From positions 806,001 through 870,000 of the forward strand of contig NZ_FXTE01000001.1 in assembly GCF_900182615.1 (NCBI RefSeq): a DNA stretch of 64,000 nucleotides, read 5' to 3'. Shown piece by piece: positions 1-64,000 of this stretch. The position numbers and the translations under genes are program-made. This DNA comes from Ruegeria faecimaris. Lineage in GTDB: Bacteria > Pseudomonadota > Alphaproteobacteria > Rhodobacterales > Rhodobacteraceae. How positions within the stretch are numbered: position 1 is the stretch's first letter; each line of letters opens with the position of its first letter. Under the pieces are notes generated by a model that worked only from the letters and a program-made list of their open reading frames with translations, was not told the DNA's origin and did not search any database.

Positions 1-127
1 CGGTGGTCAATCCGGCGGTTACGGTGGCGGCCAGGCAGGTGGTGGCTATGGTGACCCCTATGGCGGACAATCCAGCGCCCCGGCACCCGCATCTGGTGGA
101 ATAGACGACGACGAGATTCCGTTCTAG
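1..127 (+). CDS. ssb: Single-stranded DNA-binding protein, C-terminal end (5' partial)
   Basis: Only the last 41 codons are in the window. They encode a Gly/Gln/Tyr-rich flexible linker that ends in the acidic tip DDDEIPF just before a TAG stop. That tip is the hallmark of bacterial SSB, where it docks DNA replication and repair partners such as Chi, RecO and PriA. The OB-fold DNA-binding domain lies to the left of the window and cannot be checked. The frame is fixed by the tip and the stop at 125-127. The next gene starts 18 bases later on the same strand, so co-transcription is possible. Confidence 0.9.
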   Translation, partial: GGQSGGYGGGQAGGGYGDPYGGQSSAPAPASGGIDDDEIPF

Positions 128-145
128 GCACACCGGAGACACATC

Positions 146-1216
146 ATGACATGGTCCTTCTCGCTCGGCCGACTATTGGGGTCGGAACTGAAGGTCCATG
201 TCACTTTTTTCCTCTTGTTGGCATGGGTTGGATTCGCTGCCTATTCTACCGGAGGGATGCAGGCCGCGATCGGGAACCTGATTTTCGTGCTTGCCCTTTT
301 CGCATGTGTGGTCGCGCATGAGTTTGGTCATGCGCTGATGGCGCGGCGCTATGGCATAAAAACTCCGGACATTACTTTATTGCCGATCGGCGGTCTTGCC
401 CGATTGGAACGGATGCCAGAGAACCCCATGCAAGAGGTATCGGTGGCTTTGGCCGGTCCTGCAGTAAACGTCATCATCTGGATCATCCTCGTCTTTTTGG
501 GCGCAGGAATGCCATTTGAAACACTCGCCAATATTGATTCACCCGAGACCGGGCTTTTGAACCGCCTCGCCTATGTGAACCTTCTTCTGGCTGCCTTTAA
601 TCTCATCCCCGCATTCCCGATGGATGGTGGACGCGTTTTTCGCGCACTGCTCTGCCTGAGGATGGATCGGGTCAAGGCCACGCGCATTGCCGCATTTGCC
701 GGTCAGATAGTGGCGGTAGGATTGGGGTTTCTGGGGCTAAGCACAGGCAATCCGTTGTTGGTTCTGATCGCGGTTTTTGTATTCGTTGCCGCCAATGCAG
801 AAAGCCAGGACGTCGCAATGCGATCAGTGGCGCGTCAGGTTCTGGCCCGCGACGCCATGATCACCGAGTTTCACGCCCTATCGCCAAGCGACACGCTTGC
901 GACCGCCGCTCAAGCAGTTATTCACACCACTCAGCATGAATTTCCGTTGCTGGATGCAACAGGGAAACTGCAGGGCTTTGTCACGCGCGACCGGCTGTTT
1001 GCTGCTCTCGCCAAAGATATTCCCCGGTCAGAATTGGCCAGTTCAATCATGGTTGAGGATATCCCGACAGTGACCCTGAGCAGCGGGTTGGAAGCGGTTC
1101 TGAAACAGTTCCACGGGGGTGCCCCCGCAGTTGCCGTCTGCACGCGGTCAGATCAAATGGTCGGCTATATTACCCGTGAAAATATTGGCGAGTTAATGAT
1201 CATTCGCGGGCGTTGA
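146..1216 (+). CDS. Site-2 protease family (M50) metallopeptidase with CBS domains
   Basis: A 356-residue polytopic membrane protein. The zinc motif HEFGH is at residues 58-62 and the second-site motif NLIPAFPMDGG at 152-162 supplies the third ligand (Asp160), so the active site looks complete. About six hydrophobic segments occupy the first 220 residues. The rest, about 230-355, resembles a pair of CBS domains, which usually bind adenine nucleotides. This layout is the SpoIVFB/Rip-type intramembrane protease with regulatory CBS domains. Its substrate is unknown; family members cleave anti-sigma factors or other membrane proteins. The ATG follows a GGAGAC ribosome site. The stop abuts the stop of the convergent aroB with no spacer. 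Confidence 0.88.
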   Translation: MTWSFSLGRLLGSELKVHVTFFLLLAWVGFAAYSTGGMQAAIGNLIFVLALFACVVAHEFGHALMARRYGIKTPDITLLPIGGLARLERMPENPMQEVSVALAGPAVNVIIWIILVFLGAGMPFETLANIDSPETGLLNRLAYVNLLLAAFNLIPAFPMDGGRVFRALLCLRMDRVKATRIAAFAGQIVAVGLGFLGLSTGNPLLVLIAVFVFVAANAESQDVAMRSVARQVLARDAMITEFHALSPSDTLATAAQAVIHTTQHEFPLLDATGKLQGFVTRDRLFAALAKDIPRSELASSIMVEDIPTVTLSSGLEAVLKQFHGGAPAVAVCTRSDQMVGYITRENIGELMIIRGR

Positions 1217-2323
1217 TCAACCCAGCGCGTCCTTGAGGACACTCAAAACCGCATCCCGCGGAACATCCGACGTGACAAATGCCTGCCCGATGCCTCGGGC
1301 CAGAATGAAACGCAGTTGGCCATCGATAACCTTCTTGTCTTGCGCCATCAGCTCGACCAGCGCTTCGGCGTCGGGCAAATCCCCGTGGATATCGGAAATG
1401 TCGGTTTTCATGCCCATCGCACGCAGATGTGCCCTAACCCGGCTTGGGTCCTCTTGCGAACATAATCCAAGTCGCGCCGACAGTTCGAATGCCAGCGCGC
1501 ATCCAATCGCAACGCCTTCTCCATGCAGCAAACGATCAGAATACCCGGTAGCAGCCTCAAGCGCATGACAAAACGTATGCCCGAGATTCAGCAGGGCGCG
1601 ATCCCCTTGCTCGGTCTCATCACGAGCGACGATGTCGGCTTTCATCTGAACGGATCGGGTGACGGCCCGAACCCGCGCGGCCATATCCCCGCCCGAGACA
1701 TCGGGGCCATTGCCCTCGAGCCATTCAAAGAATGCTGCATCCCCCAACAGCCCGTATTTTACGACCTCACCATAACCGGACAGGAAATCCCTGTCGGTCA
1801 TTGTGCCCAGAACCGAAGTATCCGCCAGCACCAGTGAGGGTTGATGAAATGCGCCAATCAGGTTCTTGCCCTGCGGTGCGTTGATCCCGGTTTTGCCGCC
1901 GACCGAACTGTCGACCTGCGCTAGCAGCGAAGTTGGTATCTGAACAAACCGTACGCCCCGGCGCAAAACGGCCGCGGCAAATCCAGCGAGATCACCTATA
2001 ACCCCACCTCCGAACGCAACCACCACGTCACGCCGCTCGATTTTCTCGGCTAACAACCATTCGACCGCACGCTCAAAATGCGGCCAGCTTTTGGTGGCTT
2101 CGCCCGCGGGCAGCGCCAATGCGGACATTTCGATCCCTGCGCTGGCCAACCCATCCCGCAACGCGTCAAGATGCAGGCTCGCCACGTTTTCATCGGTCAG
2201 AACCGCTACTTTGGGTCGCGGCAGCAAAGGTGCTATGCGCTGACCGGCCTGCGTCAGCAGATCGGGGCCGATCTCTACATCATAGGACCGATCCCCAAGC
2301 TCAACATGTACGGTTTGGTGCAT
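1217..2323 (-). CDS. aroB: 3-dehydroquinate synthase
   Basis: Second enzyme of the shikimate pathway: converts DAHP to 3-dehydroquinate with NAD and a divalent metal in the cytoplasm. The 368-residue length is normal. Visible signatures are the NAD-binding GGGVIGD (105-111), the family motif PTSLLAQVDSSVGGKTGIN (130-148) and the metal-ligand region NLGHTFCHALE, followed by LLHGEGVAIG. The ATG directly follows the TAG of aroK (no spacer), so the pair is very likely translated as one operon, aroK-aroB, as in many proteobacteria. Confidence 0.97.
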   Translation of the reverse strand: MHQTVHVELGDRSYDVEIGPDLLTQAGQRIAPLLPRPKVAVLTDENVASLHLDALRDGLASAGIEMSALALPAGEATKSWPHFERAVEWLLAEKIERRDVVVAFGGGVIGDLAGFAAAVLRRGVRFVQIPTSLLAQVDSSVGGKTGINAPQGKNLIGAFHQPSLVLADTSVLGTMTDRDFLSGYGEVVKYGLLGDAAFFEWLEGNGPDVSGGDMAARVRAVTRSVQMKADIVARDETEQGDRALLNLGHTFCHALEAATGYSDRLLHGEGVAIGCALAFELSARLGLCSQEDPSRVRAHLRAMGMKTDISDIHGDLPDAEALVELMAQDKKVIDGQLRFILARGIGQAFVTSDVPRDAVLSVLKDALG

Positions 2324-2911
2324 CTATTTCCGTTCCAAAACATCAGGTCGCGTCATCAGAGCTTTGACGACACGCTCTACCATATCTTCAATCGAGACAT
2401 CCCCGTCGGACGAAACCGCCAGATCGGCGCGTTCATAGATCGGAACACGCTGATCGTACAATGCACGAAGGGTCGCGAACGGGTTTTCGGTGCGCAAAAG
2501 CGGGCGCGTATCCTTGTGGCGAACGCGGTTCCACAACACACCCAAATCGGCGCGCAACCAAACGGACACCCCGCGTTGAGTGATCATGTCGCGGTTTTGT
2601 TCGGTCATAAAGGCACCGCCGCCGGTAGAAAGGATACCTTTTTCCTCGACCAAAAGCCGCCCGATGACCTGGCTTTCCTTGCTGCGAAAAAAGGCTTCGC
2701 CATCACGCTCGAATATCTCGGGGATGGTCATGTTGGCCGCTGATTCGATTTCGGCATCGCTATCGAGGAAAGGAACCCGCAACCGAGCCGCCAATGCGCG
2801 GCCTACGGCGGTCTTTCCGGCCCCCATCATACCTACAAGCACCACTGTTTTGTGCAGTGTATAGTCCGAAACGGCAGATGCCGCATGGGTGTTATGCTTA
2901 ATTTCGCTCAT
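2324..2911 (-). CDS. aroK: Shikimate kinase
   Basis: Phosphorylates shikimate with ATP. The Walker A loop GMMGAGKT is at residues 27-34. Shikimate-binding residues lie in FLDSDAEIE (48-56), in the GGGA segment (97-100) and at RPLL (136-139) in the LID. The 195-residue protein has about 20 extra N-terminal residues compared with the E. coli enzyme, so a later start is possible, but no better in-frame ATG precedes the P-loop. First gene of the aroK-aroB operon; the promoter must lie in the 79-bp gap shared with the divergent small ORF at 2991. Confidence 0.96.
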   Translation of the reverse strand: MSEIKHNTHAASAVSDYTLHKTVVLVGMMGAGKTAVGRALAARLRVPFLDSDAEIESAANMTIPEIFERDGEAFFRSKESQVIGRLLVEEKGILSTGGGAFMTEQNRDMITQRGVSVWLRADLGVLWNRVRHKDTRPLLRTENPFATLRALYDQRVPIYERADLAVSSDGDVSIEDMVERVVKALMTRPDVLERK

Positions 2912-2990
2912 TTCATCGTGAATGACGTGATCTTAGGAAAAATGCCAGTTATAACTTGGTCAAAAGAGAAAATTGAGGCAGCGTTTGACC

Positions 2991-3140
2991 ATGGGCCGTC
3001 TGATCAAGTTCCTGATATATCTGATTTGCCTGTGTTTCATCGGGCTGGTGGGATATGTCTACCTGGGTGAGTTTTTTGGTGCAGATTTCTCTGCGCCGCA
3101 AAGCGAGGTCAGGGAGCCGGTAATACTGAATGTCGAATAA
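2991..3140 (+). CDS. Small single-pass membrane protein, unknown function
   Basis: A 49-codon ORF starting at ATG 2991 and ending at TAA 3138-3140. It encodes a short basic start (MGRLIKF), one hydrophobic helix of about 20 residues, then a polar, acidic tail likely outside the cytoplasm. It overlaps the next gene by 11 bases, which suggests translational coupling. I do not recognise the family. Support comes from position (just downstream of a divergent aroK promoter region), the overlap, and a believable membrane-protein composition; there is no motif to confirm it. Confidence 0.55.
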   Translation: MGRLIKFLIYLICLCFIGLVGYVYLGEFFGADFSAPQSEVREPVILNVE

Positions 3141-4653
3141 AGTGGCGGTGGTTGCGCTGTTTCTTGCAGGAACAGCGCAGGCGCAGCAGGAACCCCTTTC
3201 TGTTATTGAATGGCTGGCCAATCCTCCGGAAAACCTTCCGGGGACGGTTTTGCTTGAGCCACCCGTGGCGCAGCCCGGCGGTCAGCCCGATGTTCTTGTG
3301 ACCCCGCTTCAGGCATTGTCACAACCCCTTGGCCTGGTTGCTTCGACTGTCACAGGATTGCCTGTCGACATGTGGCAGAACAGCGATCCCCAACGCCTGT
3401 CCGAACTGATCGAAAGCGTCCCGGTCAAGTACAACCCTGCAATGCAGCGTTTGCTGTTCACGTTGCTTTTAACCGAAGCTCGGGCACCGACGTCCAGTAA
3501 AGGGGAAGAGATTTTGCTTTTGGCGCGGCTCGACCGCCTCATGCATCTTGGCGCTGCGGACCCCACGCAATCATTGGTACAGCTGGCAGGCCCGACGAAC
3601 AGTCTTGACCGATTTCAACGCTGGTTCGACGCCACCCTTCTGACCGGGGATGAAGATCGCAGTTGCACGGCGCTGATTGCTCAGCCGCATTTGTCACGGG
3701 ACTATGCCGCTCAGATTTTCTGCAAGGCCCGGCGTGGGGATTGGGACTCGGCCGCTCTCACGCTTGAGGCAGCCCATGCCCTACAGGTTCTGGCACCACA
3801 AGAGCTGGAGGTTCTGGACAGGTTTCTAAGCCCTGAACTGTACGAAGACGCCGAGTATCTGCCGCAACCGGACGACCCCTCGCCCCTGATGTTCCGCTTG
3901 TTCGAAGCTATTGGCGAACGTTTGCCCTCGGCTGCTTTGCCCCGCGTCTTCGCAAATGCGGATCTGCGGGATGTTGCGGGCTGGAAGGCTCAGGTCGAAG
4001 CCGCGGAACGGTTGACACGCGTTGGGGCGCTAACGCCAAATCAACTGCTGGGGCTCTATACAGAACGGTCTCCGGCTGCGTCTGGAGCCGTATGGGACCG
4101 GGTATCGTCGATACAGCGGTTCGAAAATGCACTTGATTCTGGCAATTCGGCAAAGATCGCCAAAGCTCTGCCGGTGGTTTGGAACCAGATGCGCAATATC
4201 GGCCTGGAAGTGCCATTCGCTGAACTTTTCGCCGGGCGCCTCTCTCAGGTCAAACTACAGAAACCCGCGGCCGAGGATCTGCGGTGGCGCATTCTGTTGC
4301 TGTCAGATCTATATGAAACAGCGGCGTTGTCGGCTCCGGACAATTCTGAAGAAAGTCAGTTTCTGGCTGCGCTGGCTCAGGGTGATCCGGGGCGCGCGCC
4401 CTCCCCTTCGCCGCTGGCGGATGCCATCGCAGAGGGGTTTGCATGGGCGGCGCCGGTGCCAACCGATATCAGCAACATGCTGGACGAAGGCCGCCTCGGT
4501 GAGGCGCTTCTGGAGACGATGGTCCTGTTTGCCCATGGATCGCGGGGAAATCTGGTCGACCTGACAGCTGCCATGGCAACCCTGCGCCGGGTCGGTCTAG
4601 AAGATACCGCGCGCCGCGCCGCGCTGAACCTGCTGATCCTGCAGGGCAAGTGA
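3130..4653 (+). CDS. Secreted protein of unknown function (507 aa)
   Basis: The first 19 residues form a signal peptide ending in AQA before QQEPLSVIEWL, so the mature product should be periplasmic. The rest is mostly helical in composition with no transmembrane segment and no catalytic motif that I can recognise; it could be a helical-repeat protein. It starts inside the upstream 49-codon ORF and its stop touches the start region of xerD, so the three genes probably form one transcript. Function is unassigned. Confidence 0.8.
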   Translation: MSNKVAVVALFLAGTAQAQQEPLSVIEWLANPPENLPGTVLLEPPVAQPGGQPDVLVTPLQALSQPLGLVASTVTGLPVDMWQNSDPQRLSELIESVPVKYNPAMQRLLFTLLLTEARAPTSSKGEEILLLARLDRLMHLGAADPTQSLVQLAGPTNSLDRFQRWFDATLLTGDEDRSCTALIAQPHLSRDYAAQIFCKARRGDWDSAALTLEAAHALQVLAPQELEVLDRFLSPELYEDAEYLPQPDDPSPLMFRLFEAIGERLPSAALPRVFANADLRDVAGWKAQVEAAERLTRVGALTPNQLLGLYTERSPAASGAVWDRVSSIQRFENALDSGNSAKIAKALPVVWNQMRNIGLEVPFAELFAGRLSQVKLQKPAAEDLRWRILLLSDLYETAALSAPDNSEESQFLAALAQGDPGRAPSPSPLADAIAEGFAWAAPVPTDISNMLDEGRLGEALLETMVLFAHGSRGNLVDLTAAMATLRRVGLEDTARRAALNLLILQGK

Positions 4654-4655
4654 TC

Positions 4656-5609
4656 ATGACGTCTCCGGGCTCTGACGAAATCTGGATTTCGATCTTTCTG
4701 GAAGCACAGGCCGCCGAGTTAGGCGCTGCCCAAAATACGCTTGTTGCCTATGGCCGCGATCTCAAGGATTTTGCGGCCTGGCTGCGGCGCCGGAAAATTG
4801 GGTTTGCCGAGGCCGACGCCAAGCAGGTTGAGGATTACCTGATCAGTTGCGACGCACAGGGATTGGCTCAATCCACCCGCGCCCGCCGTTTGTCTGCCAT
4901 AAAACAGATTTATCGGTTCGCATTCGAGGAAGGCTGGCGTTCGACAAACCCCGCGATCAAGATCAAAGGTCCAGGACGGCCAAAGCGGCTGCCGAAAACT
5001 CTGGATGTATCCGAGGTGGACCGGTTATTGATTGCTGCGCGCGAAAGCGGGCGAAACAACATCGAAAAGCTGCGCAATACCTGCCTGATGGAAATCCTGT
5101 ATGCCACCGGGATGCGTGTCACTGAACTGGTATCGTTGCCGGTGTCATCGGCGCGCGGCGATCCAAGGATGCTCTTGGTATTGGGAAAAGGCGGCAAAGA
5201 GCGGATGGTTCCACTGTCCCCTCCGGCTCGACAGGCGCTTTCGGCATGGTTGGCGGCTCGGGATGAGACTGAGGAAAAGCGTGTTACAAAGGGTGGGCAG
5301 AGTTCCCGATTTCTTTTTCCCTCACGTGGCAAGGCCGGGCATCTGACACGGCATATGTTCTATCATCTGATCAAGGAACTGGCGGTTCACGGTGGGGTCT
5401 CGCCCGAAAAGGTTACACCTCACACCTTGCGTCACGCTTTTGCGACACATCTTCTTGCCAACGGTGCCGATTTGCGATCGATTCAAACATTGCTTGGTCA
5501 CGCGGATGTGGCGACCACAGAAATCTATACTCATGTCCTGGAAGAACGGCTGGCTGAACTGGTGTTGCAGCATCACCCATTAGCTAAAGATCCAGTTGAA
5601 AAGGGCTAA
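4656..5609 (+). CDS. xerD: Site-specific tyrosine recombinase XerD
   Basis: Acts with XerC at the dif site to resolve chromosome dimers. Counting from ATG 4656, all catalytic residues are visible: Arg154 (TGMRVTEL), Lys178 (LGKGGKERM), His256 and Arg259 (HTLRH), His282 (LLGHADV) and Tyr291 (EIYTHV). The N-terminal SAM-like core-binding domain covers about 1-100. The length, 317 residues, is slightly above the usual 298. A GTG at 4650 is also in frame, but AGGG at 4643-4646 is 9 bases from the ATG and only 3 from the GTG, so ATG is preferred. It follows the secreted-protein gene with almost no gap. It is a housekeeping recombinase, not a sign of an integrated element. Confidence 0.93.
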   Translation: MTSPGSDEIWISIFLEAQAAELGAAQNTLVAYGRDLKDFAAWLRRRKIGFAEADAKQVEDYLISCDAQGLAQSTRARRLSAIKQIYRFAFEEGWRSTNPAIKIKGPGRPKRLPKTLDVSEVDRLLIAARESGRNNIEKLRNTCLMEILYATGMRVTELVSLPVSSARGDPRMLLVLGKGGKERMVPLSPPARQALSAWLAARDETEEKRVTKGGQSSRFLFPSRGKAGHLTRHMFYHLIKELAVHGGVSPEKVTPHTLRHAFATHLLANGADLRSIQTLLGHADVATTEIYTHVLEERLAELVLQHHPLAKDPVEKG

Positions 5610-5672
5610 CTCCTTGATCCAGTCAAGCCGCGCCCCCATAACAGACGCAGAAACACAAGCAGCTAAGGACCG

Positions 5673-6980
5673 ATGGAACCCTCAACTTCTCTGATCGACG
5701 GCACATTCTGGCTTACGTCCGGTGCCATATTGCTATTGCTCTTCTTATCGGGGTTTTTCTCGGGTTCTGAAACGGCTCTGACGGCCTCGTCACGCGGCAA
5801 GCTGCGGGCGCAGGCGGACAAAGGGTCGCGCGGGGCGCAGAAGGCGCTGGACATCACCGACGACAACGAACGGCTGATCGGATCGGTTTTGCTGGGCAAC
5901 AACCTGGTCAACATTCTTGCGGCCTCGTTGGCCACAGCGATGTTCACGCGCCTCTTTGGCGAAAGCGGCGTAGCATTGGCAACCCTGGTCATGACCTTGT
6001 TGGTTCTGATCTTTGCTGAAGTTTTGCCCAAGACCTATGCCATAACCAATTCGGAAAAAGCGGCATCCGCCGTTGCTCCGATCATCAGCGTGGTTGTCAC
6101 CTTATTCTCACCGGTCGTTTCGGCCGTACGCCTATTGGTACGGGGGGTTTTACGCCTGTTCGGTGTACAGATCGACCCGGACAGCAACATTCTGGCCGTG
6201 CGCGACGAAATCGTTGGGGCCCTGCATCTGGGCCATTCCGAAGGCGTGGTCGAGAAGGAAGACCGTGACCGTATTCTGGGCGCCTTGGATCTGGGTGAAC
6301 GTGCGGTTGAAGAGATCATGCTCCATCGTTCGAATATCGAGATGGTTGATGCGGATGATGCTCCCGAGGCGATCCTGAAACAATGCCTTGAAAGCCCCCA
6401 TACACGCCTGCCTGTCTTTAGGGACGAACCAGAAAACATCGTTGGGGTTGTTCACGCCAAAGACCTGTTCCGCGCTATGTATGCTCATGCAGGAAGCAGC
6501 GAACGTGAAAACAACCGACTGAAAGAGTTCGATGTCTCAAAGGTAGCGAACGCCCCTTATTTTGTTCCTGAAACGACCACTCTGGACGATCAGATGCGGG
6601 AATTCCTGCGGATGCATAGCCATTTTGCGCTGGTGGTCGACGAATATGGTTCACTCAGGGGTCTAATCACGCTTGAAGATATCCTCGAAGAAATCGTCGG
6701 CGAGATTGCTGATGAGTTTGATATTGATGAGGACGTCCCGGTAACGCGAACCGAAGACGGCCAGTATCTTGTTGAAGGCGCCATGACGATCCGCGATGTA
6801 AACCGCGCGATGGAATGGTCTTTGCCCGACGAAGAGGCCAATACCGTGGCCGGTCTGGTCATCCACGAAGCGCAGATGATCCCGATCACGGGTCAGGTAT
6901 TCTCGTTCCACGGTTTCAGATTCGAAGTCGTCGCGCGCGAAGGCAACAGGATCACAGAGCTGAAGATCCGTCCCCTCTGA
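5673..6980 (+). CDS. CNNM/HlyC-CorC family membrane protein (DUF21-CBS-CorC)
   Basis: A 435-residue protein with three parts: an N-terminal DUF21 membrane domain with about four helices (residues 10-190, containing FFSGSETAL), a CBS pair (about 205-330, with VVDEYGSLRGLITLEDILEEIVGEI split across its end), and a C-terminal CorC/HlyC domain (about 345-435). Members are linked to magnesium or cobalt efflux and metal homeostasis; the old hemolysin label is not supported by mechanism. It starts 63 bases after xerD on the same strand. Confidence 0.9.
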   Translation: MEPSTSLIDGTFWLTSGAILLLLFLSGFFSGSETALTASSRGKLRAQADKGSRGAQKALDITDDNERLIGSVLLGNNLVNILAASLATAMFTRLFGESGVALATLVMTLLVLIFAEVLPKTYAITNSEKAASAVAPIISVVVTLFSPVVSAVRLLVRGVLRLFGVQIDPDSNILAVRDEIVGALHLGHSEGVVEKEDRDRILGALDLGERAVEEIMLHRSNIEMVDADDAPEAILKQCLESPHTRLPVFRDEPENIVGVVHAKDLFRAMYAHAGSSERENNRLKEFDVSKVANAPYFVPETTTLDDQMREFLRMHSHFALVVDEYGSLRGLITLEDILEEIVGEIADEFDIDEDVPVTRTEDGQYLVEGAMTIRDVNRAMEWSLPDEEANTVAGLVIHEAQMIPITGQVFSFHGFRFEVVAREGNRITELKIRPL

Positions 6981-7073
6981 TCCTCTCGCCGCGACAGCCT
7001 ATGTCGTGAACGGAACAGTATCCCTGGTTCTGCGATTGCAGGCTTTGACTATATCGCAAGGGGAGTCTGTGAC

Positions 7074-9491
7074 GTGAAGACAACAACTCAGGTAGCTGTA
7101 ATCGGTGGCGGCGTTGTCGGGTGTTCGGTTCTTTATCACCTGACCAAGCTGGGCTGGTCGGATGTGATGCTGCTGGAGCGGTCCGAATTGACCAGTGGCT
7201 CGACCTGGCACGCGGCGGGTGGTTTCCACACATTGAACGGCGACACCAACATGGCCGCACTGCAAGGCTATACGATCCGGCTGTATAAAGAGCTGGAAGA
7301 GATCACCGGCATGTCCTGTGGCCTGCACCACGTTGGCGGCATAACGTTGGCCGACAACCGCGACCGGTTTGACATGCTCCTGGCCGAACGTGCCAAGCAC
7401 CGCTTTATGGGGTTAGAGACCGAAATCGTAGGCCCTGAAGAGATAAGGAAAATCGCACCGATCACCAATACCGACGGCATCATCGGCGCGCTCTATGATC
7501 CGCTGGACGGACATCTTGATCCGTCCGGAACAACCCATGCCTATGCCAAAGCGGCGCGGATGGGCGGCGCAACAATCGAAACCCATTGCATGGTGCACGA
7601 AACAAATCAGCGCGCCGATGGCACCTGGGATGTGGTCACCAACAAGGGCACGATTCATGCTGAACATGTGGTCAACGCTGGTGGGCTCTGGGCGCGCGAG
7701 GTTGGCGCCATGGCCGGTGTCTATTTCCCGCTGCATCCGATGGAACATCAGTACCTAGTCACCGACTCGATCCCCCAAATTGAGGCAATTATCGACGCAG
7801 GTGGCGAACATCCCCATGTCATGGATCCCGCCGGCGAAAGCTATCTGCGGCAAGAGGGACGCGGTCTGTGCATCGGCTTTTATGAACAAACCTGCAGGCC
7901 CTGGGCTGTCGACGGCACCTCGTGGGATTTCGGTCACGAGCTTCTTCCCGATGATTTCGATAAGATCACCGATAGTATTGAATTCGCCTATCGCCGCTTT
8001 CCTGTTCTGGCCGAGGCTGGTGTGAAATCGGTGATCCACGGGCCGTTTACCTTTGCACCGGACGGCAATCCTCTGGTCGGGCCGGTTCCGGGGTTGCGCA
8101 ACTATTGGTCGGCCTGCGGCGTGATGGCCGGGTTCAGCCAGGGCGGCGGCGTTGGTCTGACACTGGCGCAATGGATGATTGAGGGTGAGCCAGAACGCGA
8201 CGTCTTTGCGATGGACGTGGCGCGGTTCGGGGATTGGATCAGCCCGGGCTATACCCGTCCAAAGGTCATCGAGAACTATCAGAAGCGGTTCAGCGTCTCT
8301 TATCCGAACGAGGAATTGCCGGCAGCCCGCCCAGCCCGCACAACGCCGATGTATGATATCTTTACCGATCTTGGTGCTGTGTGGGGTCAGCAATACGGGC
8401 TTGAGGTGCCCAATTACTTCGCCCAGGGGGATGAACCCGGCTATGAAACGCCCTCGTTCCGCCGATCCAACGCATTCGATGCCACCGGGCGCGAAGTTCG
8501 GGCCGTGCGATCAGGTGTTGGCATCAACGAAGTGCACAATTTTGGTAAATACCGCATTGTTGGACCTGCTGCCCGTGATTGGCTGGATCGGATCATGGCG
8601 GGCCGAATCCCGAAACCGGGCCGCGTGTCGCTAACCCCGATGCTATCACCAAAGGGCAAGCTGATCGGTGATTTTACCGTTTCCTGTCTTTATGAGACCG
8701 AGTTCCGCCTAACCGCCTCCTACGGCTCTCAGGCGTTTCACATGCGCTGGTTCCTGCAAAATGCGCAGGATGGCGTAGCTGTCGAAAACATCAGCGATCG
8801 GCAGAACGGGTTCCAGATCGCCGGCCCAAAAGCCACGCAGGTTCTGGCGGCCTGCACCCGTGATGACCTGAGCGGATTTCGGTTCCTCGATCTGCGCCGC
8901 ATGACCGTTGGGATGGCCGAATGTATCGTCCAGCGCGTCAGCTATACCGGCGATTTGGGGTACGAGATCTACTGCGATCCCATGGCACAAAGGCAGTTGT
9001 GGTGGACATTATGGCAGGCTGGGCAAGAACACGGCATCGTTCCATTTGGCATGCGCGCGATGATGAGCCTGCGTCTGGACAAGTTCTTTGGCTCCTGGAT
9101 GCGAGAATTCTCGCCTGATTACACAGCCGCGGAAACCGGTCTGGATCGGTTCATTTCATTCTCTAAGAACGCCGATTTCATTGGCCGCGCAGCTGCCGAG
9201 GCTGAACGCGCCTCTGGCCCTGCCCGTCGACTGGTTGCGTTCGAGGTTGATGCCGAGGACGCTGATGTCAACGCGTATGAGCCGGTTTGGCTGGGCGGAA
9301 AGGTCGCCGGGTTTTGCACTTCGGGTGGCTATTCACACTATGCAGGCAAGTCCATTGCCATGGGGTTTCTGCCAACAGACCGCGCTGCGGACGGGCTGGA
9401 AGTAGAAATCGAAATACTTGGCCAGTTGTGCAAGGCACGCGTGATCTCAGAACCGTTATTCGACGCCGATGGCGCGCGTATGAGGGGATGA
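7074..9491 (+). CDS. GcvT-fused FAD-dependent dehydrogenase (dimethylglycine/sarcosine dehydrogenase-like)
   Basis: An 805-residue enzyme with an N-terminal DAO-type FAD domain (dinucleotide motif IGGGVVG at 10-16) and a C-terminal GcvT/aminomethyltransferase-like half (from about residue 420). The motif SGSTWHAAGG includes His46, which aligns with the His that carries covalent FAD in dimethylglycine dehydrogenase. The expected reaction is oxidative N-demethylation with transfer of the methyl carbon to tetrahydrofolate. Exact substrate (dimethylglycine, sarcosine or another methylamine) cannot be told from sequence. The start is GTG 7074, preceded by AAGGGGAG. It stands alone; such genes are typical of marine Rhodobacteraceae that degrade osmolytes. 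Confidence 0.87.
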   Translation: MKTTTQVAVIGGGVVGCSVLYHLTKLGWSDVMLLERSELTSGSTWHAAGGFHTLNGDTNMAALQGYTIRLYKELEEITGMSCGLHHVGGITLADNRDRFDMLLAERAKHRFMGLETEIVGPEEIRKIAPITNTDGIIGALYDPLDGHLDPSGTTHAYAKAARMGGATIETHCMVHETNQRADGTWDVVTNKGTIHAEHVVNAGGLWAREVGAMAGVYFPLHPMEHQYLVTDSIPQIEAIIDAGGEHPHVMDPAGESYLRQEGRGLCIGFYEQTCRPWAVDGTSWDFGHELLPDDFDKITDSIEFAYRRFPVLAEAGVKSVIHGPFTFAPDGNPLVGPVPGLRNYWSACGVMAGFSQGGGVGLTLAQWMIEGEPERDVFAMDVARFGDWISPGYTRPKVIENYQKRFSVSYPNEELPAARPARTTPMYDIFTDLGAVWGQQYGLEVPNYFAQGDEPGYETPSFRRSNAFDATGREVRAVRSGVGINEVHNFGKYRIVGPAARDWLDRIMAGRIPKPGRVSLTPMLSPKGKLIGDFTVSCLYETEFRLTASYGSQAFHMRWFLQNAQDGVAVENISDRQNGFQIAGPKATQVLAACTRDDLSGFRFLDLRRMTVGMAECIVQRVSYTGDLGYEIYCDPMAQRQLWWTLWQAGQEHGIVPFGMRAMMSLRLDKFFGSWMREFSPDYTAAETGLDRFISFSKNADFIGRAAAEAERASGPARRLVAFEVDAEDADVNAYEPVWLGGKVAGFCTSGGYSHYAGKSIAMGFLPTDRAADGLEVEIEILGQLCKARVISEPLFDADGARMRG

Positions 9492-9522
9492 CACTGCTTT
9501 CATACGTCTGCATTGTCGGCGC

Positions 9523-10122
9523 ATGACGCAAATACCCATCATCCTTCTGGCCGCCGGACAATCCCGGCGTATGCGAGGCGCAGATAAGCTGCTGCAAGAA
9601 ATTGATGGCTGCCCGCTGCTGCTCCGTTCCGCCCAGACAGCACGGGCCGCATCGTCGGTTATTGTTGCCCTGCCGTCCAAGCCTCATCCCAGGTACGACG
9701 TGTTGCAGGGGCTGGACCTGCATCTGGTCGAAATCGCAGATGCAGAGGAAGGTATGAATGCCAGCTTACGAGGGGCTCTGTCCGCTGTTGGGCAAGAGGC
9801 CGAAGCCGTCATGGTTCTGCTAGCTGACCTGCCTGAAATCACTCTGGATGACCTTCAGACGCTGATCAAGGCAACTAAGGCGTATCCGGATAAGCTGATC
9901 TGGCGCGGGTCGACCGCGTCAGGACAGCCTGGCCACCCTGTGATCTTCAGCCGTCTCCTGTTCGATCAGATCAGCCGCCTGACCGGAGACGAAGGAGCAC
10001 AATCTGTGGTTCGGGACCATCCGGACAAGGTCCATCTATGTGTGCTCCCCGGCCAACATGCCGTGCTGGATCTGGACACGCCCGAAGCATGGGATATCTG
10101 GACCAAAAATCGCAACAGTTAA
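9523..10122 (+). CDS. MobA/MocA-like molybdenum-cofactor nucleotidyltransferase
   Basis: A 199-residue NTP-transferase. The N-terminal motif LLAAGQSRRMRGADKL (residues 8-23) is the nucleotide-binding signature of molybdopterin cytidylyl- and guanylyltransferases. Later LLADLPEI carries the metal-binding Asp, and GQPGHPVIF is the MocA-like substrate loop, which favours CTP:molybdopterin cytidylyltransferase or a related enzyme. Such genes often accompany xanthine or CO dehydrogenase-type enzymes, but none is nearby. It begins 31 bases after the dehydrogenase gene and is followed by a hairpin. Confidence 0.8.
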   Translation: MTQIPIILLAAGQSRRMRGADKLLQEIDGCPLLLRSAQTARAASSVIVALPSKPHPRYDVLQGLDLHLVEIADAEEGMNASLRGALSAVGQEAEAVMVLLADLPEITLDDLQTLIKATKAYPDKLIWRGSTASGQPGHPVIFSRLLFDQISRLTGDEGAQSVVRDHPDKVHLCVLPGQHAVLDLDTPEAWDIWTKNRNS

Positions 10123-10130
10123 AACGAGTA

Positions 10131-10156
10131 CGGCCCGGTCAATGAAGACCGGGCCG
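10131..10156 (+). terminator. Hairpin downstream of the MobA-like gene
   Basis: A perfect 10-bp stem (CGGCCCGGTC at 10131-10140 with its complement at 10147-10156) around a 6-base loop, nine bases after the stop. There is no T run, so it may be a weak or Rho-assisted terminator. Confidence 0.6.
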
Positions 10157-10875
10157 GTTACCCAATTAAGGACTACCACTTTTCACTGATCCTGAAAGCG
10201 CGTCCAGAACACACTAGGCATTCCGAATATTCCGCAACCGAACCTAAACAAGACCCCCTCGTTAACATGCCGCTCAGCGCTTCCAGAGACTGTGACAAGC
10301 CGTTGGCACCCCCTAGTGCCGCCGACTTCCCTTCGCTTGGGCAAGACCATCGTCACCTATCAGATGCTCTCAAACAACGTAAAATTGGCCTAAACTTGCA
10401 TTTTCTGATGTATCAGTTTGGTTTTTACGCAACATTTCTCTCAATATGTCTCTACTATAGGTTGTTCGTCCGAGAAAATCTAAATGCAAGTACACTCCAT
10501 TTATCACAGACCATATATATAACATGTTCATAATATGATATGTTTCCGGCAAATTCAGCCTATGACATCAGATCTACTCACAACCAATGGCTGTGTCATA
10601 AATCCATCAATTTCTGAGCGCTCGCTTTGTTTATCAAACAGATTTAATTCAACCAAAATCATCATTTGACTGCCGAACAGGCAACAATCCACCGATTCTC
10701 ACCTTATGATTCGGAAGAATTCCGCGAATCTTTGCCACCCGACGCCGGGATAGAGCCTCTCGTTTGTGGCAAAATTAAGATTTATTAACCAACCAATCAG
10801 GAAAGTCACAGACTGATGCAGCATCTCTTGATCCAAGGCGCGGCCAGTGTCGCGTGCTTCAATCAGGAGACCAAA
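10157..10875. other. AT-rich intergenic region upstream of degP
   Basis: About 720 bases without a convincing gene. The stretch 10380-10680 is clearly richer in A+T than the coding neighbourhood. Short ORFs at 10267-10533 (+) and 10370-10552 (-) have no recognisable product and poor codon character. Only the inverted repeat at 10708-10730 stands out. It probably holds the degP promoter and control sites. Confidence 0.5.
10708..10730. repeat. Imperfect inverted repeat upstream of degP
   Basis: GATTCG at 10708-10713 mirrors CGAATC at 10725-10730, with an inner CGGAA/TTCCG pair around GAA. It is 146 bases upstream of the degP start and could be an operator, but no regulator can be named. Confidence 0.35.
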
Positions 10876-12312
10876 ATGAGCATCCGTAAATCCTCTCTTC
10901 TTATGCCACGCACATCAAACTGGATAGGCGTCTCAGCGCTGAGTGCGGCATTATTGGCGACGACCGCCCTGCCCTCGAAAGCTGACGAAGCGCTGGCTGA
11001 TTTAGTTGAGAGCGTGTCACCTTCTGTCGTGACCATCATCGCGGAACAAAACGCCGCCAAGGGCCCGGAAAATGGACAACAGTTTGATTTCGAAGGCCAA
11101 CCATTCGGTGAATTCTTCAAACGCTTTGGCGTGCCTGAAGGGTTCGATGCCCCCCGTCGTGGTCCTTCTCAGGGTTTGGGGTCAGGTTTTGTACTGGATG
11201 AAGCCGGGTACATCATTACGAACCATCACGTGGTCGACGATGCAGCGACCGTGACCGTGCGCCTGAATGATGACCGAGCTTTTGAGGCTGAGGTGATCGG
11301 TACCGACCCGTTGACCGATATCGCGGTTCTCAAGATCGACGCGGGCGAGCCACTTCAGGCCGTAGAGCTTGGCAATAGCGATGTAATCCGTGTGGGCGAG
11401 GATGTCGTCGCCATCGGGAACCCGTTTGGCCTCAGCTCGACCGTGACGACCGGGATTGTATCGGCCAAGGACCGCAATATTTCGCAGGGACCTTATGCCG
11501 AGTTCATCCAGACGGATGCGGCCATCAACAAAGGCAATTCCGGTGGCCCGCTGTTCAACATGGATGGTGAGGTTATCGGCGTGAACTCGGCCATCTATTC
11601 CCCGAGCGGTGGGTCGGTCGGGTTAGGTTTTGCCGTCACGTCGAACATTGTGGACCATATTGCTGCGGATCTGCGCGATGATGGCCAAGTCAGCCGCGGT
11701 TGGCTGGGTGTGTCAATCCAGAATGTCAGCCCTCAGATCGCTGCGGCGATGGGAATTGATGCCTCAAACGGCGCATTGGTTTCGGACGTTGTTGCCAACA
11801 GCCCTGCCGAAGGCATCCTGGAACAGGGCGACGTCATCCTGACCTTTAACGGCGAACCCGTCGCGTCCAGCAGCGACCTGCCGATCCTTGTCGGAACTAC
11901 CAAGGTTGGAACAGAAAGCACGCTTACAGTTTTACGCAACGGCAGTGAGCAAGACATAAAGTTGACGATCGGACAGCATCAGTCCGCATCGGCCGAAATG
12001 GACAAGTCAGTGGATGAAGGCATTTCGGGCACCGCCCTGGGCGTCACCGTTGCACCGCTAACAGAAACCAACCGTGCGGAACTGGGCGTGGCCGAGAATA
12101 TTGACGGTGTGATCGTCACGGACCTGAAACCGGACAGCCCTGCAGCCAAAGCCGGTCTTCAGCGTGGCGACGTGATCGTGAAGCTGGGCAACCAGGATAC
12201 GGCCACTCCTGACGCGCTGAAAGACGCGCTGGACAGCGAAAAAACCGATCCCGCGCTTGTCCTGATCAACCGTGGCGGCAACCAGATCTTTGTTGCGGTG
12301 GAAATCGCCTGA
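10876..12312 (+). CDS. degP: Do-family periplasmic serine endoprotease
   Basis: Degrades or chaperones misfolded envelope proteins. Counting from ATG 10876, the protein has 478 residues, a signal peptide (about 1-36), a trypsin-like domain with His118 (NHHVVD), Asp148 (LTDIAVLKID) and Ser222 (NKGNSGGPL), and two PDZ domains (about 265-360 and 385-475). An upstream in-frame ATG at 10816 would add 20 residues before the signal peptide; 10876 is better because AGGAGA lies 5 bases ahead. A two-component system follows on the same strand, a pairing seen in other alphaproteobacteria and consistent with envelope-stress control. Confidence 0.94.
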   Translation: MSIRKSSLLMPRTSNWIGVSALSAALLATTALPSKADEALADLVESVSPSVVTIIAEQNAAKGPENGQQFDFEGQPFGEFFKRFGVPEGFDAPRRGPSQGLGSGFVLDEAGYIITNHHVVDDAATVTVRLNDDRAFEAEVIGTDPLTDIAVLKIDAGEPLQAVELGNSDVIRVGEDVVAIGNPFGLSSTVTTGIVSAKDRNISQGPYAEFIQTDAAINKGNSGGPLFNMDGEVIGVNSAIYSPSGGSVGLGFAVTSNIVDHIAADLRDDGQVSRGWLGVSIQNVSPQIAAAMGIDASNGALVSDVVANSPAEGILEQGDVILTFNGEPVASSSDLPILVGTTKVGTESTLTVLRNGSEQDIKLTIGQHQSASAEMDKSVDEGISGTALGVTVAPLTETNRAELGVAENIDGVIVTDLKPDSPAAKAGLQRGDVIVKLGNQDTATPDALKDALDSEKTDPALVLINRGGNQIFVAVEIA

Positions 12313-12397
12313 TCGAACACCTGCGCGCGCCACGTGATGGGGAGATCTGGCGGGCGCCTCTCTGGCATGATTGAATTGTCCGCAATCTGCCGGAGCA

Positions 12398-12423
12398 GCC
12401 GGGTGCGCAACGACGCACCCGGC
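12398..12423 (+). terminator. Hairpin between degP and the response regulator
   Basis: A perfect 10-bp GC-rich stem (GCCGGGTGCG at 12398-12407, complement at 12414-12423) with a 6-base loop, about 85 bases after degP. No T run follows. It may end or dampen degP transcripts ahead of the regulator genes. Confidence 0.5.
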
Positions 12424-12495
12424 ATCTAAACTGGTCAAATCTTGTACTTTGTTTGAAAAATTGTGTTTAAGTTCCGGTAGAAAGGATTTCAGATC

Positions 12496-13176
12496 ATGAG
12501 CCGACGCCTGTTGATCGTTGAAGATGATGAAGACACCCGGGAATTCATAGCAAAAGGGTTCAGCGAGGAAGGATATGTCGTCGAACAGGCCGCGGATGGG
12601 CGCGAAGGGCTGTATCACGCCACAGATGGTGGCTTTGACGCCATCGTTCTGGACCGAATGCTGCCCGGTCTAGACGGCCTGTCACTGATCAAATCCATGC
12701 GCGCCGCGGGTCTGAAAACTCCGGTTCTGATGTTAACCGCAATGAGCGCGGTCGATGAGAGAGTCAAAGGCCTGAGGGCCGGTGCAGATGATTATCTGGT
12801 CAAACCGTTCTCTTTTCAGGAACTGCATGCGCGGATCGAAGCTCTGTTAAGACGCCCGCAGGAATCTGAGGAAAACCCAACCCTGACCTGCCGCGATCTG
12901 GATATGGATTTGCTGACCCGCAAAGTCACCCGCAACGGGCGAGAGATTACCCTGACACCGCGTGAATTTCAGATTTTGGAATTCTTCCTGAGACGCAAGA
13001 ACCGCGTAGTGTCACGCACCATGTTGCTGGAAGGTGTCTGGGATTATCATTTCGACCCGAACACCAATGTGGTTGACGTCCATATCTCGAAACTGCGCCG
13101 CCAATTGGATGAAGGCGGAGAGATCCCGTTGATTGAAACAGTCCGGGGCGCAGGTTACATGATATCTGATGGATAA
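12496..13176 (+). CDS. OmpR/PhoB-type response regulator
   Basis: A 226-residue regulator. The receiver domain (1-115) has the acidic pair EDD (9-11), phospho-acceptor Asp53 (VLDRMLPG), Thr81 and Lys103 (VKPFS). The winged-helix DNA-binding domain (about 130-226) contains TLTPREFQILEFFLR and VVDVHISKLRRQLD. It overlaps the sensor kinase gene by 8 bases, so the two are a cognate pair. Upstream degP suggests the envelope-stress response as its field, but this is inferred from position only. Confidence 0.93.
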   Translation: MSRRLLIVEDDEDTREFIAKGFSEEGYVVEQAADGREGLYHATDGGFDAIVLDRMLPGLDGLSLIKSMRAAGLKTPVLMLTAMSAVDERVKGLRAGADDYLVKPFSFQELHARIEALLRRPQESEENPTLTCRDLDMDLLTRKVTRNGREITLTPREFQILEFFLRRKNRVVSRTMLLEGVWDYHFDPNTNVVDVHISKLRRQLDEGGEIPLIETVRGAGYMISDG

Positions 13177-14539
13177 CCTACGGCTTTCGTTCAATAATTC
13201 CAGAACACGTTTGGTTCTGGCCAGCATGGTTCTGAGCACATTGCTGACAGCCACCGTGCTGGCCCTTGTCTATGTCACCGCAAATCGCAGTATCGAAAGC
13301 GAAACCCGCTCGGTGGTTTCCGCGGAATTGACCGGTCTGGCCGATGAATACGAAAGGCGCGGGCTCATCGGTCTGCTGACAGCCATCGAACGCCGTATTC
13401 CCACCGCCTCTGAACGGGATGCCCTCTATTTGTTGACCGACCGCAACGGGACGAAATTGGCTGGCAACCTGAGACAATGGCCCGATGACATCACTGCCGG
13501 AAGTGGTTGGGTCCAACTAGAGCTGCGACGCTCGGACAGCGAACAGCTGGTGCCAATCTCGGCTGCATCCATTCGTCTGCCGGGCGGAGAACGCCTGCTT
13601 GTCGGGCGGGATGCGCTGGCACGACAGCAGTTTGACCGTGTTCTTTTACGCTCGGTCGGCTTCGCGCTGGCAATCGCGCTGGCGCTGAGCGTCCTGACAG
13701 GCTGGCTGTTTACCAGGCTCGTCTTTTCGCGCCTGTCTGACATCGCCTCGACCGCAGAAAATATCGTTTCAGGCGACCTGTCGCGCAGGATGCCCTTGCG
13801 CGGGACCGGTGATGAATTCGATCAGGTTTCAGGTACGCTCAATACGATGCTGGACCGGATCGAGGAGTTGGTCAGCAATCTAAGGACAACCTCGAATTCG
13901 ATCGCGCATGATCTACGCTCTCCTTTGTCGCGGTTGAAACAGCGGGTCGAATCCCTGTCAGATAGCCGCAAATCCGAACAGGATCGCGAAATCGACATCG
14001 CGCGCGCGACGACCGAGGTTGATCATGTCCTGCGGGTTCTGGGCCAACTGACTGAGATTTCGCGTGCCGAAGCAGGTGTCGGGCGAGAGCAGTTCGAAGA
14101 TGTCGACCTTAAGCAACTCGTGGCAGACGTGGTCGAGCTCTATGATCCGGTTGCGACGGATCAGGGCGTAACACTTGAAGTTACAGGGTCAACTGCCCCC
14201 CTTCCCGGCCACCGCCCCCTTTTATCTCAGGCACTGTCCAACCTGTTGGAAAATGCTCTGCGATACGCGCCTGATGCTTCGACCATCACGATCAATATTG
14301 CGGATGACGGCCTGTATACCAACCTCAGCGTGCGGGATCACGGCCCCGGTGTACCACAGGATGATCTGGCCCGTCTGCAGATGCCCTTTGTGACACTCGA
14401 TCCCGCCCGGACCGAGCGCAATGCAGGTCTGGGCCTGGCTTTGGTCGCAGCGATATCGCATATGCACAAAGGCATGTTCGACGCCCGCAACTGTGATCCG
14501 GGCCTAGAAGCCACTATTCGTCTGTCGCGCAAACCCTGA
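13169..14539 (+). CDS. Membrane sensor histidine kinase
   Basis: A 456-residue kinase. Transmembrane helices at about 16-37 and 160-182 enclose a periplasmic sensor region of about 120 residues. A HAMP domain follows (about 183-235), then the dimerisation domain with His247 in SIAHDLRSPLSRLK, then the ATPase domain with N-box LSNLLENALRYAP, G1 DHGPGVP and G2 GLGLALVAAI. It phosphorylates the overlapping response regulator. The signal is not known. Confidence 0.93.
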   Translation: MDNLRLSFNNSRTRLVLASMVLSTLLTATVLALVYVTANRSIESETRSVVSAELTGLADEYERRGLIGLLTAIERRIPTASERDALYLLTDRNGTKLAGNLRQWPDDITAGSGWVQLELRRSDSEQLVPISAASIRLPGGERLLVGRDALARQQFDRVLLRSVGFALAIALALSVLTGWLFTRLVFSRLSDIASTAENIVSGDLSRRMPLRGTGDEFDQVSGTLNTMLDRIEELVSNLRTTSNSIAHDLRSPLSRLKQRVESLSDSRKSEQDREIDIARATTEVDHVLRVLGQLTEISRAEAGVGREQFEDVDLKQLVADVVELYDPVATDQGVTLEVTGSTAPLPGHRPLLSQALSNLLENALRYAPDASTITINIADDGLYTNLSVRDHGPGVPQDDLARLQMPFVTLDPARTERNAGLGLALVAAISHMHKGMFDARNCDPGLEATIRLSRKP

Positions 14540-14613
14540 TCCGGTGATCATGAACCGCAAAGGTAAAAAAGGATCGGGTGACAGTAATTCTGACACCGGT
14601 TAAAACGTCGATT

Positions 14614-14961
14614 ATGTCTGACCCGATCTCAACTATCCGTAATCTCGGCCCGGCCTATGAACAGGCTTGCGCGCGCGCCGGTATCCACTCGGCCCAGCAA
14701 CTGCGCGAGATAGGCCCCGACGCGGCCTATGCAAAACTCTTGCAGGCAGGATCGCGCCCTCATTTCATCGGCTATTATGTTTTGGTGATGGGGCTGCAAG
14801 GCCGCCCCTGGAACGATTGCAAAGGCGAAGAGAAAAAAGCCCTGCGGCAAAGGTTCGACGCAATCAAAGCCAGCAACAGTACTGCGCCTGAGACGAAGAT
14901 GATTGCGGATCTGGATGGAATCGGCGTCCGGGTATCTTCGGACGATTTGAAACCCGCATAG
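14614..14961 (+). CDS. TfoX C-terminal domain family protein
   Basis: A 115-residue protein from ATG 14614. It matches the TfoX/Sxy C-terminal domain: IRNLGPAYEQACARAGI then AQQLREIGPDAAYAKLL, a helix-hairpin-helix-like fold. Full TfoX proteins regulate competence; stand-alone C-terminal domains are common in Rhodobacterales and have no clear role. A GTG at 14578 with a good AAGGA site would add 12 residues lying outside the domain, so the start is uncertain. Confidence 0.75.
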   Translation: MSDPISTIRNLGPAYEQACARAGIHSAQQLREIGPDAAYAKLLQAGSRPHFIGYYVLVMGLQGRPWNDCKGEEKKALRQRFDAIKASNSTAPETKMIADLDGIGVRVSSDDLKPA

Positions 14962-14963
14962 AA

Positions 14964-14993
14964 AAAGCCGCCCCCGACCCCGGGAGCGGCTTT
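14964..14993. terminator. Bidirectional terminator between TfoX-like gene and ndk
   Basis: Stem AAAGCCGC/GCGGCTTT plus an inner CCCG/CGGG separated by one mismatch, loop ACCC. The A run on the left gives a T run for the minus strand, so it can serve both convergent genes. Confidence 0.75.
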
Positions 14994-15015
14994 ATAGGCT
15001 TGATCTTAAAACAGA

Positions 15016-15438
15016 TTAGCCGACCAGTTCGATGCCTGAGAAGAAATAGGCAATCTCAACCGCTGCTGTTTCCGGTGCGTCTGAACCGTGGACCGAGTTC
15101 TCGCCAACCGATTCAGCGAACTCGGCGCGGATGGTGCCGGGGGCCGCATCTGCAGGGTTGGTTGCGCCCATGACTTCGCGGTTCTTGGCAATGGCGCCTT
15201 CGCCTTCCAGAACCTGTACAATAACCGGCTCGGACGACATGAATTCGCACAGTTCGTCATAGAACGGGCGCTCGGCATGGACGTCATAGAACTTGCCAGC
15301 TTGTGCTTTGGTCATGTGAATGCGCTTTTGCGCAACGATGCGCAGACCGGCCTCTTCAAACTTGGCGTTGATCTTGCCAGTCAGGTTGCGGCGGGTTGCA
15401 TCGGGTTTGATGATCGAGAATGTGCGTTCCAGTGCCAT
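15016..15438 (-). CDS. ndk: Nucleoside diphosphate kinase
   Basis: Balances NTP and dNTP pools by moving the gamma phosphate through a phosphohistidine. The catalytic His is His117 in GENSVHGSD. Other family marks are [10 protein letters not shown] at 5-14 and RNLTGKI. The 140-residue length is normal. A clear AGGAGAGG site precedes the ATG at 15438. Confidence 0.98.
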
Positions 15439-15555
15439 GTCGGCCTCTCCTTAAAAATAGGGCGCGGGGCCCGCGCCGAAATCCATCGCGGGCCGCGTAT
15501 CATGGTCTGTAGCTTATGAAAAGTGTTATGATGCCCTGCTCCGGCGCTTTGCCGG

Positions 15556-16758
15556 TCACAATGTGCTGGGCAACGGGTCCAGACTGTCGATCCGACGAAC
15601 ATAGAGCACGGCCAGAAGGCCGATAAAGCTGCACCCGCACATCATGCCAAGCACAAGAAAGGGTCCGTTTTCCGGGCTGACAAAGGCGCCGGTGATCGTG
15701 GTCAGAACCGCCCCCAGCGCAACGATCATTGCACCTGACAGGCCCGCCGCGCTGCCTGCCAGTTTGGGACGAACCGACATCACGCCCGACGATGCATTGG
15801 CGTTGGTCAGTCCATTGCCGAAACCGACACAGATGGCCGAGCCGAAAAAGACCCAAACCGTACCAAGCCCGACCCAAAACAGAAGCAACCCGCAAAGCGG
15901 CCCTGCCGTGGCTACATTCCGCCCTATCAGGATCATCGTTGTTAACTGCGTCCGCGCCGCCAATCGGCCAGTGACAAAATTCCCGACCATGAACCCGCCG
16001 GTGATAATGCCGATCCCAAGACCCAGCATCGCGGGGCTCAGATCAAACCAAGCAGCTGCAACCAACGGTGCACCGGTGATAAAACTGAAAAAACCGCCGA
16101 TCGAAAATGCCGCGCATAGGGCATAACCCCAAAACCTGCGGGCGCGGAACAGATGCCGATATTCCTTCAGCTGCGCCGCGAATGTTGGGGCGCGGTTTAT
16201 ATTGGTCTCTCCCATATCAAACCACAGCAAAGCCAGCAGACCGGTGCCAAGTAAGGAATACAGAACAAACCCCGAGCGCCAGCCAAACAGCATGTCCAAC
16301 GCGCCGCCCAGCATCGGCCCAAGCATTGGCGCCAGCGCCATAGCCATTGCGACATAGCCCAGCTTGCTGGCCGCCTCGTTGGGGGGATAGCGGTCGCGGA
16401 TTGAGGCGCTGGACAGCACAGACCCGGCGACGACCACAGCCTGAATGAGGCGAAAACCCAGAAACACCCAGATTGACCCAGCCAGCACGCAGCCGATGGA
16501 TGCGACCACGAAGATCGACATGCAGATCAACAGGACCGGTCTGCGCCCATATCGATCCGACAGAGGACCCATGATCAGTTGCAGCACAGCAGAAACCGCC
16601 AGATATCCCGCAACCGCCAGATTCATAAGGCCGTAATCCACCTGAAAGTCCACGCTCATATGCGCCAGCGATGGCAGGAACATATTCAGCGTCAGCACCG
16701 ACAACGCCGTGGCAAAGACCAGCGTGACCAACGACGGAGGTGTTCGGGCTGTATGCAT
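15556..16758 (-). CDS. MFS drug-type exporter (Bcr/CflA family)
   Basis: A 400-residue, 12-helix transporter from ATG 16758. The loop motif GPLSDRYGRRPVLL after helix 2 is the MFS A-motif, and the N-terminal MFLPSLAHM resembles the Bcr/CflA group, proton-driven exporters of bicyclomycin, sulfonamides or other small molecules. The longer reading from 16824 adds 22 residues that look like leader noise. A 5-bp CCGGC/GCCGG hairpin abuts the stop on the far side. Confidence 0.85.
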   Translation of the reverse strand: MHTARTPPSLVTLVFATALSVLTLNMFLPSLAHMSVDFQVDYGLMNLAVAGYLAVSAVLQLIMGPLSDRYGRRPVLLICMSIFVVASIGCVLAGSIWVFLGFRLIQAVVVAGSVLSSASIRDRYPPNEAASKLGYVAMAMALAPMLGPMLGGALDMLFGWRSGFVLYSLLGTGLLALLWFDMGETNINRAPTFAAQLKEYRHLFRARRFWGYALCAAFSIGGFFSFITGAPLVAAAWFDLSPAMLGLGIGIITGGFMVGNFVTGRLAARTQLTTMILIGRNVATAGPLCGLLLFWVGLGTVWVFFGSAICVGFGNGLTNANASSGVMSVRPKLAGSAAGLSGAMIVALGAVLTTITGAFVSPENGPFLVLGMMCGCSFIGLLAVLYVRRIDSLDPLPSTL

Positions 16759-16864
16759 GATGGAACCGTGTGAAAACTTCAGGCAAAACAGCGCTAACAC
16801 ATTGAATGCCGGTTGAACATGCAAGCTGCTGGCGGCGGCATAACGGCTCTGCTAAGAGCAGCAT

Positions 16865-18718
16865 ATGTTACGGATTCAAGACATCACCTATGCCGTTGAA
16901 GGCCGCCCTTTGTTCGAGGGCGCAAGCGCAACCATCCCCGATGGCCACAAGGTTGGACTAGTGGGGCGCAATGGCACCGGCAAGACCACCCTGTTTCGCT
17001 TGATCCGGGGGGAGCTGGCGCTGGAATCGGGCAGTATCGCTGTCCCGAAACGGGCGCGTATTGGTGGCGTGGCGCAAGAGGTGCCCTCGTCCGATGCCTC
17101 ACTGATCAATACCGTTCTGGCCGCCGATACCGAGCGCAGCGCGTTGATGACTGAAGCCGATAGTGCCACCGACCCCGGACGCATCGCCGATATTCAGACC
17201 CGGCTGGCCGATATCGACGCCTGGTCGGCCGAAGCGCGCGCAGCCTCGATCCTCAAAGGGTTGGGGTTCGATGACGAGGATCAGCTGAAACCCTGTTCGG
17301 ACTTTTCCGGCGGCTGGCGCATGCGCGTCGCGCTAGCAGCGGTGCTGTTCTCGCAGCCTGATCTGTTGCTGCTGGACGAACCGACCAACTATCTGGATCT
17401 GGAAGGCGCTCTGTGGCTGGAAAGCTATCTGGCGAAATATCCGCACACGGTGATCATCATCAGCCATGACCGCGGGTTGCTGAACCGCGCTGTGGGGTCG
17501 ATCCTGCATCTGGAAGATCGCAAGCTGACCTATTACGCGGTGCCTTACGATAAATTCGCGGAACGCCGCGCCGAACGTCTGGCACAGGCGGAATCGGAAA
17601 ACACCAAGGCCAAGGCGCGCATCGCACATCTGCAAAGCTTCGTGGATCGCTTTCGCTATAAGGCGTCCAAAGCAGTTCAGGCCCAGTCGCGCCTGAAGAT
17701 GATCGAACGAATTCAGTTGGTCTCGACCCCGCAAGAGGCTGCTCTGCGCGCTTTTTCCTTCCCAGAACCCGAAGAACTGTCGCCCCCGATCATTCAGATC
17801 GAAGGCGGTGTGACGGGATACGGCGAGACCGAGGTGTTGCGCAGACTGAACCTGCGCATTGATCAGGATGACCGTATCGCGCTGCTGGGCAAGAACGGTC
17901 AGGGCAAATCGACCCTGTCCAAGCTGCTGTCTGATCGTCTGCCGTTGATGGCTGGCAAGATGAGCCGCAGCACCAAGCTGCGCATCGGCTATTTTGCACA
18001 GCATCAGGTGGATGAGCTGCATGTGGACGAGACGCCCTTGGATCATCTGCGCCGATTGCGCCCGAATGAAGCTCCGGGCAAGTGGCGCTCGCGTTTGGCC
18101 GGGTTCGGATTGAATGCCGATCAGGCAGAAACCAAGGTCGGGCGGCTGTCCGGCGGACAAAAGGCGCGCCTGTCGCTGCTGCTTGCCACCATCGACGCCC
18201 CGCATATGCTGATTCTGGACGAACCGACCAACCATCTGGACATCGAAAGCCGCGAGGCGCTGGTTGAGGCATTGACCGCCTATTCCGGGGCTGTAGTGCT
18301 GGTCAGTCATGACATGCACCTGCTTTCGCTGGTGGCGGACCACCTCTGGCTGGTCTCGGACGGATCCGTCAAACAGTTTGACGGGGATCTGGAATCTTAT
18401 CGGTCCCTACTGCTGGGCCGCGACAAACCTGTTAAGGAAAAGCCGCTGACGGCCAAGCCCAAACGCCCATCGCGCGAGGCGGTTCTGAACCTGCGCGCCG
18501 ATCTGCGCAAATGCGAGGAACGGATCGAGAAATTGACGGATATGCACGAAAAACTCTCGGCCAAACTGGCTGACCCCAGTTTGTATGAAGACGACAAGAT
18601 CAACGACCTGGCGACCTGGAACCGGAAATTTTCCGAGGTGGTCGAGGCAATGCAAAAAGCCGAGGCGCTTTGGGTGGTTGCAGCAGAGCGGTTGGAACAG
18701 GCAGAGACCGCAGCATGA
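16865..18718 (+). CDS. ABC-F family ATPase (Uup/YheS-like)
   Basis: A 617-residue soluble protein with two ABC ATPase domains and no membrane part. Walker A loops are GRNGTGKTT and GKNGQGKST, signatures are SGGWRMRVALA and SGGQKARLSL, and Walker B segments are LLLDEPTNYLDL and LILDEPTNHLDI. Between them is the charged P-site tRNA interaction motif linker (about 235-300). A coiled-coil C-terminal tail (about 535-610) contains ADLRKCEERIEKLTD. ABC-F proteins act on the ribosome exit site to relieve stalling or modulate translation. Its stop overlaps the marC start (ATGA). Confidence 0.9.
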   Translation: MLRIQDITYAVEGRPLFEGASATIPDGHKVGLVGRNGTGKTTLFRLIRGELALESGSIAVPKRARIGGVAQEVPSSDASLINTVLAADTERSALMTEADSATDPGRIADIQTRLADIDAWSAEARAASILKGLGFDDEDQLKPCSDFSGGWRMRVALAAVLFSQPDLLLLDEPTNYLDLEGALWLESYLAKYPHTVIIISHDRGLLNRAVGSILHLEDRKLTYYAVPYDKFAERRAERLAQAESENTKAKARIAHLQSFVDRFRYKASKAVQAQSRLKMIERIQLVSTPQEAALRAFSFPEPEELSPPIIQIEGGVTGYGETEVLRRLNLRIDQDDRIALLGKNGQGKSTLSKLLSDRLPLMAGKMSRSTKLRIGYFAQHQVDELHVDETPLDHLRRLRPNEAPGKWRSRLAGFGLNADQAETKVGRLSGGQKARLSLLLATIDAPHMLILDEPTNHLDIESREALVEALTAYSGAVVLVSHDMHLLSLVADHLWLVSDGSVKQFDGDLESYRSLLLGRDKPVKEKPLTAKPKRPSREAVLNLRADLRKCEERIEKLTDMHEKLSAKLADPSLYEDDKINDLATWNRKFSEVVEAMQKAEALWVVAAERLEQAETAA

Positions 18719-19335
18719 TGGATACAGCCTTTCTCATAACCTCGTTTACAACATTGCTTGTGGTCATTGATCCGCCAGCACAAACGCCGATCTTTGTGGC
18801 CCTGACACAAGGCATGGATCGGCATGCGCGTTATACAATAGCGGTGCGCGCCTGTCTGACGGCGGCTGGGATTCTGGCCATGTTCGCCGCATTCGGCGAG
18901 GCGGTTCTGGGCTTTATTGGCATCTCGATGGAGGCGTTCCGCGTTGCGGGCGGCGTTCTGTTGTTCCTCACAGCGCTGGACATGCTGTTCGAACGGCGCA
19001 CCAAGCGGCGCGAAAACAGCGCCGAAGAAGAAGAGCATCCTGATCCTTCGGTATTTCCGTTGGGTATTCCCCTGATTGCAGGACCCGGCGCGATTGCCAC
19101 AATGATCCTGCTGGCCGGGCAGCATCCGGGCATAGAGGGTCTGGCCGTGGTGATCGGCATGATGCTGATCGTAGTGGCGATGGTGTTCGTCACCTACCTG
19201 TCTTCAGGCGCGGTGGCACGAATTCTGGGCAAGACCGGGCTGAATGTGCTGACCCGCCTGTTGGGCATGCTGCTGGCGGCCTTGTCAGTTCAGTTTATCT
19301 TGGATGGGCTAAAAGCCTTTGGATTTGCGTCATAA
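18715..19335 (+). CDS. MarC family integral membrane protein
   Basis: A 206-residue protein with six predicted helices. MarC/NAAT-family features include ITSFTTLLVVIDPPAQTP near the start and PLGIPLIAGPGAIATMILL in the middle. The role of the family is unsettled; the older link to antibiotic resistance was withdrawn. A start at 18715 or 18718 both overlap the ABC-F stop, so the pair is likely coupled. Confidence 0.88.
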   Translation: MMDTAFLITSFTTLLVVIDPPAQTPIFVALTQGMDRHARYTIAVRACLTAAGILAMFAAFGEAVLGFIGISMEAFRVAGGVLLFLTALDMLFERRTKRRENSAEEEEHPDPSVFPLGIPLIAGPGAIATMILLAGQHPGIEGLAVVIGMMLIVVAMVFVTYLSSGAVARILGKTGLNVLTRLLGMLLAALSVQFILDGLKAFGFAS

Positions 19336-19375
19336 ATCCCCATATTGGATTCGAGTGACGCAGTAAGGTAGCGGT

Positions 19376-19957
19376 ATGGACGGCGACAGCATTGCAAATC
19401 TGGCCTATCTTGGATTGCTGGGCGCAGCGGTCGTGGCCTGGTTTATCTCTCAGAACCGGCAAAGCCTGAACAAAACGTTGCAACAGGCTCTGGCCTGGGT
19501 GTTTATTTTTATCGGCATCATTGCCGCCTATGGACTATGGGGCGATATCCGCAGCACTGTGGGCCCTGCCCCGCAGATGACCGTGACCGGCGAAAGCATC
19601 GAGGTGCCGCGCGCCTATGACGGGCACTACTATCTACCGGTTCTGGTCAACGGAGAGCCCATCACCTTTTTGGTCGATACCGGCGCCAGCCAGATTGTGT
19701 TGAACGAGGCGGATGCCAGACGCATCGGTGTTGACCCCGATCAGCTGAACTATTTCGGGCGGGCCCTGACGGCCAATGGCGAGGTGCGCACCGCCCCGAT
19801 ACGACTGGACAGCCTTGAACTGGGGCCCATCACGGATCGCAATGTCTCGGCCTGGGTGAATGAAGGGGCGCTGGATCAGTCCTTGCTGGGCATGGATTAC
19901 CTGCACCGGTTCTCGAATATACAATTCGCGGATGGGCGTCTGATCCTGTCGCGCTGA
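19376..19957 (+). CDS. Membrane-anchored retropepsin-like aspartic protease (TIGR02281 type)
   Basis: A 193-residue protein with two N-terminal hydrophobic segments (about 7-24 and 38-56) and a C-terminal aspartic protease domain. The catalytic motif is FLVDTGASQIVL with Asp101-Thr102-Gly103, and the flap-like GMDYLHRF follows. Like viral retropepsins it has one such motif, so it must act as a dimer. The protease domain probably faces the periplasm. Substrate unknown. Confidence 0.85.
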   Translation: MDGDSIANLAYLGLLGAAVVAWFISQNRQSLNKTLQQALAWVFIFIGIIAAYGLWGDIRSTVGPAPQMTVTGESIEVPRAYDGHYYLPVLVNGEPITFLVDTGASQIVLNEADARRIGVDPDQLNYFGRALTANGEVRTAPIRLDSLELGPITDRNVSAWVNEGALDQSLLGMDYLHRFSNIQFADGRLILSR

Positions 19958-19974
19958 TACCCTCTCGATATTGA

Positions 19975-19989
19975 GAACATAATAAGAAC
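19975..19989 (+). promoter_or_regulatory. LexA (SOS) box
   Basis: GAAC at 19975-19978 and GAAC at 19986-19989 with exactly 7 bases between, the established alphaproteobacterial LexA operator GAAC-N7-GAAC. It ends 16 bases before the start of the ImuA-like gene, well placed for repression of that promoter. Confidence 0.8.
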
Positions 19990-20005
19990 ATGCTAGAGTA
20001 ATAGC

Positions 20006-20632
20006 ATGTCCACACACCTTCTTGGCCGCAAACCCGCACGACAAATGGCAGGGCTGAATCTCCATCCGCAGATCACCCTGCAACTGGCCCGCGTGCACGA
20101 GGCCTGCGGCCCCGCCCGGCGCAGCTTTGCCATGTGGTTGGCCGGTCAGGCACAGGGGCCGGTTCTGTGGATTTCCCCCGCGTGGGAGGCCAGCCAGTTG
20201 CACCCCGGTGGGATGATGGCCTTTGCCGATCCGGCCCGGTTCCTGTTTGCCCGCCCCAACCATGCCGAGGATCTGCTGTGGTGCATGGAAGAAGCGTTGC
20301 GCAGCGGGGCAACCCCACTGGTGATCTGCGATCTGCCCGAGGCGCCCGGCCTGACGCCGGTCCGACGGATGCATCTGGCCGCGGAACAAGGCGGCACGAT
20401 GGGGCCAGCCCCGCTGGGCCTGTTACTGACCCCTGGCGATGGCGGCGCACAGGGGGTTGAAACCCGCTGGCACATGGCTGCGGATCATCACGCCGGGGTT
20501 CCCTGCTGGACCCTGACCCGCCGTCGCGCCCGCGCCCTGCCCCCGGTCAGCTGGCAGGCCACCCAGACCAAGACGCATGCCGGGCTGAACCTGACGCGGA
20601 TCAAGGCCCAAGATGTGTATTGGGGGGAATAA
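20006..20632 (+). CDS. ImuA-like (RecA-fold, SOS-associated) protein
   Basis: A 208-residue protein. By eye it follows the ImuA/SulA-type RecA-like pattern: an N-terminal core strand [10 protein letters not shown], an [16 protein letters not shown] segment, then [23 protein letters not shown] and [11 protein letters not shown] near the end. A Walker A loop is missing, as is usual for ImuA. ImuA normally serves mutagenic translesion repair together with ImuB and DnaE2, but neither is here; an MFS gene follows. The LexA box just upstream supports an SOS role. Alternative: a SulA-like division inhibitor. No strong ribosome site is visible. Confidence 0.65.
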
Positions 20633-20693
20633 GTTACGCGGCTCACGGCACTTGTGACTAGCCAAGTGCTACATCCAACCCTAGCGTTCCGGT

Positions 20694-21908
20694 ATGAGCC
20701 ATCCAATCCATGACAGTCGCTATTCTTGGCTTCGCCTTCTGATCACCCTCGCAATCGCTACGGTGGCGAATGTGGGCATGTGGGCGGTAATCGTCGTGAT
20801 GCCCGCGATCGAGGCGCAATTCAGCGCCGGTCGGGCCGAAGCCTCATTTCCCTATGTCCTGTCGATGATCGGGTTTGCACTGGGGAACATGTGGCTGGGG
20901 CAACTGGTTGATCGGTTGGGCGTGACCAAGGCACTGATCGGTGCCGCCCTTCTGAGCGCGGTCAGCTATCTGTTGGCAACATGGGCGCCGAATATGCTGC
21001 TCTTGTCACTGGCCCATCTGCTGTTGGGGTTGGGCACGGCTGTTGGTTTTGGCCCTCTGATCGCGGACATCTCACACTGGTTCATGAAACGCCGCGGGAT
21101 TGCGGTGGCGTTGGTTGCCAGCGGAAACTACCTGTCCGGGGCGATCTGGCCAACGCTTCTGTCAGGCATCCTTGCACGTGAGGGATGGCAGCAGGTCTAT
21201 CTGACGCTGGCGGTCATAACGCTGCTCGTTGTCATACCCCTGTCTCTGCTGCTGCGCCGGCAAGTCCCGATCGAGGCCCATCGGACCGCCGCCGCCAATG
21301 CGCAGATCAACGCGCGCAGCGTGGGAATATCGCCGCGCAGCTTGCAATACGTTCTTGGTCTGGCCGGAATCGGTTGTTGCGTGGCCATGTCGATGCCGCA
21401 GGTCCATATCGTGTCCTACTGCGTCGGGCTCGGATATGGCCCGGCGGTCGGGGCCGAGATGCTCTCGCTGATGTTGCTGGGCGGCGTGGTCAGCCGAGTG
21501 ATCTCGGGGTTGGTCGCCGACAAGCTGGGCGGGTTGATGACATTGCTGGTCGGCTCTTTCCTGCAATGTATCGCCCTATTTCTGTTCCTTCCCTATGACG
21601 GGATGGCCTCACTTTACATTATCAGCCTCATGTTCGGTCTGGCGCAGGGCGGCATTGTCCCCAGCTATGCGCTCGTCGTACGTGAATATATGCCCCCGCA
21701 AGAGGCCGGAGCACGCGTTGGCTTTGTCATGATGATGACCATCATGGGCATGGCACTGGGCGGATGGATGTCCGGGTGGATATTCGACTTAACCGGAAAT
21801 TATCAACTGGCCTTTATCAATGGCATCCTCTGGAACGGGCTGAACATCGCTATCCTGCTGATGTTGCTAAGGCGATCGCGGCCCCGCAGGCAGGAGGTCA
21901 TGATATGA
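20694..21908 (+). CDS. MFS transporter
   Basis: A 404-residue, 12-helix major facilitator. The A-motif-like GQLVDRLGVTKALIG lies after helix 2. The general look, with an FMKRRGIAVALVASG loop, resembles monocarboxylate or oxalate/formate-type carriers, but substrate cannot be assigned. The stop shares ATGA with the following YceI-like gene, so the two are one transcript. Confidence 0.85.
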   Translation: MSHPIHDSRYSWLRLLITLAIATVANVGMWAVIVVMPAIEAQFSAGRAEASFPYVLSMIGFALGNMWLGQLVDRLGVTKALIGAALLSAVSYLLATWAPNMLLLSLAHLLLGLGTAVGFGPLIADISHWFMKRRGIAVALVASGNYLSGAIWPTLLSGILAREGWQQVYLTLAVITLLVVIPLSLLLRRQVPIEAHRTAAANAQINARSVGISPRSLQYVLGLAGIGCCVAMSMPQVHIVSYCVGLGYGPAVGAEMLSLMLLGGVVSRVISGLVADKLGGLMTLLVGSFLQCIALFLFLPYDGMASLYIISLMFGLAQGGIVPSYALVVREYMPPQEAGARVGFVMMMTIMGMALGGWMSGWIFDLTGNYQLAFINGILWNGLNIAILLMLLRRSRPRRQEVMI

Positions 21909-22501
21909 CCCAACTGACAAGGCGCGCTGTACTGTCCGGGTTGACCGCCCTTCCATTTGCGCACCCGGCTCTGGCCGGGTTGCGTCCCTATGAACTGGTC
22001 CGCAATGGCACTTCCGTAGATTTTACGTTCGAGCTGTCCGGAATCACACAGTCCGGAACCATGCCGATACGATCTGCAGATATCCGAATTGACACGACCG
22101 ACCTGGCCAACAGCCGGGTGGATGTTTCGCTGAACGTTGCCAAGGCGCGAACCAACCTGCCCTTTGCCCGCAAACCCATGCTCAGCGCTGGGGTTCTGGA
22201 CGCCACAGGATTTCCCACAATTCATTTCACCTCGACCGATATTCAGCTTGGCGAAGGTGGACGTATCTCGAACGGGGCCGAGATCACAGGTGATCTGACC
22301 TTGCGTGGTGTAACGCGACCAATCACATTGCGCGCCAATATTTTTCGCCCGCCCGGCAGCGCCCGAGACAACTTGAATAACCTCTCCATCCAACTCAGCG
22401 GTTCACTGAACCGTCACGAATTTGGCGCCTCGGGTTATTCCGACCTCGTAAAGGAAACTGTTGGCCTTGATATCCGGGCCAAGATCAAAAAGACTGGATA
22501 G
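21905..22501 (+). CDS. YceI-like periplasmic lipid-binding protein
   Basis: A 198-residue exported protein. The N-terminus LTRRAVLSGLTALPFAHPALA has a twin-arginine pair and a cleavage-like end, suggesting Tat export. The YceI lipocalin-like barrel follows (about 28-195), with TGDLTLRGVTRPI near its end and TGFPTIHFTS as core. Family members bind polyisoprenoids or quinone-like lipids. The start ATG 21905 follows CAGGAGG and overlaps the MFS stop by 4 bases; the longer reading from 21764 lies inside the MFS gene and is not supported. Confidence 0.85.
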   Translation: MTQLTRRAVLSGLTALPFAHPALAGLRPYELVRNGTSVDFTFELSGITQSGTMPIRSADIRIDTTDLANSRVDVSLNVAKARTNLPFARKPMLSAGVLDATGFPTIHFTSTDIQLGEGGRISNGAEITGDLTLRGVTRPITLRANIFRPPGSARDNLNNLSIQLSGSLNRHEFGASGYSDLVKETVGLDIRAKIKKTG

Positions 22502-22571
22502 ATCAAAAACGACGCCACAAAGTCGATAAGCCGCGCGCACCGCGCTGGAAATATCGCAATCTGAGCCCATC

Positions 22572-23795
22572 ATGCGCACGATCATTTCCTTTGCCGCCCT
22601 ATTTCTTTCCGTCATTCTGCTTCAACTGTCCACCGGTGGCGTTGGCCCGCTGGATGCGATTTCCGGCCTGACCCTGAATTTCACCACCGGGCAAATTGGT
22701 CTGTTGGGCTCGGCCCATTTCGTTGGCTTCTTTGTCGGATGCTGGTGGGCCCCGCGCCTGATGGGAAGCGTCGGCCATTCGCGGGCATTTGCCGTTTGCA
22801 CAGCTTTGGGCGCAATGGGGTTGCTGGGGCACACCCTGACGGACAACGCTTATATCTGGGCGGCCCTTCGGATCGCGTCAGGCGCCTGTGTCGCCGGGTG
22901 CTACACAGTGATCGAGGCCTGGCTGAACGCAAAAGTCACGAATGAGACGCGCGGGCGCGCCATGGGCACCTATCGCATCGTCGATATGGGCGCGTCCCTC
23001 TGCGCCCAGCTGATCATCGCAGTTCTGCCACCAGCATCATATGTCTCGTATAACTTGCTGGCGATCCTGTGCTGCGCTGCCCTGTTGCCACTGACCCTGA
23101 CGCGCGCCAGCCAGCCCGAAACGCCCGACGCCCCGCGGCTGCGCCCGAAACTGGCCTGGAACAGCTCTCCTCTGGCGGTGGCCGGGGTGGTGGTTGCCGC
23201 ATTAAGCTCGGCGTCCTTTCGGATGGTCGGCCCTGTTTACGGGCAAGAGGTCGGGCTTGGCGTCGATCAGATCGCGTTTTTCCTCGCGTCTTTCGTGCTG
23301 GGCGGCGCGTTGGCGCAATATCCGATGGGATGGCTGGCCGATAAATACGACAGGCGCTGGGTACTGATCTGGCTTTCGGTTGCCGCCGTCCTGAGCTGTG
23401 GAGTGACCATGGCCGCCAGCAACACCGGAACCGTCGGCGTCATGCTGGCCGCGTGTTTGTTCGGCTTTACGACCTTCCCGATTTTCTCGGTTTCATCCGC
23501 GCACGCCAATGACTTTGCCACAACCGAACAACGGGTCGAGCTCTCTGCCGCGCTGATGTTCTGGTATGCGCTGGGTGCGATTGCCTCGCCTTACGTGTCA
23601 TCCACTTTGATCCAATCCTTTGGACCCGGCGCGCTTTTTGCCTTTGTAGCGCTTGGCCACGTCTTCCTGATCATCTTTGGACTGGCGCGGATGCGCTCAC
23701 GTCCGACCCCCGAAGAGCGCACCAACTATGTCTATTCGCCACGAACTTCTTTTACTATCGGGCGCCTGTTGAAACGGTCGCGCGAGAAGCAGTAA
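22572..23795 (+). CDS. MFS transporter (YcaD-like)
   Basis: A 407-residue, 12-helix major facilitator with the A-motif analogue WLADKYDRRWVLIW between helices 8 and 9. Residues 80-120 (IASGACVAGCYTVIEAWLNAKV) match the YcaD-type group, inner-membrane transporters of unknown substrate. It ends just before a strong bidirectional terminator shared with the flotillin gene. Confidence 0.85.
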   Translation: MRTIISFAALFLSVILLQLSTGGVGPLDAISGLTLNFTTGQIGLLGSAHFVGFFVGCWWAPRLMGSVGHSRAFAVCTALGAMGLLGHTLTDNAYIWAALRIASGACVAGCYTVIEAWLNAKVTNETRGRAMGTYRIVDMGASLCAQLIIAVLPPASYVSYNLLAILCCAALLPLTLTRASQPETPDAPRLRPKLAWNSSPLAVAGVVVAALSSASFRMVGPVYGQEVGLGVDQIAFFLASFVLGGALAQYPMGWLADKYDRRWVLIWLSVAAVLSCGVTMAASNTGTVGVMLAACLFGFTTFPIFSVSSAHANDFATTEQRVELSAALMFWYALGAIASPYVSSTLIQSFGPGALFAFVALGHVFLIIFGLARMRSRPTPEERTNYVYSPRTSFTIGRLLKRSREKQ

Positions 23796-23798
23796 AAA

Positions 23799-23827
23799 GG
23801 GCCGGGAAATTCCCGGCCCATTCTTTT
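23799..23827. terminator. Bidirectional terminator between MFS gene and flotillin gene
   Basis: Perfect 9-bp stem GGGCCGGGA/TCCCGGCCC with a 3-base loop; AAAAA on the left and TTCTTTT on the right give T runs in both directions. Confidence 0.88.
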
Positions 23828-25496
23828 AGTGTTCGGTTCGTGGTTTCTGATCAACCACTTCTGCCTCATCGGCTGGTTTAACAGTGGGCTCTAGCGCGCC
23901 GTTGACGATGCCCCCGACCCCGTTTTCCATCGACAGGCCCAGCTCTTCGCCCAGCTTTTTCAACGCGGGCATCTGAACGGCCATGCCCATGATCGAATCC
24001 AGCGCCTGGTTCACCACCGGCTTGTCGCCATTGGCGCCTCCGCCACCACCGGCGGCACCGATCCCGCCAACCTGATGGATCTTGATCGAGTCGATCTTCT
24101 CCGCGGGCTTGACCATTTCCGCAATGATCGTCGGCATCGCCTCAATCCGGGCCAGATCAACCTTCAGACGGATCTGATCAACGGACAGGGCATTGTCAGA
24201 CTCGACAATCGCGCGCTTACCTTCCGCTTCGGCCAGCATGTCGTTCTTCTTGGCCTCGGCGCGGATGTTCAGCGCATCCGCTTCGGCTTGCGCCTCTTCG
24301 CGGCGCGCCTCAGCACGGTCAGCGGCGGCCTCTTTCTCGGCCTGGGCGGCCAGACGGATGGCTGTGGCCTGACGTTCCGCCTCACGCGTCGCTTCGATCA
24401 GAACGATCTGCTTCTGTCGCTCGGCCTCGGCCACCTGACGGGCGGTAACCACCGCTTCGGTCGCTTTGGTCGCCTCAGCGCGGGCCAGATCGGCAGAGGC
24501 ACGGGCGCGGCTTTCCTCTTCGGATTTCTGCGCGATGATGATCTGACGCTCTTGCTCGGCAACCTCCAACTCACGCTCTTTCGAGATCTCGGCCTCACGG
24601 ATTTTACGCTCGCGTTCAATGTCAGCCGCTCGAATTGCTTCCTCGCGCGCAATCCGGGCACGCTCGGTTTCACGTACAGAATCCTCGGTCCGCGCGGCGA
24701 TCTCGGCCTCTTGCGCCACGCGCAGGGTTTCGATCTGTTGCGTCTGTTCGATGCGCGCCTGCTCTTCGTCCTTGTCGATCAACAGCTTCTGACGCTGAGC
24801 TTCCATCGCAGCACGGCGCACTTCTACCTCGGCATCCGCATCAATCTGCGCGCGCTCTTTTTTCGAGGTCGCAATCACCTCGGCCAGCTTGCGCATACCC
24901 ACGGCGTTAAAGGCGTTGTTCTCATCCAGCGCTTCGAACGGTGTCTGGTCCAGCGCGGTCAGCGAGACCGATTCCAGCGACAGGCCGTTTTTCAGAAGGT
25001 CTTCGGAGACCGCATTCTGCACCTCTTGCACAAAGTCAGCGCGGTTTTCGTGCAGACCGTCCATGGTCATCTGCGCGGCCACGGCGCGCAGACCGTCGAT
25101 CAATTTGCCTTCGATCATTTCCCGCAGCTGTTCGACGTCGAATGTACGGTCGCCCAGGGTTTGGGCCGCGCGTGCGATGCCCTCTTCGGTGGCCATGACC
25201 GAGACATAGAACTCGACCCCCACGTCAACACGCATCCGGTCTTTGGTGATCAAAGCGGCCTCGGCGCTGCGCTGCACCTCAAGACGCAGGGTCTTCATGT
25301 TGACGGGGCTGACCTCATGCAACAGCGGCACGACGATGACGCCACCATCCATGATGACTTTCTTACCACCAGCACCGGTTTTCACCAGGCTCACCTCGCG
25401 GGTTGCGCGGCGGTAGAGTCGGGCCAGTACAAGGCCGATGAACATAACGACCGCTAAAATGGTCACAACTGTGACGGCTAGGAATGTAAGTTCCAT
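23826..25496 (-). CDS. Flotillin family protein (YqiK-like)
   Basis: A 556-residue membrane-anchored scaffold. One N-terminal helix (about 5-27) is followed by an SPFH/band-7 domain (about 30-210). A long charged coiled coil follows (about 215-440), rich in Ala, Glu and Arg. A Gly-rich patch (GGIGAAGGGGGANG) precedes the C-terminal tail. Flotillins organise ordered membrane domains. It sits 34 bases downstream of the YqiJ-like gene on the same strand, the usual yqiJ-yqiK pair. Confidence 0.93.
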   Translation of the reverse strand: MELTFLAVTVVTILAVVMFIGLVLARLYRRATREVSLVKTGAGGKKVIMDGGVIVVPLLHEVSPVNMKTLRLEVQRSAEAALITKDRMRVDVGVEFYVSVMATEEGIARAAQTLGDRTFDVEQLREMIEGKLIDGLRAVAAQMTMDGLHENRADFVQEVQNAVSEDLLKNGLSLESVSLTALDQTPFEALDENNAFNAVGMRKLAEVIATSKKERAQIDADAEVEVRRAAMEAQRQKLLIDKDEEQARIEQTQQIETLRVAQEAEIAARTEDSVRETERARIAREEAIRAADIERERKIREAEISKERELEVAEQERQIIIAQKSEEESRARASADLARAEATKATEAVVTARQVAEAERQKQIVLIEATREAERQATAIRLAAQAEKEAAADRAEARREEAQAEADALNIRAEAKKNDMLAEAEGKRAIVESDNALSVDQIRLKVDLARIEAMPTIIAEMVKPAEKIDSIKIHQVGGIGAAGGGGGANGDKPVVNQALDSIMGMAVQMPALKKLGEELGLSMENGVGGIVNGALEPTVKPADEAEVVDQKPRTEH

Positions 25497-25530
25497 GCAA
25501 ATTCCTCCGAGATTGGGGTTTGAAATTTAG

Positions 25531-26247
25531 TTAGTTTGACAAGCCGACCAGAACGAACCGGTCTTGCCGTCGGTCGCGCAGGACAAGCACTTCAGTGCCT
25601 TGTTCCAGCGTATCCTTGTCCTGCAGGGGCTCAGCGCGCAGGTAATGCGCATTGCCAAAGCGATCCATGACCCGCACTTCGGCCGGGCGGCCATGCGATG
25701 CTGTCCCTTGCGAGATGAAACCGCGACGGCGGGCCAGCATCCGTTCGGACATAGCCTCGGTCTCGGTTTTCGGCAGCAGGCGGGCAAAGACCGCGCTAAA
25801 GCCACGCGCAAACCAGATGCCTAAGGCCCCAGCCGGGATCGCAGCCATCCATGAGGGCAGATCAAAGCCCATCACATCACGCAGGCCCAGCTGCAGGCCG
25901 ATGCCAGACAGGCCGAAACCAGCCAGCAGAACCACCAGCCAGATCATGAACGGCACTTTGCCAAAGCCCAGCCAGCTTGCAGGACCGTCCGAGGTCACAA
26001 CCGGCGTTTCCGCCGCAACCTCGGCCAGCTCGAACTCACCCAGATCGACATCCGCATCCAGATCAAGTTCGAAATCACCGATGTCCAATTCCGGAGCGTC
26101 AACCAGATCAAGGTCAACGTCGCCCTCGCCCGCCATCAGGCTTCCACCCAGCATCAGCGCCACCAGTTCCAGCCCCAAAAGGCCAAACAACAGAGCAATC
26201 GCGATGGTAAAGGGCACAAATGCACCCTCGAGTAGAAAACTGAACAT
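25531..26247 (-). CDS. YqiJ-like membrane protein with OB-fold domain
   Basis: A 238-residue protein from ATG 26247, with a GGAGG site upstream. A first helix (about 8-34) precedes an acidic stretch of about 50 residues rich in Asp and Glu (VDLDLVDAPELDIGDFELD). Two more helices follow (about 95-150). The C-terminal part (about 170-238) is an NfeD/OB-like fold: RRRGFISQGTASHGRPAEVRV is split across it. NfeD-type proteins partner with flotillins, matching the adjacent gene. The earlier start at 26316 adds residues lacking a membrane signature. Confidence 0.85.
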   Translation of the reverse strand: MFSFLLEGAFVPFTIAIALLFGLLGLELVALMLGGSLMAGEGDVDLDLVDAPELDIGDFELDLDADVDLGEFELAEVAAETPVVTSDGPASWLGFGKVPFMIWLVVLLAGFGLSGIGLQLGLRDVMGFDLPSWMAAIPAGALGIWFARGFSAVFARLLPKTETEAMSERMLARRRGFISQGTASHGRPAEVRVMDRFGNAHYLRAEPLQDKDTLEQGTEVLVLRDRRQDRFVLVGLSN

Positions 26248-26503
26248 CAGTGGGCCGCCTCCGTTATTGTATACGATGGTATGCAGTAAATATGGGGAGT
26301 CATGACAAAGTTTCAAGAGGTTGTGATTCTATATTTCAACCTATGGGTAATTGACACGGTGACACAGCGGCAGTCGGGAAACCCGTTCTTTGGGGATTTT
26401 TCCGTGCATGGGGCCGGAAAGTTGCATCCGTGCAAAAGCCGGGCTTTTGCTGGGCTGTGACATAAGATAGACGGGCCTGCAGTTACATACGCGGAAACGG
26501 AAC

Positions 26504-28222
26504 ATGGCTCGGATTCTCATCACCTCGGCGATCCCCTACATCAACGGGATCAAGCACCTCGGCAATCTGATCGGCTCGCAACTGCCCGCCGACCTGTATG
26601 CGCGGTATCAGCGCGGCCGGGGGAATGAGGTCATGTTTCTCTGCGCCACCGACGAACACGGCACCCCCGCCGAGCTGGCCGCCGCCAAGGCAGGCAAGCC
26701 GGTCGCCGAATACTGTGCCGAGATGCATGGCGTGCAGGCCGATATCGCACAGCGCTTTGGCCTGAGCTTTGATCACTTTGGCCGCTCATCCAGCCCCCAG
26801 AACAAGGCGCTGACCCAGCATTTCGCAGGCAAATTGGATGACGCCGGGTTGATCCGCGAAGTGAGCGAGAAACAGGTCTATTCCCACGCCGATGGGCGCT
26901 TTCTTCCTGACCGCTATATTGAAGGCACCTGCCCCAACTGCGGGTACGACCGTGCACGTGGCGACCAGTGCGAAAACTGCACCAAGCAACTGGATCCGAC
27001 CGACCTGATCGAGCCGCGCTCGGCCATTTCCGGTTCGACCGACCTTGAGGTGCGCGAAACCAAGCACCTGTATTTGCGCCAGTCATCAATGAAGGATCAA
27101 CTAAACGCCTGGATCGACTCCAAGACCGATTGGCCGATCCTGACCACCTCGATCGCCAAGAAATGGTTACATGACGGCGACGGCCTGCAAGACCGTGGCA
27201 TTACCCGCGATCTGGACTGGGGCGTGCCGGTCAAGAAGGGCGATCAGGACTGGCCCGGCATGGAGGGCAAGGTCTTTTACGTCTGGTTCGACGCGCCGAT
27301 CGAATACATCGCTTGCGCCAAGGAATGGGCTGATGCGACCGGCAAAGCGGATGCCGAGTGGGAGCGCTGGTGGCGCACTGACAAAGGTGCCGATGACGTG
27401 CGCTATGTTCAATTCATGGGTAAGGACAATGTGCCTTTCCATACCCTGTCCTTTCCGGCGACCATTCTAGGTTCGGGTGAGCCGTGGAAGATGGTCGACC
27501 ATCTGAAATCCTTCAACTACCTGAACTATGACGGCGGCCAGTTCTCAACCAGCCAAGGTCGCGGCGTGTTCATGGACCAGGCGCTGGACATCCTGCCTGC
27601 CGATTACTGGCGCTGGTGGCTGCTGAGCCATGCGCCCGAAAGCAGCGATAGCGAATTCACCTGGGAGAACTTCCAGCAATCGGTGAACAAGGATCTGGCC
27701 GATGTGTTGGGCAACTTCGTCAGCCGGATCACCAAGTTCTGCCGCTCAAAATTCGGCGAGGCGGTGCCCCAAGGCGGCACCTATGGCGACCGCGAGCAGG
27801 CCCTGATCGAAGAGCTGACCCGCCGCGTCCGCGCCTATGAAGGGTTCATGGAGGCAATGGAAGTTCGCAAATCCGCCCAGGAATTGCGCGCCATCTGGGT
27901 TGCCGGGAACGAGTATCTTCAATCCGCGGCACCCTGGTCGACCTTCAAGGAAGATCCCGAACAGGCCGCGGTACAGGTGCGTCTGGGTCTGAACTTGATC
28001 CGGCTCTATGCCGTGCTCAGTGCGCCGTTCATTCCCGAAACCACCGCCCGTATGCTGAGCGCGATGAACACGATGGATACCGCCTGGCCTGACGATGTTG
28101 CGGCGGCCCTGTCCGCCCTGCCCGCAGGCCACGACTTTGCCGTTCCCGATGTTCTGTTCGCCAAGATCACCGACGAACAGCGCGAAGACTGGCAGGACCG
28201 TTTTGCAGGTGTCCGCACCTAA
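26504..28222 (+). CDS. metG: Methionine-tRNA ligase
   Basis: Charges tRNA-Met. The HIGH-type motif is HLGN (18-21) in [12 protein letters not shown] zinc knuckle CPNCGYDR...CENC lies at 143-159. The catalytic KMSKS loop is replaced by QFSTS (346-350), so both lysines are gone. The anticodon-binding domain fills 385-572; there is no C-terminal tRNA-binding extension. The 572-residue length is normal for this subtype. The gene stands alone with a terminator after it. Confidence 0.96.
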
Positions 28223-28247
28223 GACACCCGACCGGGAAAAGAATACA

Positions 28248-28271
28248 AGGGGCTTAACGGCCCCCTTTTTT
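28248..28271 (+). terminator. Rho-independent terminator after metG
   Basis: AAGGGG (28248-28253) pairs with CCCCTT after an 8-9 base loop and is followed by a six-T run, 25 bases past the metG stop. Confidence 0.8.
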
Positions 28272-28511
28272 CATTTTGCGTTTGATCCAGATTGCCGGAA
28301 ACGACCTTGCCAGATCAGGGAACTAGCCCTGGCCGATTTGCGTAAACCTGCCGCCCTACAGAAAAATATCCTTGGGTAAGCGATTGCCCTACGGGCTAAC
28401 ACGCTTGAGAAACCTAGCAAAACCAGCCATCCTCACGAAGAGTTTAGGCGACTCGGACCGCTGGCGGCGACCCGAGTTGTGTCCAGTTTTTGTTTCAATG
28501 GGGCTTCTGCC

Positions 28512-29690
28512 ATGATCCTTGCATCAACACTTTTCAGCTTTCGACCGAATGACCCCATAGCCAAATCCGTTTGGTATGCCGCAGCTTTGGCCCTGTGTGG
28601 GTTGGTGGTGCCAGCTGCCGCGCAGGATAAAAGTGACGCCCCACCGCCCAAAGTGTCCATCGCAGCGGCCTACACGCAAGAAATCACGGACGAGGCGACT
28701 TTCATCGGTCGAGCTGAGGCGCTGAACAAGGCCGATATTGTCGCCCGGGTCAGCGGATTTCTGGACAGTCAGAATGTTGAAGACGGCGCGATGGTGAATG
28801 AAGGCGACCTTATGTTCACGATCGAGCCGGACCTGTATCAGGCGACACTAGATGCACGGAATGCCGATCTGGACCGTGCCGAAGCAAATCTTGAGCTCGC
28901 CAAAGTTGACCTGGCCCGTAAAGAAGAACTTTACAAACGCGATGCCACTCCGGAAAGCGAACGGGATATCGCCCGTGCCAACGAACTTGTGGCCATTGCC
29001 GAAGTCAAAGCCGCGAAAGCCGCGATCCAACAGGCCGAACTTGATCTGAGCTATACTAAGGTCCACGCACCGTTCACCGGCCGTATCGGGCGGGTCGCTA
29101 TCAGCGTCGGGGACGTTGTTGGCCCGAACAACCCACCATTGGTGAATATCGTCAGCGAGGCACCAGTGTATGTGAATTTCTCGTTGAACGAAAAACAGTT
29201 TACCTCGGTTCTTGAACAATATGGCGAGAATGCATCGTCTTTGGCCGAAAGCCCCAAAAGCCCGAATGTGCATGTAACGCTGCCCAATGGATCGGACTTG
29301 GGCGAAACAGGTTCGATTGTTTTCGTTGACAACCATATCGACCCGCTAACTGGAACGATTGCAATGCGGGCCGAATTCACAAATGCCGACCGGCTGATCC
29401 TCGATGGTCAGTTCCTGAGCGTTCATATCGAAGCCCTGGAGCCGACCTTGCAGGTTCTGATCCCGCAGGCGGCCTTGTCACGTGATCAGCGCGGTGATTT
29501 CGTTCTGGTCGTTAACGATAAGCAAATGGTCGAACAGCGCTATATCACCACCGGCGACAATGTCGGAACTGCTGTGATCGTTCTAGACGGCCTGCGCGAA
29601 GGGGAAAGCGTGATCGTCGAGGGCCTCCAGCGCGTGCGCCCGGGTGTGGCAGTGGATGCTGTCACCGCATCCGAGCAGCCGGGAGAGTAA
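28512..29690 (+). CDS. RND efflux periplasmic adaptor (membrane fusion protein)
   Basis: A 392-residue adaptor from ATG 28512. A signal sequence (about 1-38, ending VVPAAAQ) lacks a lipobox Cys. Then come a lipoyl half-motif, an alpha-hairpin (about 95-175), the second lipoyl half with SYTKVHAPFTGRIGRV, a beta-barrel and a membrane-proximal domain. This is the AcrA/MexE organisation. It lies 3 bases from the pump gene. A GTG start at 28479 would add 11 residues; neither start has a strong ribosome site. No local repressor gene is adjacent. Confidence 0.9.
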   Translation: MILASTLFSFRPNDPIAKSVWYAAALALCGLVVPAAAQDKSDAPPPKVSIAAAYTQEITDEATFIGRAEALNKADIVARVSGFLDSQNVEDGAMVNEGDLMFTIEPDLYQATLDARNADLDRAEANLELAKVDLARKEELYKRDATPESERDIARANELVAIAEVKAAKAAIQQAELDLSYTKVHAPFTGRIGRVAISVGDVVGPNNPPLVNIVSEAPVYVNFSLNEKQFTSVLEQYGENASSLAESPKSPNVHVTLPNGSDLGETGSIVFVDNHIDPLTGTIAMRAEFTNADRLILDGQFLSVHIEALEPTLQVLIPQAALSRDQRGDFVLVVNDKQMVEQRYITTGDNVGTAVIVLDGLREGESVIVEGLQRVRPGVAVDAVTASEQPGE

Positions 29691-29693
29691 CAG

Positions 29694-32600
29694 ATGTTCT
29701 CATCCCTGTTCATCAGCCGGCCCAAGCTGGCCCTAGTTATTTCGCTTGTCCTGACGATCATGGGCGGGATCGGCTATATGGTTCTGCCGGTCGCCCAGTT
29801 TCCTGATATTACGCCACCGGTCGTCAGCGTTTCCGCCACCTATACCGGTGCCAATGCCGAAACGGTCGAGAACACTGTCGCCGCGCCGATAGAGGCGCAG
29901 GTCAACGGCGTGGATGACATGATCTACATGACGTCCACCTCTTCGGATAACGGATCGTATTCGTTGAATATTACCTTCGAAGTCGGCACCGATCCTGACA
30001 TTGCATCCGTCAACGTGCAGAACCGCGTTGCGCAGGCCATGTCTTCGCTTCCGTCAGAGGTGACTTCTTCGGGTGTCGTTACGCAGAAGGCATCGACCAA
30101 TATGCTGATGCTGGTCACGCTGACCTCACCCAAAAGCACCTATGACAGTGTATTCTTGTCGAACTACGCTTCGATCAACCTGAAAGATGCGTTGGCGCGG
30201 GTACAGGGTGTTGGTAAAGCCGACGTTCTGACTAACCTTGAATATGCAATGCGGATCTGGATGGATCCCGACAAGATGACCGCCCTGTCGATTTCACCGG
30301 GTGATGTCATAAACGCTATCCGAGAACAGAATATCGAAGTGTCTGCCGGTTCGATAGGCTCGCCGCCGGTCCCTGAGGGACAGACATTTCAATATACGAT
30401 CAAGACCAAGGGCCGGCTGACCTCGGCCGCTGAATTTGGCAATATTGTCATCCGTACTGGTGATGCAGGGGCAATCGTACGCATAAGGGACATTGCCAGA
30501 ACCGAACTTGGAGCGCAGTTCTACTCGGCTTCGGGCTATTTCCAGGCAGAACCCGCAACGGTTATCGGTATCTATCAAGCCCCCGGTGCCAATGCGTTGG
30601 CTGTTTCTGATCGTGTTCAGGCCGAATTGGACCGGCTGTCGCGTTCGTTCCCAACAGATGTTGAATATCAGGTACCCTTCAACACGACAGACTTCGTGGA
30701 ACAATCTCTGAACGACGTGGTTTCCACCCTGATGCTGACGTTCGTTTTGGTGATTTCGGTCGTATTTGTCTTTTTGGGCAGTTGGCGTGCCACGATCATT
30801 CCGGCGGTTGCTATTCCTGTTTCGCTGATCGGGACGTTCGCGTTCCTGCTGGCGTTTGGGATGTCCCTGAACACAATTTCTTTGTTCGCGCTTGTACTGG
30901 CCATCGGGATCGTGGTCGATGATGCCATCGTGGTGGTTGAAAACGTTGAACGCATTATCGCCGACGAAGGGTTGTCCCCGCCTGAGGCGACACGGAAAGC
31001 AATGGGCCAAATCACCGGACCCGTCATAGCAACCACACTGGTTCTGCTGGCCGTTTTTGTGCCCGTAACCTTTATGCCTGGCATCTCGGGGCGACTGTAT
31101 TCTCAGTTTGCAGTCACCATCTCGACTGCGGTCGTGATTTCTTCAATCAACGCTTTGACCTTGTCTCCGGCGCTTTGCGGATTGGTTCTGCGCGCACGCT
31201 CGGGTCCGCCCAAGGGTATTCTGGCCCTGTTTGAGCGTTTCATCGGAACGCTGCGCGACGGTTATGTCGTCATTGTGCGCAAACTGTTAATTCTGCCAGT
31301 CGCCGGACTGGGCGTCATCGTTGTTCTGGCAATGGGTACAGGGACGATCATGTCGAACACATCAAGCGGTTTTATTCCGCTTGAAGACAACGGCTATCTC
31401 TTTGTGGACATCCAGTTGCCAGATGCGGCAACGCTGGAACGCACCGAGACTATCGCAGGTCGGGTCGACGACCAGATCCGCGATATCTCGGGGGTCGCCA
31501 GTACGGTTCTGATCAACGGATTTTCGCTGCTGAACGGCACAACCACAAATGGAGCGACCGTTTTTGTGAACCTCGACAACTGGGACGAGCGGCAAGATCC
31601 CGACCTGTCTGCCGATGCCATTCTGGGCAAGGTTCTGGCGATTGCAAATGGCGAATCCGCAGCTTCGATCGTGGCCTTCAACCCGCCACCGATTCAGGGC
31701 CTCGGCATGTCAGCCGGTGTGGAAATGGAGGTTCAGCAAGTCGGGGGCGGTACGCCTCAGGATCTGGCCTCGGCCGTTGGGTCCTTCGTCTATGCTGCAA
31801 ACCAGCGACCCGAGATTGGTCAGGCCTATACAACATTCCGGGCCAATGTTCCTCAGCTATTTGTCGATCTGGACCGTGAGAAAGCGAAAACCCTGGAAGT
31901 GTCTGTTGCTGAGATTTTTCAGACGATGCAAGCCCAACTAGGCTCGTACTATGTGAACGATTTCAACCTGTTTGGCCGCGTCTACCGCGTGATGATTCAG
32001 GCCGAGGGGAGCTATCGGAACAAGGTCGAAGATATTTCGAACCTGTATGTGCGCTCGACCAAGGGCGATATGGTTCCATTGGGTACGTTGATCGACGTGG
32101 AAAACGTGTTGGGGCCAGTCCTGTTAAAACGGCATAACCTGTTCCGTTCCGCAACAGTTACAGCTGTACCTGCGCCAGGGCTGTCCAGTGGCGACGCTAT
32201 CACTGTGATGACAGAAGAATCCGCCAACGCCCTCCCCTCGGGATACGCGTTTGAATGGACAGGTACCGCGCAACAGCAGCTTGCATCCGGCAGTCTTGTG
32301 ATCATTATCCTCGGGCTTGCTGTCCTGTTCGCCTATTTGTTCCTGGTGGGGCAATACGAAAGCTGGTCGATGCCGGTGTCCATTCTTCTATCGGTTATTG
32401 TTGCCCTATTCGGGGCGGTTGCGGCAGTGGCCATCGTGGGCAGCGACATAAACCTGTACACGCAGATCGGGATGATCATGCTGGTGGGGCTTGCGTCGAA
32501 GAACGGTATCCTCATCGTTGAATTCGCAATGGAACAGCGTGCCAATGGCCTTTCGATCAAAGATGCTGCAGCCGAAGCCGCCCATCAACGTTTCCGCGCG

Positions 32601-32831
32601 GTGATGATGACTGCCCTCTCCTTCCTGTTGGGTGTTGTACCGTTGCTTGCCGCGAACGGCGCGGGTGCGGCTAGCCAGAAGGCCATCGGTGTCGCCGTCT
32701 TTGGCGGAATGCTGGCGGCAACTCTGGTTGGCGTTATCCTTGTGCCGGTACTTTACGCCCTGATGCAGGGGCTGAGGGAATGGCTCAAAGGGACAAAGAA
32801 CGACCCCGACCCTTCGGAAGAAGCCGCATAA
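29694..32831 (+). CDS. RND efflux pump permease (HAE1 family)
   Basis: A 1045-residue inner-membrane proton antiporter of the AcrB/MexF type, with 12 helices and two large periplasmic loops. The two conserved aspartates of helix 4 are present in [18 protein letters not shown]. The N-terminus [15 protein letters not shown] and the later [15 protein letters not shown] are typical. It probably exports hydrophobic compounds with its adaptor, but the outer membrane channel is not encoded here; the nearest candidate is the NodT-type gene at 37840. It ends just before a bidirectional terminator. Confidence 0.95.
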
Positions 32832-32838
32832 ATCAAAA

Positions 32839-32870
32839 AAAGCCCCGCCAAAAACGCGGGGCTTTTCTTT
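32839..32870. terminator. Bidirectional terminator between RND pump and glpD
   Basis: Perfect 10-bp stem AAAGCCCCGC/GCGGGGCTTT with a 7-base loop; A7 to the left and TTTTCTTT to the right make it work for both convergent genes. Confidence 0.9.
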
Positions 32871-34446
32871 AATGGGCCAGGCGCTTTTCGATCCAGCGCT
32901 GGATGGCAGCGATCTGATCGGCATCAAGTCTTAGGCCCAGCTTGTTTCTGCGCCAGATGGCATCTTCAGCGCAGCGCACATATTCCTTGGTGACCAGCCA
33001 TTCCATTTCGCGTTCGGTCAAAGTCGCCCCGAACTCTTCCCCCAGATCCTCAGCGGTCTTTGCATCGGCCAGAATAGCGCGCGCCTCGGTTCCATAGGCG
33101 CGCACCAGCCGTTCCGCCCATGTGCGATTCAAAAAGGCATAGTCGAATTCCAGACCGGCAATAAGGTCTTGCACTGCGCTAACGGGGAAATCGCCACCCG
33201 GCAAAGAAACTCCAGCGGTCCATGGACCGGGCAAATCCGGGAAGTACTCAGCGATTTTCTCAAGCGCACTTTCGGCCAATCTGCGATAGGTCGTAATCTT
33301 GCCGCCGAAAACATTCAAAACCGGAGCACCGCCAAGCCCATTGACCTTCAGAGTATAGTCTCTGGTCGCGGCCGTTGCGCTGCTGGCCCCATCGTCATAC
33401 AGAGGGCGCACACCGGAATAGGTCCAGACGATGTCTTCGCGGGTCACAGGCTGCTCAAAATATTTTGACGCAAACGCACACAGATATTCCTGTTCAGACT
33501 CGGTACAGACTGGAGGAACCGATGGGTCTGGGTGATCCTGATCAGTTGTTCCAATAAGGGTGAAATCTCTCTCATAGGGAATGGCAAAGATGATGCGCCC
33601 GTCTTCGCCCTGAAAGAAATAGCATTTGTCATGGTTGAATAACCTGTGGGTTACGATATGGCTGCCGCGGACCAACCGAACCCCCTCGCGCGAGTTCACG
33701 TGGATTTTTTTCTGGATGATATCGCCAACCCAGGGCCCACCGGCATTGATCAACATCTTTGCCAGGACGATACGGGTTTCGTCATTTTGGTTATCGCGGA
33801 TCGTCACATGCCAAACATCATTCACCCGCTCGGCTGAAAGAACTTCGGTCCGAACCAGAATATCGGCGCCACGGGCCTCGGCATCACGGGCATTCAGAAC
33901 AACCAGACGGGAATCTTCGATCCAGCAGTCGGAATACTCATACGCGGTCTCAAACCTATTTTGCAGCGGGACACCTTCAGGCGCGGAACGCAAATTCAGC
34001 GCAGAGGTCCCGGGTAGAATTTTCCGCCCTCCAAGGTGATCGTACATGAACAGGCCAAGACGGATCAGCCAGGCTGGACGACGACCACGCATCCAAGGCA
34101 TCACTGTACTCAGCAGCCGTGAGGTCGGAGTGTCCGAGTCAAATCGCATCCCATCGTGGTAGGGAAGCACAAAGCGCATCGGCCAACTGATATGAGGCAT
34201 TGCCCGCAGCAGCGTTTCCCGCTCAATCAGCGCCTCGCGGACCAACCTGAACTCAAAATATTCCAGATACCGTAGGCCGCCGTGGAACAGTTTGGTCGAG
34301 GCCGAGGACGTGGCCGATGCCAAGTCGTTCATCTCGGCCAATGTCACCGACAATCCCCGCCCGGCCGCATCACGCGCGATCCCGCAACCGTTAATACCGC
34401 CACCGATGATGAATAGGTCAGTAACCTGGCCAGTCTGCTGTGCCAT
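32869..34446 (-). CDS. glpD: Glycerol-3-phosphate dehydrogenase (FAD, aerobic)
   Basis: Oxidises glycerol-3-phosphate to dihydroxyacetone phosphate at the membrane, passing electrons to ubiquinone. From ATG 34446 the protein has 525 residues: FAD motif FIIGGGINGCGIARDAAG at 12-29, then SSASTKLFHGGLRYLE, the family signature, and a C-terminal helical cap. The start is placed after an AAGGA site; the longer reading from 34482 lacks one. The divergent neighbour is a glpR-type repressor and the shared 203-bp gap contains candidate operator half-sites. Confidence 0.95.
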   Translation of the reverse strand: MAQQTGQVTDLFIIGGGINGCGIARDAAGRGLSVTLAEMNDLASATSSASTKLFHGGLRYLEYFEFRLVREALIERETLLRAMPHISWPMRFVLPYHDGMRFDSDTPTSRLLSTVMPWMRGRRPAWLIRLGLFMYDHLGGRKILPGTSALNLRSAPEGVPLQNRFETAYEYSDCWIEDSRLVVLNARDAEARGADILVRTEVLSAERVNDVWHVTIRDNQNDETRIVLAKMLINAGGPWVGDIIQKKIHVNSREGVRLVRGSHIVTHRLFNHDKCYFFQGEDGRIIFAIPYERDFTLIGTTDQDHPDPSVPPVCTESEQEYLCAFASKYFEQPVTREDIVWTYSGVRPLYDDGASSATAATRDYTLKVNGLGGAPVLNVFGGKITTYRRLAESALEKIAEYFPDLPGPWTAGVSLPGGDFPVSAVQDLIAGLEFDYAFLNRTWAERLVRAYGTEARAILADAKTAEDLGEEFGATLTEREMEWLVTKEYVRCAEDAIWRRNKLGLRLDADQIAAIQRWIEKRLAH

Positions 34447-34514
34447 TTGCAGGTCAGTCCTTTTGCTGAAAACGTGCGGCAATTAACCCGCTCGATACTC
34501 GGTTCGTCAATGTG

Positions 34515-34628
34515 GATTTTCGTTTTTTTTCGCGTAACGAACAAGAATAGCGATTTTTTGCTGTTGTCCAAACGATGTTTGATTTCTGCCGGTTGCAATA
34601 TTGCGAAAAAAGGAACAAAAACGAAAGA
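34515..34628. promoter_or_regulatory. Candidate GlpR half-sites in the glpD-glpR gap
   Basis: GATTTTCGTT at 34515-34524 and the complement of TCTTTCGTTT at 34619-34628 each match nine of ten positions of the E. coli GlpR half-site WATKYTCGWW. Another TTTCG-like run lies at 34526-34532. They flank the region where two divergent promoters should be. Matches were judged by eye. Confidence 0.4.
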
Positions 34629-34649
34629 ACCCAATAACCGGAGCTTCCC

Positions 34650-35432
34650 TTGTCTCTTTCGTTCCGCCAGTCAGACATCATAGAAATCGCCAAGCAGAAT
34701 GGTCGCGTCATGGTCGAGGATCTGGCGTTGCAGTTTGGTGTCACGGTCCAAACGATCCGGCGCGATCTTTCCGAGCTTGCGGAACTGGGCAAGCTGGACC
34801 GGGTTCATGGCGGCGCGGTCCTGCGATCCGGCGTTTCGAATATCGGTTACGAGGACCGGCGCGCCCTGAATGCTGAAATCAAGACCCGTATCGCACAGGT
34901 TTGCGCTGCCAACATACCGGATGGTGCATCGCTTTTTTTGAACATCGGCACATCGACCGAGGCTGTCGCGCATCAGTTGCTAAACCACAAAGATCTTATG
35001 GTGGTGACAAATAACATGAATGTCGCGCGTATCCTGGTGGAAAACACGAACTGCCAGATCGTCGTCGCCGGTGGTGTTCTGCGCCGGTCGGACGGTGGTC
35101 TGATCGGCAACCTGACCAATTCAACGATTGAACAATTCAAGTTCGATTATGCGGTAATCGGGTGTTCCGCACTGGACGCCGATGGTGATCTTCTGGATTT
35201 CGATTTCCAAGAAGTCCGTGTCAGCCAGACTATCATTGCACAGGCCAGACACAGCTTTCTGGTTGCCGATCATTCGAAATTTCAGCGCTCGGCCCCTGCC
35301 CGTATTGCCTCAATGTCCGAAGTTGACGTTTTCTTTACAGATCAACCTCTTCCAAGTCGGCTTGCACGTAAATGCAAGGAATGGGGAACGCGGGTCGTAT
35401 ACAGCGGCCGAACCACCGGAGATTCGCATTAA
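34650..35432 (+). CDS. DeoR/GlpR-family transcriptional regulator
   Basis: A 260-residue regulator. The N-terminal winged helix-turn-helix spans about 4-57 (FRQSDIIEIAKQNGRV, VTVQTIRRDLSELAELGKL). The C-terminal sugar-phosphate isomerase-like sensor domain (about 75-230) contains LNIGTSTEAVAHQL. The start is TTG 34650 with GGAG 7 bases ahead; no ATG lies before the HTH. Divergent from glpD, so it most likely senses glycerol-3-phosphate and represses glpD. Confidence 0.87.
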   Translation: MSLSFRQSDIIEIAKQNGRVMVEDLALQFGVTVQTIRRDLSELAELGKLDRVHGGAVLRSGVSNIGYEDRRALNAEIKTRIAQVCAANIPDGASLFLNIGTSTEAVAHQLLNHKDLMVVTNNMNVARILVENTNCQIVVAGGVLRRSDGGLIGNLTNSTIEQFKFDYAVIGCSALDADGDLLDFDFQEVRVSQTIIAQARHSFLVADHSKFQRSAPARIASMSEVDVFFTDQPLPSRLARKCKEWGTRVVYSGRTTGDSH

Positions 35433-35529
35433 ACGCGTAATTCCAAACGTGGTTCTTGTCATAGGCGACCGGCCCTGACAGTATCACAACATATTGCAAT
35501 CAGTGCACGGCAAGGGGGAGATCCGGGCC

Positions 35530-35685
35530 ATGATCGCGCTTTTATTTGCGTTACTCTCAGCCACTATGGGGCTGAATTATTATAGAAAAACCAAAGCGGC
35601 CAATGTTGTGTTCTTCATTACCATGGCCCTAAGTGTTTATTGGCTGAAGTTTCATGCCACCAGCCAACTGACCATTCAGCTGTAG
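35530..35685 (+). CDS. DUF5993 family small membrane protein
   Basis: A 51-residue protein with two hydrophobic segments, from ATG 35530 after GGGGGAG. The beginning MIALLFALLSATMGLNYYR and the end HATSQLTIQL resemble DUF5993, small proteins found next to dsbB in Rhodobacterales. It ends 9 bases before dsbB. Function unknown; the constant pairing suggests a partner of DsbB or of its redox step. Confidence 0.75.
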   Translation: MIALLFALLSATMGLNYYRKTKAANVVFFITMALSVYWLKFHATSQLTIQL

Positions 35686-35694
35686 GAGGCCACA

Positions 35695-36264
35695 ATGACA
35701 CCCGAGCTTTCCCGCACCCTGAACGCGTTGGGAACCCTGGCGGTCAGCCTCGTTCTTGTGCTGGCCTTCGGATACCAGCTGGCGCTGAACGAACTGCCCT
35801 GCCCGCTTTGCTTATTGCAACGGGTCGGGTTCGTAGCGGTGGGCGTTGGTTTGGGCCTGAACCTGCTATACGGAGCCCGGCCGCAGCATTATGCGTTGAT
35901 GTTGCTTGCGGCACTGTTTGGGATCAGCGTTTCCGTTCGCCAGATCTTGCTGCATATCGTACCGGGTACCGGCCACTATGGTTCGCCTGTTTTTGGGTAT
36001 CACTACTACACATGGGCCGCGATCTGCTTTTTTCTGATCCTGCTGGGCACGGCAATCATGCTGCTTTTCGACCGTCAATATCAGGACACAACCGTCGATC
36101 AACCACGGTTCGGGGGCAATATGCTGGCCAAAACCGCGTTCTTTGTAATGCTAGGGCTGGCCGCGCTGAATGCGGGGGCGACCTTGTTGGAATGTGGCCC
36201 AGGTATCTGCGCTGACCCGCCGACAAGCTACAAATTGATTGACGAACTGGACACCAACAACTGA
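35695..36264 (+). CDS. dsbB: Disulfide bond formation protein B (variant)
   Basis: Inner-membrane quinone-linked oxidase that re-oxidises a DsbA-like protein. The first redox pair is in LNELPCPLC (Cys36, Cys39). Helices are at about 11-31, 41-59, 66-89 and 107-125; a fifth (about 145-165) is additional. The second periplasmic loop (90-106) has no cysteine; Cys111 sits in helix 4, and a CGPGIC pair (Cys167, Cys172) follows helix 5. This differs from E. coli DsbB, where Cys104 and Cys130 are in the second loop. It directly follows the DUF5993 gene. Confidence 0.82.
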   Translation: MTPELSRTLNALGTLAVSLVLVLAFGYQLALNELPCPLCLLQRVGFVAVGVGLGLNLLYGARPQHYALMLLAALFGISVSVRQILLHIVPGTGHYGSPVFGYHYYTWAAICFFLILLGTAIMLLFDRQYQDTTVDQPRFGGNMLAKTAFFVMLGLAALNAGATLLECGPGICADPPTSYKLIDELDTNN

Positions 36265-36298
36265 GGATGGATAAACCTTCCCTCATGGAGGCATCGGA

Positions 36299-36661
36299 AT
36301 GGGACTACTGGGGCAGCCGCTAGGCTATTATGACTATCTGACATTTATCGCACTTATACTGCTGCTGGCCGCTGTAATGGCGCTGTTTCTGTTCATAATG
36401 GGACTGCCCGGCCGCATCGCAATCAAACGCAACCATCCCCATGCCGAGGCAGTCAAGATCATGGGCTGGATGGGGTTTCTGGCTGTCGTTCCCTGGATTC
36501 ACGCCTTTATGTGGGCTTTCCACGATGCAGCCACTGTCGATATCCGCCGTATGCCTGATGATGAACGCGATGCGATACGGAAGGATATCAAACGGTTAGG
36601 CGGTGATCTGACCGAAGAATATCGCGATCCACTGGACCCGGACGAAACACAAAAAAGCTAA
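36299..36661 (+). CDS. DUF3302 inner membrane protein (YibI/YiaW-like)
   Basis: A 120-residue protein with two hydrophobic segments (about 12-36 and 52-73) and a charged C-terminal tail. It matches DUF3302, the family of E. coli YibI and YiaW, each encoded just before a HlyD-like protein (YibH, YiaV). The same order occurs here, 21 bases ahead of a HlyD protein, so it is likely the inner-membrane partner of the export set. No transport function has been shown for the family. Confidence 0.8.
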   Translation: MGLLGQPLGYYDYLTFIALILLLAAVMALFLFIMGLPGRIAIKRNHPHAEAVKIMGWMGFLAVVPWIHAFMWAFHDAATVDIRRMPDDERDAIRKDIKRLGGDLTEEYRDPLDPDETQKS

Positions 36662-36682
36662 GGCTAAAGGAAGTCCCACAAT

Positions 36683-37828
36683 ATGTTTGTCGCTCTTGGC
36701 ATTACGCTTTTCTACATCATTTTTGTCTGGCTGATCTTCTTCAAACTACAATGGCTTAAGTTTAGTATCGCCTGGGGCATCGTTTCCTTCTGGGTGGGTG
36801 CTCATCTGTTATTGATCTTTATGGTTGCGCTGCGGTTCTTCCAGCCATTTTCGATCGACAGCCACGTAGTCCGCTCAACCATACAGATCGTACCGCGCCT
36901 GACTGAACCAACCATCCTGTCCGAGGTTCTGGTCGAGCCGAATACAGAGGTGAAGAAAGGGGATCCGCTGTATCGGTTCGACGACACCGTCTTTGCGCTT
37001 GAATTCGAAGAGGCATCCGCACAGTTGGTTGCAGCCCAGCAGAACGCCAAAATTCTGGAACAGGATGTGATCGTCGCGGGTGAAGCCGTCGAGCGAGCCA
37101 ACGCGCAACTGGCATATGCGCTGACCCAGCAAGCACGGTATGAAAACCTTGTCCCTGCGGGTGGTGCCCGCGAGGATGAGCTGGATCGCTGGAACGAGCA
37201 GGTCACGGAAGATCAGGCCAAGATAAAAGAGGCCGAAGCCAATCTGGAAAAGGCAAAGCTGGCGCTGGATTCGCAGATCGACGGGGTCAATACCGGAATC
37301 GTTCAAGCTCAGGCTCAGTTGGAAAAGGCCCGGTACTTTCTGGACAATACTACGATCTACGCGCCCGAAGATGGTATGATCGTTTCACAACAGGCACGCC
37401 CGGGTCTGGTTGTCGGTGACATCCGATTGGGCGCAATCGCCAGCTTTGTGACCAAAGAAAATCCCTATATTCTCGCCACTTACCGGCAGCAAAACCTGAA
37501 ATTTGTGAAACCCGGGCAACAGGTTGAGGTCGCGCTGGACTTATATCCCGGAGAAATCCTGACCGGCAAAGTCGAGGCAATCTGGTGGGCAACCCGCCAG
37601 GGTCAATATCTGCCATCAGGCCGCCTGCCCGGATTTGAACTGCCAAAAATTCCTGGACATATTGCCGTGCAGATTTCGGTCGATATTCCAGATGGCCACG
37701 TTTTTCCCGCCGGTGGACATGCCGCGGTGGCAATCTATACCGGCCAGGGCAAAAGCTTTGAGTTCCTGCGGCGCATCAATATCCGCCTCTATTCCTTCGC
37801 AAACTTCATCCGACCACTGGACATTTAA
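36683..37828 (+). CDS. HlyD family membrane fusion protein (YibH/YiaV-like)
   Basis: A 381-residue protein with two hydrophobic stretches near the start (about 2-20 and 30-52), a lipoyl half at about 75-105 (SEVLVEPNTEVKKGDPLYRF), a long alpha-hairpin (about 110-215) with AEANLEKAKLALD, the second lipoyl half with TTIYAPEDGMIV, and a beta-barrel. Keeping the N-terminal helices uncleaved is typical of the YibH/YiaV group. With DUF3302 upstream and an outer membrane channel 11 bases downstream it forms a three-gene export unit. Confidence 0.87.
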   Translation: MFVALGITLFYIIFVWLIFFKLQWLKFSIAWGIVSFWVGAHLLLIFMVALRFFQPFSIDSHVVRSTIQIVPRLTEPTILSEVLVEPNTEVKKGDPLYRFDDTVFALEFEEASAQLVAAQQNAKILEQDVIVAGEAVERANAQLAYALTQQARYENLVPAGGAREDELDRWNEQVTEDQAKIKEAEANLEKAKLALDSQIDGVNTGIVQAQAQLEKARYFLDNTTIYAPEDGMIVSQQARPGLVVGDIRLGAIASFVTKENPYILATYRQQNLKFVKPGQQVEVALDLYPGEILTGKVEAIWWATRQGQYLPSGRLPGFELPKIPGHIAVQISVDIPDGHVFPAGGHAAVAIYTGQGKSFEFLRRINIRLYSFANFIRPLDI

Positions 37829-37839
37829 GGACACGCTGT

Positions 37840-39402
37840 ATGACACGGGCCAGGCTAAACCGCAGTTTGATGGGCACAGCCCTGTGTGCCGCGCTGCTGG
37901 TGGGATGCGCACCTGTCGGTCCTGATTTTGTGCGACCGAACTCTCCGGTCGTGAAGGAATGGATCGAGGTAAACAACCCTTCAGTCGGTGCCAGCGGCCT
38001 CACCTCGCGTAGTGCCCCTGTGGCAAAATGGTGGGAGACCTTCAACGACGCCACTTTGAACCGGTTGATCGCCGAAGCCTATGCCCAGAACCTGGCGCTA
38101 CAGGTGGCCGGTGCGCGCGTATTACAGGCCCGCGCACAGCTTGGGATTGCCTTTGGTGAGCTTTACCCCCAATCGCAGGCCATCGGAGGTTCGATCGAGC
38201 GGCGCCAGATCAGCGATAATATCGGGCCGATTTCCGATATCAATCGGATCATCCCTCTGGATACCGAATTCTCGACCTCGCAGGTTGGCTTCGACGCCCA
38301 ATGGGAATTGGATGTGTGGGGGCAGCAACGCCGGGGTGTGCAGGCCGCACGATCCAATCTGGCACTTCAGGTCGCTAATTACGATGACGCTTTGGTCACG
38401 CTGACCGGCGATGTAGCAGCGTTATATGTAAGCTTCCGCGCGCTGCAAGAAACCCTGTTCGTGGCACGAGAAAATATCAAGCTGCAGCAGGATTCGGTTG
38501 ATCTGACCCAGCTGCGTTTCAACAACGGCGTCACCACTGAATTGGATGTGCAAGAGGCCACCGCCCTGCTGAACAATACCATGGCGCTAGTGCCGGAAAT
38601 TGAAAGCGATCTTCAGCAGACCAAGAATGCTTTGGCTGTTTTACTGGGAACAACACCCTCGCGCATGGCCGGGTTGCTGGGTAATTCCGGTCGTATCCCT
38701 TCGGCCCGATCCAACGTCGCCGTTGGAGTACCAGCGGAATTGCTGCGCCGACGCCCGGATGTACGCGCCGCAGAACTGGCCGCTGCCACACAGTCTGCGC
38801 AAGTTGGGATCGCGATTGCTGACCTGTATCCCCAGTTCATCCTGTCCGGTTCGATCGGCCTGCAGGCCTCGGGCAGTCAGGACCTGTTTTCATCCGCCAG
38901 CAATACTGGGCTAGCCAGTGCCGGAGTGGTCTGGAATGTGCTGAATTATGGGCGGATCAAGAATAATGTCCGCGCCCAGGACGCAGCTTATCAGGCCTTG
39001 ATTGCGAACTATCAAAACACCGTTCTGACCGCCTATTCCGAGGTCGAAAGCGCCATGGTCGCCTATACGCAGTCACGCAAACAAGTGACATTCTACCAAA
39101 ACAGCGTCACCGCATCGCGCAAAGCTGCCGAGATCGCGGTGAACCAATACCGGGATGGCATCGCCAGCTATTCCCGCGTTCTGAACACGCAAACCGCATT
39201 GCTGCGATCACAGGCCAACCTGATCGAAGCCCGCCAGCAGGTCTCGAGCAATCTGGTTGCAGTCTACAAAGGTTTAGGCGGTGGTTGGCAAATCCGGCAA
39301 AATCAGGAGTTCCTGCCGGAAACCGTGCTGGCCGAAATGGCCTATCGCACCGATTGGGGAGACCTGCTGCAACAGGCTCCGATCCAAGCCAGCCTGAACT
39401 GA
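37840..39402 (+). CDS. Outer membrane efflux lipoprotein (NodT/TolC-like)
   Basis: A 520-residue outer membrane factor. The signal peptide ends in a lipobox LVGC, so Cys23 is lipid-modified. Two repeated OEP domains follow (about 60-260 and 280-460). Signature pieces include WWETFNDATLN, TTELDVQEA and VPAELLRRRPDVRAAE. Such trimers form the exit duct for RND or HlyD systems. It is coupled to the HlyD gene, and may also serve the RND pair at 28.5-32.8 kb. The stop lies 3 bases from the convergent mprF stop, with no room for a terminator. Confidence 0.9.
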   Translation: MTRARLNRSLMGTALCAALLVGCAPVGPDFVRPNSPVVKEWIEVNNPSVGASGLTSRSAPVAKWWETFNDATLNRLIAEAYAQNLALQVAGARVLQARAQLGIAFGELYPQSQAIGGSIERRQISDNIGPISDINRIIPLDTEFSTSQVGFDAQWELDVWGQQRRGVQAARSNLALQVANYDDALVTLTGDVAALYVSFRALQETLFVARENIKLQQDSVDLTQLRFNNGVTTELDVQEATALLNNTMALVPEIESDLQQTKNALAVLLGTTPSRMAGLLGNSGRIPSARSNVAVGVPAELLRRRPDVRAAELAAATQSAQVGIAIADLYPQFILSGSIGLQASGSQDLFSSASNTGLASAGVVWNVLNYGRIKNNVRAQDAAYQALIANYQNTVLTAYSEVESAMVAYTQSRKQVTFYQNSVTASRKAAEIAVNQYRDGIASYSRVLNTQTALLRSQANLIEARQQVSSNLVAVYKGLGGGWQIRQNQEFLPETVLAEMAYRTDWGDLLQQAPIQASLN

Positions 39403-39405
39403 GCG

Positions 39406-42015
39406 CTATTTCGTCAGACCGCGCAAGCCGCCCGAAATCAGAATGTTGACCTCGTAGAGAATACGCGGCGCGGCCAGTCCTCCGGGGCTGGCCAAATAGT
39501 TCGGGCTCCATTCTGGTTCGAATTTCTGCTTGAACGAGCGCAGCCCCTCGAAGTGATAAAACTGTTCGCCATGTTCATAGACAAAGCCGCCAATGCGGTT
39601 CCACAGTGATGCCAGTTGCCGGTTTTCGATCCCGGAAAACGGTGCCGCCCCCAGCGAGAACCAGTGGAACCCCTGCTCGGCGCCCCATGACATCATCTCG
39701 GCAAACAGCGCATCCATAACAAAACTTTGGCTATCTGGTTCATACCGCATCAGATCCAGCGACAGTTCTGATTTTTGCCCGCCCTGAAACAGGTTAGCAA
39801 ACGCGACGATCTCACCTGTTTCGCCATTCCGCAGCACCGCGTGGTCGAAATAGGACAGATAGGTTTCATCAAATCCGCCAAGCGCAAAACCTTTCTCGGC
39901 CCCAGCCTTTTGCGCCAGCCAGTCATCCGAAATCTTGCGCAACTCGGGCAGGATCGGGGTTAGTTCCTGTTTTGGGATAATCTCGAAAACATACCCTTCG
40001 CGTTCGGCACGGTTCTTGGCCTGACGGAACCGCTTGCGGGATTTTCCGTCCAGCGAAAAATCTTTCAGCGGCACCCGCGCTACTTCGCCAATTTTCAGGA
40101 TCGACAGGCCAAGGTCCAGAAAGGTCGGCAGGTATTTGGTGGAAACGCTGTAGAAGGCACAAAGTTTACCCTCACGGTCCGCCTTCTCGCGCAGCTGCCA
40201 TATCAGCTGTTTACCGGCGGTTTCATCCCCTACTGGCTCACCTTTGGTGACCAGTGCGTTGCCGGTATCGGCATAAGCCAGAAAAGCGGTTTCATCCGGC
40301 GCGATCAGGAACTGCTTGTCCCCGGTCAGGGAAATCTGGGATTCCGTGTCTTCGCTTTCCATCACCAAACGTTCGACTACTTCGGGGATTTCTGTGCGGA
40401 CTGGAACAGGAATTTCGCGCCCGAACAGAGAGCTAACGGCAACCACCCCAAGGATGACCGCAACCACAAGGCTGGATCGTAGGAACCGCGAAGCGTCGCC
40501 ATTCCAGGCAAACTCCCACCACAGGGCATTTTGATATTCGACATGGGAATAAGCAAACAGACCCACCCAAAAGATGACGGCAAGCAATGCAAGAACGCTG
40601 ACCAGCCAGGGTATGTTCAACCTAAAGATCGACGCGCCGCTAACCCGATAGAACGCATCCCGGAACATGGCCAGCAGAACGATGCTACCCACCATGCTGA
40701 GCGCTTCGTGCGTATCCAGCCCTTTGGTCAGCGAAGCGACAAAACCGGCCAGCATCAACAGCATGGCCACAACCCAAGCCCGGTAAAGCTTGCGAAACAA
40801 CCCCCGTGACACAAGGATCAGTAAGACCCCTACCGCGCTTCCGGCCAGGTGGGACGCTTCGACAAAGGACAGGGGCAGGAAATCCCGTAGCACACCCAGG
40901 TTACCGCTGCTTGCAGGCAACGCGCCGGAGACCAGAAGTATCACACCGGCCACTGCGGCCACGCCTGCGGCCACCATGGGCACGATCGGACGGATCACTC
41001 GATAAACCCAAGTGGCTGCACCAGTAATATGTCGCCGGTGGCTCAGCGCTGATGCCACAGCGATTGAAAGCGTGGCGATGAGGAAGGGAAGAAACGTATA
41101 GACCAGGCGGTACAGCAGCAGCGCGGCAATGACATCCGACCGGCCTGACGCGCCAAGTCCCGCGATCATAGTCGCCTCGAAGGCGCCAATTCCACCCGGC
41201 GCATGGCTGAGGATACCGACCGCAATCGCGCCAATAAAGATGGTGAAGAAATAGGGGTAGCCGATCCCAAGGTCTGTCGGCAGCAGCACATACAGAACCA
41301 TCGACGCACCAAACACATCGCCCAAGGCCGCCAGCGTCAGCAACCCGGCCAATTTGCCGCCGGGAAGGTTAAATCCAACCCCGCCATAGGCCAGCCTGCG
41401 CCCGCCTTTCGAAAGCCAAATGAACAGCGTTGCCAGAGCGATCAAAAGGCCCAATCCTATGACCGTCTCGACCGTAACGCTGATTGGTAAAACCTTCGAT
41501 ATCCCGTCGGGATGAAAGGTCAGCAAAGCCCCCAACAGCAAGGTCATGCCAGACCAGAAAGCGATCCACGAGGTCGCAATAACCCCAGCGACGCGCCCCA
41601 GATCCAGCCCCAAAGATGCGTAGATCCGATACCGGATCGCCGTGCCCGTGATGTAGGAAAACCCAAGGCAGTTTGACACCGCATAACCACAGGCCCCGGC
41701 CATGCCCGCAACCGGCAAAGGGACCTCGCCGTCGGCAACGCTCTGGACTGCAAAGACGTCGTATAAAGACAGGGAAACAAAGCTAAAAGCGGTCCAGCAC
41801 AGGGCGATGAACAACAGCGTCCAAGAGGTGTTCGCCACATCCGTCTGAACGGATGACCATTTCACATGTGCAGACAGTTCATGCAGCACGGTCAGGGCGA
41901 CCAGCATGACGATTACGGGAATGGCGATTCTGACCAGGGGTCGTTCCAGAAAACCGGATACTCTTTCGGCAAGTCTGATGGCCCAGAGTTCTTTGCCTGT
42001 ATCCTGATCAGTCAT
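39406..42015 (-). CDS. mprF: MprF: lysylphosphatidylglycerol flippase and synthase
   Basis: An 869-residue protein from ATG 42015 (AGGGAA upstream). The N-terminal half carries about 14 helices of the UPF0104 flippase type; the C-terminal part (about 545-869) is the cytoplasmic DUF2156 aminoacyl transferase with KRFRQAKNRAEREGYV and ENRQLASLWNRIGGFVYE. It adds lysine (or alanine) from charged tRNA to phosphatidylglycerol and flips the product, lowering surface charge and raising resistance to cationic peptides. Which amino acid is used cannot be told. Confidence 0.92.
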   Translation of the reverse strand: MTDQDTGKELWAIRLAERVSGFLERPLVRIAIPVIVMLVALTVLHELSAHVKWSSVQTDVANTSWTLLFIALCWTAFSFVSLSLYDVFAVQSVADGEVPLPVAGMAGACGYAVSNCLGFSYITGTAIRYRIYASLGLDLGRVAGVIATSWIAFWSGMTLLLGALLTFHPDGISKVLPISVTVETVIGLGLLIALATLFIWLSKGGRRLAYGGVGFNLPGGKLAGLLTLAALGDVFGASMVLYVLLPTDLGIGYPYFFTIFIGAIAVGILSHAPGGIGAFEATMIAGLGASGRSDVIAALLLYRLVYTFLPFLIATLSIAVASALSHRRHITGAATWVYRVIRPIVPMVAAGVAAVAGVILLVSGALPASSGNLGVLRDFLPLSFVEASHLAGSAVGVLLILVSRGLFRKLYRAWVVAMLLMLAGFVASLTKGLDTHEALSMVGSIVLLAMFRDAFYRVSGASIFRLNIPWLVSVLALLAVIFWVGLFAYSHVEYQNALWWEFAWNGDASRFLRSSLVVAVILGVVAVSSLFGREIPVPVRTEIPEVVERLVMESEDTESQISLTGDKQFLIAPDETAFLAYADTGNALVTKGEPVGDETAGKQLIWQLREKADREGKLCAFYSVSTKYLPTFLDLGLSILKIGEVARVPLKDFSLDGKSRKRFRQAKNRAEREGYVFEIIPKQELTPILPELRKISDDWLAQKAGAEKGFALGGFDETYLSYFDHAVLRNGETGEIVAFANLFQGGQKSELSLDLMRYEPDSQSFVMDALFAEMMSWGAEQGFHWFSLGAAPFSGIENRQLASLWNRIGGFVYEHGEQFYHFEGLRSFKQKFEPEWSPNYLASPGGLAAPRILYEVNILISGGLRGLTK

Positions 42016-42113
42016 GTGATTTCCCTGTTTCAGGTTTGCAGCTGCCTTTGCGCGGGTGGCGAACGCATCGCAACTTTTACACATATTCCTTGCTGCTCAA
42101 AGCACTACAGCAA

Positions 42114-42542
42114 TCAGACGCGGCCTTTCCGAGTAGAAAGAAGCAAGTTGGTTTCGGATCGCGTAATCCCTTCGATCCTGCGGATGCGAAACAGGATTTC
42201 ATCCAGTTCGGCCAGGGTCTCGGTCCCTATCTCGGCAATCAAGTCCCAACCGCCATTTGTCGAATGGACAGCCCGCACCTGTGGCATGGCGGCAATTTGG
42301 GCCATGGTGCGCTCGGTGCCGCGCCCTTCGATTTCCAGCATCATCAACCCTCTGACCGGGCTTTGCGCCACATCCTGCCGTGTCAGAACCGTAAAGCCCA
42401 CAATCTCGCCGGATTGCTTCAAACGTTGCAGACGGCTGCGCACTGTTGTGCGTGTGACTCCCAGTGTTTCAGCCAGTTCCGAGAGTGAAGCACGGGCATC
42501 CCGATGCAGAGCGCTGAGAAGCTTGCCATCCAAATCGTCCAT
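42114..42542 (-). CDS. Lrp/AsnC family regulator
   Basis: A 142-residue regulator with an N-terminal helix-turn-helix (MDDLDGKLLSALHRDAR, then LGVTRTTVRSRLQRLK) and a C-terminal RAM ligand-binding domain. It is divergent from the arginase-CtlX-ornithine cyclodeaminase operon with an 86-bp gap, so it most likely senses arginine, ornithine or proline and controls that operon. Confidence 0.9.
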   Translation of the reverse strand: MDDLDGKLLSALHRDARASLSELAETLGVTRTTVRSRLQRLKQSGEIVGFTVLTRQDVAQSPVRGLMMLEIEGRGTERTMAQIAAMPQVRAVHSTNGGWDLIAEIGTETLAELDEILFRIRRIEGITRSETNLLLSTRKGRV

Positions 42543-42628
42543 TCAATACTTCCGTTATGTCACTTGCGGTTCCATTTTGAGCATTTTGATCCCTATCCGC
42601 AAGCCACATTGCCGGAGTAGTATTCCAT

Positions 42629-43549
42629 ATGGATACAAACAACGTAATTCTGGTTGGCGCCCCGATGGATTCGGGCAAGCGTCGACAGGGCTGCCGGATG
42701 GGCCCCGATGCCTATCGGGTTGCGGGGCTTCAATCAGCTCTTTCCGATCTCGGTCTTCACCTACGGGATCTCGGCGATATCACACCTGACATTCCGGATA
42801 TGTCCGAACATTCGCATCTCTTCGCCCTGCCCGAGTGTATCGGCTGGACCAAGGCTCTCAGCCGTGTTGCGCAGGATGTCGCCCCACAAGGCCTGCCAAT
42901 TTTCATGGGCGGCGATCATGCGCTTTCGATGGGCACGGTTTTGGGCATGGCACAGCACGCCGAGCGGATCGAACGCCCACTGTTCGTTCTCTGGCTGGAC
43001 GCGCATAGCGATTTCCACACACCCGAGAGCACCGATAGCGGCAACCTGCACGGGACACCCGTGGCCTATTTCACCGGACAGCCCGGATTTGACGACTTTC
43101 CACCGGTTTCATCGCCAGTTCCGACCGACCGGGTCGGCATGATCGGTCTGCGCTCGGTCGACCCAGCCGAACGGGCTCGGCTGGAACAGGATCGCGCAAT
43201 GCTGGCCGATATGCGAAGCATCGACGAAAACGGCATCAAAGCACCGCTGATGGCCTTTCTGGAGCGGGTCCGGGCAGCGGATGGCATCCTTCATGTTTCG
43301 CTGGATGTGGATTTCCTTGATCCGTCCATTGCTCCTGCAGTTGGCACAACAGTTCCAGGTGGCGCGACCGAACGCGAGGCTCATCTAGTGATGGAACTGC
43401 TGCACGAAAGCGGTCTTGTCTGCTCGTTGGATCTGGTAGAATTGAACCCGTTTCTGGACGAACGCGGCCGCACTGCAAAATTGATGGTGGATCTGGCCGC
43501 CTCATTGCTGGGCCGCCGCATCTTTGACCGCCCCACCCGGAGCTTCTGA
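42629..43549 (+). CDS. rocF: Arginase
   Basis: Splits arginine into ornithine and urea at a di-manganese centre. All metal ligands are visible: His97 (GGDH), Asp124, His126 and Asp128 (WLDAHSDFHTP), Asp226 and Asp228 (SLDVDFLDP). The 306-residue length is usual. The stop and the ATG of the next gene overlap by one base (TGATG), giving coupled translation. A close ureohydrolase such as agmatinase is less likely because SGNLHGTPVAYF is arginase-like. Confidence 0.92.
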   Translation: MDTNNVILVGAPMDSGKRRQGCRMGPDAYRVAGLQSALSDLGLHLRDLGDITPDIPDMSEHSHLFALPECIGWTKALSRVAQDVAPQGLPIFMGGDHALSMGTVLGMAQHAERIERPLFVLWLDAHSDFHTPESTDSGNLHGTPVAYFTGQPGFDDFPPVSSPVPTDRVGMIGLRSVDPAERARLEQDRAMLADMRSIDENGIKAPLMAFLERVRAADGILHVSLDVDFLDPSIAPAVGTTVPGGATEREAHLVMELLHESGLVCSLDLVELNPFLDERGRTAKLMVDLAASLLGRRIFDRPTRSF

Positions 43550-44469
43550 TGCAATCTCTACAAGCCCCACCAGCCGTTGTGATGATCCGGCCCCATGCGT
43601 TTGCTTCGAACCCCGAGACACGCGACGACAATGCGTTCCAGACCTTGGCCAACCGCTCGGCAGCGGCCACGTCTGTCCAAGCACGCGATGAACATGATCA
43701 GGCGGTGGCGCTGCTGCGCGATGCGGGTGTTAAGGTTCATGTCTTCGACGATTTCGGAGACCTCGACACACCAGACAGCGTATTTCCGAACAACTGGTTC
43801 TCGACCCATCCCGGCGGACATGTGGCAATCTATCCGATGTTTGTGCCGTCGCGCAGGCGCGAACGTCGCGCCGACGTCATAGAAATGTTGAAACAGGAGT
43901 ATCGTGTTCAGGACGTGATCGATTATTCCGGGCTTGAACAGGACAGACTGGCGCTGGAAGGCACCGGAGCGATGGTTCTGGACCACATTGGCCGCGTGGC
44001 CTACACGGTCAAATCCAACCGCGCCGACCCCGTTCTGTTGGAGCGTTTCTGCACCCATTTCAACTATGAGCCCATCGCATTCGAGGCGCATGATGCCGCA
44101 GGACGTGATGTCTATCACACGAATGTTCTGATGGGCATCGGCTCCAAATACGCGCTGATCTGTCTTGATATGATCGCGGACCCCGAACGCCGCGCGACAG
44201 TGAAAGCCAGGCTGGAGGAATCCGGTCGCACGGTCATTGACCTGACCCATGATCAGATCGCTGAATTTGCTGGCAACGCCATCGAACTGAGCGGCCAGAA
44301 TGGTCCCGTGCTGGCGCTGTCCAGCCGGGCACTTGCCGCCCTGACCCCGGAACAAATCGTTACAATCGAAGCCAGCGCGACACCTCTGCCGCTTTCGATT
44401 CCCACCATTGAAACTGCCGGTGGATCCGTGCGCTGCATGATTGCGGGCATCCACCTGTCCCGCCGATAG
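43549..44469 (+). CDS. ctlX: CtlX-like citrulline hydrolase (amidinotransferase superfamily)
   Basis: A 306-residue guanidino-modifying enzyme. The superfamily pattern is visible: VFPNNWFSTHPGG near residue 75-90, ALEGTGAMVLDH, the catalytic His in DVYHTNVLMGIG and the nucleophile Cys near the end (GGSVRCMIAG). The CtlX group hydrolyses citrulline; combined with arginase and ornithine cyclodeaminase it would give ornithine, so both arginine and citrulline could feed proline. An arginine deiminase-like activity remains possible. Confidence 0.82.
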   Translation: MQSLQAPPAVVMIRPHAFASNPETRDDNAFQTLANRSAAATSVQARDEHDQAVALLRDAGVKVHVFDDFGDLDTPDSVFPNNWFSTHPGGHVAIYPMFVPSRRRERRADVIEMLKQEYRVQDVIDYSGLEQDRLALEGTGAMVLDHIGRVAYTVKSNRADPVLLERFCTHFNYEPIAFEAHDAAGRDVYHTNVLMGIGSKYALICLDMIADPERRATVKARLEESGRTVIDLTHDQIAEFAGNAIELSGQNGPVLALSSRALAALTPEQIVTIEASATPLPLSIPTIETAGGSVRCMIAGIHLSRR

Positions 44470-44478
44470 GAGCCCCTA

Positions 44479-45519
44479 ATGCAACCATCCGAAAAGGCCT
44501 TGGTGCCGTTTGTGTCTGTCGACAATATGATGAGACTGGTCCACCATATCGGCGTCGAACGTATGATCACCGATATTGCGGCGCAAATCGAAGCTGATTT
44601 CAAACGGTGGGAAAGCTTTGACAAAACACCCCGCATCCCTGCCCACTCGCCGCATGGGGTGATTGAACTGATGCCAACCTCAGACGGTGAGGCCTATGGG
44701 TTTAAATACGTCAACGGCCACCCCAAGAATACCTCCGAGGGCCTACAGACCGTTACCGCATTTGGACTGCTGGCAGACGTCTACACAGGCTATCCGACCC
44801 TGCTGACCGAAATGACCATGCTGACTGCATTGCGCACCGCAGCAACCTCTGCTCTGGTCGGCAGCTATCTTGCGCCCAAATCGGCCTCGACCATGGCAAT
44901 GATCGGGAATGGCGCGCAATCCGAATTTCAGTGCCTCGCCTTCAAGGCCATGTGCGGGATTGATACTGTTCGCTTGTACGACACCGACGCGGCTGCTACC
45001 GAAAAATGTGCGGCCAACTTGGCGGGCTCTGGCCTCTCGGTCGTGAAATGCAAATCCCCCGAGGACGCCATCGAAGGCGCGCATATCATCACGACCTGCA
45101 CAGCGGACAAGAAAAATGCCACGATCCTGACCGATAACTTGGTCGGCCCAGGCGTCCACATCAACGCGATCGGCGGCGACTGTCCTGGCAAAACCGAACT
45201 GCACAGAGATATCCTGCTACGCTCTGAAATATTCGTCGAATACCCGGAGCAAACCCGTATTGAGGGCGAGATTCAGGCCCTTGAAGACGATCATCCCGTC
45301 ACCGAGTTGTGGCAGGTCATGACGGGTCAGGCCGAGGGTCGTAAAGATGATCGTCAGATCACGTTGTTTGACAGCGTAGGCTTCGCGATCGAGGATTTTT
45401 CAGCCCTGCGCTACATCCAGTCCGCAGTCCGGGGCACAGATTACTACGAACCGCTGGACATGCTGGCAGACCCTGACGATCCGCGCGATCTGTACGGAAT
45501 GCTGATGCGAGCGAAATAG
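44479..45519 (+). CDS. Ornithine cyclodeaminase
   Basis: Converts ornithine to proline with release of ammonia, using bound NAD. The 346-residue protein shows the mu-crystallin/OCD fold: TVTAFGLLADVYTGYP, TALRTAATSALVGSYL, then the nucleotide-binding AMIGNGAQSEFQCLAFK and the later HINAIGGDCPGKTEL. Third gene of the arginase operon, 9 bases after ctlX. Similar alanine dehydrogenase-like enzymes exist, but the operon fits ornithine. Confidence 0.92.
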   Translation: MQPSEKALVPFVSVDNMMRLVHHIGVERMITDIAAQIEADFKRWESFDKTPRIPAHSPHGVIELMPTSDGEAYGFKYVNGHPKNTSEGLQTVTAFGLLADVYTGYPTLLTEMTMLTALRTAATSALVGSYLAPKSASTMAMIGNGAQSEFQCLAFKAMCGIDTVRLYDTDAAATEKCAANLAGSGLSVVKCKSPEDAIEGAHIITTCTADKKNATILTDNLVGPGVHINAIGGDCPGKTELHRDILLRSEIFVEYPEQTRIEGEIQALEDDHPVTELWQVMTGQAEGRKDDRQITLFDSVGFAIEDFSALRYIQSAVRGTDYYEPLDMLADPDDPRDLYGMLMRAK

Positions 45520-45520
45520 A

Positions 45521-45558
45521 GATACCCTGCCCCCACGCGCCAGCCGGGGGCAGGTATC
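45521..45558. terminator. Hairpin between ornithine cyclodeaminase and dctM
   Basis: GATACC-C-TGCCCCC pairs with GGGGGCA-GGTATC, one bulged base, loop of 11. It lies between two convergent genes and has no T run. Confidence 0.65.
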
Positions 45559-45586
45559 ACCAAAGATTGACTTCGCCAGATGCCAA

Positions 45587-46990
45587 TTACCCGGCCAGCG
45601 AAGGCAGGTACAGAACGATGCCCGGAAAGGCGACCAGCAGCGCAATCGTCACGGCGTCGGCGATGAAAAACGGCGTCACGCCCTTGAACACGTCCTGAAC
45701 GCTCAGATCAGGGCGGACGCCGGCAACGACAAAGCAATTCAAACCGATCGGTGGCGTGATCAGGCAGAACTCGGCCATTTTCACCACCAAAATACCAAAC
45801 CAGATGGCGCACATCGGACCGGACATCCCAAACGTACTTTCCGCAGCGGTGACGGCCTCGCCCCCGTTCAGCGCCATAACTGCCGGATAGACAACCGGCA
45901 GAGTCAGCAATAGCATCCCGATGGCATCCATGAACATGCCGAGCACCGCATAGGCCAGCAGGATGCAGATCAGGATCAGCATGGGTGACATTGTCAGCGA
46001 CGTGATCCAGTCGGAAAACGCGCTTGGCAAATCGGCGAAACCCAGGAACCTGACATAGATCAGCACGCCCCAGATGATCGAAAAGATCATCGCGGTCAGT
46101 TTGGCGGTCTCAAGCAGTGCGGATTTCAACTCTGCCCATCTCATGCCGTGGAACAGCGCGAAGCAGAACACGATAAAGGCACCGATTGCCCCGCCTTCAG
46201 TTGGCGTGCCCCAGGCTTTTTCACCAAACGGGTTATAGACGAAGCAGATGATGATCAGGATCACCGCAACAATCGGTAGGGCACCAGGCAGCGCGGCAAA
46301 ACGCTGTTTCCAAGTAAAGCCAGTGACCGGCGGGCCGACATTTTTGAACACAACGGCGATGCCGACGATCAGCAGACCATAGATAACCGCCGAAAACGCT
46401 CCCGGTATGAACCCGGCGAGCAGCAGTTTGCCCACATCCTGCTCTACGATGATCGCATAAATCACAAGGATCGCCGAGGGCGGGATCAGTGAGGCCAAAG
46501 TGCCACCTGCAGCAACTACGCCCGCCGCAAATTGTTTGTTGTACCCGACCTTCAGCATTTCCGGGATCGCGATCCGGGCAAATACCGCAGATGTCGCGAC
46601 CGATGCCCCCGAGACCGCAGCAAAACCAGCGGTGGCGAACACGGTTGCGACCGCAAGCCCACCCGGAACCCATGCTACCCAGCGCTTGGCAGCCTCGAAC
46701 AGCGCGCGCGTCAGGCCTGCGTAGTAGGCAAGGTAACCGATCAGGATAAAGGTCGGAATCAGGCTGAGCGTATGGGCTGCAACCTTGGAATGCGGCACTT
46801 GCCCTGCGGTTTTTACCGCAACGGTCAGCGCCTTGCCGAACCGGTCGGGATCATATCCGAATTTGGCCCAGAATATCCAAACCAGACCGATCAGCCCCGC
46901 CAAAGCCGCGGCAAAAGCCACACGCATTCCGGTGATAACCAGAACCAGCAGACCACCGGTGACCCAAAGGCCAATCTCAATCGAGTCCAT
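45587..46990 (-). CDS. dctM: TRAP transporter large permease (DctM type)
   Basis: A 467-residue protein with about 12 helices, the transport-conducting subunit. Characteristic parts are VAAGGTLASLIPPSAILVIYA and EFCLITPPIGLNCFVVAG. TRAP systems use a sodium gradient and a periplasmic binding protein to take up organic acids or similar small molecules. It is 3 bases downstream of the small permease gene. Confidence 0.94.
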   Translation of the reverse strand: MDSIEIGLWVTGGLLVLVITGMRVAFAAALAGLIGLVWIFWAKFGYDPDRFGKALTVAVKTAGQVPHSKVAAHTLSLIPTFILIGYLAYYAGLTRALFEAAKRWVAWVPGGLAVATVFATAGFAAVSGASVATSAVFARIAIPEMLKVGYNKQFAAGVVAAGGTLASLIPPSAILVIYAIIVEQDVGKLLLAGFIPGAFSAVIYGLLIVGIAVVFKNVGPPVTGFTWKQRFAALPGALPIVAVILIIICFVYNPFGEKAWGTPTEGGAIGAFIVFCFALFHGMRWAELKSALLETAKLTAMIFSIIWGVLIYVRFLGFADLPSAFSDWITSLTMSPMLILICILLAYAVLGMFMDAIGMLLLTLPVVYPAVMALNGGEAVTAAESTFGMSGPMCAIWFGILVVKMAEFCLITPPIGLNCFVVAGVRPDLSVQDVFKGVTPFFIADAVTIALLVAFPGIVLYLPSLAG

Positions 46991-46993
46991 TTA

Positions 46994-47623
46994 CTAGTCC
47001 TGCCCTTCGAATTGTTCGGCTTCAGCGGCAGCCTGCGCAGCAGCGTCCTGTATCATCGGCACCGCAACTGGGTTTTGTAGGCCCAGCACAAAGGCCCGTC
47101 CATAACCCCAGATTTGCAGCACAAGCCGCAAGCAAAGTACCGAAAACGCAATAGGTGCCAGTAACTTGGCAGGCCAGAGCGGGATGCCAATGTCGATCGA
47201 GCTGTCCCGGCTCCACAGAGGTGCGCCAAAGTCGAATGATCTGTCGAAATGGGACCAGCTGCCCCAGACCAATGCCAACATGAGCACCAGGATGAGAACG
47301 ACCGAAATCAACTCGAACAGCCACAAAGCCCGTCCGTGTAGCCGCGAAATGACAATATCCATCCGGATATGGCCCCCATCGCGTTGTACGTAAGAGATAC
47401 CTAGAAACGCAATCAAAGGCATGGCTTGCTCGATCCAATCGACATAGCCCGGCAATGGCGCGTTATAGGCGTTGCGCCCGCTCACCGAGACAACTGCCAG
47501 CACCATTAACCCGAACACGGCAATTCCGCTGATCAGTGCAAGCGTACGCTCGGCCCTTAACAGCAGCTGGTCCAGCCTGCTCAGACGGCTATCATCTGCA
47601 AGCACCGTCGCCTGTCCTGCCAT
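46994..47623 (-). CDS. dctQ: TRAP transporter small permease (DctQ type)
   Basis: A 209-residue protein with four hydrophobic segments; the DctQ core includes YVDWIEQAMPLIAFLGISYVQR and DIGIPLWPAKLLAPIAFSVL. Its C-terminal tail is acidic and Ala-rich. It joins DctM to form the membrane part. Separated by a 65-base gap with a strong hairpin from the binding-protein gene. Confidence 0.92.
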   Translation of the reverse strand: MAGQATVLADDSRLSRLDQLLLRAERTLALISGIAVFGLMVLAVVSVSGRNAYNAPLPGYVDWIEQAMPLIAFLGISYVQRDGGHIRMDIVISRLHGRALWLFELISVVLILVLMLALVWGSWSHFDRSFDFGAPLWSRDSSIDIGIPLWPAKLLAPIAFSVLCLRLVLQIWGYGRAFVLGLQNPVAVPMIQDAAAQAAAEAEQFEGQD

Positions 47624-47654
47624 TCCGCTGGCCCTTTCTGTATTGGAATCAGTG

Positions 47655-47680
47655 TCCGGGTACCGCGCTGGGTACCCGGA
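47655..47680 (-). terminator. Intercistronic hairpin between dctP and dctQ
   Basis: Perfect 10-bp stem TCCGGGTACC/GGTACCCGGA with a 6-base loop, lying between the binding-protein and permease genes. It has no T run. It probably protects the upstream dctP message or partly ends transcription, raising binding protein over permease. Confidence 0.65.
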
Positions 47681-47688
47681 ACGCGTGA

Positions 47689-48705
47689 TCAGTTCCCGCC
47701 ACGCTGTTGTTTCAGCGTCAGTTGAACAAGATCATATAGATCCTGCGCAGGCAGACCCTGCGCGGACATGTCAGCGATCCACTGCTCGCGGATCGGATCA
47801 GCAGCCTTGGTGCGGAATTCCTCCAGCACGGCCTCGTCGATCTGAACTTTCTGCACGCCTTTTTCTGTCAACACACCATCCCACTGCTCCAGCAGACCGC
47901 CGTAATTGGCGAGATAATGGGCAATGGCTTCGTCGACAGAACTGTTAAGCGCTTCGCGATGTTCCGCAGGCAGTGCTTCGTAGGCGTCGACATTGACCAC
48001 AACCGGACAGTTTACAGTGCCGGGGTTCAGGTTGGCCGTCCACCAGTCGGCTTCGTTGATAGTGCCGAAAGACAAATGTGCGTGCTGAGCAAAGGCCACT
48101 GTATCAACTACACCGGATTCCATCGCATTAAACGCCTCGGTCGCGGGCACCGATGTTGGAACACCGCCAACGGCCTCAAACGCCTTACCCAGCCCGCCGG
48201 TCGCACGTACACGCATGCCGTCAAAATCGGCAAGCGTTGAGCGCGGATCACCGGTTCCAACGATATTATACTGGGGCATTGGCGACGTCATGATGATCCG
48301 GGCATTCCACTGAGCCATCTCATCCTTAACGGCGGGATGATCATATACAGCGTGGCTGACGGCCACCTCTTCTTCCAAATTGTTCACACCCAGGAACGGC
48401 AGTTCAAGTACAGTGATCGCCCGATTTTTGTCGCGGTGATAGCCTGCGCAGAACTGCGCCATCTCGAATGCACCGATCTCAATCCCGTCCAGATTCTCTT
48501 TCGGCTTTGACAGCCCGCCATAGCTGACATTGATCGTGAATTCGCCACCGGTTTTTTCGCTGACCAGTTCAGCCAGTTTCTCGACATGTTCGGTAAAGGC
48601 CCGGCGTTTGCCCCAGACCGAAGCATTCCATTCTGTTGCTGCAGCTTCGGTAACGAATGCAACAGTCAGGGCGGCGACGGCGGCACCGCTCAACATTTTA
48701 GTCAT
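47689..48705 (-). CDS. dctP: TRAP transporter substrate-binding protein (DctP type)
   Basis: A 338-residue periplasmic protein from ATG 48705, preceded by GGGAGAAA. The signal peptide ends AAAT. TRAP-family features include the Arg in GMRVRATGGLGKAFEAVGG and the segment VPATEAFNAMESGVVDTVA. The motif mix does not fix the ligand; a carboxylate is likely. First gene of a dctP-dctQ-dctM operon. Confidence 0.93.
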   Translation of the reverse strand: MTKMLSGAAVAALTVAFVTEAAATEWNASVWGKRRAFTEHVEKLAELVSEKTGGEFTINVSYGGLSKPKENLDGIEIGAFEMAQFCAGYHRDKNRAITVLELPFLGVNNLEEEVAVSHAVYDHPAVKDEMAQWNARIIMTSPMPQYNIVGTGDPRSTLADFDGMRVRATGGLGKAFEAVGGVPTSVPATEAFNAMESGVVDTVAFAQHAHLSFGTINEADWWTANLNPGTVNCPVVVNVDAYEALPAEHREALNSSVDEAIAHYLANYGGLLEQWDGVLTEKGVQKVQIDEAVLEEFRTKAADPIREQWIADMSAQGLPAQDLYDLVQLTLKQQRGGN

Positions 48706-49133
48706 AGTGATTTCTCCCATTGATGCGCCCCCTTTTTTGGGTCGCTTGAGCGTAAAGCTAGCGCCAACATCGATATGTGCCAACCCCTGCCAGACCACCC
48801 ACCAAAATCTGCAAACCGCCCGCCAGCGCTAACAATCATAAGGTGAATATGAAATGTGTAAATTTCACGGGCAAGCACTTTGAAAACAGTGAAAATGTGA
48901 TTAACATCTATATTATTGTTTTAAATATATTTTTTTGATACCTAACGATTTCCTTTACAATTCCCTCAAAGAGATTGAAATTTATTAACAAATAAACCCT
49001 GCTATTTCTGTAATTTATTTCTTTGTTTTCTGATCTCCGTATTATCCTGCATCGGGAGGAAACAGGTCGACATTGCCTGTTCAGCGGGCAAGATTGTCCC
49101 AGTGAATTTAAGTCCAGAGGGAGGAACCTCAGA
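48706..49133. other. Divergent intergenic region with AT-rich core, dctP/acs
   Basis: 428 bases without a gene. From 48840 to 49020 the sequence is strongly AT-rich, unlike the rest of the window. It must hold the acs promoter and the dctP promoter. GAAAT (48851-48855) and ATTTC (48862-48866) form a weak inverted repeat. I cannot name a regulator. Confidence 0.5.
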
Positions 49134-51098
49134 ATGACAACCGCTGCTCAGGCAGATGCCAAAGTTTATCCGCCATCCGCAGAAATTTCAGCGCGTGCGC
49201 ATGTCGATGCCAAGAAATACGGCGAAATGTACACGGCTTCTATAAACGACCCCGTTGCATTCTGGGGCGAACAGGGCAAACGCGTTGACTGGATCAAACC
49301 CTATACCCAAGTGAAAGACGTCAGCTATGATTTGGGCTCGGTCGGGATCAACTGGTATGCGGATGGCACTCTGAACGTTTCAGCCAACTGCCTGGATCGT
49401 CATCTGAATACACGCGGCGATCAGACTGCGATCATCTGGGAACCTGATGACCCGAATGAACCCGCCCAACACATCACCTATGCCGAACTGCACCGCCGCA
49501 CCTGCCGGATGGCGAATATCCTGGTTTCCATGGGCGTGCGCAAAGGCGACCGTGTAGTCATTTATCTTCCGATGATCCCCGAGGCTGCATATGCCATGCT
49601 GGCGTGCGCACGTATCGGCGCAATCCACTCGATTGTTTTTGCAGGGTTTTCCCCTGATGCCCTGGCTGCACGCGTCAACGGATGCGACGCCAAGGTTCTG
49701 ATTACAGCTGATGAGGCCCCTCGCGGCGGCCGTAAGACACCGTTGAAGTCAAACGCAGACGCGGCCCTGCTGCACTGCAAGGACACGGTGAAATGCTTGG
49801 TTGTCAAGCGTACCAACGGCCAGACCACATGGATCGACGGGCGCGACTACGACTATAACGAAATGGCGCTCGAGGCGGATGACTATTGCGCGCCTGCGGA
49901 AATGGACGCCGAAGACCCTCTGTTCATTCTGTATACCTCCGGGTCGACCGGTCAGCCGAAAGGTGTGGTGCATACCACCGGCGGATATCTGGTCTATGCG
50001 GCAATGACGCATGAGATCACCTTCGATTACCATGAAGGCGACGTCTATTGGTGTACCGCCGATGTCGGTTGGGTGACCGGCCACAGCTATATCGTCTATG
50101 GCCCGCTGGCCAATGGCGCGACCACGCTGATGTTCGAAGGTGTTCCGACCTATCCGGATGCATCCCGCTTTTGGCAGGTCTGTGAAAAGCACAAGGTCAA
50201 TCAATTCTACACGGCCCCTACCGCTTTGCGCGCCCTGATGGGGCAAGGCAATGAATGGGTCGAGAAATGCGATCTGAGCGATCTGCGCACGCTGGGCACT
50301 GTGGGTGAGCCGATCAACCCGGAAGCGTGGAACTGGTACAATGACGTTGTCGGCGGTGGGCGCTGCCCGATCGTGGACACCTGGTGGCAAACCGAAACCG
50401 GTGGTCACCTGATGACCCCCCTGCCCGGCGCCCACGCAATGAAGCCCGGCTCGGCTATGAAGCCTTTCTTTGGTATTCAGCCCGTTGTTCTTGACCCGCA
50501 GTCGGGGGTCGAGATCGACGGCAACGGAGTCGAAGGCGTGCTGTGCATCAAGGACAGCTGGCCGGGTCAGATGCGTACGGTCTGGGGCGATCATGAACGG
50601 TTCGAGAAGACTTATTTCTCGGACTACAAAGGCTACTACTTCACCGGTGACGGCTGCCGCCGGGACGAGGATGGCGATTACTGGATCACCGGACGTGTGG
50701 ACGATGTGATCAACGTCTCGGGGCACCGCATGGGTACGGCCGAGGTCGAAAGCGCTCTGGTGGCACATGCTGCCGTGGCCGAGGCTGCGGTTGTGGGCTA
50801 TCCCCATGATATCAAGGGGCAAGGCATCTATTGCTATGTCACCTTGATGAATGATCGCGAACCCTCGGACGAGCTTGTGAAAGAGCTGCGCACCTGGGTT
50901 CGGACCGAGATCGGACCGATTGCCAGCCCGGATGTGATCCAATGGGCTCCTGGCCTGCCAAAAACCCGCTCGGGCAAGATCATGCGCCGTATCCTGCGTA
51001 AGATCGCCGAGAATGATTTTGGATCGCTCGGTGACACATCGACCCTGGCTGATCCGTCCGTGGTCGACAACTTGATCGAAAACCGCGCAAGCAAGTGA
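49134..51098 (+). CDS. acs: Acetyl-CoA synthetase
   Basis: A 654-residue AMP-forming ligase (acetate + ATP + CoA to acetyl-CoA + AMP + PPi). Motifs: [28 protein letters not shown] and the C-terminal lysine loop [16 protein letters not shown], where the Lys is the usual target of acetylation control. ATG 49134 follows GAGGGAGGAA; the longer reading from 49023 is not supported. It opens a cluster that continues with adk and a symporter. Confidence 0.96.
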
Positions 51099-51105
51099 GG
51101 ATGTG

Positions 51106-51789
51106 ATGGACGCTGCCACGATCACTACACCCACCGTACTGATCCTTCTCGGCCCCCCGGGCGCCGGGAAGGGTACACAGGCCCGTATGCTCGAAGACAA
51201 ATTCGGGCTTGTCCAACTCAGCACGGGTGACCTGTTACGGGCGGCAGTTGCCGCGGGAACCGAAGCCGGAAAAGCCGCCAAAGCTGTCATGGAGGCGGGT
51301 GACCTGGTCAGTGACGATATCGTAATTGCAATCCTGCGGGATCGTCTTGCCGAACCGGACTGCGCCAAGGGCGTCATTCTGGACGGCTTCCCCCGCACCA
51401 CGGTTCAGGCACAGGCGCTGGACGCGCTGCTGTCAGAGACCGGTCAGCAGATCAACGCAGCCATCAGTCTTGAGGTTGAAGACGCTGAAATGGTGATCCG
51501 TATTTCCGGCCGTTACACATGTGCCGGATGTGGCGAAGGGTTCCATGATCGGTTCAAAACGCCCGCAGTCGAAGGCAAATGCGACAAATGCGGCAAGACC
51601 GAGTTCAAGCGCCGCGCAGATGACAATGCTGAAACCGTCGCCTCACGGCTGGCTGCCTATCATGCGCAGACCGCGCCGCTGATCACTTATTACCAAGACC
51701 ATGGCGTTCTGAAAGGTCTGAACGCCATGGGCAATATCGAAGACATCGCCGGCAATCTGGAACGGATCGTCAGCGACACAATGAACTAG
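51106..51789 (+). CDS. adk: Adenylate kinase with zinc-type LID
   Basis: A 227-residue AMP kinase. P-loop GPPGAGKGTQ is near the start and the AMP-binding GFPRTTVQAQAL follows. The LID has CAGCGEGFHDRF and CDKCGKTEF, four cysteines fit for zinc. Placement 7 bases after acs suggests it recycles the AMP made by acetyl-CoA synthetase to ADP. Alphaproteobacteria often also carry adk in the ribosomal operon, so this may be a second, dedicated copy. Confidence 0.92.
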   Translation: MDAATITTPTVLILLGPPGAGKGTQARMLEDKFGLVQLSTGDLLRAAVAAGTEAGKAAKAVMEAGDLVSDDIVIAILRDRLAEPDCAKGVILDGFPRTTVQAQALDALLSETGQQINAAISLEVEDAEMVIRISGRYTCAGCGEGFHDRFKTPAVEGKCDKCGKTEFKRRADDNAETVASRLAAYHAQTAPLITYYQDHGVLKGLNAMGNIEDIAGNLERIVSDTMN

Positions 51790-51973
51790 GGGAATATGGC
51801 CCGCCCTCAATAAGGGCCGAATTCCTAAAGGAAAACTTCAAAGGACCCGCTCCGGCGGACCAGAGAAGTCTTGCCTGATGCCACCTGGCATCAAGCATAT
51901 CGAAAAGTGGCCCCGCGCGCTGGAGGGTTAGGACAACGGGCCGCTCAAAGAGGAAGCGAAGGAGGAACCCGCG
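51790..51973 (+). other. Leader region between adk and the DUF4212 gene
   Basis: A 184-base gap with a small hairpin (GATGCC 51877-51882, ACCT loop, GGCATC 51887-51892). The sequence AAGGAGGAA ahead of the next start is a strong ribosome site. No gene is seen; it may hold a second promoter for the symporter genes. Confidence 0.4.
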
Positions 51974-52258
51974 ATGGCGGATCAATCAACACACTCCGCG
52001 CAGACTGCCGAAGCCGATAAGGGCTATTGGCAGGCCAACCTGCGTCTTATCTACATCAGCCTGGTGATCTGGGCGCTGGTGTCGTTTGGATTCGGCATTT
52101 TGCTGCGTCCACTTCTGTCCGGCATTTCCGTCGGCGGAACCGATCTCGGCTTTTGGTTCGCGCAACAGGGATCCATCTTGGTCTTTCTGCTGCTGATCTT
52201 CAACTACGCCTGGCGGATGAACAAGCTAGACGCTGAATACGGCGTTGAGGAGGAGTAA
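51974..52258 (+). CDS. DUF4212 small subunit-like membrane protein
   Basis: A 94-residue protein with two helices (about 27-50 and 60-82), the DUF4212 family. These are found directly before a particular group of sodium:solute symporters (VC_2705-like) and are thought to be their partner subunit. The TAA is 6 bases from the symporter start. Confidence 0.9.
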   Translation: MADQSTHSAQTAEADKGYWQANLRLIYISLVIWALVSFGFGILLRPLLSGISVGGTDLGFWFAQQGSILVFLLLIFNYAWRMNKLDAEYGVEEE

Positions 52259-52264
52259 GGCCCT

Positions 52265-54049
52265 ATGGACCAGTTTACCATCAACCTGCTGTTTGTGGGC
52301 GCGTCCTTTGCGCTTTACATCGGCATCGCGATCTGGGCCCGTGCTGGGTCCACATCAGAATTCTACGCCGCCGGTCGCGGCGTTCACCCGGTCACCAACG
52401 GTATGGCGACAGCGGCAGACTGGATGTCTGCGGCCTCGTTCATCTCGATGGCGGGCCTCATCGCCTTTACCGGTTATGACAACTCGTCCTTCCTGATGGG
52501 TTGGACCGGTGGTTATGTGCTGCTGGCGCTGCTTCTTGCCCCTTACCTGCGTAAGTTCGGCAAGTTCACCGTGTCAGAGTTCATCGGCGACCGCTTTTAC
52601 AGCCAGACCGCGCGTATCGTGGCGGTGATCTGTCTGATCGTAGCGTCTGTGACCTACGTGATCGGCCAGATGACCGGCGTTGGCGTAGCTTTTGGCCGCT
52701 TCCTTGAAGTGTCAAACACCACCGGGTTGTTAATTGGTGCAGCCGTTGTTTTCGCCTACGCGGTGTTTGGGGGGATGAAGGGCGTGACCTACACACAGGT
52801 CGCTCAGTACTGCGTGCTGATCACCGCCTACACAATCCCAGCCATCTTTATTTCCCTGCAACTGACTGGCAATCCGGTTCCGGCTCTGGGTCTGTTTGGT
52901 GATACCGCCAGCGGTGAACCGCTGCTGACCAAGCTGGATGCGATCGTGACCGAGTTGGGCTTTAACGAATACACCGCCCACCACTCGGACACGCTGAACA
53001 TGGTGCTGTTCACGCTGTCGCTGATGATCGGTACGGCCGGTCTGCCGCACGTAATCATGCGTTTCTTCACCGTGCCGAAAGTGGCTGATGCCCGCTGGTC
53101 TGCCGGTTGGGCGCTGGTGTTCATCGCACTGCTTTACCTGACCGCCCCTGCGGTTGGCGCAATGGCCCGTCTAAACATCAGTGACATGATGTGGCCAAAT
53201 GGCGGCATCGAAGGTGGCGCCGTATCCGTCGAAGATATCGACAACGACGCCCGTTATGACTGGATGGCTACATGGAAGAAAACCGGCCTGCTGGACTGGG
53301 AAGACAAGAACGGCGACGGCAAGATCCAGTACTATAACGACAAGAATGCCGACATGCAGGCGCTTGCGGAAGAGAAGGGCTGGGTCGGAAACGAGCTGAC
53401 CAAGTTCAACCGTGACATCCTGGTTCTGGCCAACCCCGAAATTGCCAACCTGCCGGGTTGGGTGATCGGTCTGGTCGCTGCCGGTGGTCTTGCGGCTGCT
53501 CTGTCGACCGCTGCGGGCCTGTTGCTGGCGATCTCGTCCGCTGTGTCACACGACCTGATCAAAGGCGCGATCAACCCGCAGATTTCGGAAAAATCCGAGC
53601 TTCTGTCGGCGCGGATCGCAATGGGCGTGGCCATTGTTGTGGCGACATATCTGGGCCTGAACCCTCCAGGTTTTGCAGCGCAGACCGTTGCCCTGGCGTT
53701 TGGTCTGGCAGCTGCCTCGATCTTCCCGGCGCTGATGATGGGGATCTTCTCGACCCGCATCAACAACACCGGTGCGGTTGCTGGTATGCTGGCTGGTCTG
53801 ACTGTGACCCTGGTCTACATCTTCCTGCACAAGGGCTGGTTGTTCATTCCGGATACCAACTCGTTCACGGATGCTGATCCTCTGTTGGGTACGATCAAGT
53901 CGACTTCGTTCGGCGCAATCGGTGCATTGGTCAACTTCACTGTCGCCTATGTGGTGGCTGGCATGACCAAAGAAACCCCGCAAGAGATCAAGGATCTGGT
54001 CGAAAGCGTCCGCATTCCCCGTGGCGCGGGTGCCGCTCAGGATCACTGA
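52265..54049 (+). CDS. Sodium:solute symporter, acetate/cation type (VC_2705-like)
   Basis: A 594-residue, about 13-helix SSS-family symporter. Together with acs upstream, acetate or another short monocarboxylate is the best guess for substrate. Residues 311-400 form a long soluble insert; within it DKNGDGKIQYYN (347-358) resembles an EF-hand calcium loop. The C-terminal helices contain GLAAALSTAAGLLLAISSAVSHDL, a typical SSS segment. It is paired with DUF4212 and ended by a strong terminator. Confidence 0.9.
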   Translation: MDQFTINLLFVGASFALYIGIAIWARAGSTSEFYAAGRGVHPVTNGMATAADWMSAASFISMAGLIAFTGYDNSSFLMGWTGGYVLLALLLAPYLRKFGKFTVSEFIGDRFYSQTARIVAVICLIVASVTYVIGQMTGVGVAFGRFLEVSNTTGLLIGAAVVFAYAVFGGMKGVTYTQVAQYCVLITAYTIPAIFISLQLTGNPVPALGLFGDTASGEPLLTKLDAIVTELGFNEYTAHHSDTLNMVLFTLSLMIGTAGLPHVIMRFFTVPKVADARWSAGWALVFIALLYLTAPAVGAMARLNISDMMWPNGGIEGGAVSVEDIDNDARYDWMATWKKTGLLDWEDKNGDGKIQYYNDKNADMQALAEEKGWVGNELTKFNRDILVLANPEIANLPGWVIGLVAAGGLAAALSTAAGLLLAISSAVSHDLIKGAINPQISEKSELLSARIAMGVAIVVATYLGLNPPGFAAQTVALAFGLAAASIFPALMMGIFSTRINNTGAVAGMLAGLTVTLVYIFLHKGWLFIPDTNSFTDADPLLGTIKSTSFGAIGALVNFTVAYVVAGMTKETPQEIKDLVESVRIPRGAGAAQDH

Positions 54050-54105
54050 GTAGAGATGCGGCCCCTGAGCACCTTGCCAAAGGCCGTTTCTTTCGACTGA
54101 CTACT

Positions 54106-54136
54106 CCCGCCCGGCATTCCACCGGGCGGGATTTTT
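54106..54136 (+). terminator. Rho-independent terminator after the symporter
   Basis: Perfect 9-bp stem CCCGCCCGG/CCGGGCGGG with a 7-base loop and a following ATTTTT. It separates the symporter transcript from the DUF294 gene, though some read-through may occur. Confidence 0.9.
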
Positions 54137-54160
54137 CGAATAGAAACCGAGGAGTATCCG

Positions 54161-55984
54161 ATGCCCCTGCCCCAAGCCGAGATCACGCGGTTTCTGAAAT
54201 CCGTTCACCCTTATGACGCCCTGCCCGCCGATGATTTGGCAACGCTGTCTGATCAGATCGAAGTTTGGGAGGTCGAAGAAGGATCCCCGGTGTATCAACT
54301 GGGCGCGCCCCTGCCCGGCGTATTCGTGATTTACGAAGGACAGGTTGAAATCACTGACAGGAACGGCGCGATTGTCTCTCATCTGGGGCTGCGCAATTCT
54401 TTCGGGGAACGCGGTTTGCTGAAAGACGGTAAAGCCGCGACCAAAGCGCAGGCGCACGCAAACTCGGTTTTTCTGGTGATCCCGCCCAACCTGATCCGAG
54501 ACCTCATTGATGAACATGAAATCGTCGCCAAATTCTTTGATCGGACCCGCACGGAACGCTCCAGCCCCCAAAGCCTTGCAACCAGCGCTATCGACGTTCT
54601 GATGGCACATAACCCCGCAACCTGCCCCCCTAATACCACCGTTCGCGAAGCGGCGCAGATGATGAGGGACAGACATATTTCCTCTCTCTGCATCACCGAG
54701 GGGGACATTCTTTTGGGGATCGCCACCTTACGAGATATCTCGGGCAAATACGTTGCCGATGGGATGTCTGTGGATACCCCTGTATCGGCAATAATGACGG
54801 CAAACCCGGTGACGCTGTCGCCGTCGGATATCGGATCGGATGTTCTTCACATCATGATGGAGCGCGGCATCGGCCATATTCCGGTATCCGAAGCTGGGCG
54901 TCTAGTCGGAATTGTCACGCAGACAGACCTGACCCACTATCAGGCGGTCAATTCCGCCGAGTTGGTGCGCCGGATAGCAAATGCGCAAACCGCGCAGCAG
55001 ATGGCAGAAGTGACCGAAGAGATTCCCCGGCTTCTGGTCCAGCTTGTCGCTGCCGGAAATCGACACGAGATCGTTACACGCCTGATTACCGATATCGCCG
55101 ACACAGCCACCAGACGTTTGCTGGCAATGGCGGAAAAACAGCTTGGACCACCACCTGTGCCTTACCTATGGCTGGCTTGCGGATCGCAGGGACGACAGGA
55201 ACAAACCGGGGTGTCGGATCAGGACAACTGCTTGATGCTGGATGACAAAGTAACCGATGACGACATGCCATATTTCCAGACACTGGCAAAAATCGTGTCG
55301 GACGGGCTGGATAAATGTGGGTACTTTTATTGCCCGGGCGACATGATGGCGACAAATCCACGCTGGTGCCAACCGGTAAGTGTCTGGCGTGATTATTTTC
55401 GCGGGTGGATCGCCAAACCAAACCCCGAGGCGCAGATGCTGGCCTCGGTCATGTTCGACCTGCGCCCCATTGGCGGCGCATTTCACCTGTTCGATGACCT
55501 GCAGGCCGAAACGCTGGCCGCGGCCCAAACGAATTCAATCTTTGTGGCGCATATGATCTCGAACTCGTTAAAGCACACGCCGCCGCTGGGCCTGTTACGC
55601 GGGTTTGCCACGGTACGCTCGGGTGAGCATCGCAACACGCTGGATCTAAAGCATAATGGCGTTGTGCCTGTGGTTGACCTGGCCCGGATATACAGCCTTC
55701 AGGGGCAACTGTCCCAGGCCAATACACGTGCCCGCCTGAAAGCAGCTGGGGCGGCAGGCGTCCTCAGCCCCTCAGGTACCCGCGACCTGCTGGACGCTTA
55801 CGATCTGATCGCCGAAACGCGGCTGGACCATCAGGCCCGTCTGGTGAAAGGCAACAAGAAGCCGGACAATTTCCTGCCCCCTTCCGATCTTTCGGACTTT
55901 GAGCGAAGTCATCTGCGAGATGCCTTTGTCGTGGTAAAAACAATGCAATCGGCGGTCGGCCACGGTAAAGGAATGCTGGGCTAA
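54161..55984 (+). CDS. cNMP-binding, CBS and DUF294 nucleotidyltransferase protein
   Basis: A 607-residue multidomain protein: a cyclic-nucleotide-binding fold (about 10-125), a CBS pair (about 140-260), then the DUF294 nucleotidyltransferase of GlnD type with GSQGRQE (341-347) and Asp353, Asp355 in VSDQDNC. A C-terminal helical domain (about 460-600) follows. The catalytic residues look intact. Such proteins sit beside acetate symporters in many bacteria, but their target is unknown. The sequence suggests nucleotide addition to a protein, controlled by cNMP and adenine nucleotides. Confidence 0.88.
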   Translation: MPLPQAEITRFLKSVHPYDALPADDLATLSDQIEVWEVEEGSPVYQLGAPLPGVFVIYEGQVEITDRNGAIVSHLGLRNSFGERGLLKDGKAATKAQAHANSVFLVIPPNLIRDLIDEHEIVAKFFDRTRTERSSPQSLATSAIDVLMAHNPATCPPNTTVREAAQMMRDRHISSLCITEGDILLGIATLRDISGKYVADGMSVDTPVSAIMTANPVTLSPSDIGSDVLHIMMERGIGHIPVSEAGRLVGIVTQTDLTHYQAVNSAELVRRIANAQTAQQMAEVTEEIPRLLVQLVAAGNRHEIVTRLITDIADTATRRLLAMAEKQLGPPPVPYLWLACGSQGRQEQTGVSDQDNCLMLDDKVTDDDMPYFQTLAKIVSDGLDKCGYFYCPGDMMATNPRWCQPVSVWRDYFRGWIAKPNPEAQMLASVMFDLRPIGGAFHLFDDLQAETLAAAQTNSIFVAHMISNSLKHTPPLGLLRGFATVRSGEHRNTLDLKHNGVVPVVDLARIYSLQGQLSQANTRARLKAAGAAGVLSPSGTRDLLDAYDLIAETRLDHQARLVKGNKKPDNFLPPSDLSDFERSHLRDAFVVVKTMQSAVGHGKGMLG

Positions 55985-56010
55985 ACCCTCAGGAACCTTG
56001 GAGAGTATTC

Positions 56011-56529
56011 ATGTTCTTAGAACTGATCGGCACGATATTTGCAGGCGTCGCCCTAGCCGGCATCGTGATGGTGATCAACAAACTGACAGGTGGACGCCTG
56101 CCTCGTTGGTCCGCACCAGTCGCGGCGGGCATTGGCATGATCGGGATGACGATCAACAGCGAGTATTCATGGTTTGACCGCACGCGCGATACGCTTCCAG
56201 ATGGTCTGATCATCATTCAAGAGGTCGAAAGCCGCGCTTTGTACCGTCCCTGGACCTATGCGATGCCCTTTGTTGATCGTTTTGCCGCAATCGACACCCT
56301 ATCTGTGCGCACCAATGACCAAGTGCCTGAGCAGCGCCTCGTTGAACTGTATTTCTTTGGTCGTTGGGCACCGGTTTCAAAATTGCCGGTCGCTGTGGAT
56401 TGCGACAAGAACCAACGCGCCAATCTGGCGGATGGGGCAGAGTTTGGTGACAACGGCCAGTTGCTGAACGCAGATTGGGTAACAGGCTCTACCAACGATC
56501 CGATCATCGAGGCCACTTGCGGAGTGTAA
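56011..56529 (+). CDS. Membrane protein of unknown function
   Basis: A 172-residue protein with two hydrophobic segments near the start (about 3-23 and 34-52) and a soluble part of about 115 residues with two cysteines (near 131 and 170). No family is recognised. It is 26 bases after the DUF294 gene and directly before an exonuclease gene (1-base gap), so it belongs to the same unit. Confidence 0.75.
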   Translation: MFLELIGTIFAGVALAGIVMVINKLTGGRLPRWSAPVAAGIGMIGMTINSEYSWFDRTRDTLPDGLIIIQEVESRALYRPWTYAMPFVDRFAAIDTLSVRTNDQVPEQRLVELYFFGRWAPVSKLPVAVDCDKNQRANLADGAEFGDNGQLLNADWVTGSTNDPIIEATCGV

Positions 56530-56530
56530 C

Positions 56531-57943
56531 ATGCTGACCCGATTAAGCCTGCGCCTGCGGATTTTCCTCTTCTTCTGCCTGCTGGCGGTCGGCGGGGTTG
56601 CCGTCAGCTCGGTTGCGCTTTGGGTCAGCTACAGGCGAGCGGCGGATCCGGCCCTTTTCGACGCGTTCATCTTTGCAGAGATCGTCATCGGGTTCGGTCT
56701 GCTGGCCCTGATCGCCGCTGTCTGGCTATTGTTCGACGATAATGTCGCCAAGCCGATCGAAAGGCTTTCCGCTGAACTGCGCGCACGAGCGCATGCCGGT
56801 GTCAGCCGCGACCTCGATCTGCAAGCCGCGCGGTATCTTGGCGACCTGGCCCCTGCGGCTGCCGGTCTGGCCAACCAACTGTCCGACAAGACCATGGGCG
56901 TGGCAGAGGCTGTCGCTGCTGAAACCGAGCATCTGGCTGTGGAACAGCAAAGGCTTAGGGCGCTTTTGACTGAAATTCCTGTAGCCATATTGCTGGCTAG
57001 CCCCTCTCACAGGCTCGTTTTGTATGACGGACAGGCGGCCGAGGTTCTGGCACAGATTTCGCATCCACGCCTGAATGCGCCACTGTTCGATTACTTCCAG
57101 CCAGACGCGCTGCAGAAAGCCTATGCCAAACTGGCCAAGACCGGGATGGAGGCATCCTGTTCGCTGACCAGCATTGATGGGGCGCAGACCTATTCAGCCC
57201 GCATGAAACCGCTGGGGGAAACTTCCGGCTATATGCTGATCCTAGATGACAGCGCCGCCAATATAGCGCCTGAGGCTGCCAGACCTCTGGTCTATGACTT
57301 TGGTTTGCTGAACACATCCACCGACCAATCATTCGAGACATTGCCTCTGCGCGAGCTTTGTTTTGTTGTCTTCGACACCGAAACCACAGGCCTGCTGCCG
57401 CACAAAGACGAGATCGTCCAGATCGGCGCAGTCCGTGTGGTAAATGGACGGATGGTCGAAGGCGAAAGGCTGGATATGCTGGTGAACCCGGTCATGCCGA
57501 TCCCTGCCGCCTCGACCAAGGTTCACAAGATCACGGATCGAATGGTCGAAGGCGCGCCGGAAATCGCCGAAGCCGGGCGTATCTTTCACGAATTCGCGCG
57601 AAATGCCGTAATCGTGGCGCATAATGCACCTTTTGATATGGCGTTTCTGCGACGCCACGCCGACCGTATGAAAGTTGAGTGGACGCATCCCGTACTGGAT
57701 ACGGTCCTGCTATCAGCGGTCCTGTTCGGCGCCAGCGACACGCACACTTTGGACGCGCTGTGCGAACGGCTGGACATTACAATTCCGCATGAGCTGCGCC
57801 ATACGGCATTGGGTGATGCAGTTGCCACCGCCGAGGCGCTGGTTCGGATGCTTCCGATGCTGCAAGCGCGCGGGATGAATACGTTTGGCGAGGTCATCGA
57901 AGCAACCCGCCGGCACGGTCGTCTGCTTGAGGACCTGAACTGA
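56531..57943 (+). CDS. Membrane-tethered DEDDh 3'-5' exonuclease with sensor-like N-terminus
   Basis: A 470-residue protein. Two N-terminal helices (about 10-32 and 48-68) are followed by a HAMP-like linker (70-120), a PAS-like domain (about 140-245) and a DnaQ/PolC-type exonuclease domain. Catalytic residues are Asp282 and Glu284 (FDTETTG), Asp369 (HNAPFDMAFL), His424 and Asp429 (HTALGDA). A membrane sensor fused to an exonuclease is unusual; a role in second-messenger or modified-protein turnover is possible, DNA repair less so. Confidence 0.85.
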   Translation: MLTRLSLRLRIFLFFCLLAVGGVAVSSVALWVSYRRAADPALFDAFIFAEIVIGFGLLALIAAVWLLFDDNVAKPIERLSAELRARAHAGVSRDLDLQAARYLGDLAPAAAGLANQLSDKTMGVAEAVAAETEHLAVEQQRLRALLTEIPVAILLASPSHRLVLYDGQAAEVLAQISHPRLNAPLFDYFQPDALQKAYAKLAKTGMEASCSLTSIDGAQTYSARMKPLGETSGYMLILDDSAANIAPEAARPLVYDFGLLNTSTDQSFETLPLRELCFVVFDTETTGLLPHKDEIVQIGAVRVVNGRMVEGERLDMLVNPVMPIPAASTKVHKITDRMVEGAPEIAEAGRIFHEFARNAVIVAHNAPFDMAFLRRHADRMKVEWTHPVLDTVLLSAVLFGASDTHTLDALCERLDITIPHELRHTALGDAVATAEALVRMLPMLQARGMNTFGEVIEATRRHGRLLEDLN

Positions 57944-57954
57944 GGGCGTAATAT

Positions 57955-58014
57955 GCACCTCAGGCGCAGCTTTTCATGGACAATCCCGACTTGCCGTGGC
58001 ACCTGAGGCGCGGC
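57955..58014 (+). repeat. Near-identical direct repeats upstream of the flavin reductase
   Basis: GCACCTCAGGCGCAGC at 57955-57970 and GCACCTGAGGCGCGGC at 57999-58014 agree at 14 of 16 positions, 44 bases apart. They could be binding sites for a regulator, or chance; no function is known. Confidence 0.35.
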
Positions 58015-58031
58015 CACAGAATGAGCGTGAG

Positions 58032-58532
58032 ATGACGGACCGCACCTTCACCCCAACCCCGGACAACAGCACCGCGTTTCGCGAAGCATTGGGGTGTTTT
58101 GGAACCGGGGTCACGGTCGTCACCACCGAAACAGCGCTGGGGCCCCGCGCAATCACGGTCAATTCGTTTTCCTCGGTCTCGCTGACGCCTCCGCTGGTGC
58201 TGTGGTGCCTGGCGAAGGATTCGAACCGGTTCGACGCTTTCAAAGACTGCGATCACTATTCGATCCATGTGATGGCTGAGGAACAGCAGGAACAGGCCCT
58301 AAAATTCGCGCGCGAGGGTGCGGATTTTTCACATGTCAACTGGGCCGCAGATCACCGTGGTCGCCCTCGTCTGGCGGATTGTCTGGCGCGCTTCGACTGC
58401 CAGCTTCATGCCCGGCACGAGGCAGGGGATCATCTGATCATCGTGGGTGAAGTCGAACAGGCCATGTTCCGCACCGGCAAAGGTCTGATCTTCAAACGCG
58501 GTCAGTTCGGCGGGTTTGCCGATCTTCTATAA
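58032..58532 (+). CDS. Flavin reductase family protein
   Basis: A 166-residue FMN-binding split-barrel protein from ATG 58032. It matches the HpaC/FRP-type oxidoreductases: FREALGCFGTGVTVVTT, then ITVNSFSSVSLTPPLVLWCL, and a C-terminal GDHLIIVGEVEQ. They supply reduced flavin to partner monooxygenases; no partner gene is nearby. The start at 57996 would be GTG and adds residues outside the fold. Confidence 0.88.
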   Translation: MTDRTFTPTPDNSTAFREALGCFGTGVTVVTTETALGPRAITVNSFSSVSLTPPLVLWCLAKDSNRFDAFKDCDHYSIHVMAEEQQEQALKFAREGADFSHVNWAADHRGRPRLADCLARFDCQLHARHEAGDHLIIVGEVEQAMFRTGKGLIFKRGQFGGFADLL

Positions 58533-58535
58533 GCC

Positions 58536-59018
58536 CTATTCGTCCAGCGATCCGTGGACGGCCAGCGCCTCAAGCTGGGTTTCCTGCGGTGTGATGATGC
58601 GAAACGCCTCAAGCACCCCGGTTTCAGACAGCTCACGGGCGACCGTCAGCAAGGTATTGGCGGCGTGATCATCGCATAGCTCTGCCATATGCGCGATCTC
58701 TTCCTGCGCAACACCCATGGCGGCCTCGACCGATGGGGCTCCGTAAAATTGCACGAAATGTTCCGCCAAATTCCGGGCAATCTGGTCGATCTCAGCCTGT
58801 TCAACCTGCGTCACTGCTACAAAGGTCACCCGGCCGAATGTCTCAACCCCCAACCAACCATTCGCAAAGGCCTGGCGGGCTTTACCCTCCAAATCGCCTT
58901 CGCCCCAATTCGAAAACTCGAACCCGCCGGAAATGCACCATTCACCCGTTCTCGCCGGAGAATGAAACACATTCATGTCGCTTTCATCGAAATGGATCGC
59001 ACGGGCCAGTTTCATCAT
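58536..59018 (-). CDS. DUF6505 family protein
   Basis: A 160-residue soluble protein. By sequence it fits DUF6505 (LARAIHFDESDMNVFH and GEWCISGGFEFSNW near the start). No catalytic motif is evident. It is the last gene of an operon with overlaps of 4 bases: mrp, then the BPL-like gene, then this one. Confidence 0.72.
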   Translation of the reverse strand: MMKLARAIHFDESDMNVFHSPARTGEWCISGGFEFSNWGEGDLEGKARQAFANGWLGVETFGRVTFVAVTQVEQAEIDQIARNLAEHFVQFYGAPSVEAAMGVAQEEIAHMAELCDDHAANTLLTVARELSETGVLEAFRIITPQETQLEALAVHGSLDE

Positions 59019-59710
59019 CCGTTCTCCAGTAAGTCAGTCAGCGGGTGCAGGCGGGTGTCTGCACCATTGCGGATAAGCATGCCAAACCGTTCATCAGTGC
59101 CCAAAAAAACCCCGATCTCGCCAAAGGGTTCGCCAACACCACGCAGCAGCCCCAACCATTCGCTGTGCAGGGGCGCGTTGCCGTCTTCTTGCCAACGGTT
59201 GAGCCATGTCAGCATGTGGCGCGACCAGCTTTCGACCAGCTGGACAGGCTGGACCTCGGCACACCCTTCATCATAGAGCGCTGTGATATCCGGGGTCTGG
59301 CCTGGCGCAGTGCTGGTCTGTAGCAAGGCCAGCTCCCAGCCGACAATCAACCAGTCAGGCTCAATCTGAGGGTCTGAAGTCGACGCAGCAACCTGAAACT
59401 TGCCGCAGGTCGCACCATTCACACAGATAGGGCCGCCCCAGTCCAGATGAACGGCAACCTCGGGCGGGGCCAGAGCGCCCAGCGCATTCTGAAACCCAAC
59501 TCCGCAAAGCGGCAACATCACCATGGCGTCCTGCAATGGAACCTCAGGTGCAAATACAATGGCAACGCGCAAACGGTTGGCCTGAATATTGTAGACCACC
59601 GTTCCGGCATCACAGCCCAGCGCCGCCATCGCCTGGGCGCGTTCGAACGGGTCTTCCCCGCCCTGAACGGCATGTCCAGTCAGCAACGGAGGAAAGACCG
59701 GCTGGGTCAT
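59015..59710 (-). CDS. Biotin/lipoate-protein ligase-like protein (DUF4444)
   Basis: A 231-residue protein with a BirA/LplA-like fold plus a C-terminal DUF4444 part. The segments VHLDWGGPICVNG and CGKFQVAAS line up by eye with the KWPND-VxVNG-GxLxE region of biotin ligases, but the Lys and the GRGRxG loop are absent. So it may be inactive or act on another substrate. It overlaps mrp and DUF6505 genes by 4 bases each. Confidence 0.7.
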   Translation of the reverse strand: MTQPVFPPLLTGHAVQGGEDPFERAQAMAALGCDAGTVVYNIQANRLRVAIVFAPEVPLQDAMVMLPLCGVGFQNALGALAPPEVAVHLDWGGPICVNGATCGKFQVAASTSDPQIEPDWLIVGWELALLQTSTAPGQTPDITALYDEGCAEVQPVQLVESWSRHMLTWLNRWQEDGNAPLHSEWLGLLRGVGEPFGEIGVFLGTDERFGMLIRNGADTRLHPLTDLLENG

Positions 59711-60768
59711 GCATTGCCCTTGGTGATCATGTCGCGGGCAATCTTGCGGAAAGCTTCGGCCTGTGCGCTGTCTGGCTTGCTGACAACGATGGGCGCCCCC
59801 CCATCCGCCGCAACCCGGATATCCAGATGCAGCGGAATCTCACCAAGCAGCGGAATGCCCAGCGCCTCGGCCTCAGCGGCGACGCCGCCATGTCCGAACA
59901 CATGTTCCTCATGCCCGCAGTTGGAACAGATATGGGTCGACATATTCTCGATCATCCCAATAATCGGCGTCTTGAGCTGATTGAACATATCGATCCCTTT
60001 GCGCGCGTCGATCAGGGCCACGTCCTGCGGGGTCGACACCACGATGGCCCCGTCCACCTTGAACTTCTGGCTGAGCGTCAGTTGCACATCGCCGGTGCCC
60101 GGCGGTAGGTCGACAATCAATACATCCAATGCTCCCCACTGAACCTGCCCCATCATCTGCTGAAGCGCGCCCATCAGCATCGGACCACGCCAGACGACCG
60201 CCTGCCCTTCGTTGGTCATCAGTCCCATCGACATCATCGTGACGCCATGATTGCGCAGGGGCAGGATCGTTTTGCCATCCGGGCTGGCCGGGCGGCCAGA
60301 GACACCCAGCATCCGAGGCTGTGATGGGCCATAGACATCAGCATCCAACAACCCGACACGCCGCCCTTCTGCAGCCAAAGCACAAGCCAGATTTGCGGAT
60401 ACGGTGGATTTACCGACTCCGCCCTTACCGGATGCAACGGCGATGATCCGATCGACACCCGGAACGGCCTGCGGACCTGTCTGAGATGGTTTCGGCTTGG
60501 GCTTCAGTTCAGGCGGGGCCTTTTCGGAATGCGCAGTCATCATGGCGGAAACCTTGTCGACCCCCTCCACCAACTGCGCAGCCTGCTCGGCGGCGGCGCG
60601 CACCGGCTCCATCCGCTCTGCCTGTTTCGGATCAATCTCAAGCACAAAGCGCACTGTATCGCCATCGACATTCAACGCGCGGACAACTCCGGCGCTGACG
60701 ATATCCTGGCCTGAAACCGGATCGGTGATTTTCTTCAGGTTCGCCAGAACCGCGTCACGAACACTCAT
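59707..60768 (-). CDS. mrp: Mrp/NBP35-type iron-sulfur cluster carrier ATPase
   Basis: A 353-residue P-loop protein. An N-terminal FSCA-like domain (about 5-75) precedes a proline- and lysine-rich linker and the ATPase. The P-loop is GKGGVGKS (114-121); the cluster-binding CSNC motif is in THICSNCGHEEHVFG. It hands 4Fe-4S clusters to target enzymes. First gene of an operon with the BPL-like and DUF6505 genes. Confidence 0.94.
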   Translation of the reverse strand: MSVRDAVLANLKKITDPVSGQDIVSAGVVRALNVDGDTVRFVLEIDPKQAERMEPVRAAAEQAAQLVEGVDKVSAMMTAHSEKAPPELKPKPKPSQTGPQAVPGVDRIIAVASGKGGVGKSTVSANLACALAAEGRRVGLLDADVYGPSQPRMLGVSGRPASPDGKTILPLRNHGVTMMSMGLMTNEGQAVVWRGPMLMGALQQMMGQVQWGALDVLIVDLPPGTGDVQLTLSQKFKVDGAIVVSTPQDVALIDARKGIDMFNQLKTPIIGMIENMSTHICSNCGHEEHVFGHGGVAAEAEALGIPLLGEIPLHLDIRVAADGGAPIVVSKPDSAQAEAFRKIARDMITKGNA

Positions 60769-60878
60769 GCCATTACCCTTTTGGTTTGCCCGGTCGTTGG
60801 GATACGTTTCATTGCATGTGTCTCCGTCTTTTTTTCGTTCATTTGACGCATTCGGGCGCAGGCCGATAAGCTGCCTCC

Positions 60879-61607
60879 ATGCGGGTTACCTTCTTTTGCC
60901 TGAGCTTGCTGCTCTCTGCTACCCCCTCTTGGTCGCAAGAGGCGCTGGGGCTTGCCGCCCCGGATGAGGTTACAGACTCTGGTCTGTTGCAACATATTCT
61001 TCCGCGTTTTTCTCTCAAGACCGGGATACGCGTCGTTGCGGACGATACCGGCGCTATGTCTCTGGGTGGATCACCGCCAGGCGATCCGGTTTTCGCGCGT
61101 CACGGGGTCACTTACCACCTGCGCATACTGGACGACACAAAGCAGCTTCGGTTTCGGGACTGGCTGCTGTCTGACATCGGCAAGCGCACCGTTGAGAGTT
61201 TCGCGCCCGAAAGCGGCCCGCCCTATTCCGCCAGCTTAACGGTCGAGGCCGCGACCGAGACCGACAAGATCGACGGCGACGCTGTCCTGGGTGCGGAGCT
61301 GTCGATGACCCATTGCGGGCGCTGCCATGTGATCGGTCCGCAGAACCAGATGAACGGGCTTGGCTCCACCCCCTCATTCGCTGTGCTGCGGGCGATGCCA
61401 GACTGGTCTGATAGGTTTCAGGCCTTCTTTGCCCTGAACCCTCATCCTGCTTTTACGCAGATTGAGGACGTAACCCCGCCCTTTGACCCTCTGCGTCCCT
61501 CGCCAATCCACCCGGTCGAGATGACGCTGGAGGAGTTAGAGGCGATTCTGGCCTTTGTCTCGGCCATCGAGGCAGCAGATCTGGGCGCGCCGCTACAGCT
61601 TCAATGA
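60879..61607 (+). CDS. Secreted protein with truncated TupA-like region and cytochrome c motif
   Basis: A 242-residue exported protein (signal peptide to about residue 19). Residues 31-110 resemble both ends of a tungstate/molybdate-type binding protein (DSGLLQHILPRFSLKTGIRV and FRDWLLSDIGKRTVESF) with the middle lobe missing. The C-terminal half has a CGRCH heme motif (146-150) and possibly Met215 as the far ligand. It ends inside the polyferredoxin gene by 7 bases (convergent). Function is unknown; a redox role linked to a formate dehydrogenase locus is possible. Confidence 0.75.
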   Translation: MRVTFFCLSLLLSATPSWSQEALGLAAPDEVTDSGLLQHILPRFSLKTGIRVVADDTGAMSLGGSPPGDPVFARHGVTYHLRILDDTKQLRFRDWLLSDIGKRTVESFAPESGPPYSASLTVEAATETDKIDGDAVLGAELSMTHCGRCHVIGPQNQMNGLGSTPSFAVLRAMPDWSDRFQAFFALNPHPAFTQIEDVTPPFDPLRPSPIHPVEMTLEELEAILAFVSAIEAADLGAPLQLQ

Positions 61608-63553
61608 TCCTTTCTTTTCGAGAAATAGTCCTCGGTCGTGACGACTTTGGGTTTCGGGTTTGACTGAAACGGGTTGTCCTTGTGCTGGAACTGCGCGTTC
61701 ACACGACAGTTGTCACACATCTGGATCATGCGCGCCTGTTCGGATGTCGCAAACATCGGATGCGTACCAGACAGCTTTTCCATGATACGTTCGACGGTCG
61801 ATTTGACACCAAAGAGGGCACCGCATTCCACACACGCAAAAGGGTCTTCTTCGTTCAACACGTCCTGAGACAGGGCCGCATCACTTAAATCCAGTTGCGG
61901 TACCAGAGTTATCGCATTCTCGGGGCAGATTGTTCGGCATAGGCCACATTGCAGACAGGCATCCTGTTGGAAGTTCAGCTGCGGCATATCCGGGTTGTCG
62001 GCCAAAGCGCCTGACGGACAAAGGGACACGCAGCTGAGGCACAATGTACAGGCGTCCGTATCCACCGCGATGGCCCCATAGGGTGCATTCTCGGGCAAGG
62101 GCAACGGGGCTGCGGCCTGCGGGTTCAGCGCCTGTGCGGCCAGTCGCGTAATCTGCCTGCGATTTCCCAGCGGCAGAACCGGGTCGGCCAAGGGGGGCGG
62201 CACGTCCTGCGCATATAGCAGGTCGGACAGCGCATCGGGATCAGCCTCATCGATCTGTGCCAACCCTGCAGTCCCAGCGATAGCCTGCGCCAGCGCCAGT
62301 TCGCGGTCCAAGGCATCCCTTTCGGTTGTTGGGGCCAGCAGCACATCAACCCGCGCAAACCCATGTGCCAGCGCGGCCAGCATCTCGGCATGGCCAAAGC
62401 CCGAGATCACGTTCAGCTCCAGCGGGATCACATCCGCTGGAATCCCGCGTCCGAAACGGGCGGACAGGCGGATCATTTCGGCCCCATGCGCGTCATGCAC
62501 CAACAGTCGGGGTGCTTGCCCGCCTGCACGCCGGTAGGTTCGCGACAGAATGTGCATCCGTGACAGCAGCGCAGAAACGGGCGGATCCTCGTAAGTTATC
62601 GCGGTAGATGGGCAAACCGCCGCGCATTCTCCGCACCCCGCGCAAACCATAGGGTCGATGGCTACATGTTCGCCCGCAGGGGTGATCGCCCCCGTCGGGC
62701 AGATATCCAGGCAATTCGTACACCCGACCTGTTCGGCACGGGAATGCGCACAGAGGGATTCTTCCAACCGGACATAGAGAGGCTTTTCAAATGTCCCGAC
62801 CAGTTGCATGGCCTCAAACGCCAGCCGTTCGACAGCGACCGCATCTTTGGGATCAGCTCGCAAATACCCTTCGCGCTTGGCTGGGGCCTGAACCAGAGGC
62901 GTGCCGCCGGTCAGATCCACAACCATATCGCATGAGGAGTTCGCCCCATCGCGCGGTTCGGTCCAGCCAAAGGCCCCGCGCCCACCGGGTTCAAGCTGTT
63001 GCAACGCATCCAGCTTTATCGAAAACCCGCCCAGCGCACCTTTCACAGTACGAACGCGCCCGCGCACCACATCAAAGCTGCGCGACATGGGGTCCATGTC
63101 ATCAGTAGCCAAGACCGTCACGGCCAACTGGTCCGACAGGCGTTCTGCCACTTCAAAGCTCAGCGCGCCGGGCCCGACGATGAAACACGTCCCTTCGCTG
63201 ACCACATCGACACTGGGTGTGATCGGCTGAGGCAACACCGCCTCAGCAGCCAGCGCGGCCATTTTGGGGGCAGCATCCTGCCCTTGTTCAGACCACCCAG
63301 CACGATCGCGAAGATCGACAAACCCTGGCACCTCGACACCTAACTCATCGGCCAATGCCAGAAAAACATCCTGCTCTTGTGTACAGGCTATTACGACTTT
63401 GCCCTCTTGCAGCGGCTGTGCGACGCTTTCCAGTTCTTTCGTACATAATGCGGTGTGAATTCTGGAGCAGGCGACATCGCAAGCTGACGATAGTTTCTCA
63501 GCGTCAATGGTTTGCGTTCCCGCGCAGTCACATAGCAGCAATCTTGTTCCCAT
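61601..63553 (-). CDS. Polyferredoxin (4Fe-4S binding protein), formate-dehydrogenase locus type
   Basis: A 650-residue soluble protein from ATG 63553, preceded by GGGGGAGG. Four cluster motifs are clear: CTNCLDICPTGAI, CAGCGECAAVCPSTAI, CTLCLSCVSLCPSGAL and CLQCGLCRTICPENAI. Additional CVECG and CDNC pairs near the end may bind another metal. It is the 4Fe-4S gene that sits beside DUF3305/DUF3306 and formate dehydrogenase genes in Rhodobacteraceae. The longer reading from 63706 adds 51 residues without family support. Confidence 0.88.
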   Translation of the reverse strand: MGTRLLLCDCAGTQTIDAEKLSSACDVACSRIHTALCTKELESVAQPLQEGKVVIACTQEQDVFLALADELGVEVPGFVDLRDRAGWSEQGQDAAPKMAALAAEAVLPQPITPSVDVVSEGTCFIVGPGALSFEVAERLSDQLAVTVLATDDMDPMSRSFDVVRGRVRTVKGALGGFSIKLDALQQLEPGGRGAFGWTEPRDGANSSCDMVVDLTGGTPLVQAPAKREGYLRADPKDAVAVERLAFEAMQLVGTFEKPLYVRLEESLCAHSRAEQVGCTNCLDICPTGAITPAGEHVAIDPMVCAGCGECAAVCPSTAITYEDPPVSALLSRMHILSRTYRRAGGQAPRLLVHDAHGAEMIRLSARFGRGIPADVIPLELNVISGFGHAEMLAALAHGFARVDVLLAPTTERDALDRELALAQAIAGTAGLAQIDEADPDALSDLLYAQDVPPPLADPVLPLGNRRQITRLAAQALNPQAAAPLPLPENAPYGAIAVDTDACTLCLSCVSLCPSGALADNPDMPQLNFQQDACLQCGLCRTICPENAITLVPQLDLSDAALSQDVLNEEDPFACVECGALFGVKSTVERIMEKLSGTHPMFATSEQARMIQMCDNCRVNAQFQHKDNPFQSNPKPKVVTTEDYFSKRKDH

Positions 63554-63783
63554 AACCTCCCCCGGATGTCCTCCCCAGTCCAAGGTAAGCTTAGAACCTC
63601 TGAAGAAAGTAGCAATGCCCGTGGGGGTCGGATCGCCGGAACAAAGCCCGATAAGAGCCGCGAGGACCGTAAACAATCGGTGAAGGGTGCATATTCGACC
63701 ACCCAAGGACTTGGCAGGAAGCTACTTTGTGTACCATAGTAGACCCTGAGGAAGGCAGGGGAGAGCTTTCCAGGGAGGACTTA

Positions 63784-64000
63784 GTGGCCAAGGCCGCCAG
63801 CCAGATTGAAATGCCAATCGGCGTCGTCGTGCGCAAAACACCCGGGGTTACACGCTGGGCGCAATGGAACTGGCGCGCCGTCGCCGTGCTGCCCGGCGCT
63901 GGACCGGCCGATTGGCTGGAGATGCGGCGCGAGGGTGAAGCGGTCGAGTACCACGCGGCCACCCTGCCCCTGACCCTTTGGTCAGATGAGGCCGAAGCCT
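63784..64000 (+). CDS. DUF3305 protein (3' partial)
   Basis: Begins at GTG 63784 after GGGAGGA and continues past the right edge. The first 72 residues fit DUF3305 (IEMPIGVVVRKTPGV, TRWAQWNWRAVAVLPGAGPA). Such genes usually precede DUF3306, a TorD-like chaperone and formate dehydrogenase subunits. It is divergent from the polyferredoxin with a 230-base gap where I see no further gene. Confidence 0.85.
   Translation, partial: MAKAASQIEMPIGVVVRKTPGVTRWAQWNWRAVAVLPGAGPADWLEMRREGEAVEYHAATLPLTLWSDEAEA

Follow-up and report, generated by a model that had tools for sequence, protein, structure and literature searches.

A linked DUF294 nucleotidyltransferase and DEDDh exonuclease beside a Na+/solute symporter: a possible writer-eraser pair of reversible protein nucleotidylylation

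Genes and features of the locus

The window analysed here, a 64,000-nucleotide stretch of the Ruegeria faecimaris genome, contains a run of seven genes (49134..57943), all on the + strand, which encode in order an acetate--CoA ligase (acs), an adenylate kinase (adk), a DUF4212 protein, a symporter, a DUF294 protein, a small membrane protein and an exonuclease (Table 1). This is the order that a first-pass annotation had given, and all seven genes were recovered where it had placed them. A search of the organism's own genome showed that acs is the sole gene above the AcsA cut-off, and that adk is one of two full copies, the other lying at G000:C16:55129-55689. The cluster appears to be split between the symporter and DUF294 genes by a terminator-like hairpin, and a hairpin with a T-run occurs in this gap in 42 of 73 relatives. 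Further downstream, the DUF294 gene is followed by that of the small membrane protein in 80 of 80 named relatives, and by that of the membrane exonuclease in 78, the two remaining cases (L263, L274) being short contigs that end soon after. The conserved order of these three genes in the 80 named relatives is more than chance.

Table 1. Features of the gene cluster in the window
Feature	Position	Strand	Details
acs, AMP-forming acetate--CoA ligase	49134..51098	+	ATG at 49134; TIGR02188 1013.5 bits
adk, adenylate kinase with lid	51103..51789	+	NF001380 above cut-off
DUF4212 small symporter subunit	51974..52258	+	PF13937; TIGR03647 112.3 bits (cut-off 26.05)
VC_2705-family Na+/solute symporter (SLC5/SSS)	52265..54049	+	TIGR03648 821.7 bits (cut-off 320.75)
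Terminator-like hairpin, symporter/DUF294 gap	54105..54131	+	10 pairs, 9 G-C, then TTTTT
DUF294 protein	54161..55984	+	cNMP-like 37-119, CBS pair ~145-260, NTase 287-423, DUF294_C 460-600
NTase catalytic motif GS-X10-D-x-D	55181..55225	+	G341 to D355; motif search
Small Cys-pair membrane protein	56011..56529	+	hydrophobic N-terminal part, ~110-residue C-terminal domain; C131, C170
Membrane-anchored DEDDh exonuclease	56531..57943	+	hydrophobic segments ~5-34 and 40-73, linker region, exonuclease domain
DEDDh exonuclease domain	57365..57838	+	PF00929 (RNase_T), residues 279-436, 130.9 bits

The symporter and its partners

The symporter and its DUF4212 partner are encoded by adjacent genes, and both pass the curated cut-offs of the VC_2705 type. 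The symporter further carries an EF-hand-like DKNGDGKI loop, encoded from position 53303. Its identification as an ActP acetate permease was considered and discarded, its score of 153.3 bits against TIGR02711 not reaching the cut-off of 1099.25. The first-pass annotation had this protein import acetate; a VC_2705-family symporter is indeed present, but since its score falls so far under the ActP model, acetate is a substrate that we infer. DUF4212 was also considered as a target of modification via a conserved tyrosine, and was rejected: no signature emerged, the tyrosine of its C-terminal D..YGV varies (Y, H, F), and its N-terminal YW is found both where DUF294 lies no more than 8 kb away (34 sequences) and where it does not (25). 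A search of the open-access literature recovered no paper on DUF4212.

The small membrane protein has no Pfam or NCBIfam match, and a simple hydropathy scan recovers its first hydrophobic segment only. Both of its cysteines are kept in 27 of 27 aligned rows. The positions of 17 homologues indicate that its gene goes with the symporter even where DUF294 is far away or not seen. It is therefore a symporter partner rather than a member of the DUF294 unit, and its earlier placement, as a two-helix protein, in a module with DUF294 and the exonuclease is not upheld.

Domain architecture of the DUF294 protein and the exonuclease

Pfam recovers cNMP, two CBS, DUF294 and DUF294_C domains in the DUF294 protein and nothing else, with a single NTase domain among them. 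As had been read from the sequence earlier, the stretch G341-S342-Q-G-R-Q-E347 and D353/D355 are intact and together make up the GS-X10-D-x-D motif, which is preserved in 112 of the 113 DUF294 genes surveyed below. D433, a position held by D or E in relatives, is likely the third catalytic acid. In a structural search, the AlphaFold model of the protein (mean pLDDT 83.7) matched both halves of GlnE, the glutamine synthetase adenylyltransferase, as well as DrrA/SidM, though the match lists are crowded by CBS and cyclic-nucleotide entries and may therefore omit other NTase families. The NTase half and DUF294_C align with these protein AMPylases over ~300 residues at 9-14% identity, the cNMP/CBS part lying outside the match, and the catalytic half is predicted to adopt their fold, an NTase followed by a helical domain. 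Among the best 60 of 66 sequence matches to solved structures, none covers the DUF294 NTase domain proper; these hit the CBS or cNMP part, with one IMP dehydrogenase match reaching residue 296.

In CRP-type cAMP binding, a Glu and an Arg are expected in the phosphate-binding cassette. The window protein has G82-E83 but carries Ala at residue 93, a site most often occupied by Arg (33 of 114 rows), and neither position is constant among family members. CBS pairs that bind adenosine nucleotides carry a G-h-x-T-x-x-D motif with its Asp in each repeat. Here the repeats carry GIATLRD and GIVTQTD, with G186, T189 and G250 conserved in the family alignment, and the structural matches include AcuB with AMP/ADP/ATP. 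The CBS pair hence fits the adenosine-nucleotide-binding motif and forms a putative ligand site. Of the combined cNMP/CBS control envisaged at first, both kinds of domain are present, but cNMP control is doubtful because the expected Glu and Arg are not conserved across the family.

The exonuclease possesses a complete DEDDh catalytic set (D282, E284, D369, H424, D429), and is predicted to be a DnaQ-like 3'-5' exonuclease. Glu replaces Asp in motif II in 34 of 97 paired exonucleases; this difference was tried as a marker of symporter association and dismissed, as both forms, judged by eye, occur with and without symporters. One paired exonuclease (G050, beside the DUF294 gene C1:3677887) has lost its catalytic residues while the adjoining NTase is intact, and two more (G097, G086) are truncated or aberrant.

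Linkage and fusion across Pseudomonadota

Our survey covered 199 Pseudomonadota genomes with completeness of at least 95, and took in the listed strong DUF294 matches (at least 116 bits), leaving aside weak matches (GlnD, judged by length) and unlisted ones; its genes are open frames found by our own profiles rather than annotation. It yielded 113 DUF294 genes in 78 of the 199 genomes, one of them in two fragments (G161), which count once in the 113 and both in the 98-pair set and the 114-row alignment. In 93 of the 113, a DEDDh-type exonuclease is encoded no more than 1 kb away in the same orientation (downstream in 92), and 4 further DUF294 genes are fused to one; 97 of 113 are thus adjacent or fused, and a pair or fusion is found in 74 of the 199 genomes. 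Seven of the other 16 have an exonuclease within 6 kb (opposite strand only in 4), and 2 (G152, G061) are at a fetch or contig edge, the fetched region of G152 ending before its downstream neighbour. Two DUF294 proteins with Cache/PAS sensors have no exonuclease within 6 kb. Among the matches listed for relatives of one fused protein, 120 of 120 were exonuclease-CBS-DUF294 fusions.

VC_2705-type symporters, of which our profile finds 60 (the NCBIfam cut-off gives 61 genomes), have an exonuclease nearby in 34 of 37 cases with DUF294, versus 1 of 23 without it. Conversely, a symporter of either type lies within 6 kb of 61 of the 113 DUF294 genes and neither type near the other 52, of which 40 loci keep the pair; some DUF294 genes adjoin BCCT transporters. 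A conserved non-symporter neighbour was sought for isolated pairs (loci lacking an SSS gene within 6 kb; 82 of 165 candidate genes scanned) and none was accepted; BCCT transporters are the most frequent, with 6 members. The next families among the best 25 of 76, with 3 members each, are aminotransferase I/II, GGDEF, response regulator and periplasmic-binding proteins. These observations support the view that DUF294 and the exonuclease belong together as a unit. A neighbourhood survey had been suggested as a check on the first-pass hypothesis, and it bears out the co-occurrence of these two genes, but not a fixed association with the symporter or the two-helix gene; with almost half of the DUF294 genes away from both symporter types, the proposed tie of the module to acetate uptake is not supported.

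Published relatives in Pseudomonas

The gene association, together with a guess at nucleotidylation, is already in print. In the accessible text of the reports, P. putida pp_0354 (DUF294/CBS-type) and pp_0353 (RNase_T exonuclease) form one operon (PMC9927547), and P. aeruginosa PAO1 PA3232-PA3235 comprises DUF294/CBS-type and exonuclease genes beside actP; these relatives, including P. fluorescens PFLU5625, are under MxtR/ErdR (CrbS/R) (PMC9927547, PMC5715377, PMC8402216, PMC9765439). These loci have an ActP-type symporter, in contrast to the VC_2705 family in the window; the Cys-pair membrane protein goes unmentioned in the parts available, and pp_0353 lacked any secretion signal in the authors' analysis (PMC9927547), whereas the window exonuclease is membrane-anchored.

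On pyruvate, loss of the P. putida exonuclease, not of the DUF294 gene, is described as resembling loss of ActP (PMC9927547), and the P. putida phenotypes are consistent with opposed writer and eraser activities. Counted against such activities are the normal growth of the pp_0354 deletion on succinate, acetate and pyruvate, that of the pp_0353 deletion on 20 mM acetate (PMC9927547), and the lack of a phenotype given for PFLU5625 mutants in the same group of reports. These also describe normal propionate growth after deletion of the P. aeruginosa symporter PA3234 and an about 2-fold fall of PA3233-PA3235 upon propionate addition, so that a transporter role is not always visible.

A proposed mechanism and its alternatives

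Building on the gene order, linkage, fusions, catalytic residues and predicted fold seen for the pair, we favour, though at somewhat less than even confidence, a writer-eraser system of reversible nucleotidylylation that controls Na+-coupled monocarboxylate uptake. The DUF294 enzyme would move an NMP from an NTP onto a protein, the candidate targets being one of the symporter subunits or a sensor kinase of the SLC5 type, while its CBS pair would sense adenine nucleotides in the form of the AMP/ATP ratio, which Acs and Adk alter. The mark would most likely be an off signal, reducing Na+-coupled uptake of acetate, pyruvate and propionate when adenylate energy or the state of carbon supply is unsuitable. 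The membrane-anchored exonuclease, controlled by the membrane and its linker region, would cut the phosphodiester, free the 5'-NMP and thereby restore uptake. The first-pass hypothesis of DUF294 as writer and the exonuclease as eraser thus gains from the linkage, the intact NTase, the AMPylase-like fold and the fusions. With distinctly greater reserve, we suggest that DEDDh exonucleases paired with or fused to DUF294 might constitute a new class of de-nucleotidylylating erasers, the fusions being self-contained energy-sensing switches of Na+-coupled nutrient symporters, GlnD-like for carbon uptake. If the pair works as proposed, the DEDDh nuclease fold would be added to the short list of erasers known for protein nucleotidylylation, the widespread pair would gain a role, and the puzzling Pseudomonas mutant phenotypes would be explained. 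The joint occurrence of the two genes in many bacteria, at times as a fusion, brings a possible on/off control of nutrient uptake within reach of experiment.

A rather less probable explanation is tuning at the RNA level, with DUF294 extending RNA 3' ends that the exonuclease trims, or with the exonuclease alone degrading transporter or acetate-gene mRNAs. The DEDDh fold is a canonical nucleic-acid one, the fused model has Pol III epsilon and RNase T high among its structural matches, and mRNA degradation was proposed by the P. putida authors in the text available (PMC9927547). However, the NTase half matches GlnE and DrrA, with no CCA-adding or poly(A) enzyme among the matches listed, and RNA tuning alone leaves the silent NTase deletion unexplained beside the non-silent exonuclease deletion. 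It is unlikely that the two are merely co-transcribed, the exonuclease being a housekeeping or regulatory nuclease that rides with DUF294: operon linkage alone could account for their co-divergence, and the variable motif II may point to differing substrates, yet the 4 fused survey genes and at least 120 fused relatives listed, which are expected if writer and eraser act on one mark, argue otherwise, as do the pairs kept away from either symporter type. We consider it quite improbable that the product of DUF294 is a di- or oligonucleotide messenger which the exonuclease degrades in the manner of Orn. The G-S...D-x-D motif is common to messenger-making Pol-beta NTases, DEDD nucleases such as Orn cleave linear dinucleotides, and a nucleotide signal would suit the CBS domains, but against this stand the extended alignment with protein AMPylases and a neighbourhood in which no receptor-like gene was seen to recur apart from sensor kinases and transporters. 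Least credible, and very improbable, is two-way control like that of GlnE, in which DUF294 would itself write and erase the mark, leaving the exonuclease only to clear away freed nucleotides or a polymeric tail; each protein has one NTase domain by Pfam, and a fused nuclease would be superfluous.

Relationship to known nucleotidylylation systems

Nitrogen assimilation is controlled by protein nucleotidylylation through GlnE and GlnD; for carbon uptake, we are not aware of an established equivalent. GlnD, the uridylyltransferase/uridylyl-removing enzyme of PII, combines Pol-beta NTase, HD hydrolase and ACT domains. The fused relatives would share its layout, with an NTase that writes, a metal-dependent hydrolase that erases and domains that sense small molecules, and its logic of opposed activities on one mark, but with a DEDDh nuclease in place of HD and a CBS pair in place of ACT; in the window, moreover, each of the two activities has a gene of its own, and the nuclease is anchored in the membrane. 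Identity of the DUF294 protein with GlnD was rejected, Pfam finding no HD or ACT domain, and the likeness lies in the proposed logic only. Our search of the open-access literature found no paper on the writer-eraser pairing, the fusion or the eraser idea.

RNase T belongs to the DEDD kind of nucleases. A ribonuclease precedent for a de-AMPylating eraser is RNase Z, of metallo-hydrolase rather than DEDDh fold, described in the accessible text as deAMPylase of SelO substrates, on which the 3' exonuclease RNase T was negative (PMC12663964); such chemistry is therefore not general to these nucleases. The GSX10DXD motif of the DUF294 protein is also common to MntA of the MntA-HepT (MNT/HEPN) system, which, according to the text available, is a toxin-antitoxin pair with a minimal 139-residue NTase and no mention there of an exonuclease partner (PMC7641770). 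MntA is reported to place AMP onto a protein tyrosine, and the mark can be removed in vitro by snake venom phosphodiesterase (PMC7641770).

Gene organization and transcription of the cluster

The seven genes and their order proposed in the first-pass annotation, namely acs, adk, DUF4212, symporter, DUF294 protein, small membrane ("two-helix") protein and membrane-anchored DEDDh exonuclease, are real in the window sequence. The window lies in a Ruegeria-like genome: named sequences ranking highest against its DUF294 protein are from Ruegeria (identity up to 86%). The symporter belongs to the VC_2705 family (TIGR03648), scoring below the ActP cut-off. The genome encodes one AcsA above cut-off, two full adk genes, three RNase_T genes and a single full DUF294 gene; a further DUF294 match, a weak one, lies in a 939-residue frame that is presumably GlnD.

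Coordinates of features in the window and in surveyed loci (L, fetched loci; G, genomes; C, contigs)
Feature	Location	Strand	Remark
TRAP transporter genes DctP, DctQ, DctM	window 45587-48798	-	divergent from cluster
adk	window 51103-51789	+	second adenylate kinase gene of genome, inside acs cluster
EF-hand-like loop DKNGDGKI	window 53303	+	symporter residue 347
Terminator-like hairpin	window 54105-54131		gap ahead of DUF294
Exonucleases of ~700 residues	L067:6210-8336; L090:14413-16611; L141:15306-17363		long sensor-like N-terminal part
Isolated DUF294-exonuclease pair with BCCT-family transporter	L071:6596-8185		transporter confirmed
Fusion of DUF294 with sensor domains (Cache, PAS)	L093:9094-11649 (G187); L078:9403-11961 (G098)		no exonuclease within 6 kb
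Frame matching acs and N-terminal part of membrane exonuclease	L124 (G089:C118) 1445-3850	-	single frame, beside DUF294

By their coordinates, acs and adk are separated by 4 bases, DUF4212 and the symporter by 6, DUF294 and the small protein by 26, and the latter and the exonuclease by 1, with wider gaps ahead of DUF4212 (184 bases) and DUF294 (111 bases). The hairpin ahead of DUF294 is the top one of 15 terminator-like sites in the region, against 8.7 +- 3.2 in shuffles. Of 73 relatives, 42 show a hairpin with a T-run here, versus 0/71, 1/58, 0/79 and 0/77 at four other junctions; these control gaps are shorter, and the fairest control is the adk-DUF4212 junction (median 70 bases, 1/58). The 29 bases left between hairpin end and DUF294 are too short for a full promoter, which favors partial termination; we infer that this would hold the amounts of the regulators beneath that of the transporter.

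In 78 of 80 named loci of the window's clade, DUF294 is followed by the small protein and then by the membrane exonuclease; the two exceptions (L263 and L274) lie on contigs that end shortly after. With the symporter in front the order is kept in 73, and all seven genes are in order in 40; acs was seen in 41, adk in 59, DUF4212 in 72 and the VC_2705 symporter in 73, per-gene counts being bounded by where contigs end and by the length fetched.

The DUF294-exonuclease pair across Pseudomonadota

Any PF03445 match, many of them weak, was found in 155 of 199 Pseudomonadota genomes, and 113 full DUF294 genes are spread over 78 of them. Of the 113, 93 (71 genomes) have an exonuclease within 1 kb on the same strand, 92 downstream and 1 upstream, and four more are fused to one (G012, G159, G170, G188); a pair or fusion is found in 74 genomes. 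It is present in 36/36 cases with a VC_2705 symporter near, 21/25 with an ActP-type symporter and 40/52 with neither. Seven of the remaining 16 have an exonuclease within 6 kb, on the same strand in G145, G189 and G057 and on the opposite one in G034, G050, G086 and G170; G152 and G061 lie at an edge hiding the neighbor, and G089 on a 6.5-kb contig, where the acs-exonuclease frame is either an atypical fusion or an artifact of assembly.

Among 60 VC_2705 symporters, DUF294 lies within 8 kb of 37, and 34 of these also have an exonuclease, as against 1 of the 23 without DUF294 in that range; 21 of the 23 have DUF4212 within 3 kb. Thus the exonuclease travels with DUF294, and symporter and DUF4212 form a separate unit. 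Within 6 kb of DUF294 genes lie acs (28/113), adk (7/113, six in the window's family) and SLC5-type kinase-like genes (29/113, in 26 genomes), both scanned examples of which contain HisKA and HATPase_c.

A fused-protein query gave 4090 matches; each of the 120 listed is a single polypeptide with RNase_T, CBS, DUF294 and DUF294_C, and neither catalytic set varies among 43 aligned fusions. Distances of DUF294 and exonuclease partners correlate (r 0.748, 98 pairs), a value reached in none of 500 trials when partners were shuffled within 19 multi-pair genomes (r 0.426 +- 0.044). This shows inheritance as a unit, and by itself not function.

The nucleotidyltransferase motif GS-X10-D-x-D is intact in 112/113 DUF294 genes. 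In the sole exception, G190, SVQNN replaces SDQDN and the last catalytic Asp of the exonuclease is Asn, joint decay in a single case; G050 is a counter-case, with one degenerate exonuclease next to an intact nucleotidyltransferase. The 97 paired exonucleases comprise 59 with the D-E-D-H-D set, 34 with Glu in motif II and 4 aberrant ones (G190, G050, G097, G086).

Proposed functions: nucleotide writer and eraser, or mRNA decay

In Pseudomonas putida, ErdR binds the promoter of the DUF294-type gene pp_0354, which is induced on acetate (PMC8402216). Deletion of the exonuclease gene pp_0353, but not of pp_0354, delays growth on pyruvate, which is likewise impaired by actP-I deletion, and neither pp_0353 nor pp_0354 deletion matters at 20 mM acetate (PMC9927547). 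Its authors suggest mRNA decay behind the pp_0353 phenotype, leaving other mechanisms open. Our reading of the asymmetry is that a mark set by DUF294 would be inhibitory and lifted by the exonuclease. For P. aeruginosa, PMC9765439 describes PA3232-PA3235 as up ~16-fold in growth on propionate, PA3233-PA3235 as down 2-fold upon propionate addition, and the PA3234 deletion as without propionate defect.

Nucleotidylylated side chains are phosphodiesters cleavable by snake venom phosphodiesterase (PMC7641770), and one ribonuclease, RNase Z, acts as a deAMPylase in a study that found RNase T inactive in this role (PMC12663964). A DEDDh eraser, as proposed for the exonuclease, would therefore be new and still needs proof. 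DUF294_C has been classed with HEPN-type and other nucleotidyltransferase C-terminal domains (PMC3710099).

The core of the original proposal, a nucleotidyltransferase with an exonuclease partner, is right and better supported than by sequence alone; the proposal is wrong or unproven on where the two-helix gene belongs, on control by cAMP, on specificity for acetate and on the target. The association, its regulation and a nucleotidylation guess for the nucleotidyltransferase are already published, while the fusion, linkage statistics, GlnE-like fold and eraser reading of the mutants were not found in the open-access literature searched.

The small membrane protein and variant architectures

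The two-helix gene had been assigned to the DUF294-exonuclease module. Only 7 of its 17 survey homologues adjoin DUF294, all in the window's family; the other 10 lie 11 to 165 bases from a VC_2705 symporter, and in four of these (G074, G128, G136, G152) DUF294 lies >16 kb off or was not seen on the same contig. All 27 aligned rows of the small protein share two invariant cysteines, and we take it for a probable symporter partner with a predicted outward domain. The symporter's loop pattern, D-x-[DN]-x-D-[GNK]-x-[ILV], matched 43/60 VC_2705 symporters (a raw count without chance control) and suggests that this Na+ symporter may bind Ca2+ through a loop.

Glu for Asp in motif II marks a HYRRIE type (exonucleases of L159, L154 and L169, among others), perhaps a distinct substrate class. 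The ~700-residue exonucleases, in which neither HisKA nor HATPase was matched at E 0.01, are putative receptor-like nucleases, and the Cache/PAS-DUF294 proteins putative receptor-type nucleotidyltransferases. BCCT-family transporters recur beside pairs lacking an SSS transporter (6/82 scanned neighbors), a hint that the module may act with different classes of transporter.
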